37,372 nt of DNA from Parcubacteria group bacterium GW2011_GWA2_48_9 (GTDB lineage: Bacteria; Patescibacteriota; Patescibacteriia; UBA10025), in NCBI GenBank assembly GCA_001003705.1, contig LCPQ01000018.1, positions 1 through 37,372 on the forward strand, read 5' to 3'. The notes under the pieces are model-generated. The model made no database searches. It worked only from the letters and a program-made list of their open reading frames with translations, and had not been told where the DNA came from. Positions within the stretch are counted from its first letter, which is position 1. Each line of letters opens with the position of its first letter. A program made the position numbers and the translations under genes. Positions 1 through 37,372 of the stretch are shown here, piece after piece.

Positions 1-1108
1 AATTGAACGTTATTCGTTGGTTGAGCTGATGTTCGGAAACCCTTTTTTCCTTATCCAGCATTCCTAGGACTTCATTGAGAAGCAGGTAATGCCCTTGCGT
101 GACCGTTATGCTGAAGCGCCTGCCGAATTCACGGAGCAACGCTTCATAAGCGAAATTACTGTAATATTCAATATCTTTGCGGTAAGCTTTTTGGAACCCG
201 AACTCCCGCACTATCCAAATGATCCACCGATGGTAGGCATCAACATGCAATGCTGAAACCATGCTCCGTTGCCGGCTTCGGAGCGTTCGAAAAGACCGCT
301 GCATACTCTGCAACTCTCGTTTTGGATTCTTTGCCGCAGCGTCCTTTATCGCAGCTAAAAAGTAGTCGAGATGGAGTAATGGGCCCTCAAAATTGAAATT
401 AATCCATTCATACTGGCTTACATGACGAACCACTTTTTCGAAAAATCGCTTATGTTCTTTTTTCAAATGCCGTTTCAGCAGATTAACTGGCAACCGGAAA
501 AGGCGCGATAACTTTTGAGACCCTCGTACTTCGGCAGCAAGGTGAAGTGCACGCTCATGCTCCCGAGCGGTATATGTCTTTCGCCAGTGAGAGGTCAGTA
601 ACTGGTACACTTCCAAAGACGTATACTGCTTTGGGATTTTGAGAGCTTGGAAGTAGCTTGTCAACGCAGTGGTCCATAGGAGTGTGCGGTATTCTGAAAA
701 AGAAAATGGGACGCTCCACGTGCTGACGGTCCAGTACCGTTTGTAAAAATCGAGGAAAAGCCGCCCGAGCGCGGCATTATTCAAGCGTTGTAGGTCCTGC
801 GACAGTATCCGACGATCCAATTCATGCATCTTCTCAATTGCTCGGTAGATATTCCGTAACATTCTCCGGGTAAAACCTTTGTCTGTCGACATCCTGTCGA
901 AGATGAACTGAGCGAACCTGTCGTAATCTTCCACGACGTACGCCTGCCGCAAAAAGCCGTTTTCAGTACCGACTGCCTGGTATTCCATACCCCGGCCAAA
1001 CGCTTTTTTGAAGCCGTGATAATCCGCGTCAAAATGGATCGCGAAAGGATACAAGTTCGCGCCGTAATTTTCGTTGATGAGAAACCAGTTGAGTCTCTTT
1101 TTTTGCAT
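1..1108 (-). CDS. Swivel-family paralogue 4, N-terminal part (cut by window edge)
   Basis: Reading back from the ATG at 1106-1108 there is no stop codon to base 1, giving 369 codons that continue outside the window. The start lies two bases after the stop of the preceding gene, so it is the last visible member of the operon. The protein aligns by eye with the N-terminal domain of the three upstream genes: a motif beginning RLNNAALGRLF matches RLSNAKLTEIY and KLSNAQLWNLY; a Y-E-W...F-E-G-P block matches their W...GP block; and a final block around FGRRFSITVTQGHYLLLNEV matches VGKRLHISADQVRYLAHDEV. The C-terminal phosphohistidine domain that follows this point in the paralogues would lie beyond the left edge. 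No canonical ribosome site is seen, suggesting translational coupling. Function is inferred only from the paralogues. Confidence 0.85.
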   Translation of the reverse strand, partial: MQKKRLNWFLINENYGANLYPFAIHFDADYHGFKKAFGRGMEYQAVGTENGFLRQAYVVEDYDRFAQFIFDRMSTDKGFTRRMLRNIYRAIEKMHELDRRILSQDLQRLNNAALGRLFLDFYKRYWTVSTWSVPFSFSEYRTLLWTTALTSYFQALKIPKQYTSLEVYQLLTSHWRKTYTAREHERALHLAAEVRGSQKLSRLFRLPVNLLKRHLKKEHKRFFEKVVRHVSQYEWINFNFEGPLLHLDYFLAAIKDAAAKNPKRELQSMQRSFRTLRSRQRSMVSALHVDAYHRWIIWIVREFGFQKAYRKDIEYYSNFAYEALLREFGRRFSITVTQGHYLLLNEVLGMLDKEKRVSEHQLNQRITFN

Positions 1109-1110
1109 CC

Positions 1111-2631
1111 TTATGTAATTCTTTTGACGATCCCTTTGGCCGCATCCACCGCGACTCTATCGCCATCTTTAAACATTTCGACGATCCCATGAATGCCCAC
1201 GACGCACGGGACGTTTAATTCTCGGGCCATAATTGCCGCATGACACGTCATGCCGCCTTCTTCTGTGAGAATCGCTCCGGCTTGCCGCATCGCAGGGACT
1301 AACAATGGGTTGGTGGCGTATGAAACGAGTATTTCGCCTTTTGCGAAGTGCGTGGCCTGCTGCAGACTGTTGACGATTCGTACCTTCCCTCGAGCAACTC
1401 CGTGCCACGCCGGCATACCGTGCATAGTCGAGAGCTTTTTGACTTTCGGAACATCAATAGAGTCATCGATAAAATGCTGCGCGTCGCTTCCTGAGAGAAT
1501 GGTCCGTTTACGTCCGCGATAATAATAGATGAAAAGCTTACGCCGGCGGTTGATTTCATCCGCATCAGCCTTGCCGCTCCGCAACGCTTTCACCACTTCA
1601 TCGTGAGCCAAATACCGTACCTGATCCGCACTAATATGTAAACGTTTACCAACCTCTGTAAAATATTTGCCCAGATGCCAGCAGGATTTGAACTGGCGAG
1701 CCTTGCGATAGGGCTGAAACCACATGGCAAACTGCGCCATCTTGAGCAACCAGCGCTCATAAGGGACAAAATGAAGTTCTCGCATGATACGTTCCTGCGC
1801 TTTCTGGAGCTTTTCGAGCTCGTGGCGTTTTTCGCGCAGCTTCGCGACGACATTACCTTTTTTGAGAATATCTTTTGCTGAGAGTATGAAATCCTCGACG
1901 GTCATTACAGGACCTTCCCAACTATGAAACAGCCAATGATACGCTCGTTGTTGGCGCTGAAACTCCCGTAAAATTCGCGGATGATGTTTCCGAAGCTCAG
2001 CGACAATTTCCTGCGGAGACGCGCGAGTAAAGAGTCGTAAAAGCGTCTTGTGTTTGCAAACACGATAACTGATCTCAAGCAAATCTAAGCTTTGTTGGTA
2101 AAAAACGGTTTTCTTCGGCATACCAGCCAGCACGCCGTAGTATTCTTTAAACCTTGCTGGCGCTCGTTTTTCCAATATCTTGCGCACCCGCGGGCTGAAA
2201 TATGCGCCTTCGCCGAATTCAAGTGCGAAAATAACATTGCCATACGCATAGCATGGCGTATCAAGTTCTACGAACCGTTTATAAATCTCGGTAAGCTTCG
2301 CATTCGACAGCCGGGAAAGGTCCTTTTTCCAAATCTGCCTTTCGCTGAATTCGTTGAGCCGTCGAACAGCTTGGAACGCCCTTGAAGCTTTCTTTATCAT
2401 ATAGGAGCGGTCCTGCTCAACGCATTTCTGGTGGAATTGCTGAAAACGTTTCCACTCAGCCGGTTTGATGAAGTACTCGAGAACTTTTTCCCGGTTCGCC
2501 ATGCCGATGCCTGCGAGCATGCCGCGGTATTCCGTATATCCGACATTCCACAAATCAATGATGAGATACTGCGGGAAGACGCTCACCTGCAGGTCACGAG
2601 CAAAATATATGTACGGTTTGCGTTTCGGCAT
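1111..2631 (-). CDS. PEP-utilising-enzyme mobile (phosphohistidine swivel) domain protein, paralogue 3
   Basis: This 506-residue protein has a charged, probably helical N-terminal domain of about 400 residues and a C-terminal swivel domain (about 402-506). The swivel motif GGMTCHAAIMAREL places the phospho-accepting histidine at residue 464, followed by the usual PCVVG and D-G-D-x-V-x-V-D-A segments. In PEP synthase, pyruvate phosphate dikinase and rifampin phosphotransferase this domain carries phosphate between an ATP-grasp domain and an acceptor site. There is no ATP-grasp domain here. The order 'helical domain then swivel' resembles rifampin phosphotransferase without its N-terminal third. 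It starts 12 bases after the preceding paralogue. A phosphotransfer role requiring an ATP-grasp partner in trans is inference; the substrate is unknown. Confidence 0.88.
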   Translation of the reverse strand: MPKRKPYIYFARDLQVSVFPQYLIIDLWNVGYTEYRGMLAGIGMANREKVLEYFIKPAEWKRFQQFHQKCVEQDRSYMIKKASRAFQAVRRLNEFSERQIWKKDLSRLSNAKLTEIYKRFVELDTPCYAYGNVIFALEFGEGAYFSPRVRKILEKRAPARFKEYYGVLAGMPKKTVFYQQSLDLLEISYRVCKHKTLLRLFTRASPQEIVAELRKHHPRILREFQRQQRAYHWLFHSWEGPVMTVEDFILSAKDILKKGNVVAKLREKRHELEKLQKAQERIMRELHFVPYERWLLKMAQFAMWFQPYRKARQFKSCWHLGKYFTEVGKRLHISADQVRYLAHDEVVKALRSGKADADEINRRRKLFIYYYRGRKRTILSGSDAQHFIDDSIDVPKVKKLSTMHGMPAWHGVARGKVRIVNSLQQATHFAKGEILVSYATNPLLVPAMRQAGAILTEEGGMTCHAAIMARELNVPCVVGIHGIVEMFKDGDRVAVDAAKGIVKRIT

Positions 2632-2643
2632 AGCACCCGCGGG

Positions 2644-4266
2644 CTATAATTTTTTCACGATCCCTTTGTTTGCGTCCACCTCGACAGTGTCTCCGTCCTT
2701 CAACACTCGTGTCGCTATCCTGGTTCCAATCACACATGGGATATTCATTTCACGGGAAACGATCGCAGCGTGTGAAGTGATCCCACCCTGTTCAGTGACT
2801 ATCGCACTGGCTTTTTTCATCGCCGGAACGATATCTGGGTCGGTAGCGATCGAAACGAGTATGTCACCTTTTTTCATCTTACCCATGTCTTCCGGACGGA
2901 TAATGATGCGCACTGTGCCAGTCGCTTTACCAACGCAGCCCACCTGACCCCGAATCTCACGCGTTTTATGAATGTGTATTTTTTCTGCCTGCTTCGCCAA
3001 TCGGCGAGCCTGAGTTCCCGTGAATACCCGTTCGCCACCTCTCTCATAATAATACACCGCGAGTGTTCTTCGCTGGCGAAGGTGTGATCGTGCGACGCGT
3101 CCAGCCGACAACCCCTGCTTCACCTCATATTTGAGCATTAATCTGACGTCCACCAGGGAAATTCGTAGCCGTTTCGCGATCTCATGAAGAACCGGCTGCA
3201 TACGGTAAATCGCATATATTTGTGCAAACCGGCGATATACCTTGGTCACCATAAAATCACCCCAGGAATCCAGGACCGTTTTCCATGGATCCCGAATTAT
3301 AAGTTTTTTCATCAGTGCGGCGCGTTTTTCAAGCTGACGGCTAAATTCTTGCTGAGCCTTTTTCAAAGTTTGAGTTGGGTTGACCCCCTGACCTATTACC
3401 CGTACAAGTTCCTTTAGATAATAGTCGAATGTGTACACGCCCTCCTTGCCGATCCACATGAATTTAATGTAGAAATATTTGCGATAGTGGCTTTCTACCA
3501 TTTTCATAACCTGTGGCTTGATCTGGTCGCGGATCCGATCTACACGCTCCTCTAATAGCCGCTCATATTCCGGTGTGTGAGTCTTTAAGCCGAACTTCGC
3601 TGTTTCTTTTTCCTTGAACCACGTATATAACTCAGCGAAGAGTTTCCGCTGTGTGGCATCTCGGTACACCGCCTGGGCAATTTTCAAAAAGTCCTCTTGT
3701 TCTATTTGAATCAATGACTTCTTCCTTGGCTGGGTAAGAATCACGAGGTACTCGTTAACCTTCTCCTCCTCGATATGAAGCCGCAGGAACTGCTTCAGCC
3801 GTTCCGTCAAATTATCGTGGAACATGTCTACTGCCACTGGTATCCAGCCCCATCGGTAGTATGCCGTGTGAACGTCATCGTGTGTTTTGTACAAATTCCA
3901 CAATTGGGCATTTGAAAGTTTTGTAAGAAGGTCTTCAGGCACCCTTTCAGCGAATGCTCGGAGCTTGTCTGACCACCAAACGATTTCCTTGTTTGCCCTG
4001 ACGGTGAACTTTGGCTGGCGCAAAAATTTCTCCGTGAGATAGTCGCCGACGCGCTTGGAGTCCTCCTGGCCATAGTAAAAATTCAAATGATACGAATCTC
4101 GCTGAATCGATAACAGCTTTTTATAACGAGTCCCTGATGGCCATTCGAACTCGTTCACGAAACATGACTGCCAGATCTGCGAAAAAAAGACGTCCATGTC
4201 CGGAATGTCCTCCGCGAGCATCCATGGATCGAGGTCATTAAGATATTTCAGCCTTTTTACCGCCAT
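2644..4266 (-). CDS. PEP-utilising-enzyme mobile (phosphohistidine swivel) domain protein, paralogue 2
   Basis: A 540-residue member of the same tandem family. The swivel domain occupies about residues 436-540, with TSHAAIVSREM putting the active histidine at 499, then PCVIG and D-G-D-T-V-E-V-D-A. The N-terminal region keeps the family landmarks: KLSNAQLWNLY near 116, a block near 260-290 matching the W...GP block, LRISLVDVRLMLKYEV near 367, and YYYERGGERVFTGTQA near 405, just before the swivel. No ATP-grasp domain or PEP-binding barrel is present, unlike full PEP synthase. It is the longest paralogue. It begins 12 bases after the stop of paralogue 1 and ends with TAG. The family assignment is firm from the histidine motif; substrate and partner are unknown. 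Confidence 0.88.
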   Translation of the reverse strand: MAVKRLKYLNDLDPWMLAEDIPDMDVFFSQIWQSCFVNEFEWPSGTRYKKLLSIQRDSYHLNFYYGQEDSKRVGDYLTEKFLRQPKFTVRANKEIVWWSDKLRAFAERVPEDLLTKLSNAQLWNLYKTHDDVHTAYYRWGWIPVAVDMFHDNLTERLKQFLRLHIEEEKVNEYLVILTQPRKKSLIQIEQEDFLKIAQAVYRDATQRKLFAELYTWFKEKETAKFGLKTHTPEYERLLEERVDRIRDQIKPQVMKMVESHYRKYFYIKFMWIGKEGVYTFDYYLKELVRVIGQGVNPTQTLKKAQQEFSRQLEKRAALMKKLIIRDPWKTVLDSWGDFMVTKVYRRFAQIYAIYRMQPVLHEIAKRLRISLVDVRLMLKYEVKQGLSAGRVARSHLRQRRTLAVYYYERGGERVFTGTQARRLAKQAEKIHIHKTREIRGQVGCVGKATGTVRIIIRPEDMGKMKKGDILVSIATDPDIVPAMKKASAIVTEQGGITSHAAIVSREMNIPCVIGTRIATRVLKDGDTVEVDANKGIVKKL

Positions 4267-4278
4267 AGGGACAGTATA

Positions 4279-5841
4279 TCATTTTATCCTACGGACGATT
4301 CCCTCGTTGGCGTCGACTTCTACCTTATCGCCATCCTTGAGGACCTTATCCGCGCCCGGGACGCCTACAATGCAGGGTATTCTTAGCTCCCGAGCAACAA
4401 TTGCCGTATGGCAGGTCAAACCGCCAGCTTCACTGATAAGTGCTCCTGCTTTTTTCATCGCCGGAACAAGATTGGGGTTGGTGTTATGCGCAACCAAAAT
4501 GTCGCCTGGCTTCATCTTCTGCATCTCTTGAGGGATGTTCACAATCCTCACGATACCCACAACCCTTCCAGGACACGCGGGTGTGCCGCTCAGTTCTCTC
4601 ACTGCTTTTGGGTGGGCTTTTTCGAACGTAATATTCTTTAGAAACACCTTGGCTTTCTTGCCGGTCAAGATCGTATCATGCGTACGATCAATAAACTCCA
4701 CGGCTATCTTCTGACGTTCGTTTAACTCGTCCGCGTTGAATTCCCGCTTGAGCAATGCCGGTACGATTTCCTGCGCTTTCATGGCCCATAGTTGGGCAAT
4801 GGTAAGTCCCAGGCGCCTGCCCATTTCCCGAAAAAGTGGATCGTACGCGTACATGCCATGGTAGACGGCCTCCTTGCGAAATCCTTTGATAAATACTAGG
4901 CGTTGTGCGAGAAGCAGTAACCTCGTAAGATCGGCTGGAAGCTTCAGCTGTCTGACTAACCGTCTTTGATGGGCTAGAAAACCTTTTCGGTCATGGACCA
5001 GTTTGTCGAGAAGTTTCTGAGGATTGACGCGCCCCTTGAGGGCTTCCTGCCATCTGCCGAGGTACTCTTCAATCGGCGTGGCGGGCCCGCGGTATTGATA
5101 GGCGAGCCAACAGTACCTTGTGTGATGATGTTGAATGCGGTGATACAGTTTTGTATTCACCAATCGTAATTTTTTAAGTATCGTCGGACCCGTGGAAGAG
5201 CGAAAAATCTTTCGAATTCGCGGTTTTCGATGCAGTAAAACCGCAATGGCGAGAAAGTCGCGTTCTTCTTGTGCAACAAAACTGTCTTTTTGCGGCGTGG
5301 TCAGAACGCTGAATGCGTCAGCGATCCCATGCGGACTCCCAATTACCCGTAGATGATCGTCCAACCGTTTCCATAATCCTTTGGTGAAACGTTCTTTTTC
5401 TGCATCTGCGAGCCAACTCACTGATGGACCAACGCCGTTTTGTAAACTGTGGTACTGAAGGCAGTGAATATAGAACTTGACTAGCTGCGCGTCGGTAAGT
5501 TCGTCCAACCTACTCTTCAGAACTTTGTTTGAGGCGGCCATGAGTTTCCGAGACCACTGCTCAATTTTTTCTACGAGTTTTAGTGCCCAGCGAGGATTCT
5601 GAAACATTTTACGTGCCAAGAAGTCAGATCCGGCGTCAAACTCACGACGGATGAAATACATCTTGCAGTCATTGCTATCCAAATAAGAAAAGTATTTGTG
5701 AATACTAGCACCCAAACCTAGCTTTGGCCATTCTTGGAGAATGTACCTTGTGGCCACGCTCATGAAAAAAATGCTGGTTTGGGGGACTTCCGCTCCCACC
5801 ATCCATACGTCTCTTTTTCTAACCGGCGGAAACCTCTTCAT
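4279..5841 (-). CDS. PEP-utilising-enzyme mobile (phosphohistidine swivel) domain protein, paralogue 1
   Basis: This 520-residue protein is the first of the tandem set, starting five bases after the aminotransferase stop, so the two are almost certainly co-transcribed. Its swivel domain (about 416-520) has GGLTCHTAIVAREL with the phospho-accepting histidine at 478, then PCIVG and a D-G-D-K-V-E-V-D-A tail. Family landmarks in the N-terminal domain are ELTDAQLVKFY near 114, a WLAYQYRGP block near 245, MGRRLGLTIAQLW near 340, and HDTILTGKKAKVF near 388. All catalytic positions of a swivel domain look intact, which argues against decay. Lacking an ATP-grasp domain, it would need a separate phosphate donor. 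It ends with TGA, evidence that TGA is a stop codon here. Confidence 0.88.
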   Translation of the reverse strand: MKRFPPVRKRDVWMVGAEVPQTSIFFMSVATRYILQEWPKLGLGASIHKYFSYLDSNDCKMYFIRREFDAGSDFLARKMFQNPRWALKLVEKIEQWSRKLMAASNKVLKSRLDELTDAQLVKFYIHCLQYHSLQNGVGPSVSWLADAEKERFTKGLWKRLDDHLRVIGSPHGIADAFSVLTTPQKDSFVAQEERDFLAIAVLLHRKPRIRKIFRSSTGPTILKKLRLVNTKLYHRIQHHHTRYCWLAYQYRGPATPIEEYLGRWQEALKGRVNPQKLLDKLVHDRKGFLAHQRRLVRQLKLPADLTRLLLLAQRLVFIKGFRKEAVYHGMYAYDPLFREMGRRLGLTIAQLWAMKAQEIVPALLKREFNADELNERQKIAVEFIDRTHDTILTGKKAKVFLKNITFEKAHPKAVRELSGTPACPGRVVGIVRIVNIPQEMQKMKPGDILVAHNTNPNLVPAMKKAGALISEAGGLTCHTAIVARELRIPCIVGVPGADKVLKDGDKVEVDANEGIVRRIK

Positions 5842-5846
5842 ACGTG

Positions 5847-7049
5847 CTAGTGAACAGCACGTATGTACACTTCCAACGCACGCCTCAGAATCATCATTGC
5901 ATGCGACAGTTTTGGAGCGCTCAGCACATATGCGATCCTGACCTCATTCTTCCCTTTTCCCGGGGTTACATAGAATCCTTCAGCCGGTGCGAGCATGACA
6001 GTTTGCTCGTGGTAATGAAATTTTTGGAGCATCCACTGGCAGAAGTGGTCGGCATCCTTGACCGGCAAACCAACAATGACGTAAAAAGCGCCTTCTGGAG
6101 AATACGCACTTACTCCAGGTATGCCAGAGAGTCCTCGGATAACTGCGTCACGGCGGCCGCGATACTCATGAATGAGGTGGTGAGTAAATTGTCCTGAGTT
6201 ACGAAGTAGCGGCATGACGGCGAGCTGTTCGAGAAATGGCGACGACAACCTGCCCTGCGAAAATTTCAACACACTGGCCATAATACTCTTATTGCGAGAA
6301 ACCAGGCAGCCGATACGAGCGCCGCACATATTGAATCGCTTCGATGCACTATCAACGAGGACCACATTGTCGCGCACCTTCGCTAGTGAAAGAAAACTTA
6401 TTGCCTTTTTCTTTGTGAAGACGATTTCGCGGTACGTTTCATCGGCAATAATGAAGAGACCTCGCTCTTTCGCAATACCGGCCACGATGTCGATCTCGCG
6501 TTTTGTAAAGACGGTTCCGGTGGGATTGGATGGATTGCAGATAACAATAGCTCGGGTCCGCGGTGTTATAGCACCTACCAACGCTTTATGAGACGGCAAA
6601 TGAAAACCATCGCGGATGTTAAGAGTGACGGGAACAAGCTTAATGCCGAACATTTTTGCGTAGATAACATAACTCGTATAAACCGGCTCAAGCACAACGA
6701 TCTCATCACCAGGGTCAGCTACAGCCAAGAGGGCAAAGTAGATTGCCTCGCTGCCGCCGGTAGTAATGGAAATATCTTGCGCAGAAAGGCGTATCCCGAG
6801 ATGGCGGTAATACGTGCGCCATGCTTCAATAACTTTCGGAAATCCTGAGGATGGTGCATATGGCACTACGCCTTTCGCATATTTTTTCAGCATGCTAAAA
6901 AACTCCCGTGGTGTCGGAATATCGGGCTGACCAATATTCAAGTGAAATACGTGAATACCCTTTTGTTTGGCCGCATCAGCATATCGATACAGTTTCCGAA
7001 TAGGGGAAGCAGGCGTCATTTGCGCACGGCGTGACAGGGAAAGTTTCAT
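5847..7049 (-). CDS. PLP-dependent class I/II aminotransferase (aspartate aminotransferase fold)
   Basis: A fold-type I, PLP-dependent aminotransferase of 400 residues from the ATG at 7047-7049. Visible signatures are the N-terminal SRRAQMTPASPIRKL, NIGQPDIPTP near 38, GGSEAIYFAL near 98, NPSNPTG near 172, IADETYREIVF with the cofactor Asp at 203, SASKRFNMCGARIG with the PLP lysine at 237, and the Arg at 245. The frame stays open upstream to a TTG at 7088, but the ATG gives the N-terminus usual for the family, so I prefer it. It heads the operon with the swivel-domain paralogues, five bases before the first. The amino acid or keto-acid substrate cannot be read from sequence. That it supplies a substrate to the swivel proteins is inference from operon position. 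Confidence 0.93.
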   Translation of the reverse strand: MKLSLSRRAQMTPASPIRKLYRYADAAKQKGIHVFHLNIGQPDIPTPREFFSMLKKYAKGVVPYAPSSGFPKVIEAWRTYYRHLGIRLSAQDISITTGGSEAIYFALLAVADPGDEIVVLEPVYTSYVIYAKMFGIKLVPVTLNIRDGFHLPSHKALVGAITPRTRAIVICNPSNPTGTVFTKREIDIVAGIAKERGLFIIADETYREIVFTKKKAISFLSLAKVRDNVVLVDSASKRFNMCGARIGCLVSRNKSIMASVLKFSQGRLSSPFLEQLAVMPLLRNSGQFTHHLIHEYRGRRDAVIRGLSGIPGVSAYSPEGAFYVIVGLPVKDADHFCQWMLQKFHYHEQTVMLAPAEGFYVTPGKGKNEVRIAYVLSAPKLSHAMMILRRALEVYIRAVH

Positions 7050-7153
7050 ATACCACTCATTCTCCCTGATTTGCACGTCTTTTGTCAATGCGAAAAAAGG
7101 CGGGTCAACCCCGTCGTATTCTAACCTTATACATACTTGTCATTCTGAGGAAT

Positions 7154-7265
7154 CCCTGGCGCGGCCAGGGGTGACGAAAGAATCTCGCGCTTGGCGCGCA
7201 TCCAAAGTCATTTGAATAAGATTCCAATTAGTGAGCCGCTCCGCGTCGAGATTCTTCGGTCGCCC
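7154..7265. repeat. MITE-like inverted repeat with internal hairpin
   Basis: This lies in the 306-base gene-free stretch upstream of the aminotransferase operon. A perfect 7-base-pair hairpin (CCCTGGC, loop GCG, GCCAGGG; 7154-7170) is followed by AAGAATCTCG at 7178-7187, whose exact reverse complement CGAGATTCTT is at 7247-7256. The surrounding words (GTGACGAAAGAATCTCG and CGAGATTCTTCGG) resemble intergenic repeats I have seen in many bacterial genomes. No transposase is present. It could be a non-autonomous mobile element, but only one copy is in this window. Confidence 0.5.
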
Positions 7266-7290
7266 GCCTACGCGCGTTGTTTGGTATGAA

Positions 7291-7330
7291 TAACCTAACC
7301 CGTCAACCCGCAATTCGACAACCTAAACCT
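7291..7330. repeat. Partial copy of the CGAATT-type border repeat
   Basis: The stretch TAACCCGTCAACCCGCAATTCGACAACC-like (split here: CCCGTCAACCCG, then CAATTCGACAACC) shares words and order with the right arms of the inverted repeats at 21.8 and 26.2 kb. It has no clear second arm here. The assignment rests on visual word sharing only. Confidence 0.35.
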
Positions 7331-7331
7331 A

Positions 7332-7360
7332 GCAGAGCAAGCTCTGCCACTACAAGTAGT
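7332..7360. repeat. Double palindrome downstream of the giant-protein cluster
   Basis: Two adjacent perfect hairpins: GCAGAGC-AA-GCTCTGC at 7332-7347 and ACTAC-AA-GTAGT at 7349-7360. They are followed on the plus strand by ATCTTTTT. They lie 35 bases beyond the stop of the last gene of the cluster. On the minus strand, the direction of the gene, there is no T run after the stem, so this is not a convincing terminator for it. It looks more like a dispersed palindromic repeat. Confidence 0.45.
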
Positions 7361-7394
7361 ATCTTTTTCGCTCTCTGTCATTAATTAACCTACC

Positions 7395-8342
7395 CTACAA
7401 CTCCTGCACCAGCTTCCCCTTCTCAACCCTATTCTTCACCCATCGGAACTCCCCTTCTTTCTCATCAGCATACGCCATCGTCCGGTACTCTTCTCCCATG
7501 CGGTCACCGAGTTCCATGCCGATCATAGCGGATTCGTTTTCAGTGAGTCCAAGTCGTTGCTGGAGAAGGTATTGGAGAAATTCGCTCATGACTATCGGGT
7601 GGGTGGAATTGTCATCTATAAACTGCTTCACTACTTCTGCGTTATATTTTTCAGAAGCATAGCTTTTGACTGTCTCCCGCCAATTTGGGCCTTCTTTAAG
7701 GGCAGCTTGAAGTCTCCCCTCGCGTGCCAAGATGAGAAGTATGGCTACCGTTTTTCCGACATCTTTGATTTTCAGTGCGTTGACTAGTTGCTTTTTCAAC
7801 TCCACTGGGTCACTACCCATTTTTGCACCTAATGCTTTTTCAGTGAGGAACCAGCTCTGCATACGGCCTTTTGCAAACTCTAATAACTCGCTAAGACTCT
7901 TTTTGTCTTTCACAACTAGGGGTCGCATAGCACCTTTCGTTCGCGCCGCTGATTCGTCCTTGAACTGGAGAGGTGCCCAGTCGAACTCTTCAATCGTCTG
8001 GTCCCAAAACGCTATACCCTCGTACACCCCGCCGAGAAACCTGCCCACATCCATACCGACAAGAGCGCTTTCGGGAATGGAGAGTTTCAGGCGTTCAGTG
8101 AGGAGGTACTGAAAAAATGCTGATAACGCCTCTGGTGAAGCGGGATGTTTCTCAATATAGATATCAGCTCGTTGGTCGGAGTAATGACGTGAAACAAATT
8201 CCTTCGTAGCACGCAGCCAGCTAGCATTTTGGCGAAGAATATCCTGCAGCTGTTTGCGATGGGCCAGATAGTACATAGCGGCAGTGACCTCACTTATGTT
8301 TTCCACTTCGAGAGCCCGAGCAAAGATGCCTTTCACTTTCAC
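7395..8342 (-). CDS. Hypothetical protein with an internal duplication
   Basis: A 315-residue soluble, probably helical protein that I do not recognise. It is built from two related halves. Residues about 1-125 and 181-305 align: IFARALEVENIS with LVNALKIKDVG; FFQYLLTERLKLSIPESAL with FLQYLLQQRLGLTENESAM; VGMDVGRFLGGVYEG with IGMELGDRMGEEYR; and EEFDW with GEFRW. The start is GTG, overlapping the stop of the upstream gene by four bases (GTGA), which implies translational coupling. It is the last gene of the six-gene cluster with the giant secreted protein and the VirB6/TrbL-like protein. No signal peptide or membrane segment is seen, so a cytoplasmic accessory role is the simplest inference. 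Confidence 0.8.
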   Translation of the reverse strand: MKVKGIFARALEVENISEVTAAMYYLAHRKQLQDILRQNASWLRATKEFVSRHYSDQRADIYIEKHPASPEALSAFFQYLLTERLKLSIPESALVGMDVGRFLGGVYEGIAFWDQTIEEFDWAPLQFKDESAARTKGAMRPLVVKDKKSLSELLEFAKGRMQSWFLTEKALGAKMGSDPVELKKQLVNALKIKDVGKTVAILLILAREGRLQAALKEGPNWRETVKSYASEKYNAEVVKQFIDDNSTHPIVMSEFLQYLLQQRLGLTENESAMIGMELGDRMGEEYRTMAYADEKEGEFRWVKNRVEKGKLVQEL

Positions 8343-9127
8343 TGGATCGTTTCCCGCTCTATGAGCTTAGCTGCATCATCAGTTCGAAGATGCTCGAGCC
8401 GTCCTTCGCGCAAGATACGCTTCTCGCCACCATCTACGAAGCTGACGCTTTCTTCCAACCCTTCGGGAGTAAGCGAGGAGAGTTTCAAATGCTCATACAC
8501 GTCGATAAGACGCCTGATTGCCATCTGCTCGTCAGGATCGAGAACGATGGTGTTCAGCTTTGAAAAAAACTCGGTCTGCTGAAGCGTATTTACCCGTTCA
8601 GTGATGCCGACAGTGACATTATAGAACCGTAAAACATTTCTTACCGTGCCGGGTAGATGCTGGCCGCTGATATCGAGCGAGCTCGTCGTGATAGTTTTTT
8701 CATTTCCCAGTAGCCGGTTCCGGCATTTCTGCTTCAACTCATCTCGATCCTCGAGTAGTATCAAACGAACCATCTTGGCGTCGATTTCTTCATTGAGCAC
8801 AATATCGCCGTCGTCTAAAGCCAAGACTACGTCGTCAGCGAAAAACTGCTCCACCTGGTCATTGGGAAGCATTGAGAGTGCTACTGCGCGTGCTCGCGCT
8901 AGCGCATGCTCATATTCCGTCAATAGTTCGGGATGCCTCGTTTCCAGATGAAGCATTGCCAACTCCTTCGGCAGCACTTTTACTATCTTGTACGCGTCAT
9001 GCACTTCTCTGAACAGAACGATCTGATTGACGTAGCCTTTCACCTCTTGTAACGTGGCATGATCAATAAAATCAAGCTTCTTTGTATCTTTTACGGGTTG
9101 GGGTGGTGCATTCATGGTGATAGGCAT
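8339..9127 (-). CDS. Hypothetical protein of the giant-protein cluster
   Basis: A 262-residue acidic protein without signal peptide or membrane segment. Its start codon shares a base with the stop of the upstream gene (TAATG at 9125-9129), and its own TGA overlaps the next gene's GTG, so all three are translationally coupled. A second possible start (Met5, ATG at 9113-9115) would remove four residues. The C-terminal third contains a segment reading YEHLKLSSLTPEGLEESV. I do not recognise a family. Its place among genes for a membrane channel-like protein and a giant exported protein suggests a cytoplasmic component of the same system, by context alone. Confidence 0.78.
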   Translation of the reverse strand: MPITMNAPPQPVKDTKKLDFIDHATLQEVKGYVNQIVLFREVHDAYKIVKVLPKELAMLHLETRHPELLTEYEHALARARAVALSMLPNDQVEQFFADDVVLALDDGDIVLNEEIDAKMVRLILLEDRDELKQKCRNRLLGNEKTITTSSLDISGQHLPGTVRNVLRFYNVTVGITERVNTLQQTEFFSKLNTIVLDPDEQMAIRRLIDVYEHLKLSSLTPEGLEESVSFVDGGEKRILREGRLEHLRTDDAAKLIERETIQ

Positions 9128-10539
9128 TAGACTCTGCGGCTCGGGGCGCCATACGCTTCATCTATGTAGCGCCTGAGATGATCAAATGGCTCTTCTCCCG
9201 CCGTAGCGCCAAATTCCCGAATTTTATTGAGCACACCGGTAAATCCTTTCCGTTGTTCATCGGGTATATGTTCCGATATCTTCGCGAGATCATCGTAGTT
9301 GGGGCCGGATGTCAGGTTGATTGAAAGGTTAGGGCCAAAGCGTCCTCTCGATATGAGGCTTTCAAATTTATTCCAGTTCTCTTGGATGAACGCTTTCGCA
9401 AATGGACTGTTCTTATACTTCCGTTCGCCTGTTGCCTCAAAGTTACGCGCTCGTTCGGCCCGAGTTGCTCCCTCTGCCGTCTCTGTACCAAAAGCAAGTC
9501 GGTTTGACCGGCGCATAAAGTTCTCGAAGTCCTGTTTCCTGACTTCTGCCATCATTTCAACCAAACGATCCTGTTCCTTCTGCCAGTACTGTTTGCCATC
9601 TTTCACCCCGACGCCTTCATCTTCGATCTTAACGTCATGCTCTTTTTCAAACTTCTCGCGTGCTTTCGCATCTTTCATACCCTTCTTCCCTACGAACTCA
9701 TTCATAATGAATGATTTCAACCCCTGCGCATCGCTCCCATCACCCGTCATATTGAAGAATTCATTTTCATTTGCGTACTCTGTCGCCTTCAGGGCTGCAG
9801 CACCCATACGAATCAGGTCACCCCGTTCCTTCGCGTCACGGTAATAACTATATAACTCTTGCCAGCTGTCAGTGAGCATTTCCGACTTTTCTTTCGCTAT
9901 CGCTAACGCCTGATCGCGGCGCATGGCATAGTTGACTGCAGGACGGATATGCTGTGCCTGTTTCTCCAGAGTTACTTGCTCTTCCTTCTGCTTTTTAATG
10001 CTCACTCCCATTTCCACTGCCCTCGTCTGCACCTGTTTGCGAGCCGCCTCGCTCGGATTGAGTTGGCCCTTATCTTTCAAACCCTGCAGGCGCTGCATTT
10101 CCCGCTGTACCCGTTTAGCTTCGTCCCCAGCGAATGACCACTTAGAATCGACTCGAAGCGGCTGGTTCCATTCTTTCGCAGAACGCAGGGCATCCACCAG
10201 CCCGAACTTTTCGCGTTGTTTCTCACTATATTGCCCTTCGAGCTCTTTCTTTTCATCGCCGAGCCGGGTTCGAAGTTCCTCCTCGCCTTCTGCGGGCAGT
10301 GCAGCAATCCGTTCTCTTATTTCCTTCAGCTGTTCATCTCGTATCTTTTTTAAATCCGCATCGAGCGATGTGATTTTCGACGTGATCCGCGGCTCAATCT
10401 CGACGGCGTCATACTCCATGGACTCGCCGTTGCCTTGCAACCTGTTCAATTCATCGCCAAGATGTTCTTGTGCCGCGCCGTATTCTGCTTCCGTCGGAAT
10501 GGCGGCTTGAGATTCCAATTCTTTCTGCCTCTCCTCCAT
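9127..10539 (-). CDS. Charged coiled-coil-rich hypothetical protein
   Basis: A 470-residue, highly charged protein rich in Glu, Lys, Arg and Gln. The first 220 residues (for example MEERQKELESQAAI, and runs such as DADLKKIRDEQLKEI and KKQKEEQVTLEKQ) have the look of long helices or coiled coil. The rest is mixed, with segments such as ENEFFNMTGDGSDAQGLKSF and SPFAKAFIQENWNKFESL. There is no signal peptide or membrane segment. It begins 38 bases after the VirB6/TrbL-like gene. In type IV secretion loci such soluble helical proteins can be cytoplasmic partners, but I cannot assign a named family; the role is inferred from neighbours only. Confidence 0.78.
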   Translation of the reverse strand: MEERQKELESQAAIPTEAEYGAAQEHLGDELNRLQGNGESMEYDAVEIEPRITSKITSLDADLKKIRDEQLKEIRERIAALPAEGEEELRTRLGDEKKELEGQYSEKQREKFGLVDALRSAKEWNQPLRVDSKWSFAGDEAKRVQREMQRLQGLKDKGQLNPSEAARKQVQTRAVEMGVSIKKQKEEQVTLEKQAQHIRPAVNYAMRRDQALAIAKEKSEMLTDSWQELYSYYRDAKERGDLIRMGAAALKATEYANENEFFNMTGDGSDAQGLKSFIMNEFVGKKGMKDAKAREKFEKEHDVKIEDEGVGVKDGKQYWQKEQDRLVEMMAEVRKQDFENFMRRSNRLAFGTETAEGATRAERARNFEATGERKYKNSPFAKAFIQENWNKFESLISRGRFGPNLSINLTSGPNYDDLAKISEHIPDEQRKGFTGVLNKIREFGATAGEEPFDHLRRYIDEAYGAPSRRV

Positions 10540-10577
10540 CGTCGTGATTCTCTCACGGCCCGCATCGACACGCTGAT

Positions 10578-11882
10578 CTATCTTTTTTGACTTGCCTGCC
10601 GTTCTCTACTGGTTCGCGCTCGATGGTGCTTCCACCCTTGTTTCCAGGTATCCATCGAGGTCTGGATACCCAGCCTTGCGCCGGCTTCTTCACGGAGATA
10701 CCCAAATGTCCCCTTGCCTGCTTCTTTGATCCCTCTCTGAGCCAGCCTCAACGGTGCTAAGGCAGCCATGCCGCCCTTTTGGATGGCGCTACTCGCACGA
10801 CCCGCTAGATTCCCCGCCACACCGCCAAACTGCTGAGTTACCATGAGCGCTCCCATGAGCATCCCTATGCCAAAAATGAATGAGAGGATGCCTTCGCCAG
10901 TTGACGCTTGAGAAACCGACCCGGCAAGTTCGGTGTCAGTCGGTGTAGTGCTCGTCAAAACCTGTGACGGGACATCTTGGGTTGACTCATCGACCTGCTT
11001 CACAAGTGTGCTCGTCGTTGTAGTGGTCACGGTAAGCGCAAGCCAGAGAAAAAACGCTAAGACAGGACCGATGACCGCATGCTTCCAAAACGAGCTCCAC
11101 CACATGCTTGAATACTTCTGGGTGCCAGGGTATGCCGCTAGCATGTACGCGAGGGGGGACAGGATGACGAGAATCCATAACATGATGATGCGGATAATCA
11201 GTACGACGACCATGATAAGCGTTACCATGAGAGCGATAACGAGAAACGCGACTGCCAAGAGAACGGCCCCGAGAAGTTCTCCGGAAGGCGGTGGTGTCTT
11301 CACATCTCGGAATTTTAAAATATTCTTCAGCTGGAACATCTCTGTAAAGTTCCCCGCCGCGGCATCCTTGAAAGCGTTGACGAATGTCAGCATGATCACC
11401 TGCATAAGGTCGATGAAAAACCCTGCGATGAATTTCGAAAGGTTGATAAGAATCGCCATCAGTATCAGCTTGCCGAGCAAGCGCTGATAGCGGTATTGTT
11501 CTATCCGCAGTATCGTGCCGAAAGAGATTACCAGTAGGATGAGTATAAAAAACATGTTAGAAACATCGCGTACGATCACCCAGCCGGTTTGCACTGCTTG
11601 CACGTCAATAAAGTGATTGTATTGCGCGATACCGATAAGGATGCCAATAACGACAAGCAATAGCTTGCCAAGTAGCGAAGCGATCCAGAGGATCAAGTTG
11701 GCTAGTATTTCGATCAATGCATCAATTGGTCCCGCGTGAGCCGGCATCGGTATGGACGTCATAACCACGATAGCCACTACACCGAATGCGAGTAAAAAAG
11801 CCCGAGCCCGAGGGTCGTTTGATTTCCAGAAGGAGAGTTTTGGTAGTATATTCCTCAGAAGCCGTACGTTAAAGTATGTCAA
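10578..11882 (-). CDS. VirB6/TrbL-like polytopic membrane protein
   Basis: A 434-residue polytopic membrane protein. Hydrophobic spans are near 27-46 (ending PAHA, like a cleavable signal), 57-88, 108-124, 138-165, 203-247, 268-286 and 330-350, followed by a basic soluble tail of about 80 residues. The long central hydrophobic block and the segment SPLAYMLAAYPG followed by WWSSFWKHAVIGP are typical of VirB6/TrbL-type proteins, the inner-membrane channel components of type IV secretion systems. No VirB4 or other VirB gene is visible in the window, so a full secretion system is not shown. The first codon is TTG (11880-11882), at the edge of an intergenic inverted repeat, without a ribosome site, so the start is uncertain. 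It ends with TAG. Confidence 0.82.
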   Translation of the reverse strand: MTYFNVRLLRNILPKLSFWKSNDPRARAFLLAFGVVAIVVMTSIPMPAHAGPIDALIEILANLILWIASLLGKLLLVVIGILIGIAQYNHFIDVQAVQTGWVIVRDVSNMFFILILLVISFGTILRIEQYRYQRLLGKLILMAILINLSKFIAGFFIDLMQVIMLTFVNAFKDAAAGNFTEMFQLKNILKFRDVKTPPPSGELLGAVLLAVAFLVIALMVTLIMVVVLIIRIIMLWILVILSPLAYMLAAYPGTQKYSSMWWSSFWKHAVIGPVLAFFLWLALTVTTTTTSTLVKQVDESTQDVPSQVLTSTTPTDTELAGSVSQASTGEGILSFIFGIGMLMGALMVTQQFGGVAGNLAGRASSAIQKGGMAALAPLRLAQRGIKEAGKGTFGYLREEAGARLGIQTSMDTWKQGWKHHRARTSRERQASQKR

Positions 11883-11886
11883 TTGT

Positions 11887-11992
11887 CGAATTACGGATTA
11901 GCGCATTGCGGATTAGCTTTTTAGTAGATACCTTTGCTAACGCGAATTTTTCATAAAAACGAATACGCAATCCACAACTCGCCAATTCGTTG
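11887..11992. repeat. Imperfect inverted repeat (border repeat copy 1)
   Basis: The left arm (11887-11916) carries CGAATTACGGATTAG and GCATTGCGGATTAG. The right arm (11959-11992) carries CGAATACGCAATCC and GCCAATTCGTTGA. The arms are imperfect reverse complements with about 40 bases between them. It fills the gap between the giant gene and the VirB6/TrbL-like gene. It shares words and order with the copies at 21.8 and 26.2 kb. It might form a hairpin in the transcript. Confidence 0.6.
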
Positions 11993-11996
11993 ATTT

Positions 11997-14900
11997 CTAA
12001 TAAATACTAATCGCCCCGTTAAACGCGTACCACCCAGGGTTGTCATCCGGACCTCCAACACAGCTTGTATCCTTCTGAGTAATAACAGGGGGGATAACTG
12101 CCGGAGCTGGCTGTATGCAGGTCCCACCACCGGCTGTGCAATCAGCGTCCTGGCACCGCCATCCGGCAAAAGTGCTGGCGGCGGAACAAATTCCCTGGAT
12201 TACATTACTGCACGTTCGCCAGTGGTCGACGAGCTGAACGCGTGGGATATACGTGCCCGCCTCGGTGAAAATATGGGTAAATGTATGCGGGTTAAGCGGA
12301 TCGCTCCTCGGCGCATACCCCCAGACCATACTTCCCTCACGGTCATTAGTGGTCCCATCATCGCCGTCCCAATCAATGAGGATCGCATCGAGCGGCATTT
12401 GTTCTTCATTGACATCCGCCGTGAAACTGACCTGCACCCTCGTACCCGCAGGATATGATACGTTCCATGCAGCTTTATCATTGCGATATGAATTCCCTCC
12501 GACTGAAAGCGTGAAATTACCGATATGAGGCGGGATAGCACAGAAATCGTCATCCAGGCCGTCAGTCGGCGGGCGGACTCCGTCGGCGCATAGCTGCATA
12601 TCATCAAACGCAGTATTCCATGCGCTGACGCCGCTGGCCGCATTATCAGAGACGTATTTCCTAAGCGTATTATCCCATACCCATCCGTCGAATGCCTTGG
12701 CAAAAAATCTTTTTATTATATATTGAGTTGGCACGCCTTCGCCGCCCCATATAGGTTTTGGGGATGGACCACTGCACCATCCGCCGTTGCTTTCACATTT
12801 CTGCTTGCTGAGGGAGTCGGCACATGGCGTGCCGAGCAAGTTTACGTCAGTAGATCCGTAGCACACTGGCGTACCACACTGATCAAACCCCATCATACTT
12901 GATTCGCAGATTGTGGGTGAGCCTGCGCGTGTTTGGTTCAATCGTTCCGTCTGATTATTGAGAGGAAGCTGGACATAGAGCGGCGTACCGAGTTCTTTGC
13001 CATACCATATTTCAGGCGAACCAATAAGTGGTGGGATTGCTCCGAATGGGGCGAGATCCTGTGCATAGGTGTACTTGTTCATATGGGTGAGGTAACTACT
13101 TCCTTCGGCGATTCGCTTAGTCCATGGAACTACGTCATCCCCGGCTACCTGGACTACGACTTTGCATGACTCACGAAGTAAGTATTCAATCTCCAGAGTG
13201 CCAATTTCTCCTCCGCTTGAAGGTACACCGGCACGATAGTCGTACCCGAGAACAAATCCGTCGTCATCGAAGCGAACTCGCAAGCCAAAGTCGGCTGCAT
13301 CATGCCCCGCTGAACACTGTGGAACAAATCCAAAATCAAATCCTTCATCGGCTGACGTACCTCCATGCCAGATTTTTTGATCACCTTTATAATAGTTAGT
13401 TGGCGAAACGTAAAACGTCCATTTTCGTGCTTCTTCAGCTTGGAAATCATCGTTCGATGTGACGTGAACTTTTACCAGTTCGATGTCGGAGCGGTTGATA
13501 GCTCGCTCAGTATCATTTGCCGGTATCATCCGGGCTGGAGCGGTATCACAGTCAAAACCAGTACCAGTAGTCAGACAATTCGACGCGTAATCGTCACCGA
13601 AGAATCTGATGCCGTACCTTTGAAGAATGCTGCCAGTTGCGTCTTTAAACCACGTGCGCGTGCTTGAAAATTGATTGTTGCAATCGTTTTGCACTTCGAT
13701 TAACTCATCTTCTACGTAGCAACTATTTCGTGTAGAGGGGGCGTCACCGACGCAGGGACCATAATCAGAGAACCCGAACTTACATTCGGAATCTATGCTG
13801 CACCGCATGATCGGTCTACTCGCGCAATGACCAGTCCGCGCATACCATTCACACCAATGATCCAGTGACCCACTGAGTCGAGTCGGCGTCGAGTATGAAT
13901 CAGTGTTCCAGAACGCATTGCCTTTTGCGTTCGTGCAGTAGTAGAGCGGCACGCGTCCTGTGTATCCCGCCTGCTGTTCCTGGCCGAAAACTGACGTCTC
14001 TCCGCTGATGACGTCGACCGGCCACCAGTTCAGGCAGATATTCGAATTCTTCGGATCCTTTTCCACGCAGTACCCCTTCCATCCGCGATACTGCACGCCG
14101 TCGAAGTCGGTATACTCGCACAATGCCGAGTCTTCGCGCGGGTACATGCGGCACGTGCGCACTACTTTATTCGGAGTGATCTCAGATCCCGAGCCGAGAC
14201 AGACTCCGGGCGCCACGCAATCATCATTGGTGGAGCAAACCTTTGTGTTATCATTAGAACACGTTCCGCGCTCGGAATGTACTTTCAGAATAGGTTTCAT
14301 AGAGACATCATCGAGGTAGAAAATGCGGCCAGAATCAATTTCTTGGGAGATGCGCAATACGGCCGTTTCTGCGGTATTGTCCACATCAAACGGTCCGAGG
14401 ACGTACTCGTCCCATGAAGGTGTCAACGCGACAGTACCTATAGTAACTGTCGTTACCCCCTGGACAAGTTCGAATGTTATCGCATCACCGTCGACAGTGT
14501 TAGCGTTTTCGTATTTTGCTTTGAACGATAGGATGTAGTCTCCGCTCAAAAGGAACGCTTGTCCCAATGTATACTCGACCCCCGCTCCTGCCGCGTCACC
14601 AGGATTGACTTCCAATATATTATTCTCATTCAGGAGCGCATTCCCCGGGATCGAACCGTCATCAGCCATTTCCGTCAGCCGGGCAGTAGTATCAGTTCCG
14701 AGCGCTTTCCAGCCGCGGTAGGACTGATTTTCCGTCCAGGCCGTACTGGAATCATTCGGTTTGATATTTTGCGAATCGAGGAAACTGTTATCCCAAAAAT
14801 CTCCGTCTTTGACCAAATCTTTTGACCCGGCCCCGAACGTACCCAGCTCATACATAGCCGAATACGGATAATTACCTTCGATCAGCCGCTCGATGCCGCA

Positions 14901-17900
14901 TGGTGCGCCGCCGCAATCAGCAGGGCTCGAACAGTCCTGGGTCGGCTCATTGCTGCACTTCAGCTGACGTCCCCAGTTCACGCCTGCTCGCGCGAGCCCT
15001 GAAATATTTTCCATGAGATTTACGTTGTTACTCGCGTCAGCAGCACTGGTATAGATCAGATCGGCGCCGACGAGTGACTGGCAGATACCCTTGTCAAATG
15101 GCTGGGCAGGCGGTTTGCAGTCCGCGTCTGCCGTACACCGGACGCTCTGGTCATCCGAGCATACTTTCTCTGGCACGAGCGGATCCAGCAGTGCACAAAT
15201 CCCCTGTACGCAGTCGCTGTCGCGCTGACAGGAACGGCCGTTGTCAGAGCACGCTTTTGTCCCGATGCATTCGCCGCTGACCGGATCGAGCTTATTGCAC
15301 GGCGCGCGTTCGAAGCATACTTCCTCTTCCTCGCCGCGCTCGTTCCGCACGGTGGTACTTGCAGAGCATTCGAGCCATTTGTTGCACGTACGGTCGCGCT
15401 GGACCTTGATGATTTGGTTCGAATCGCAGTCAGGGCGCGCCGGCGTATTTGGATTGTTATCACAGGCTCCCGATGGAGCGCTGCCGTCAGACGTGCCTTT
15501 CGCGGTAAACGTCGGCGGAGGAGTCGTAGCATTGTAGAATAGCCGGCAACCGGCAAGATCGTCGACGACGTTGTTGCATGATGTCGTGTCGACAGTAGGT
15601 TCGACATAATAATACGCCTGGCACGCAGCCACGGATGCGCATAGCCCGGCGCCGCACTGCGTCGCATGAGGTATCTGTATCTGACAGGTAAATGGTACAC
15701 CTGGCGCGGCATAGCCGCAGTCGGCACCCGGATCAGAAATACTACACGGCTGGTTAAATTTTGGTCCGGCAGAGCAAAATGCCGTCGTATCGCAGAAACT
15801 TCCGGGGGTTGTCGAAGCAGTATCGCATCTGCCGACGTTCGTTTGGTTGGCTGGAACATTGACGTCGCATCCTTCAGGATCCAACGGATCAAGGTATTCA
15901 GTACAGCCGCTCTGGTCAGCCGGGCACAGTCCGACCATCCCATCAGCTATCGATGTGTCTGTCAACGACGGTCCGCATCCTATGTCGGTGCCCCTCCGAT
16001 ACCATCCGGCTGTAGTGGATCCCGGAGGGATGTTGTATTCGCACGTTGCGCTTCCTGGATCTTTAAAGTACGCGAATCCGCCATCGTATGAATACTCTTG
16101 GCAACTGCTCTCATCCTGGCGGCATAAGATCTGCTCATAATCGTCGGGGTCGTTTACGATGTAGGTATCAGTGTATCCATCGACGCTGTTGTAAGCATTG
16201 ATAATCGGCTCGCCCATGCGCATACACCCTGCTTGGTTACTCTGGCAGTAGACGGCGGGATCATTAATCAGTGTGACCACTTCATCAGCCGGTATCGTAA
16301 TATCAGTGGGGAAAGCAACAGGTGCCGGACCGCCGCTGAAATAATTATTCAGGAAGTTGAGATCTGCCCCATTCACCGTGCTATCGCCGTTCACATCCAT
16401 GATTGCCCATGGATCGGAACGGTTGACACCGGAAATACATGTGTTACCTACTCCGCAAATGGCAGCGGGATTTTCCGGATCACATTGTTGGGTGGTTCCA
16501 GCAAATGGGCCGGTAGTGCAGCGGCCATCGAAGTAACTGTTGAGCTGTACTAGGTCGTCTCGATCGAGCTGACCGTCAGCGTCATAATCGCCACGCGGGC
16601 GCACAGTTACCTCAATATTCTCGGGGAAAGGATTCTCATTGTTTTGAGTCTGGATGAGTGCTTCACACCCTACAGCATCGGCATCGCAAATTTTCGAGAA
16701 CGATTTCAAATAGTGTATCCGGCTGTCACGGTCGCGGTATGCTTCGCAGTTTTCATATCCCGAACATTCAGTGTACGACCCTTGGACTACGAAGACGTCG
16801 TCAGTGACTTCTTGGAACTGGAGATTGTCCAGATAAAACGGCCGCGTACCGCCGATGAAGAGGAACGCCCCCGGGGGCACTGCCGCGTCGAAGAACAGCG
16901 GTCCGAGCGTGTATTGGTTCCAATCGCCCGCTTGAGCTACGGCCGTACCGCGGAAACGCGCAGTGCTTCCATCATCCAATGTGATAATATTCCCCGCCCC
17001 GTCATAGATTCCCGCTTCGATGCTCGCATCATTACTACCGCCTGACGCCCAGAATTTCAAGACGTATGACGTATCACTTTCAATGAGACCATCAATGGGT
17101 GTCCATGCTCCTGGTGGCGCACCAAATCCGAGATCGAAGACTACCATCGAATGCCCACCCGCTTGGGTGGAGTAGTTGCTTGGGTTGAGCGCCGCATCAG
17201 CATTTGATACCCACGGTGCTATTGATCCTGATTCAAAATTCGTTGAAATAAGCGTGCGAACATTACTACCGGCTGAACCCTGGTACTCGCGACATCCGGC
17301 GAACGTCGCAGAACACGTGACGCTCTCACCCGGCATCATATGATAAGTGATGTCATGCGAGGCCTGTGTATCAATCGTGTTCTTATAGGGGTGGCAGTCT
17401 TCCGTGACGAAAATAATTCGTGAACGTAAACGATAGGAGGTAACTCCGTTGGAATCGTAAAACTCCGCGCAGTCCGGATTTGTATACAAATCTGCGGCTG
17501 AACAGTCCTGGTTAGCAATAGGATGATTTACAGCGGGAAGAGGACCGGCACCATCTTCATCAAATGTGACATTATCAACGCACGCCGGATACTGGATAGC
17601 TGAAGCGGGATCGTCTGGCGCCAGATTCGTGCATGGCGCGCGTGTTCCGGCTGCAACGACATTGCTCCGCAAGAGATTAAAAGCTTTCAGCTGATACCCG
17701 GACTCTTCGTCGCCAATCCATGTGTAGTAGTTGGCCGCCTCGGCTCCCGCGTCAGCCGGCTTCGCACACTGCCGGATAAAGCTGTAGTACTCTAACCCCT
17801 CACCGCCGCGCGCCACTTCATCGAGATTTGTATACTCTTCGCACCCGAGCTGGGTGGCAGGACAGGTAAGACCTGTCTTCGGAACAAATGAAACCGGTTC

Positions 17901-20768
17901 TCGCGAAGGCCTGCGTGGAGTATGTTCGATGGGCATTTCACGAAATGCTTTGCACCCGACGAATTCAGCGGGACATTGGTCGCAAGAAAATGGATCGTTC
18001 GGATCACAGGACGACGGATCGGTGATTTTGCCAGTCACTGCCAGGTCGCCGGACAGCGGTGTATACAGTTCGCAGCCAACATCATCGACGTTACATGATG
18101 CACGTCCGCCATCCATATAAATTCTATTAACGTCGCCGTAACCCTTATATGCCGTCACCGGAGCGCCTTCTTCGAGCTGAAGAGCGTCGAAAACGACGGT
18201 ACAGTTCGTCACAGCTCGCAGATTACCTTGGAGTGACGTGCGTGTTTCAGACTTACTCGCAGTGCCCGTCGTTATATATCTTTGCCAAACATCCTTTTTA
18301 TACGTTACCGGCGTATCACTCAACCATACGTCAGCCGGATACGCGATGAGCTGTACTGAGGAGTCTACAGAGGTGATAGATGCATCAGTACAACTATCAA
18401 GTTTTGCATAATAAGAGAATGTGAATGTGCGCCCAGCAAGTGACCGCCCCGTATCAGTGCTGTGCGGAGCGTACCAGGTAGTTCCGGCATGGGCAGGATC
18501 CCAAATGAGCTTGACGGCATATTGTCCATCATAGGCATCGCGAGTTACATCAAGCACGTGTTCGGTATTTCCCGTATCGAATGGAGCAAGTCCGGGCCTA
18601 TCGCCATGCGACGGAGACGGGTCGGCATAATCGACAACACCGTCGTCTATTCTGTCATCAGTGATGTACGAGTGGTCGAACCGTTCAAAGCTCGAATTGC
18701 GAACGAGGTTAGTGCCTAAACTTGGTTTCGTGCGGATAAACTCCGCGCATCCATCAGCCGACCCATCACACGTCGAGACGTCGCGGTCAAACGCGAGGCG
18801 GTTATGTTGGCCGTTCGCGTCGAGACCATAATCACATTGCCAGTCTCCTGACGCGTCCGCTTCCTGGCAATACCATTGGCACCCGGCATTAGACGCATTG
18901 CAGTTATTGTACTGGAGCGTGTCCTTTAAGTAGGACACTTCCGTATTATTGGGATCGACGAACGTCTGACAGCTAGCGAACTGCGCATTGCACGCATCAC
19001 CGTTAAACCGCCATACGTCGCGCTCTTCCGTGCAGTACCCATAGCGTTCGCACGAGCCATCGGCACCTTCAACGATACAGGTCTGTTCGTCTACGCAGGT
19101 TTGGCGGCGAGTCAGCTGTCGCTCATTCGGGGTTACGGCAGTTTGCTCAACCAGTCCTTGCCTCAAAAGTCCCGTGTCGCCGTCATGGTCTATCCAGCTG
19201 GCTGCAATGAGTGATTCGCCAGCGCCTTCGCGTTTACAGAAAACTTCCGGCGACGTGAGAACCCAATTCGGGTCAACAAGCCCGCAGAAAGGAGAATAGT
19301 CCATATTCTCGCTGCAGGTACCGTCGCTCACGCCGTCACCGTTGTTGTCGGGGCACTGCAAGTCATTGTCGCATTCTTTGGCCCTGTCGTTCGAGCACGC
19401 TCGCTGTCCGCAGAAATTAAATTTGTCCATCACTTCTTGTATTGAAAACGTTTGTGTCGCAAAATCCCTGATATAGAGCGCCGCGAGTTCCCAGCCCACA
19501 GGAACGATGCGGTACTTTCGGAGCATAACCAGCGACCGGTATGGATATCCGTTTTGGTATTCCGGTTCTGTACCGTTCGCACCGAAGCCGAACGTCTTGT
19601 TCGGATCTATTAATCCCTGGTTAATCGCTTCCTGAAGTGTCAGGGTGTCTCTGACGGCTTGTGCGAAACGGCCGTCAACGATGCAGTTGTTAAATGCTGG
19701 CCCCGAAGGGCAACTGGACAGCTCTGAAATTATATCCACCGACCCGCCGCTGATGAAGTCAGGCTGAGCCAGTTTAGAAAAAATACTTTTTGCCGCAGCA
19801 ATGCCTCCCCCTTTGGTAGATTCGAGCAAGCCTGCGAATGACGAACCCTCCAGCCCTGGATTGAAACCGCGTGCAAAAATCCTTTGGAGCAGCTTTGAAA
19901 CAAGTGTATTGGTAAATGTCCCGACAGCATCTGCGATTGGGCTGCCTGTCTGCGTAGTATAACCGGCGAACGCCTGCTCTAGAGGTATTGCAGCTCCGCG
20001 TTCGACAAGTGAAGCCGGCGTTTTTACGATGCCAGTAATCGGGGATGTGACAGCCCTAAATCCGCCTAACAAGCCCTTATCTCGTTCTGCCTCTGTTGCT
20101 TTTGCTCGAGCCTGTGCAAGATCACCGCGAATTGATAAAAAAGCGCCAAACTCATTGGCTTCTGGATGAAATTCGTAAGAAAATTCTATCAATTGGCCTT
20201 GGGCAGCTTTTTCGAAACTATCGGAAAACGTTTGCCCGATCCGTGTAATTGAACATCGGGGAAGCTGTGGCTCTACAGACCTCCTTGCAAAGATATCCAA
20301 TTTCACTTTTGTTTGAAGATCAATCGGCTGGCATAAGCTTCGACCGAATACATGAGTTGATAACCTGTCCAGATAATCACCTACTGCCGCATCAGCTACT
20401 TCGTTGATAAAATTCCCAGGGTTAGTCAAGAAAAGTGGCTTCTGCCCTTTGCCGCCTGAGGCAATATATACGGCAGAATCATACGCTACCTTATTCAAAA
20501 ACATGCGCACCGTGTTTTTATATGCGACGTCTGCCGTCAGTTTGATAGCTTTTTTTACTGCGCTAATGAGCGCTTCCGCCGGGTTTGCTACGATAGTTAC
20601 GAACGTAACGTCGCCAACGCCTAAGAGCGCCTGCGCTGGCTTTGGCATAACCGCCACGGATCCAAAGAGAACCACCCCGATCAATACACCAATGATAAGG
20701 GTTTTTGGTGTCGTGCGCCTGCCTGCTAGTAGGCGAGGCTTCGTATGCGGTTCGTGGGATGCGTTCAT
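11997..20768 (-). CDS. Giant cysteine-rich secreted surface protein (2923 residues)
   Basis: One uninterrupted 8.8-kb frame. The N-terminus has a basic stretch and a membrane/signal segment (about 23-47, ending PKPAQA), then a helical region to about 450 with few cysteines. After that the protein is cysteine-rich, about 120 Cys by hand count. Modules by position: about fifteen copies of a short 'G-C-x-x-Tyr/Phe' unit (for example GCELY, GCEEY, GCREY, GCTEY) between about 600 and 1742; beta-sandwich, carbohydrate-binding-like segments near 685-890 (NLVRNSSFERF), 1170-1325 and 1980-2160; a dockerin-like pair of calcium loops near 1390 (DYDADGQLDRDDL) and 1456 (DVNGDSTVNGADL); a second class of six-to-eight Cys-rich units (for example CSNDNTKVCSTNDDC) near 455, 1690, 1850-1900, 1945, 2165, 2310 and 2860; and a PKD-like domain near 2750-2850. 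It starts 14 bases after the TSP3-repeat gene. An exported adhesin or host-contact structure is inferred. Confidence 0.9.
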   Translation of the reverse strand: MNASHEPHTKPRLLAGRRTTPKTLIIGVLIGVVLFGSVAVMPKPAQALLGVGDVTFVTIVANPAEALISAVKKAIKLTADVAYKNTVRMFLNKVAYDSAVYIASGGKGQKPLFLTNPGNFINEVADAAVGDYLDRLSTHVFGRSLCQPIDLQTKVKLDIFARRSVEPQLPRCSITRIGQTFSDSFEKAAQGQLIEFSYEFHPEANEFGAFLSIRGDLAQARAKATEAERDKGLLGGFRAVTSPITGIVKTPASLVERGAAIPLEQAFAGYTTQTGSPIADAVGTFTNTLVSKLLQRIFARGFNPGLEGSSFAGLLESTKGGGIAAAKSIFSKLAQPDFISGGSVDIISELSSCPSGPAFNNCIVDGRFAQAVRDTLTLQEAINQGLIDPNKTFGFGANGTEPEYQNGYPYRSLVMLRKYRIVPVGWELAALYIRDFATQTFSIQEVMDKFNFCGQRACSNDRAKECDNDLQCPDNNGDGVSDGTCSENMDYSPFCGLVDPNWVLTSPEVFCKREGAGESLIAASWIDHDGDTGLLRQGLVEQTAVTPNERQLTRRQTCVDEQTCIVEGADGSCERYGYCTEERDVWRFNGDACNAQFASCQTFVDPNNTEVSYLKDTLQYNNCNASNAGCQWYCQEADASGDWQCDYGLDANGQHNRLAFDRDVSTCDGSADGCAEFIRTKPSLGTNLVRNSSFERFDHSYITDDRIDDGVVDYADPSPSHGDRPGLAPFDTGNTEHVLDVTRDAYDGQYAVKLIWDPAHAGTTWYAPHSTDTGRSLAGRTFTFSYYAKLDSCTDASITSVDSSVQLIAYPADVWLSDTPVTYKKDVWQRYITTGTASKSETRTSLQGNLRAVTNCTVVFDALQLEEGAPVTAYKGYGDVNRIYMDGGRASCNVDDVGCELYTPLSGDLAVTGKITDPSSCDPNDPFSCDQCPAEFVGCKAFREMPIEHTPRRPSREPVSFVPKTGLTCPATQLGCEEYTNLDEVARGGEGLEYYSFIRQCAKPADAGAEAANYYTWIGDEESGYQLKAFNLLRSNVVAAGTRAPCTNLAPDDPASAIQYPACVDNVTFDEDGAGPLPAVNHPIANQDCSAADLYTNPDCAEFYDSNGVTSYRLRSRIIFVTEDCHPYKNTIDTQASHDITYHMMPGESVTCSATFAGCREYQGSAGSNVRTLISTNFESGSIAPWVSNADAALNPSNYSTQAGGHSMVVFDLGFGAPPGAWTPIDGLIESDTSYVLKFWASGGSNDASIEAGIYDGAGNIITLDDGSTARFRGTAVAQAGDWNQYTLGPLFFDAAVPPGAFLFIGGTRPFYLDNLQFQEVTDDVFVVQGSYTECSGYENCEAYRDRDSRIHYLKSFSKICDADAVGCEALIQTQNNENPFPENIEVTVRPRGDYDADGQLDRDDLVQLNSYFDGRCTTGPFAGTTQQCDPENPAAICGVGNTCISGVNRSDPWAIMDVNGDSTVNGADLNFLNNYFSGGPAPVAFPTDITIPADEVVTLINDPAVYCQSNQAGCMRMGEPIINAYNSVDGYTDTYIVNDPDDYEQILCRQDESSCQEYSYDGGFAYFKDPGSATCEYNIPPGSTTAGWYRRGTDIGCGPSLTDTSIADGMVGLCPADQSGCTEYLDPLDPEGCDVNVPANQTNVGRCDTASTTPGSFCDTTAFCSAGPKFNQPCSISDPGADCGYAAPGVPFTCQIQIPHATQCGAGLCASVAACQAYYYVEPTVDTTSCNNVVDDLAGCRLFYNATTPPPTFTAKGTSDGSAPSGACDNNPNTPARPDCDSNQIIKVQRDRTCNKWLECSASTTVRNERGEEEEVCFERAPCNKLDPVSGECIGTKACSDNGRSCQRDSDCVQGICALLDPLVPEKVCSDDQSVRCTADADCKPPAQPFDKGICQSLVGADLIYTSAADASNNVNLMENISGLARAGVNWGRQLKCSNEPTQDCSSPADCGGAPCGIERLIEGNYPYSAMYELGTFGAGSKDLVKDGDFWDNSFLDSQNIKPNDSSTAWTENQSYRGWKALGTDTTARLTEMADDGSIPGNALLNENNILEVNPGDAAGAGVEYTLGQAFLLSGDYILSFKAKYENANTVDGDAITFELVQGVTTVTIGTVALTPSWDEYVLGPFDVDNTAETAVLRISQEIDSGRIFYLDDVSMKPILKVHSERGTCSNDNTKVCSTNDDCVAPGVCLGSGSEITPNKVVRTCRMYPREDSALCEYTDFDGVQYRGWKGYCVEKDPKNSNICLNWWPVDVISGETSVFGQEQQAGYTGRVPLYYCTNAKGNAFWNTDSYSTPTRLSGSLDHWCEWYARTGHCASRPIMRCSIDSECKFGFSDYGPCVGDAPSTRNSCYVEDELIEVQNDCNNQFSSTRTWFKDATGSILQRYGIRFFGDDYASNCLTTGTGFDCDTAPARMIPANDTERAINRSDIELVKVHVTSNDDFQAEEARKWTFYVSPTNYYKGDQKIWHGGTSADEGFDFGFVPQCSAGHDAADFGLRVRFDDDGFVLGYDYRAGVPSSGGEIGTLEIEYLLRESCKVVVQVAGDDVVPWTKRIAEGSSYLTHMNKYTYAQDLAPFGAIPPLIGSPEIWYGKELGTPLYVQLPLNNQTERLNQTRAGSPTICESSMMGFDQCGTPVCYGSTDVNLLGTPCADSLSKQKCESNGGWCSGPSPKPIWGGEGVPTQYIIKRFFAKAFDGWVWDNTLRKYVSDNAASGVSAWNTAFDDMQLCADGVRPPTDGLDDDFCAIPPHIGNFTLSVGGNSYRNDKAAWNVSYPAGTRVQVSFTADVNEEQMPLDAILIDWDGDDGTTNDREGSMVWGYAPRSDPLNPHTFTHIFTEAGTYIPRVQLVDHWRTCSNVIQGICSAASTFAGWRCQDADCTAGGGTCIQPAPAVIPPVITQKDTSCVGGPDDNPGWYAFNGAISIY

Positions 20769-20782
20769 GCGTCACGAATAAG

Positions 20783-21619
20783 TTATTGGGAACCTGTCTG
20801 CTCGGCGAGTGCCTGCTGGAATATCAACCGGAGCGCCTCATCGTCCACTTGTTCGACAACCTTCGAGTCCACGCCGGAAGCGATCAGGAATGAGCGGATT
20901 TGGTCCGCCGACAATGTTTGAAGCTCATTGACGTTCACAGTTGTCGGGGACAGCAAATTTAGATTATTCGTATTTGTCGACCCGTTATTCGTTGCCTCGT
21001 TGAGAGTGACCGGTTCGCCTCCTTGTTCGACTACAATGTCATTGTAGACTTCCAGCAACTCCGCGTCGGACAGCCCTTGAATAATATTTTCAGGCGCACC
21101 TGCATTCCGGAGTGCTTCACGCAGCTGGTCAAGGGTGACAGTGTCTGTAGGGGCTACGGTAGTCCCTGTGTTCGTGTTAACGCTTGGGCGAAAGCAGTTC
21201 TGCCCTTCAGGACAGTTTGGATCTTTCCCTGCTGATACTTCATCCTTATCGCTCGTCGAATCACTGTCAGAATCGGTCAAATAGGGACTTGTTCTGTGAA
21301 TATACAGTTCGTCGTAATCGTTCAAGCCGTCATTGTCGGTATCCTTGCTGCGCAGATTTGATGTATCGACAGTCGTGTTCGAGAGCGCAAAAGCATTGAT
21401 ATCCAGTGAGATGTTTGTCTGTTGACTATTGGAAAAAGGTGACTTGAGCACTTGCCCTATCCCGATAGCGCCGAAAACAATCGCGGCTAGTCCAACTACA
21501 AGAATGAGGCCAAAAACCACCTGGCTTTGCGGTGGGAGCTTGGGCTTCTGATACCCTTTTGAAGAATATGATGAGCTCCTTTCTTCTTCTGTTTCATTTC
21601 TGAAGAAAGCAGAGGACAT
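20783..21619 (-). CDS. Membrane-anchored thrombospondin type-3 repeat protein
   Basis: A 278-residue protein with one membrane span at about 34-58, then calcium-binding thrombospondin type-3 repeats (DTDNDGLNDYDELY and DSDSDSTSDKDEVSAG, about 92-132). Two helical repeats follow, near 150-190 and 230-275, that align without gaps over 36 residues (DQLREALRNAGA with DQIRSFLIASGV; 9 identities by eye). The frame stays open 32 codons further upstream to 21715, but a near-consensus promoter lies inside that stretch (-10 at 21674-21679), so translation must begin downstream and the ATG at 21617-21619 is the sensible start. It is the first gene of the giant-protein cluster, 14 bases before the giant gene. 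Likely a cell-envelope partner of the giant protein (inference). Confidence 0.85.
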   Translation of the reverse strand: MSSAFFRNETEEERSSSYSSKGYQKPKLPPQSQVVFGLILVVGLAAIVFGAIGIGQVLKSPFSNSQQTNISLDINAFALSNTTVDTSNLRSKDTDNDGLNDYDELYIHRTSPYLTDSDSDSTSDKDEVSAGKDPNCPEGQNCFRPSVNTNTGTTVAPTDTVTLDQLREALRNAGAPENIIQGLSDAELLEVYNDIVVEQGGEPVTLNEATNNGSTNTNNLNLLSPTTVNVNELQTLSADQIRSFLIASGVDSKVVEQVDDEALRLIFQQALAEQTGSQ

Positions 21620-21673
21620 TGAAAGGAAGATTATTGAGAAAATTACTCCTAATTTCCTGATTCGTACTCCGAA

Positions 21674-21702
21674 ATTATAGCAAATGTAGGCGACAAAGTC
21701 AA
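21674..21702 (-). promoter_or_regulatory. Sigma-70-type promoter of the giant-protein cluster
   Basis: On the minus strand, TTGACT (21697-21702) and a perfect TATAAT (21674-21679) are separated by exactly 17 bases. Transcription would start near 21667, giving a leader of about 48 bases before the ATG at 21619. It is the best promoter match I found in the window and probably drives the six genes down to 7395, as no convincing terminator is seen between them. Confidence 0.75.
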
Positions 21703-21719
21703 ATACTAGCAGCATGAGC

Positions 21720-21832
21720 GGATTAACGAATTGTGAATTCGCGGATTACTCCTTCCAGTATGGCCCGCGTTGTGGAAAATTCAGCCGTAGTAATACGCAA
21801 TGCGTTAACCCGTAATTCGTTAATTCGTCAAC
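21720..21832. repeat. Imperfect inverted repeat (border repeat copy 2)
   Basis: The left arm is GGATTAACGAATTGTGAATT (21720-21739, continuing CGCGGATTA). The right arm (21792-21832) carries AATACGCAATGCGTTAACCC and GTAATTCGTTAATTCGTCAA. The arms are imperfect reverse complements. The right arm runs into the end of rsmA and supplies its last codons and TAA stop. It sits between rsmA and the promoter of the giant-protein cluster. Confidence 0.6.
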
Positions 21833-22701
21833 TTACTCATCAACACCCTCCATTCCTCTAAACTAAGTTCCTGCGCCCTCGCATTCTCCGAAATACCGAT
21901 CGAGAGAAGTAGGGCTTCCACGGCCGACGGTAAAAGTCCCGCGAATCCCGCCAGATTGTTTCTTAATTTTTTTCGGCGAGCGCTAAAGCCGGCGCGCGCG
22001 ACCTTAAAAAAAACTTTTTCATCGATACCTGCATGGCGCCAATGGATATCTCTGAATGTGACAAGCGCCGCATCCACCTTTGGCATGGGCCAGAAAGCGC
22101 TTCTTTTCACCGTACGAACTATGTGAACATCGGCGTACGACTGCGCCATGAGGCTCAACATACTGGTCGAGCCGGGACTGGCTGCTGTACGTTGGGCAAC
22201 TTCTTTCTACAAAAGGACTGTCATGGCACGCGGACGGGGTGTCGAGGAAAGAAAAATATCCAGTACATGCGACGCGATATTAAAAGGCAGGTTTGCAGCA
22301 ATATCGAATTCCCCTTCTGTGTATGTAGCCCGACTCCGCTCCCACCATCCCAGTGCATCTCCCTGAATGATATGAACATGCGGCTTTGAATGGAAGTTAC
22401 GAGCAAGATAGCGCGCGCATGCCGTATCCAACTCAACGGCGGTGAGATCAACGCCGAATCGCGCAAGAGCTTCGGTGAGTACTCCTATGCCAGGACCGAT
22501 CTCAAGAATCGGCAATCGTGGCTCGAGAGACGCTGCTTCGACAATGTCAGCAAGTACCCTCTCATCAACTAGAAAATGCTGTCCCAGATCATGCTGGGGC
22601 CGGAGCGACTCCCGTCTGCAGATGTCAACTACGCGCGCTTTCAACCTTCGGCTCTGAGGCCGCTCAGGCTCGAAGAGTGCTCCTCGATGTGGGGTGTGCA
22701 T
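21820..22701 (-). pseudogene. rsmA: 16S rRNA dimethyladenosine transferase (RsmA/KsgA) interrupted by an in-frame TAG
   Basis: RsmA/KsgA dimethylates two adjacent adenines near the 3' end of 16S rRNA with S-adenosylmethionine. All family motifs are present in one frame: LGQHFLVDERVL, the SAM-binding LEIGPGIGVLTEAL, the acidic VELD, GDAL, the catalytic NLPFNIAS, and C-terminal FSARRKKLRNNLAG. A single TAG at 22207-22209 breaks the frame between VLL and KEVAQR. Homologues usually read VLLQKEVAQR there, so this is a CAG to TAG change. Many window genes end in TAG, so recoding is unlikely. It may be a real nonsense mutation, a strain variant or a sequence error. The preferred start (ATG 22699-22701) overlaps the end of the upstream MFS gene by 38 bases. 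The last codons lie in an intergenic repeat. Confidence 0.88.
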
Positions 22702-23863
22702 AATGCGACCGTAGATAAAAAAATGTAAAGAGTGCTCCGAGGATAAAGATTGGCCACCAGGGGTCAGTAAAAATGAAGGTGAGTAGTATGACGAGGACAG
22801 CTGCAACGATTTTCCCGATCGACAATGCTTGTTCAAAAAATACCACATAGCTGACTGGTAACGTCCGACTCGCACGTTCGTAGATACCAGTTGACATGGG
22901 CACGAAAAGCATGTTTTTCGTCAGCTGGGATATGGCGTCGACGATGACCACTGCCGCAGGAATCCGTGCAAGCGAACGTAGCACCCAGATGCCAATATAG
23001 CCATAAATGCCTGTGCGAGCCAAGATCGGACGGGCCGAGCTGTCTGTCTTTTTTCCTATCACGAGCAACAGCAGCGTGGAAACAAGTGTTGCCGATGCCA
23101 CTAATGATCCAATGGTGCTCAGATCTCCGATGATAACATAGATAAAAATAGGCCACGCCACCATGACGATGAGTTCTTCGCCAAAGCCAAAAAATGTTCC
23201 GAGGTCCTTCCGCCGCTCTGGTTGGCGAAGATGGTTAACGACGCTTCGGTATGACTCATGTTCAGTCGTCCGCATTTCATGCAAATGCAAAAGGGGAATA
23301 GTGGAAAGAAGAAACAATGCACTATCGATAAGAAATAGCGCCGGAAACCCGAATTGTTCGATCACAAATCCGCCGACAAACGGCCCAAGGATCATCATGA
23401 CGGAGCTCACCGACATGAGGCTGCTCATTTCACGTCCGCGCTGGGATTGGTCAGAAAACGACATGAAGTCAATGTGAAACGCTGGCCAATAAAAAAGCTT
23501 TTGGAGAGCGAGAAGCAACACGGCAGGAAAAATGAGTAATGGCACGTGTGAAATACCATAGAGTGCTAGAAGATAGCCTATGAGAAAGAATTGACTGTAG
23601 AAAATTGAGTGTTCCACGCCAATCTTCGCAAGTATGCGTGAAGCAAAAGGCAGAATGAGCGCGTATACCACATATACCCCAAGATAAAACAACAATACCT
23701 GCGCGAGGGTATACCCGAGGGAAAAAAGATAGATCGGCTCAAAAATCAAAAAAGCGGCAAGCGCAAAATTCATCATGCCGACTGACCATACGAGAGACCG
23801 AAATGAATGCGAAACATGCTTAGAGAAATATCGCGGGAGATGCGGAGTAAATTTGTGAAGCAT
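22664..23863 (-). CDS. MFS-type multi-pass transporter, paralogue A
   Basis: A 399-residue protein made almost entirely of hydrophobic spans, about ten to twelve, as in the major facilitator superfamily. Typical features are short basic loops between early helices, for example ASRILAKIGVEHSIF after the second span, and a glycine-rich LGPFVGGFVIEQFG helix. It shares the signature FYWPAFHIDFMSFSDQSQRGRE with the second MFS gene four kilobases-worth of operon upstream (FYFWPAFHLDFARFSQRDRRAR there), so the two are diverged paralogues on either side of tsaC. It starts three bases after the tsaC stop. The substrate cannot be told from sequence. Confidence 0.85.
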   Translation of the reverse strand: MLHKFTPHLPRYFSKHVSHSFRSLVWSVGMMNFALAAFLIFEPIYLFSLGYTLAQVLLFYLGVYVVYALILPFASRILAKIGVEHSIFYSQFFLIGYLLALYGISHVPLLIFPAVLLLALQKLFYWPAFHIDFMSFSDQSQRGREMSSLMSVSSVMMILGPFVGGFVIEQFGFPALFLIDSALFLLSTIPLLHLHEMRTTEHESYRSVVNHLRQPERRKDLGTFFGFGEELIVMVAWPIFIYVIIGDLSTIGSLVASATLVSTLLLLVIGKKTDSSARPILARTGIYGYIGIWVLRSLARIPAAVVIVDAISQLTKNMLFVPMSTGIYERASRTLPVSYVVFFEQALSIGKIVAAVLVILLTFIFTDPWWPIFILGALFTFFYLRSHYAHPTSRSTLRA

Positions 23864-23866
23864 AGA

Positions 23867-24484
23867 TTACGCGGCAATGTGAATCGGTCCCTCACGGATC
23901 ACCTTGATTTTTGACCCGGTCGTATCGACCACTGTAGATACAGGAATTTCCTCCAATATTCCTGCGTCGAGATACAGATCAGGCCGTGCTTCCTGGTCGC
24001 GGAACTGTTTCAGCACGTCATCGAGTGAATAATTGTTCTGCGTCCCGGAAAGATTCGCGCTCGTGGACGTCAGCGGCTTGCCGTAAGCCCTCACGAGGTC
24101 ACGAGCAACTTTCGAGTCAGGAATCTTCACGCCGACGGTGGGGAGCCCGAGTGTCAACGCAGGGGGGACGATTTCCTTTTTTAGAAAAATAATCGTCAGG
24201 GGACCAGGCCAGTATTTTTTCATCAGTTTTTCCGCCAGTGGATTTGTGACCGCGATAGTCCGGAGCATCTCAACACTCGCAACGATAACGGGTAAGGGCT
24301 TCTGAACACGCTTTTTAATAATGAAGAGCTTCCCAATAGCCTCCTCGCTTAGGGCATCCACAGCCAATCCGTAAGCAGTATCTGTCGGATAGACGACGAC
24401 GCCTCCCTGTTGAAGAGTGTTTATGGCGCGTTTGAGAGCTGCCGAGGGGATTTCGTGTTGGCTGATGGGTACTATGTCGTCCAT
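23867..24484 (-). CDS. tsaC: L-threonylcarbamoyladenylate synthase (Sua5/YrdC/TsaC family)
   Basis: This 205-residue enzyme makes threonylcarbamoyl-AMP from threonine, bicarbonate and ATP, the first step of the universal t6A modification at position 37 of ANN-decoding tRNAs. Diagnostic motifs are YPTDTAYGLAVDA (32-44), the KR...KPLPVIV segment (58-68), YWPGPLTIIF (91-100), VGVKIPD (117-123) and TSTSANLSG (139-147). The length fits the short TsaC/YrdC form, without the extra C-terminal Sua5 domain. It lies between two MFS paralogues with gaps of nine and three bases, so all are co-transcribed; their functional link is not obvious. The ATG at 24482-24484 gives the usual N-terminus. Confidence 0.93.
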   Translation of the reverse strand: MDDIVPISQHEIPSAALKRAINTLQQGGVVVYPTDTAYGLAVDALSEEAIGKLFIIKKRVQKPLPVIVASVEMLRTIAVTNPLAEKLMKKYWPGPLTIIFLKKEIVPPALTLGLPTVGVKIPDSKVARDLVRAYGKPLTSTSANLSGTQNNYSLDDVLKQFRDQEARPDLYLDAGILEEIPVSTVVDTTGSKIKVIREGPIHIAA

Positions 24485-24493
24485 ACAGGTATT

Positions 24494-25654
24494 CTACAGA
24501 AACATGAAAAAGAGTGAAGAGACAGCGGCGTCAATGAACGCGGGAATGAGCGATCCAGTAAGGGTAACAAGGGCTCCAATCACAAGTACACCAGCAAATT
24601 TCGCGAAATTAAGAATGATTTCTCTCATGAGCACCACCGAGACTGTTTGCGATTCATCCTTGCTGGCCTGATCATAGATCACGGACGCAAAACTGATATA
24701 GGCACCTTCTTGTGATAATTTGTAAAAGCCATCTGCGAACCCTATGTGCAAGGGAAGTCGGACGATACTTTTCACCACCCATGCGAGAGACAGGAGGCTT
24801 GCCCCAATACGTAAAATCTTCTTTTTGCCCACTTTATCGGCGAGTCGGCCGATCCAATACGCGGAAAGAAAAGCGACAACAGTCGCGGCCGAGGTGATGC
24901 CTCCGATCACTGACGTATCAAAAATCAGCAAGTACATGAAAATTGGCCAGACAAGTGTGGAAATGAGTTCCTCGTTGCCCCACGCTGCAAGCGCTATCTC
25001 TGTCCGGCGGAGCGAAGGTGTAGCTATAAATTGAAAAAAACGCTTCAGAGAAAAGTCAAACGGAGCATACACTTCCTGACTTAGGAACAGCGGAATGATG
25101 GAGGTGAAAAGTAACAACACGACGATAATGAACAGCGCGTGATACCCCCAAAACGCAATGACGAGCCCTCCTGCAAGTGGCCCCAAAATGCCAGTAGCGA
25201 GACTAATCATATTGACAATGCTGACCTGGCGCGCACGGCGGTCGCGTTGCGAAAATCTCGCAAAGTCCAGATGGAATGCTGGCCAGAAGTAAAACTTATA
25301 AAAAATTGACACTAACGGTAAGACGTAGAGCATCCAATGGTTCGTACCGAGGCTATTGAGTCCCAAAAAGTAGATGATAGCGAAAAACACCGAGATCAGA
25401 ATAGAGTGCTTGATCCCCATGCGGGAGAGCATCTTACCGGCAAAGGGCACAATAAGTGCGAACCCTAAAAAGATGAGGCCGAAATAGAATAAGACAGGGA
25501 GGATGCGCTCATGAAAGTAGATGTAAAGATAGATAGGTTCAAAGATGGTAATCATGCTGAAAGCGATGTGCTTCAGCGTCACTGTCGCGTACAGCTCATT
25601 CACTTCCCTTCGGAGTGTGTATTCTATCTTATGGCGTGGATGCGAATGCATCAT
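24494..25654 (-). CDS. MFS-type multi-pass transporter, paralogue B
   Basis: A 386-residue membrane protein with about ten to twelve hydrophobic spans. It shows the basic loop AGKMLSRMGIKHSIL after the second span, a LGPLAGGLVIAFWG helix, and the signature FYFWPAFHLDFARFSQRDR that it shares with paralogue A in the same operon. The start ATG (25652-25654) lies one base beyond the TGA of the upstream gene (TGATATG), which implies translational coupling. It ends nine bases before tsaC. The N-terminus is mildly hydrophilic (MMHSHPRHKIEYTLRREV) before the first span. The substrate is unknown. Confidence 0.85.
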   Translation of the reverse strand: MMHSHPRHKIEYTLRREVNELYATVTLKHIAFSMITIFEPIYLYIYFHERILPVLFYFGLIFLGFALIVPFAGKMLSRMGIKHSILISVFFAIIYFLGLNSLGTNHWMLYVLPLVSIFYKFYFWPAFHLDFARFSQRDRRARQVSIVNMISLATGILGPLAGGLVIAFWGYHALFIIVVLLLFTSIIPLFLSQEVYAPFDFSLKRFFQFIATPSLRRTEIALAAWGNEELISTLVWPIFMYLLIFDTSVIGGITSAATVVAFLSAYWIGRLADKVGKKKILRIGASLLSLAWVVKSIVRLPLHIGFADGFYKLSQEGAYISFASVIYDQASKDESQTVSVVLMREIILNFAKFAGVLVIGALVTLTGSLIPAFIDAAVSSLFFMFL

Positions 25655-25655
25655 A

Positions 25656-26186
25656 TCAACTTCGGCTTTCTAAATAAGACCTTGCAGTCTGTGTGCTTAA
25701 ATCCCAATCAGGCACCTGGTATGACTCCCCGTACCGTTCTACGTAGAACGCATGGATGTCTTGGAGCGCATCCAGGGCGTCGATACCGAGCCGTTGTAAC
25801 ACAGCAGTGGTCATTTTCTGAACTGCAGCGTCACGTTGTGCGGGCTTTTTGAACCCATAAAGAATGTTCTGGTCGATCAGCTGCGTGGTGGTGTCCACGA
25901 GCATGCGGGTAGTATCATCACTCGCGACAATAGTCATCGGCTGAGAAAGCGATTCGTCACTGTCGACGATGTACACGGGAATAAACGGATCAGAGTGTTC
26001 GCCCCATTCATACCCCGTTACTGCGGGGATAACTGCTAGAACTCGGTCTCGGATGGCTTCAAAAACCTCCTCGAAGTCACTCCCGTATTTTAAAATATCT
26101 ACCCACGCGTCGTCGAAGGGCTTTTCACCCGTATAGAGCCGTTTGGCGTATTGGTAATTATAACGGATGTCGGTTTGGGGAATCAT
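25656..26186 (-). CDS. Hypothetical soluble protein
   Basis: A 176-residue acidic protein with no signal peptide, membrane segment or motif that I recognise. The frame opens at a TTG (26192), but the ATG at 26184-26186, two codons in, is the better start (MIPQTDIRYNYQYAKRLY). Notable segments are YEWGEHSDPFIPVYIVDSDE in the middle and FKKPAQRDAAVQKMTTAVL towards the end. It follows an intergenic inverted repeat behind leuS and is coupled to the MFS gene downstream. It may be a small family restricted to related genomes; I assign no function. Confidence 0.75.
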   Translation of the reverse strand: MIPQTDIRYNYQYAKRLYTGEKPFDDAWVDILKYGSDFEEVFEAIRDRVLAVIPAVTGYEWGEHSDPFIPVYIVDSDESLSQPMTIVASDDTTRMLVDTTTQLIDQNILYGFKKPAQRDAAVQKMTTAVLQRLGIDALDALQDIHAFYVERYGESYQVPDWDLSTQTARSYLESRS

Positions 26187-26189
26187 GTT

Positions 26190-26277
26190 CAATTAACGAA
26201 TTGCGAATTAGTTTTTTGGATAATAAACACGGAATCTTCACAACAACGAATGCGCAATTCGCTAATCCGTTAATTCT
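26190..26277. repeat. Imperfect inverted repeat (border repeat copy 3)
   Basis: This is the clearest copy. The left arm is AATTAACGAATTGCGAATTAG (given in two parts: AATTAACGAATTGCG at 26191-26205, then AATTAG). The right arm, 26246-26275, carries ACGAATGCGCAATTCG then CTAATCCGTTAATT. The arms pair over roughly 20 bases with few mismatches, around a spacer of about 34 bases. It fills the gap between the leuS stop and the following gene. Confidence 0.65.
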
Positions 26278-26765
26278 CTAGACCACGATGCTTAGTAACT
26301 TCCCCTTAACGTAGATAATCTTTTTCGGCTGTTTCCCGTCCAGCCACTTCTGCACCTTTTCACTGGCAACAGCGACTCTCGTAGCCTCGGCTTGATTAAT
26401 GTCTATGGCGACCATTATCTGATCGCGCACCTTCCCGTTGATTTGAACAACCAATTGAACCCTGTCTTCAACGATCATTTTCGGATCAAACGTCGGCCAT
26501 GGTTCCTTTGAAATACTTTCTCTGTGACCCATGAGTTCCCACAGTTCTTCCGCGATATGGGGAGCAAAGGGTGAAAGAAGTTTTACAAAAACTTCAAAAT
26601 CAGCCAGTGAAAATTTCTCTGCATCTGCAGTCGCAGCGTTCACATACTCCATATATGCAGCAATTGAGGTATTGAATTTGAACGCCAAGATATCTTCTGA
26701 GATCTTTTTGACAAGTGCGTGTGTCCGTTTATTCACACTCGCCAGCGCAGGCACGGCGGCCTGGG

Positions 26766-26789
26766 CTGGCTTGCTGGCTTGCTGGCTTG
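26766..26789. repeat. 8-base tandem repeat (3 units) inside leuS
   Basis: CTGGCTTG occurs three times head to tail. It encodes a low-complexity SASQQASKPAQAA linker in the C-terminal part of LeuRS. The total of 24 bases keeps frame, but gain or loss of one unit would not. Confidence 0.8.
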
Positions 26790-27514
26790 CAGACAACTTC
26801 CATACTTTATCAATAAACCTCCGTACGCCGACGATTCCCTTCATACTCCACGGCTTCGCATCTTCGAAAGGCCCCATGAACATTTCATCCGTCTTCACCG
26901 AGGATAAGTCCTTGGTTTTTCAGCTTCACAAACGGCTCGTCACCGACTTTTTCCGGCACAGCACCGATGTCGTAAAGAAATTTGTATATAAAGCGGGCGT
27001 ACAGCAGATGCAAAACGGCATGTTCTGCCCCGCCGATATAGAGATTGACCGGCAACCATTCCTCCAGCTTTTTCGGATCTGCTAACCGCTTACTATTTGT
27101 CGGATCGCAATAGCGTAAAAAATACCAATTCGAGCCCGCCCATTGCGGCATCGTATTCGTTTCCCGCTTCGCCTTGCCACCGCACTTCGGACACGTAGTG
27201 TTCACCCATGCTGCAATAGTCGCAAGCGGAGATTGTCCAGTGCCTGTTGGCTGGTATTTTTTTACCTTTGGCAATTCGACGGGCAAATCCTTCTCCGGAA
27301 CAGCCACATGACCGCAGTTCTTGCAGTGGATAATCGGAATGGGCTCCCCCCAGTATCGCTGACGCGAAAAGAGCCAATCACGGAGTCTGTAGTTTACCGA
27401 CCGCTTTCCAACGCCTTCTTTTTCAAGCCAGTCGATAACCTTTGTTATGCACTGTGAAGATTTCAGACCATCAAACTGACCCGAATTGACAGCAATCCCT
27501 TCGCCGGAAAACGC

Positions 27515-28099
27515 GCGTGAGAGTGAAATTTCTGTGAGTAGTTCAGGAAGTTCATTATTTTTCATGTCTCGGGAAATAAAATGTCCATGATTTTCAAGCC
27601 GAATCGTACGAGCACTAAGTTCTTTAGCATAGAGTTCGGCGCTTTTCAGATGACGCTCCTCGTCGTTTGAAGTAAAAATAACTGACTCGTTAATACGATT
27701 CTTGAGATCTGGATCAACATTAAATTCATAAAACTTAGCAATTATGTCAACATAGTCCTTTTTTGGATTCATGCTTTTCGATGGCGATACCAGAATAAGT
27801 TTACGGATTTTCTTCTTCGTCTCGCTGAGCCACCGTACGATGAACGCTCCACCCGCACTGTGACCAACGATAACGCTATGCTCGTCAATGTCTATTTTTT
27901 CGACTGTTTTTTTCCACTCTTGGTAATCTGGTTCCCATGATCGCGGCATACGGGGGTTATAAACAGTCGTGCCTCGTTCTTCAAGATGCTTCTTCACCCA
28001 AGGAATCCAATGACAATTCTCCTCACCAAGAAAGCCAGGCTCTCCGCTATGATCCTTACTCGGGCGCCCGTGAATGATGAGGCACGTCTTAAATCTATA
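27515..28099 (-). other. RBBP9-like alpha/beta serine hydrolase domain inserted in LeuRS
   Basis: LeuRS residues about 373-567 replace what is a short loop in ordinary enzymes, between GLPIKEVV and the conserved [12 protein letters not shown]. The insert reads as a complete small alpha/beta hydrolase of the RBBP9/YdeN type: first strand CLIIHGRP, then [15 protein letters not shown], the nucleophile elbow GHSAGG (Ser453), a candidate acid in TSNDEE (Asp518), and the terminal histidine in ENHGHF (His545). All three triad positions appear intact. The frame is open through the insert, so it is part of the protein and not a disruption. Family assignment is from motif order by eye; function is unknown. 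Confidence 0.8.
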
Positions 28100-29281
28100 C
28101 TCGGCTTGTTGGACTACTTCTTTAATGGGTAGGCCGTATTTTTTCGCGAACTCCCAGTCCCGCTCATCATGCGCCGGCACGGCCATAATGGCTCCCGTGC
28201 CATAGGACCCTAAAACGTAGTCGGCAACCCAGACGGGTATTTCCTTCTTCGTGGCTGGGTTTACGACGTGAATACCGCGCATCTCGACGCCAGTCTTCTC
28301 CTTCGCCAAATCGGTTCGATCCAAATCGGATTTATGTATCGAGGTCTCAACGTATTTTTCGACCTCCTTCTTATTTTCTACAACCTTGAGTGCCTTCTTA
28401 ACTATCGGGTGCTCCGGGGCAACTACCATATAGGTAGCGCCAAAGATCGTATCGGGCCTCGTGGTAAAAACTTTTAACAAGCCCATCCCCGCCTGCTCAG
28501 GATGAATGGGAAAGTCGATTTCAGCTCCCTCGCTCCTCCCGATCCAATGCCGCTGCATCTCTTTGACGTTTTCCGGCCAATTAAGCTTCTCGAGGTCATT
28601 GAGCAACCGCTCAATGTAGCGTTCGTCAGTAATTTTGACCAGCCACTGCTTGATTTTTTTCTTCGTTACCTCCGCCCCACAGCGCTCACATTTGCCGTTA
28701 ATCACTTCTTCATTGGCTAACCCGGTCTTATCCTTCGGACACCAATTGATCGGTGCATCAGCCTCGTAGGCCAACCCATGCTTGAATAACTCGACGAAAA
28801 TCCACTGCGTCCATTTGTAGTATTTTGGATCAGTGGTAATGACTTCCCTGTCCCAGTCATATGAGAAGCCGAGTGACATGATCTGGCGACGCATGTTCTC
28901 AATATTCTTTTGAGTGGTGGCGGACGGATGGGTTCCCGTCTTCAGGGCGTAATTCTCCGCAGGTAACCCAAACGCGTCGAAGCCCATCGGGTGGAGAACT
29001 TCATATCCTTTCATGCGCAGATAGCGAGAGTAAATGTCGGAAGCCGTATACCCCTCTGGATGGCCTACGTGTAATCCTTCAGCGGAAGGGTAGGGAAACA
29101 TATCGAGAACGTATCGCTTCTCTTTTTTCGAAGCATCATCAGCGCGAAACGGCTTTTCTTTCCCCCAGCGCTCCTGCCACTTTTTCTCAATTTTCTGGTG
29201 ATCAAAACGGTCCATAACGTGTAACCAGTGTATCATTTTTTCCACTCGATGAGTATTCATGGACCTCTTGACTAATTGCCC

Positions 29282-29311
29282 GATATACGATAAGAAGAAG
29301 CGTATTGTCAA
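29282..29311 (-). promoter_or_regulatory. Candidate promoter of leuS
   Basis: On the minus strand a perfect TTGACA (29306-29311) is followed after 18 bases by TATATC (29282-29287). Transcription would start near 29275, about 60 bases before the leuS ATG at 29215. The open frame that extends leuS upstream to 29377 crosses this promoter, which supports the shorter leuS start. Confidence 0.55.
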
Positions 29312-29376
29312 AATCAGACAGCGTAACAAACACAACAACGTCCTTGTGAAAAACGAGGAAGAACAGGAGATGTGCA

Positions 29377-29937
29377 ATGCAAGACCGTATTGTCATTGCG
29401 ATGTTCGCATGTATCATCATGGCAGGTTGTGGGTCGGACAAAGGATCCGGACCAAAACCTGATGACGGCATCACCGGCAAGTGGGCCGACTACGCCACTG
29501 GCACCTACGCGCAGACAACCCGTGCTCACAGCTGTAGCTCCACACAATGGGGGCAACCAATCACGACGAACGTCGTGATCTGTACAGACGGGCCGGCATT
29601 CGAGGTAGAATTTTCCGGCCAGGGGATCACCTCTGAGGTTACGTCCAAAAAGGGCCAGATCGGCGACAGCGTCGATGTGACCATCCTGGGAAAGATCACC
29701 ATTGCAGGCGCGTGTTCTGGAACATACGAATACCATCTTTGGGGGCGGTTACATCAAAGCGCATGGAAGTTCTTCGCTACGACCACCCTTGCGTTCCAAT
29801 CTGGGTCATGTGCGGGATCCTGCGTGCTCGAGGAGATTTCGTACGTCCGGACCGGCGACCCGCCGAACCCGTGCAACGGGACATTCTCAATCGTCGAAAC
29901 CGACGTCGGCCCCGCAGGGAAAATCATCCTGCGGTAA
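29377..29937 (+). CDS. Small lipoprotein
   Basis: A 186-residue protein with a lipoprotein signal peptide: [18 protein letters not shown], lipobox Cys at 18, followed by a charged Gly/Ser/Lys linker. The mature part has about eight more cysteines and a beta-rich look (for example [15 protein letters not shown] and [11 protein letters not shown]). I recognise no family. A textbook ribosome site AGGAG at 29366-29370 lies six bases before the ATG, unlike most genes here. An intrinsic terminator follows at 29962. It is divergent from leuS and convergent with the next gene. Its composition and signals suggest DNA of different origin from the surrounding operons (inference). Confidence 0.85.
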
Positions 29938-29961
29938 CCACTTTCTCGAACAATGCTCAAT

Positions 29962-29995
29962 CTCCCCGCCTCACGTGAGTGCGGGGAGTCTTCTT
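29962..29995 (+). terminator. Intrinsic terminator after the small lipoprotein gene
   Basis: A perfect 8-base-pair GC stem, CTCCCCGC (29962-29969) with GCGGGGAG (29981-29988), and an 11-base loop, followed by TCTTCTT on the plus strand. It is 25 bases after the lipoprotein stop. Confidence 0.8.
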
Positions 29996-30000
29996 ATAAA

Positions 30001-30034
30001 TAAGAAAACGCCGGTCCAAATCAATGGGCCGGCG
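30001..30034 (-). terminator. Intrinsic terminator of the second lipoprotein gene
   Basis: On the minus strand CGCCGGCCC (30034-30026) pairs with GGACCGGCG (30017-30009) around an 8-base loop and is followed by TTTTCTTA. It faces the plus-strand terminator at 29962, marking a convergent gene border. Confidence 0.8.
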
Positions 30035-30073
30035 GTCTAAAGATGAATGTGCGTGTGTTTGAGTGAGTGATGA

Positions 30074-31537
30074 CTACCCTTTTGCGCTGAGCTGCATCAG
30101 AGCAGGTGAAATGATTCGCAGGTAGCGATCACGATGATCAAGGATTTTCCCGTCTGTACTGGTGATAGACACACGGAAGAGGTACAGTCCCGTAGGCCGG
30201 TTTAATACTACCGACTGGAAGAGAACGACGTTGTTGTCGGTCACCTTGTACACTTGGCTGAAAACCATATCGCGACTGGTAGGTGGGTCAACGAAGAAAT
30301 CCGTAGGATACACCGAGTTTCCGTATGGACGACCGTTCTCATCAGAACAGTACGAGATCGGCAGAGAACTCACATGCTCGGAGGTTCGCTCCTTCCGCGG
30401 CCCTTCCGGTATTCGGATGAGGGCGCCCTGAGCGAAAAACCGATGTTTGAACTCAGGGGGCAGAATAAACTCTAGCCGTGCACCCACTGTAATTCCAGGC
30501 ACGAACTCTGTCCGCGCCACAGCATAGAAGTTCTGCCCTGCGCTGACAACGCCGGAATCATACCCAGTGCCGCTGATAGTTCGGACCAGAACGAGCTCAC
30601 TCATGGTGGTATCCCCGTCAATCGTGACGTCGCACTCGGTCTCACCGTTGTTCTTCTCGTCGCCCCAGGCCTTCACAAAAAGTCGGTAGTCACCCGGTGG
30701 AAGAGGGCATGCGATGTACGTCGTAGCTCCGAGATACCTCCAGTCGGTCGAATCAATTACGGCGAGCTTAGCACGCAGCTCCTGGAGGTCGATCGCATCA
30801 TGGAGGGTCGTGACTAACGGCCCGCATGATACGCTGTCCCGCTTATACACCCGCACTTCGAAGCGAAGGATTGCTTCCTCGAGTGTTCGCTGGCTCAGCT
30901 CGTTGGCTGACACTTCAAGCCCGACAGCAAAGTTCCCAGCATCACCATACAACAATGTGTATGGCAGAACGAACGGGTACAGGGTACCCATCTCTGGTGC
31001 CGCGAGATCTCGCTGCATCAGTACGCGCGTCGGGAAGGTCTTCCCAGGATCACCCTCACATACGAGGGTTTTACCATTGGGGTATACCCCGCCACGACGC
31101 CAGGTATAGACCCACGTAGGGCAGGCTCCTGGTTTAGACGAACATGTGCATTTGTCGTCTGGCCACTCTATGTCGGGAGGGCCGTACGCGAGCACCATGC
31201 GTACTCGTACATCCGAGTTCAAGAGACCGTAGCCCTTCTGACGACAGTAGGCCAGTCTTGTCTGGACCAATTCCCAGCGCTGAGGGTTAGCCTTCTGGAA
31301 GCGATCCATGAGGCGGCGTACGCTCTCCATGTCTCGACACATTTCGAGGCTTTGGAGAGACAAGGTGTCAAGTGCGGCGAAGATGTTCATCGCCTCGAGA
31401 ACGGTAGTCGTGTCAGCAGATGACACGTTCATCGACAGGATTTGGTAATCCTGGAACGGTCCTGGGCGTGTAGTGACGCACGAACCAGTGATCAGGGCGA
31501 TGACAACACCCGCAATAACGAGTATGACTCTGTCCAT
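30074..31537 (-). CDS. Lipoprotein with YGPPD motif (possible GWxTD-domain relative)
   Basis: A 487-residue protein. The N-terminus MDRVILVIAGVVIALITGSC is a lipoprotein signal with the lipid-bearing Cys at 20. A helical region follows to about 100, then VRMVLAYGPPDIEWPDD (about 112-128), resembling the YGPPD signature of GWxTD-domain proteins known from Bacteroidota and related phyla; the GWxTD residues themselves are not visible, so this is tentative. The rest looks beta-rich, possibly stacked sandwich domains, ending with LRIISPALMQLSAKG. A strong ribosome site, AGGAG, stands five bases before the ATG. It has its own terminator at 30034-30001. Its signals set it apart from the surrounding operons. 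Envelope location is likely; the role is unknown. Confidence 0.83.
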   Translation of the reverse strand: MDRVILVIAGVVIALITGSCVTTRPGPFQDYQILSMNVSSADTTTVLEAMNIFAALDTLSLQSLEMCRDMESVRRLMDRFQKANPQRWELVQTRLAYCRQKGYGLLNSDVRVRMVLAYGPPDIEWPDDKCTCSSKPGACPTWVYTWRRGGVYPNGKTLVCEGDPGKTFPTRVLMQRDLAAPEMGTLYPFVLPYTLLYGDAGNFAVGLEVSANELSQRTLEEAILRFEVRVYKRDSVSCGPLVTTLHDAIDLQELRAKLAVIDSTDWRYLGATTYIACPLPPGDYRLFVKAWGDEKNNGETECDVTIDGDTTMSELVLVRTISGTGYDSGVVSAGQNFYAVARTEFVPGITVGARLEFILPPEFKHRFFAQGALIRIPEGPRKERTSEHVSSLPISYCSDENGRPYGNSVYPTDFFVDPPTSRDMVFSQVYKVTDNNVVLFQSVVLNRPTGLYLFRVSITSTDGKILDHRDRYLRIISPALMQLSAKG

Positions 31538-31636
31538 GGTATCTCCTCATCGTAAAGCAAGCGCAGTAGCGCTCACCCGTGTTGGTAATGATGCGTTTTT
31601 AGTATCGTTTCCTTACCTACCTTACGCCGAAATACC

Positions 31637-31675
31637 TTAAAAAGTCAATACCCCGCATGTGTACGCGAGGTATTG
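31637..31675 (-). terminator. Intrinsic terminator of the small exported peptide gene
   Basis: CAATACCTCGC (31675-31665, minus strand) pairs with GCGGGGTATTG (31656-31646) over 11 positions with one mismatch, followed by ACTTTTTAAGG. It lies about 43 bases beyond the small gene ending at 31719 and supports that gene being real. Confidence 0.7.
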
Positions 31676-31718
31676 AGATTGATGTTTGAAATTTGGTTTG
31701 GGAAACCTTCAGTACGAG

Positions 31719-31919
31719 CTAATGGTAGCTCGGGCAATCAACCATCTTGGTTGCGGCACATGTACCTGAAATCATCAGAACGCATACACGAGTACACTGT
31801 TCTGGATTACCAGTCCTTTCAGCCGCTTGAGCAGTGTTGTTCACGACACCAATCACAGCAAAAACCATTGCGCCGATAATGACGGCGAGGACGAATGAGG
31901 CTATTAAGGCTTTGTTCAT
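31719..31919 (-). CDS. Small exported cysteine-containing peptide
   Basis: From the ATG at 31917-31919 this encodes 66 residues. MNKALIASFVLAVIIGAMVF is a signal or single membrane span ending with NNTAQA, a plausible cleavage site. The mature part, about 34 residues, has four cysteines (QCTRVCVLMISGTC and VDC). The frame extends upstream to 31982, but the signal peptide fixes the start. An intrinsic terminator follows at 31675-31637. Ribosome site weak. It is a typical layout for a small secreted disulfide peptide, but no family is recognised. Confidence 0.55.
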   Translation of the reverse strand: MNKALIASFVLAVIIGAMVFAVIGVVNNTAQAAERTGNPEQCTRVCVLMISGTCAATKMVDCPSYH

Positions 31920-32015
31920 ATCGCTATTTCTTACTTTACTAAGGTATAGCGCACTTCGACCTTTTCCTCCTGCTCTTCTCATCTAACACCCCCCTCACCG
32001 GAGTGTCAATCCAGC

Positions 32016-32060
32016 CAACCCGTCATTCATGAATCCGTAAACTCGCCGACCCTCTAACCT
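32016..32060. repeat. Partial copy of the border repeat
   Basis: AACCCGTCATTCATGAATCC, then GTAAACTCGCCGACCCTC, shares words and order with the right arms of the inverted repeats near 11.9 and 21.8 kb. A second arm is not visible. It lies just upstream of the M23 peptidase promoter, in the 184-base non-coding gap. Confidence 0.35.
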
Positions 32061-32068
32061 GCTTCACA

Positions 32069-32097
32069 TTGACATAGATATATTTCAATGATATGCT
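32069..32097 (+). promoter_or_regulatory. Promoter of the LysM-M23 peptidase gene
   Basis: A perfect TTGACA (32069-32074) is followed after exactly 17 bases by TATGCT (32092-32097). Transcription would begin near 32104, giving a leader of about 60 bases or slightly more. Confidence 0.65.
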
Positions 32098-32166
32098 CTT
32101 TTTTGACTTGACGGTGCTTTTAAAGTCATACAAAACACCCCTATAAGTCTCCGAATCAAAAAAGTA

Positions 32167-33474
32167 TTGATCACCGCGTTACGGGCAACCCTGAAAGGGG
32201 GATGGACCTTGACGCGTGGCTTTGGCGCATTTCTGGGTCTAGGGCTTATTGGCCCTATAAGATACATAAGCAGACTGCTTTTCAGGTTTGTACTGGTACA
32301 TCTCTATCGTTGGTACCTCGTTGTGAAAAATAGGCTCTCCGACTTCTTTTCACCTGCGAGAAATAAATTCGTCTTTGTACTTACGAAAAAGGGTGTCGCG
32401 CACGTCATCATTATACTCATTACGGTGACTGTCATTATTGCAAACACGCGCATTTCTGCATTGCGAGCGGAAACGCTCGGACAGAACATGATTATTTCTG
32501 ATCTTGTGCCCGCAGACCTTGATGAGGAAGTTATTGAGACCATCGACCAACCGGCGCAGAAACCCATTTCCTACTTGGACGAATTTAGCAGTGTCAGTCC
32601 AAAAAGCACCGCCACGGCAATAGTGGATGACGCCGCCCAAGTCGCCATCACCGAAACCAGTGGTGCCGTGGTCAAACCGACACTCACAACAACGACAAGC
32701 CCAAATCTCGTAACAAGGAGAGTCCAATACTATATTGTCGAGGGAGGCGATACTGTCAGCACTATTGCGGAGAAATTCGATATCTCGACCAATACACTTC
32801 TCTGGGAAAATCGTCTCGGAGAACGTGATTTCATTAAGCCAGGACAGCAGTTGACTATTTTACCGTCAGACGGCGTATCACACCAGGTGGGGAAGGGCGA
32901 TACAATATCAAGCGTTGCAAAAAAATATGGCGTCAGCGAAGACTCCATCCTGGAATACAACCAGCTTGTTGATGCGTCAGCGATAGATGTGAGCCAAATT
33001 TTACTCATTCCGGGAGGAAAGCCTCCTGCGCCACCACCAACGCCGGTGCCAACACGTTTAGCGGGAACGCAATTTGCGAGCGGCCCTATTCCTGCCGGCG
33101 CTCCAGCAGTTTCTGGTGCAAACCTCCTCTGGCCGACATCAGGACACAAGATAAATCAGTACTTTCGGTACCGTCATACTGGCGTCGACATCGAGGGTGA
33201 TTATTCGTCACCGATATGGGCTGCCCAAAACGGCACAGTGGAATACGTAAGTTATCAGACCTATGGGTACGGGTACCATATCATTATTAATCACGGTGGC
33301 GGACTTAAAACTCTGTATGGTCATGCGAGTAAAATTTTTGTCACACCTGGCCAGCAGGTAAGCAAAGGTCAGACCATCGCCATGGTGGGTACTACTGGCA
33401 GGTCAACGGGAACCCACCTTCATTTCGAAGTCATTGTCAGTGGCAGCAAAACCAACCCTTTAAGCTACTACTAA
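32167..33474 (+). CDS. LysM-domain M23 family peptidase (membrane-anchored)
   Basis: A 435-residue envelope protein likely cutting peptidoglycan cross-links. Hydrophobic segments at about 20-50 and a clear span at 77-93 anchor it. Two LysM peptidoglycan-binding domains follow (about 187-232, GGDTVSTIAEKFDIS; and 238-283, KGDTISSVAKKYGVS), then a Pro-rich linker and a C-terminal M23 lysostaphin-type domain (325-435). Its metal ligands are HTGVD (His337, Asp341) and HLHFE (His417 and 419), with YGHAS (His386) in the site. The first in-frame start is a TTG at 32167 without a ribosome site. A second TTG at 32209 follows AAAGGGGG by seven bases and may be the real start. It has its own promoter and converges on the signalling operon. 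Confidence 0.92.
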   Translation: MITALRATLKGGWTLTRGFGAFLGLGLIGPIRYISRLLFRFVLVHLYRWYLVVKNRLSDFFSPARNKFVFVLTKKGVAHVIIILITVTVIIANTRISALRAETLGQNMIISDLVPADLDEEVIETIDQPAQKPISYLDEFSSVSPKSTATAIVDDAAQVAITETSGAVVKPTLTTTTSPNLVTRRVQYYIVEGGDTVSTIAEKFDISTNTLLWENRLGERDFIKPGQQLTILPSDGVSHQVGKGDTISSVAKKYGVSEDSILEYNQLVDASAIDVSQILLIPGGKPPAPPPTPVPTRLAGTQFASGPIPAGAPAVSGANLLWPTSGHKINQYFRYRHTGVDIEGDYSSPIWAAQNGTVEYVSYQTYGYGYHIIINHGGGLKTLYGHASKIFVTPGQQVSKGQTIAMVGTTGRSTGTHLHFEVIVSGSKTNPLSYY

Positions 33475-33500
33475 AGGGTATAGCGTTCCGGGCACGACTC

Positions 33501-34277
33501 TTAGTGCTTCAGTAGCGCGCGGATTTTATCGACAATTTCGTCAATCGTGAAATTTGATTTTATCAGGTAGTCGCTCGCGCCGAGCGCCTTGCCTTTTTCA
33601 ACGTCCGCCTCTTGGCCAAGGTTCGACAGCAACACAATTGGGATCCTGCTTAATTTTCCAGAACTTTTGATACGCTTCAAAATCTCAAATCCGTCGATAC
33701 CGGGCAGTATGATATCAAGCAAGATGAGATCTGGCATTCCCTGCTCTATCCGTTCGAGACCCTCGGGCCCGTCGATAGCTGCTGAAACTTCGAATTGTTC
33801 CCGTTCAAGCTTCGTTTTCAGTAAATCCCGAAGAAATTGATCATCTTCGATCACTAAGACTTTTACGCCTTTCCCTCGATCATGTCCGACATCGGGTGCC
33901 GCAACCTGCGTTGCCGATAGATATTTTCTCACTTTTGCACTCACCTCATCAGGGGTAAACTCGGCCTTCACAATGAAATCGCACGCACCGAGTTTTTTTG
34001 CGCGGTCGATCTCTACCGGCTGCCCGGAATTTGAAATGATGATGATTGGCAACGTGATGCCATCACGTTTCAATTCCTCGAGTACCTCATACCCGTTTAA
34101 CCGCGGCATCAAGATGTCGAGAAGTATCAGATCCGGCTTGCGAGTCCGCGCTTGACGCAATCCTTCCTCACCATTAATGGCAGTCAGTACTTCGAAGCCT
34201 TCTTTCACGAGCTTCTTAGTGAGCACGTCCAAAAGTACTTCTTCGTCTTCTATGATAAGTATTGTTTTCTTTTCCAT
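33501..34277 (-). CDS. Tandem two-receiver response regulator (REC-REC)
   Basis: From the ATG at 34275-34277 it encodes 258 residues made of two CheY-like receiver domains and no output domain. The first (4-121) has acidic DEE, phospho-acceptor Asp54 in LLDILMP and Lys104 in VKAEF. The second (138-257) has EDD, Asp188 in LLDIILP and Lys240 in IKSNF. Both look able to accept phosphate. The frame extends upstream to 34406, over the end of the next gene, but the chosen start yields the usual N-terminus (MEKKTILIIEDEE). It lies four bases after the multi-TM gene and downstream of a histidine kinase in one operon. With no output domain it may relay phosphate or act by binding partners. Confidence 0.92.
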   Translation of the reverse strand: MEKKTILIIEDEEVLLDVLTKKLVKEGFEVLTAINGEEGLRQARTRKPDLILLDILMPRLNGYEVLEELKRDGITLPIIIISNSGQPVEIDRAKKLGACDFIVKAEFTPDEVSAKVRKYLSATQVAAPDVGHDRGKGVKVLVIEDDQFLRDLLKTKLEREQFEVSAAIDGPEGLERIEQGMPDLILLDIILPGIDGFEILKRIKSSGKLSRIPIVLLSNLGQEADVEKGKALGASDYLIKSNFTIDEIVDKIRALLKH

Positions 34278-34281
34278 AAGA

Positions 34282-34974
34282 CTATAGTGACATTGTTGAA
34301 CCTCTTTTGTAGTATACCCCGATAAACGTGGAGAGGAAAGCCGATAACGAGAAAAGGTCCGAGATGAAAAAAAGAGTGCTAGTCCCAGAGTTGTAATATA
34401 TAGCAAGCGCTACCAATAAGAGAGCGATGCCAAGAGCGATGAGAATAGAGCGCGTACGTATCACGGTATTGCGCGTTTTAATGCCTTGGTAGAAAAAGAA
34501 GAGACTGGAAGGAACGAGAACTATCAGAAAAATGACCGTCGTAAGGGTACCGAACATCGGATCGATATTCCAGTCCGTAATTCCGGTAGTTGTATTATAA
34601 TACGGCTCCTGAAAATTCATGACCCCCACTATCATGGCCCCTACGGCGAGAATGAGAAAAAGCCAAAATGCTGGAAGTTCCCAATTCGCACGGAAAAAAA
34701 ACGTAGTAACACGAACGAGATACCCAGCGGCGAGAAAAAGAAATACGTGAGCGACCAGAAAACCTACACCTATTGCCTGCTGATCAAGCGGCATGAAAAA
34801 CCGAGGCAGAGAAAATGCAAGATAGGCAAAGATGAGAAAGACATACAATTGGGCAAAAAGATGTAGCACCCGATGTGACGGATTCTGTCGGAGTGAACGA
34901 TGCAGTTTCCAAGCCAGGAAAGCGCACAGGACACCGTTTATTAGATCAATTGTCGGGGTAATAGGAAACACCAT
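34282..34974 (-). CDS. Polytopic membrane protein, probable signalling partner
   Basis: From the ATG at 34972-34974 this encodes 231 residues with about seven hydrophobic spans, beginning TIDLINGVLCAFLAWKLHRSL and ending FLSTFIGVYYKRGS. The frame is open upstream to 35115, over the end of the kinase, but that extension is polar and looks like out-of-frame kinase sequence. The layout resembles the seven-TM sensor modules placed before histidine kinases in other bacteria, here as a separate protein. It sits seven bases after the kinase stop and four bases before the REC-REC gene. A sensory or kinase-partner role is inferred from position only. Confidence 0.78.
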   Translation of the reverse strand: MVFPITPTIDLINGVLCAFLAWKLHRSLRQNPSHRVLHLFAQLYVFLIFAYLAFSLPRFFMPLDQQAIGVGFLVAHVFLFLAAGYLVRVTTFFFRANWELPAFWLFLILAVGAMIVGVMNFQEPYYNTTTGITDWNIDPMFGTLTTVIFLIVLVPSSLFFFYQGIKTRNTVIRTRSILIALGIALLLVALAIYYNSGTSTLFFISDLFSLSAFLSTFIGVYYKRGSTMSL

Positions 34975-34981
34975 ACGGGTA

Positions 34982-36409
34982 TTACATGCTTTTGATAAAC
35001 CGTTCAAACGATCCGTCATTCTCCGCACCGCGACCTTCGACAGGAAGTGTAAAAGAGAATGTGGAACCAACCCCTTCACGACTTTCGAAATGAACTTCGC
35101 CCTTATGACCTTCAACGATGCTCTTGACGATAAAGAGCCCGAGTCCCGAACCCTCTGTTTGCATACGGATCACGTTATCAGCGCGAAAAAACTTCGAAAA
35201 AATCCGGTCTTGTTGACGCTCTGGAATCCCGGCTCCAGTATCTTTAACGGAAAATCGTATCTTATCTTCATCCTGTGAAACATCTACAGTAACATCGCCG
35301 CCCTTCGGCGTATACTTAATAGCATTGTCGATGAGATTTTGGATAACTAAATGCATCTTCTGCTCATCGATACTTGCTTTCGGCAAAGGATTCTCAGGCG
35401 GTTTGAAATGAAAATGAACACCGCGAGCTTTAATATTCGCGTGCATCTCATCGATGACCCTTTGTGCAATTTCCACTAGGTCGTGGCGCGAAAACATATA
35501 TTGGAATCGTCCTTCATCGATCCGCGATACGTCTAAGAGATCGTTAATAAGCGCGATCATTCGCTCATTCGACTGATACCCTTTTGACAATAAATCCCGC
35601 TGCTCAGCGGTGAGCGGACCCATATCGCCATCGAGCATCATCTTTATCACCCATTTGATAGCGGATAGCGGCGTCCGCATCTGATGTGATGCGACTGAGA
35701 TAAACTCAGTTTTCATCTGGTCGATTTCTTTCAATCGGCGGTTCGCGTAGGAAAAGGCGCGATTCGTGTGTATTAATTCCTCATTGAGTTCGAAAAGTCG
35801 ACGCTCCACTAAAGAAAGTGAGCGTACCACATAGCCTGATCGGTAGGTGCTAATCCCCATGAGTGCGACCAAATTCAGTGCAAGTACAAAGACATATGTC
35901 GTATGCTGGTGTACGTTAATGCCGGCAAAATACGGCTGTGCAATATGAGAAATAAAGCCCTGATACTCACCGATAAGAAGAAGAATAAAGATACCTCCAC
36001 CAAACAGAAAGTTCAGCGGTCCCGCAATCCTCGAAAAATGCACATTTGATCCCACAATTTGCAAAAAGTAAAGTGGGAGAAAAATACTTTCAACGCCGCC
36101 CGTATAATGTACGACATACGTAATAACCACCATATCGAGCATGATGCCCAGATACGGCCATACGCGCGGATAGCGGCTGCCGGAATATATAAAGCTACTT
36201 GCAATATTGAACGCCAATCCGAGTGAGACGGCGACGAGGATCCCACCCAGGTCATATGAGAACCCGAGTGTGTGGCCCAAGAGCGTCATCACGAAAAGCA
36301 CGAGAATAACTAAATAGCGAACATTCACCGACCAATTTAGCCGGCCAAGTTTTTCCTTCGTGGCGAGTTTTTCCACATCACTTAACTGAACTTTTCCCGG
36401 AACTGCCAT
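34982..36409 (-). CDS. Membrane sensor histidine kinase
   Basis: A 475-residue kinase. About six hydrophobic spans (30-190) form the N-terminal sensor. A helical linker (200-232) leads to the H-box FISVASHQMRTPLSAIKW with phospho-accepting His242. The ATP-binding domain has N-box NLIDNAIKYTPKGG, G1 DTGAGIP, F-box FSKFFRAD and G2 GSGLGLFIVKSIV, so all catalytic boxes are intact. It heads an operon with a multi-TM protein and the REC-REC regulator, its likely phosphate acceptor. The ATG at 36407-36409 has no ribosome site; a promoter stands at 36456-36484. The input signal is unknown. Confidence 0.93.
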   Translation of the reverse strand: MAVPGKVQLSDVEKLATKEKLGRLNWSVNVRYLVILVLFVMTLLGHTLGFSYDLGGILVAVSLGLAFNIASSFIYSGSRYPRVWPYLGIMLDMVVITYVVHYTGGVESIFLPLYFLQIVGSNVHFSRIAGPLNFLFGGGIFILLLIGEYQGFISHIAQPYFAGINVHQHTTYVFVLALNLVALMGISTYRSGYVVRSLSLVERRLFELNEELIHTNRAFSYANRRLKEIDQMKTEFISVASHQMRTPLSAIKWVIKMMLDGDMGPLTAEQRDLLSKGYQSNERMIALINDLLDVSRIDEGRFQYMFSRHDLVEIAQRVIDEMHANIKARGVHFHFKPPENPLPKASIDEQKMHLVIQNLIDNAIKYTPKGGDVTVDVSQDEDKIRFSVKDTGAGIPERQQDRIFSKFFRADNVIRMQTEGSGLGLFIVKSIVEGHKGEVHFESREGVGSTFSFTLPVEGRGAENDGSFERFIKSM

Positions 36410-36455
36410 GGCTGTTTGTTGTTTGTCTTTATAATCCAGAAGTGCGTACTATATT

Positions 36456-36484
36456 ACTGTAGCATTTTTTCACGAAAAAATCAA
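36456..36484 (-). promoter_or_regulatory. Candidate promoter of the signalling operon
   Basis: On the minus strand TTGATT (36479-36484) and TACAGT (36456-36461) are 17 bases apart, in an AT-rich gap between the ComM-type gene and the kinase. Overlapping TAATAT and TATAGT words could serve as alternative -10 boxes. Confidence 0.45.
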
Positions 36485-36490
36485 GTCAGC

Positions 36491-37372
36491 TCATTCGATC
36501 TTGGTACGGTATTGCAGCGCTTCAGCCACATGATCACATAAAATAGTTTTTGACTTTCCAAGATCCGCAATAGTTCGCGCAACCTTTAAAACACGAAAGT
36601 ATGAGCGGGCGGACAGCCGAAATGCCGAGGCAGCTTGGCGTAAAAATGTTTGCACGTTCTGGTCCACTGCACACCACCTTTTCATCTCTGCCATTGTCAT
36701 TTCGGCGTTAAAGAAGCGGATTGGGTTCCTGCCAAACCGTTTCCGCTGACAGATATGCGCATACTCGACGCGCGCACGCACTATCGAGGATGTCTCAGTC
36801 TGATATTCCTCGGTCAATTTATCCAGTGCAACCCGTGGTACTTCAATATGGAGATCTATGCGGTCTAAAAGCGGGCCTGATATTTTTTTTCGATACTTGA
36901 GAACTTGCGATGGGGTACAGATACATACATCATCCTCCTGGCCATATAAGCCACACGGACACGGGTTCATTGCCGCAACAAGCATGAAGCGGGCGGGATA
37001 TTGAACTGACCCGGCAGCGCGCGAAACAGACACGACGCCGTCTTCCATGGGTTGGCGAAGATTTTCTAATACGCCGCGCGGAAACTCGGGAAACTCATCT
37101 AGAAAAAGTACGCCACGGTGTGCCAGTGATACTTCCCCGGGTTTCGGGACGGCGCCACCGCCAACGAGAGCCACCCCTGATGCAGTATGATGAGGCGATC
37201 GGAACGGACGCTGCTCTATCAGTGTCTGCGTATTGCTTATCAATCCTGCAACACTATATATTCGTATCACTTCCAGTGACTCCTGTATGGAAAGTCTGGG
37301 TTGGATTGAGACAAGTGCGCGGGCAAGGAGCGTCTTACCCGCACCTGGGGGTCCAGTGAGCAGGATGTTGTG
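36491..37372 (-). CDS. comM: ComM/YifB-type AAA+ Mg-chelatase-like protein (C-terminal part, cut by window edge)
   Basis: The frame is open from the right edge of the window to the stop at 36491, giving 293 residues; the N-terminus is outside. Visible parts are Walker A GPPGAGKTLLARAL, the family segment RPFRSPHHTASGVALVGGG, Walker B GVLFLDEFPEF, AAMNPCPCGLYG with a CxC...C cluster, the arginine-finger region GPLLDRIDLHIEV, and the C-terminal lid LSARSYFRVLKVARTIADL. ComM is a hexameric helicase that helps integrate DNA during natural transformation by branch migration. In CPR bacteria it often occurs with type IV pilus and competence genes, but none are visible here. Confidence 0.93.
   Translation of the reverse strand, partial: HNILLTGPPGAGKTLLARALVSIQPRLSIQESLEVIRIYSVAGLISNTQTLIEQRPFRSPHHTASGVALVGGGAVPKPGEVSLAHRGVLFLDEFPEFPRGVLENLRQPMEDGVVSVSRAAGSVQYPARFMLVAAMNPCPCGLYGQEDDVCICTPSQVLKYRKKISGPLLDRIDLHIEVPRVALDKLTEEYQTETSSIVRARVEYAHICQRKRFGRNPIRFFNAEMTMAEMKRWCAVDQNVQTFLRQAASAFRLSARSYFRVLKVARTIADLGKSKTILCDHVAEALQYRTKIE

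Follow-up and report, generated by a model that had tools for sequence, protein, structure and literature searches.

Patescibacteria are already known to carry a type IV secretion system (T4SS) of the MPF_FATA type (Wang et al., 2023, PMC10633639; Quinonero-Coronel et al., 2025, PMC12102498). In the only patescibacterium in which this was examined, epibiotic growth required the T4SS genes (PMC10633639). No PrgB-type adhesin was found with this system (PMC12102498). The locus described here has in common with the published systems VirB4, the TrsD-type N-terminal half of VirB4, PrgI/VirB3, VirB6, pilin-like proteins, the neighbourhood of ksgA and recG and the lack of a relaxase (PF03432 in the genomes searched here), but it also encodes a giant secreted protein, a TSP3-repeat partner and a protein type referred to here as the N-domain, none of which is described in the accessible parts of the two accounts. 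The T4SS itself is known; new is the giant protein as a class-wide, full-length family within a T4SS cluster.

Several other systems invite comparison. The R388 VirB6/VirB5 stalk (PDB 7O3V, 8RT9, 8RTD) resembles the locus in its VirB6 fold and in having a secreted protein encoded beside VirB6, but the N-domain has no sequence similarity to VirB5, is longer and, in the class ABY1, carries ∼ 2450 extra residues. The DotA–IcmX protochannel of the Dot/Icm system (PDB 9NGY), in which a membrane channel subunit works with a secreted partner, as is suggested for this locus, is an analogy only, its Foldseek match to our VirB6 model being weak (E = 4). PrgB-type polymer adhesins of Gram-positive conjugation systems (PMC12857230) are similar in providing a proposed surface contact for a monoderm T4SS. 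The giant protein, in contrast, ends in NPGWYAFNGAISIY with no LPXTG sorting motif, showed no polymer-adhesin domain in a Pfam search, and is disulfide-rich, with carbohydrate-binding (CBM) modules. Large exported proteins of Patescibacteria that have been proposed to serve in attachment include the Cys-rich extracellular proteins of Peribacter (PMC4736985) and the FhaB-type exoproteins (> 5000 aa) of Patescibacterium danicum (PMC11809585); these either vary or have no full-length homologues, and none is tied to a T4SS, whereas the giant protein was found, as a full-length family, in all 34 sampled genomes of ABY1. With the cellulosome it shares a dockerin type I repeat pair (see below).

Gene content of the cluster

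The window, that is, the whole 37 372-nucleotide stretch of DNA analysed here, carries six tightly packed ORFs, which the ORF listing confirmed at the positions given below; they and all other features of the window given with coordinates in this text are on the minus strand. As proposed in the sequence-only reading, these genes form a same-strand cluster behind a single promoter-like site. With gaps of only 14, 114, 38, −1 and −4 bp in the 5′ to 3′ order of the cluster, the arrangement is operon-like. The promoter candidate (21674–21702) is an extended −10 type site, TTGACT-N17-TATAAT, with 11 of 12 matches and a TG before the second hexamer, and is the best among the 14 promoter-like sites of the region. 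Since 14.7 such sites are expected in shuffled sequences, their number is not above chance and the candidate draws its support from its quality and position. It falls within the long ORF form (reaching 21715) of the first gene, whose product is a TSP3-repeat (calcium-binding-type) single-pass membrane protein with a match to PF18884 (E = 3e-5) just short of the cut-off. Homologues of this protein begin near residue 44 of the long ORF, and therefore the true start is most likely the ATG at 21619, ∼ 50 bp downstream of the promoter candidate, which would give a protein of 278 aa (20783–21619). Upstream lies ksgA (rsmA; 21820–22875), whose place 5′ of the cluster is conserved and which is here divided between two reading frames.

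The second gene (11997–20768) encodes the giant protein, which is secreted and rich in cysteine (122 Cys in 2923 aa), and the third (10578–11882) a 434-aa polytopic protein that, judging from its fold and family profile, is a VirB6/TrbL-like inner-membrane channel subunit, as originally suggested, rather than an unrelated membrane protein. The VirB6 profile matched no PDB sequence, and structures were therefore compared instead. The five best Foldseek matches of the predicted model (pLDDT 80) were R388 TrwI/VirB6 chains with probabilities of 0.94–1.00 and E values of 0.008–0.12, none of which reaches 0.001, and with low TM-scores (0.2–0.4). The Pfam TrbL profile (PF04610) was matched by nine of 51 relatives (best E = 3e-5) and gave no match to the window's own 434-aa protein.

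The three soluble proteins encoded 3′ of VirB6 require a correction of their first description. The 470-aa coiled-coil protein (9127–10539) is the counterpart of a long C-terminal tail that is fused to VirB6 in most relatives; a frameshift was rejected as the cause of the 434/470 split because the 470-aa counterpart is also a separate gene in two other loci (L035 and L042). The cytoplasmic-type proteins of 262 aa (8339–9127) and 315 aa (7395–8342) are the N- and C-terminal halves, respectively, of a single ∼ 430-aa gene of the relatives, and the latter contains a ∼ 120-aa domain that is apparently duplicated.

Type IV secretion genes in ABY1

The cluster can be assigned to a T4SS, since in relatives its genes run into those for PrgI/VirB3, the TrsD-type N-terminal half of VirB4, and VirB4; in the nearest relative it continues directly into VirB3/PrgI, TrsD, VirB4, pilin-like, DsbA and lytic transglycosylase genes. 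The sequence-only reading, which had tied its proposal to a conserved gene order and a nearby VirB4-like ATPase, fared well on both counts: the order is conserved class-wide and the ATPase gene is found in the relatives. In the source genome, the copies of PrgI/VirB3, TrsD and VirB4 are on a contig (C25) separate from that of the window (C18), and in the taxonomic order to which it belongs the operon is split by a PEP-synthase-like gene array. Its VirB4, on C25, scored above the cut-off of NF045971 (368.7 bits), as did that of 36 of the 38 relatives. VirB3/PrgI (PF12666) was matched in 34 of the 38 genomes and TraG-D_C, a candidate coupling protein, in 37; the source genome has two copies, located on C1 and C12 and thus apart from both C18 and C25. 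The TrsD/TraC N-terminal half was matched in one relative and has a homologue in the locus L050. The source genome's candidate VirB2-like pilin fell below the PF18895 cut-off (E = 0.004), and the nearest relative yielded PF18895 at E = 7e-8 and SLT at E = 3e-20 (a candidate pilin and a candidate VirB1-like transglycosylase, respectively). A search for VirB8 led to a conserved ∼ 190-aa single-TM protein encoded behind VirB4, for which the best PDB match was DotF, at an E value of only 0.21. DsbA-like proteins are encoded in all 38 genomes and VKOR in 21; in 11 of 36 genomes DsbA is encoded no more than 12.5 kb from virB4, compared to ∼ 2.6 expected. VirB4 was undetected in two near-complete genomes that encode VirB6 (G033 and G023), the first of which also has the giant protein, and this counts against reading the latter as a T4SS subunit.

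A relaxase of the PF03432 family, the only MOB family searched, was found in none of the 38 genomes, and a recG-like helicase and other DNA genes are located near the ABY1 T4SS (see also PMC12102498). Together with the existence of archaeal import systems that have VirB4-like ATPases (PMC12102498), these observations could be taken to mean that the T4SS and the giant protein form a device for DNA or nucleotide capture, geared towards import and not towards delivery or host attachment. We regard this as very unlikely: the modules of the giant protein are of carbohydrate-binding and not of nucleic-acid-binding type, and according to the same paper Southlakia epibionticum can do without its comEC-based uptake, a separate process, but not without the T4SS.

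Architecture of the giant protein

The giant protein has a signal-type N-terminus and extracellular-type modules, in agreement with its first description as an exported protein. Its only hydrophobic stretch is an N-terminal segment (20625–20714) that ends in an AQA signal-peptidase-type motif. Next comes the N-domain (residues 49–475; 19344–20624), with a helical first part and a Cys pair (146/172), and then a cysteine scaffold (residues 511–2278; 13935–19238) of recurrent C-x5/6-GC-x2-[YF] units, which holds most of the near-invariant cysteines. Of the 122 cysteines, 52 are conserved at ≥ 80%, most of them at 94–100%, and the sequence is conserved within the class over its whole length. The CBM4/9-like modules comprise a jelly roll (18129–18716) with a Pfam E value of 0.006, below the cut-off, and Foldseek matches to CBM4/16/22 structures at a probability of 1.00; a second module (16869–17276) that scored 33.8 bits against a cut-off of 25.9 with the whole protein; and a weak third one (14229–14846, E = 0.011). 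The dockerin type I-like calcium-loop pair (16329–16616) scored 28.1 bits against a cut-off of 22.9 as an excised segment, and a PKD-like domain near the C-terminus (12219–12506, E = 4e-4) was below its cut-off. Outside ABY1, the profile of the giant protein gave seven matches, which were rejected as true giants because all of them were weak and confined to the CBM part.

ABY1 Patescibacteria are tiny, probably host-dependent bacteria, and the giant protein is probably an outside part of their secretion machine, grown into a host-contact arm. On balance we favour the view that the six genes encode the half of an ABY1 patescibacterium's chromosomal T4SS that lies in the envelope and outside the cell, the giant protein being a glycan-binding arm docked on VirB6. 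VirB6 would be the membrane platform, with the 470-, 262- and 315-aa tail and partner proteins on its cytoplasmic side and the TSP3 protein anchored in the membrane as an accessory on the outer side. The giant protein would be exported via Sec and folded by DsbA-like and VKOR enzymes into a disulfide-braced chain; its N-domain would dock on the outer face of VirB6, and the scaffold with its CBM, dockerin and PKD domains would form an arm that binds glycans and thereby seats the channel on a partner cell. We infer the function of the giant protein and its physical association with VirB6, and likewise docking, glycan binding, host contact, calcium stiffening and the absence of conjugation. Lacking a C-terminal anchor, the giant protein could also be released, which counts against an arm.

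Pairing with VirB6 and the N-domain family

The pairing of the giant protein with VirB6 is conserved across the class: of the 69 named ABY1 loci that extend far enough to show it, 54 have its gene upstream of virB6 and in the same orientation. In the other 15 no giant gene was seen upstream of virB6, which counts against a T4SS subunit. Up to six genes may intervene, and one to six do so in 37 of the 54 loci. This spacing, and the description in Peribacteria (PMC4736985) and ABY1 (PMC11809585) of other large exoproteins, Cys-rich or of FhaB type, that have no T4SS link, would suit a class-specific surface coat or adhesin that has no structural role in the T4SS and neighbours virB6 only through a conserved block of surface-protein genes downstream of ksgA. 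Such a coat appears unlikely, as the giant protein is universal in the class sample and conserved along its entire length, unlike fast-evolving coat proteins, the order ksgA–VirB6–VirB3–VirB4 is kept across classes with an N-domain-type slot in between, and outside the class the N-domain adjoins VirB6 only. The N-terminal ∼ 430 aa of the giant protein recur there as secreted proteins of 280–580 aa in four genomes of other classes; these were the only matches (E = 6e-7 to 7e-18), and all are encoded just upstream of VirB6. Because of this recurrence, the giant protein is most likely an outer T4SS subunit with a class-specific adhesive extension. The original notion of an extracellular part of a T4SS-linked cluster thus stands as far as context and conservation go, and is extended in that the giant protein corresponds to a short secreted protein of T4SS clusters to which a very long, class-specific extension has been added.

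In being secreted and encoded beside virB6, the N-domain protein is VirB5-like in position. Since it is also partly helical, pilin-like proteins are encoded in the same clusters, and VirB5 and VirB6 of R388 form a stalk complex (PDB entry descriptions), it might be a diverged VirB5 homologue, a stalk or pilus tip atop VirB6 with the extension as a tip adhesin. We find this quite improbable, given that no relative reached the cut-off of the VirB5 family PF07996, which had no match in the N-domain proteins and not even a sub-threshold one in the giant protein, and that no subunit of VirB5 type is reported for monoderm systems (PMC12857230). The AlphaFold model of residues 45–1200 is of low confidence, with a mean pLDDT of 62 and values < 60 for most of the N-domain; it leaves the fold unsettled and therefore allows no docking surface to be proposed. 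Tentatively, and with some doubt, we suggest instead that the N-domain proteins are an undescribed family of extracellular T4SS subunits that sit on VirB6, counterparts of VirB5 by position and not by sequence, which ABY1 may have enlarged ∼ five- to ten-fold into a disulfide-braced carbohydrate-binding arm, making channel and host adhesin one assembly. If so, the giant protein would fill the place of the adhesin that Patescibacteria T4SSs reportedly lack. It is a concrete candidate for the contact part of these systems, and its gene a possible target for deletion in cultivable relatives.

Among the proteins that occupy the same slot in other loci, four (L161, L167, L170 and L174) had no detectable relation to the N-domain. 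A relationship is possible for three others (L168, L169 and L171), which joined the N-domain search at its second iteration, in a small search space, and gave 76–80% in single hhalign runs. In one locus outside the class (L208), the order is identical, namely ksgA, a small gene, TSP3, N-domain, VirB6, a 462-aa gene, PrgI, TrsD and VirB4, the N-domain protein of this locus being 344 aa long (L208:7213–8247), and in another genome (G057) a single gene separates the N-domain protein from VirB6. An HMM built from the four short N-domain proteins matched only the giant proteins among the 869 ORFs of the ABY1 loci.

The gene cluster and its VirB6-like protein

The six ORFs of the minus-strand cluster (7395–21702) and the promoter-like site described in the sequence-only reading are present in the window as claimed, with intergenic gaps of 14, 114, 38, −1 and −4 bp. 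The promoter-like site is the top match of the region; shuffled sequences give no fewer such matches. For the TSP3 gene (20783–21715 as the long ORF), ATG 21619 is the most likely start, as the homologues set in around residue 44 of that ORF. The ksgA gene at 21820–22875 is spread over two reading frames and is therefore a pseudogene, a split gene or the product of an assembly frameshift.

The 434-aa protein (10578–11882) had been labelled VirB6/TrbL-like, and this label is supported by fold comparison and by family hits of some relatives. A search found a single homologue in 35 of 38 genomes of one class. Pfam did not recognize the window protein; nine of its 51 relatives matched TrbL/VirB6 (best 3e-5). 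The top five PDB matches of its AlphaFold model (pLDDT 80) in Foldseek were TrwI/VirB6 chains of the R388 type IV secretion system (T4SS), with prob 0.94–1.00, E 0.008 to 0.12 and low scores in TM terms. In the phylum sample, the VirB6 profile matched 282 of 381 genomes.

In the relatives, virB6 is followed by genes for PrgI/VirB3, the TrsD-type N-terminal half of VirB4, and VirB4. The contiguous set of the nearest relative (G001) reads ksgA, TSP3, giant, VirB6, ~440-aa protein, ~520-aa protein, VirB3, TrsD, VirB4, ~190-aa single-TM protein, membrane protein, pilin-like protein, propeller, DsbA and SLT-pilin fusion. The conserved ~190-aa protein directly 3′ of VirB4 (locus L050:2809–3375 and homologues, alignment A5; motif type F-x-E-R-Y-G-S-Y-S) was not recognized by Pfam and is a candidate VirB8-like subunit. 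In locus L104, the VirB4 ORF is roughly double the usual size (1310 aa) and is possibly a fusion with a neighbouring gene. VirB4 was not detected in G033 and G023, two 98–100% complete genomes with VirB6 (loci L035 and L041); G033 also has the giant.

The named relatives are Falkowbacteria, Uhrbacteria, Kerfeldbacteria, Magasanikbacteria, Komeilibacteria, Buchananbacteria and Veblenbacteria, lineages that presumably belong to the class ABY1; because of these names and a recG-like gene found near the T4SS, we take the sampled class to be ABY1. Such a gene near the T4SS is noted for ABY1 in a 2025 survey of Patescibacteria T4SS (PMC12102498).

Conservation of the giant protein and its N-terminal domain

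The giant (11997–20768, minus strand) can be aligned over its full length throughout the class, and 52 of its 122 cysteines are kept in at least 80% (most in 94–100%) of the 34 giant proteins longer than 2,200 aa. Its one hydrophobic segment is N-terminal with an AxA-type site at its end, and the protein has no C-terminal anchor. Recurring C-x5/6-GC-x2-[YF] units form much of the chain, which also carries three CBM4/9-like modules, a PKD domain and a dockerin pair; fold comparison placed a CBM-like jelly roll within the N-terminal 1,200 residues as well. In the 381-genome sample, a profile of residues 960–1635 matched all 34 class genomes and, outside the class, gave only seven weak matches, all in the CBM part. 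Of the 69 loci that extend upstream for at least 1.5 kb, 54 have the giant on the 5′ side of virB6 and on its strand. The 5′ end of the giant is visible in 21 cases, and in 14 of these a TSP3-motif ORF directly precedes it (gaps −29 to 35 bp).

When a profile was built from the first ~455 residues (the N-domain), it hit the 34 class genomes and, outside the class, the four genomes G236, G311, G057 and G118 (E 7e-18 to 6e-7). All four of these non-class proteins (280–580 aa) are encoded just upstream of VirB6, immediately so in loci L164, L206 and L208 and with one gene between in L207. The order in L208 (G118) is ksgA, one small gene, TSP3 protein (PF18884, E 5e-17), N-domain protein (344 aa), VirB6, 462-aa protein, PrgI, TrsD and VirB4. 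Conversely, a model built from the four non-class proteins alone matched 26 of 869 ORFs in ABY1 loci, all of them giants. The N-domains share a Cys pair (C146 and C172 in the window giant). On the simplest account, the divergence of ABY1 came after a short secreted protein had joined the cluster, and ABY1 then extended this protein by ~2,450 residues; alternatively, the extension may have been present earlier and been lost outside ABY1. The predicted model of the N-domain is of low confidence, and a VirB5 test was negative.

Several further non-class genomes encode in this slot a membrane protein of TSP3- or EF-like type and a secreted protein of 540–700 aa that may be homologous to the N-domain. 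Several other Patescibacteria genomes have single-pass membrane proteins of this TSP3- or EF-hand-like type in the slot that separates ksgA from VirB6 (L208:8258–9520, L168:11903–12844, L162:12691–13671 and L169:7068–8021).

Proposed role and previous reports

Export of the giant via Sec and its folding with disulfides find support in its N-terminus, in the occurrence of DsbA-like proteins (38 of 38 genomes) and VKOR (21 of 38), and in the DsbA genes near virB4. In 11 of 36 genomes such a gene lies no more than 12.5 kb from virB4, vs ~2.6 expected, an estimate that ignores contig breaks and shared ancestry. The giant would then dock on VirB6, as suggested by gene order and by the restriction of the non-class N-domain matches to that position, and its CBM modules, judging from their folds, may bind glycans. 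This T4SS is probably not conjugative, since no PF03432 relaxases were found in the 38 genomes, in agreement with PMC12102498. A T4SS essential for an epibiont is known only for Southlakia epibionticum, a member of a different class (PMC10633639).

The T4SS itself is already known. In the sections consulted, the giant is mentioned neither by a review nor by the 2025 survey, which reports that a PrgB-type adhesin was not found (PMC12102498). Large Cys-rich or FhaB-type exoproteins have been reported for Peribacter and Patescibacterium, without a link to T4SS; full-text searches of openly licensed papers gave nothing closer on Cys-rich surface proteins of these lineages.

The apparently split operon and other features of the window

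The VirB4-like ATPase expected nearby is present in the clusters of relatives; in the window genome itself VirB3, TrsD and VirB4 are all on another contig, C25. In the genome G003, both operon halves are on one contig, ~13 kb apart, and the interval consists mostly of PEP-utiliser genes. In the window genome, a PPDK_N gene adjoins the C25 half and three PEP-utiliser genes lie on the window side. Because such genes separate the halves in G003 and flank both here, the T4SS operon of this taxonomic order seems to have been broken up by an array of PEP-synthase-like genes. The array consists of paralogous PEP-utiliser (swivelling-histidine) proteins, encoded at window 1111–5841 and in loci L027, L028, L050 (8012–8995 and 11650–13902) and L052; together with the separate PPDK_N ATP-binding protein on C25 (PF01326, E 9e-99), they make up a PEP-synthase/phosphotransfer set that is fragmented and has many acceptors.

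Elsewhere in the window, the region 29314–31982 has a somewhat higher GC content, encodes a 487-aa lipoprotein-like ORF without clear Pfam relatives and may be foreign DNA or a chimeric join. The leucyl-tRNA synthetase ORF (26885–29377) carries a serine-hydrolase domain (RBBP9-type, PF06821, E 3e-17) inserted at residues 447–600, whereas the anticodon-binding end of the synthetase is read in a different frame (26278–26898).
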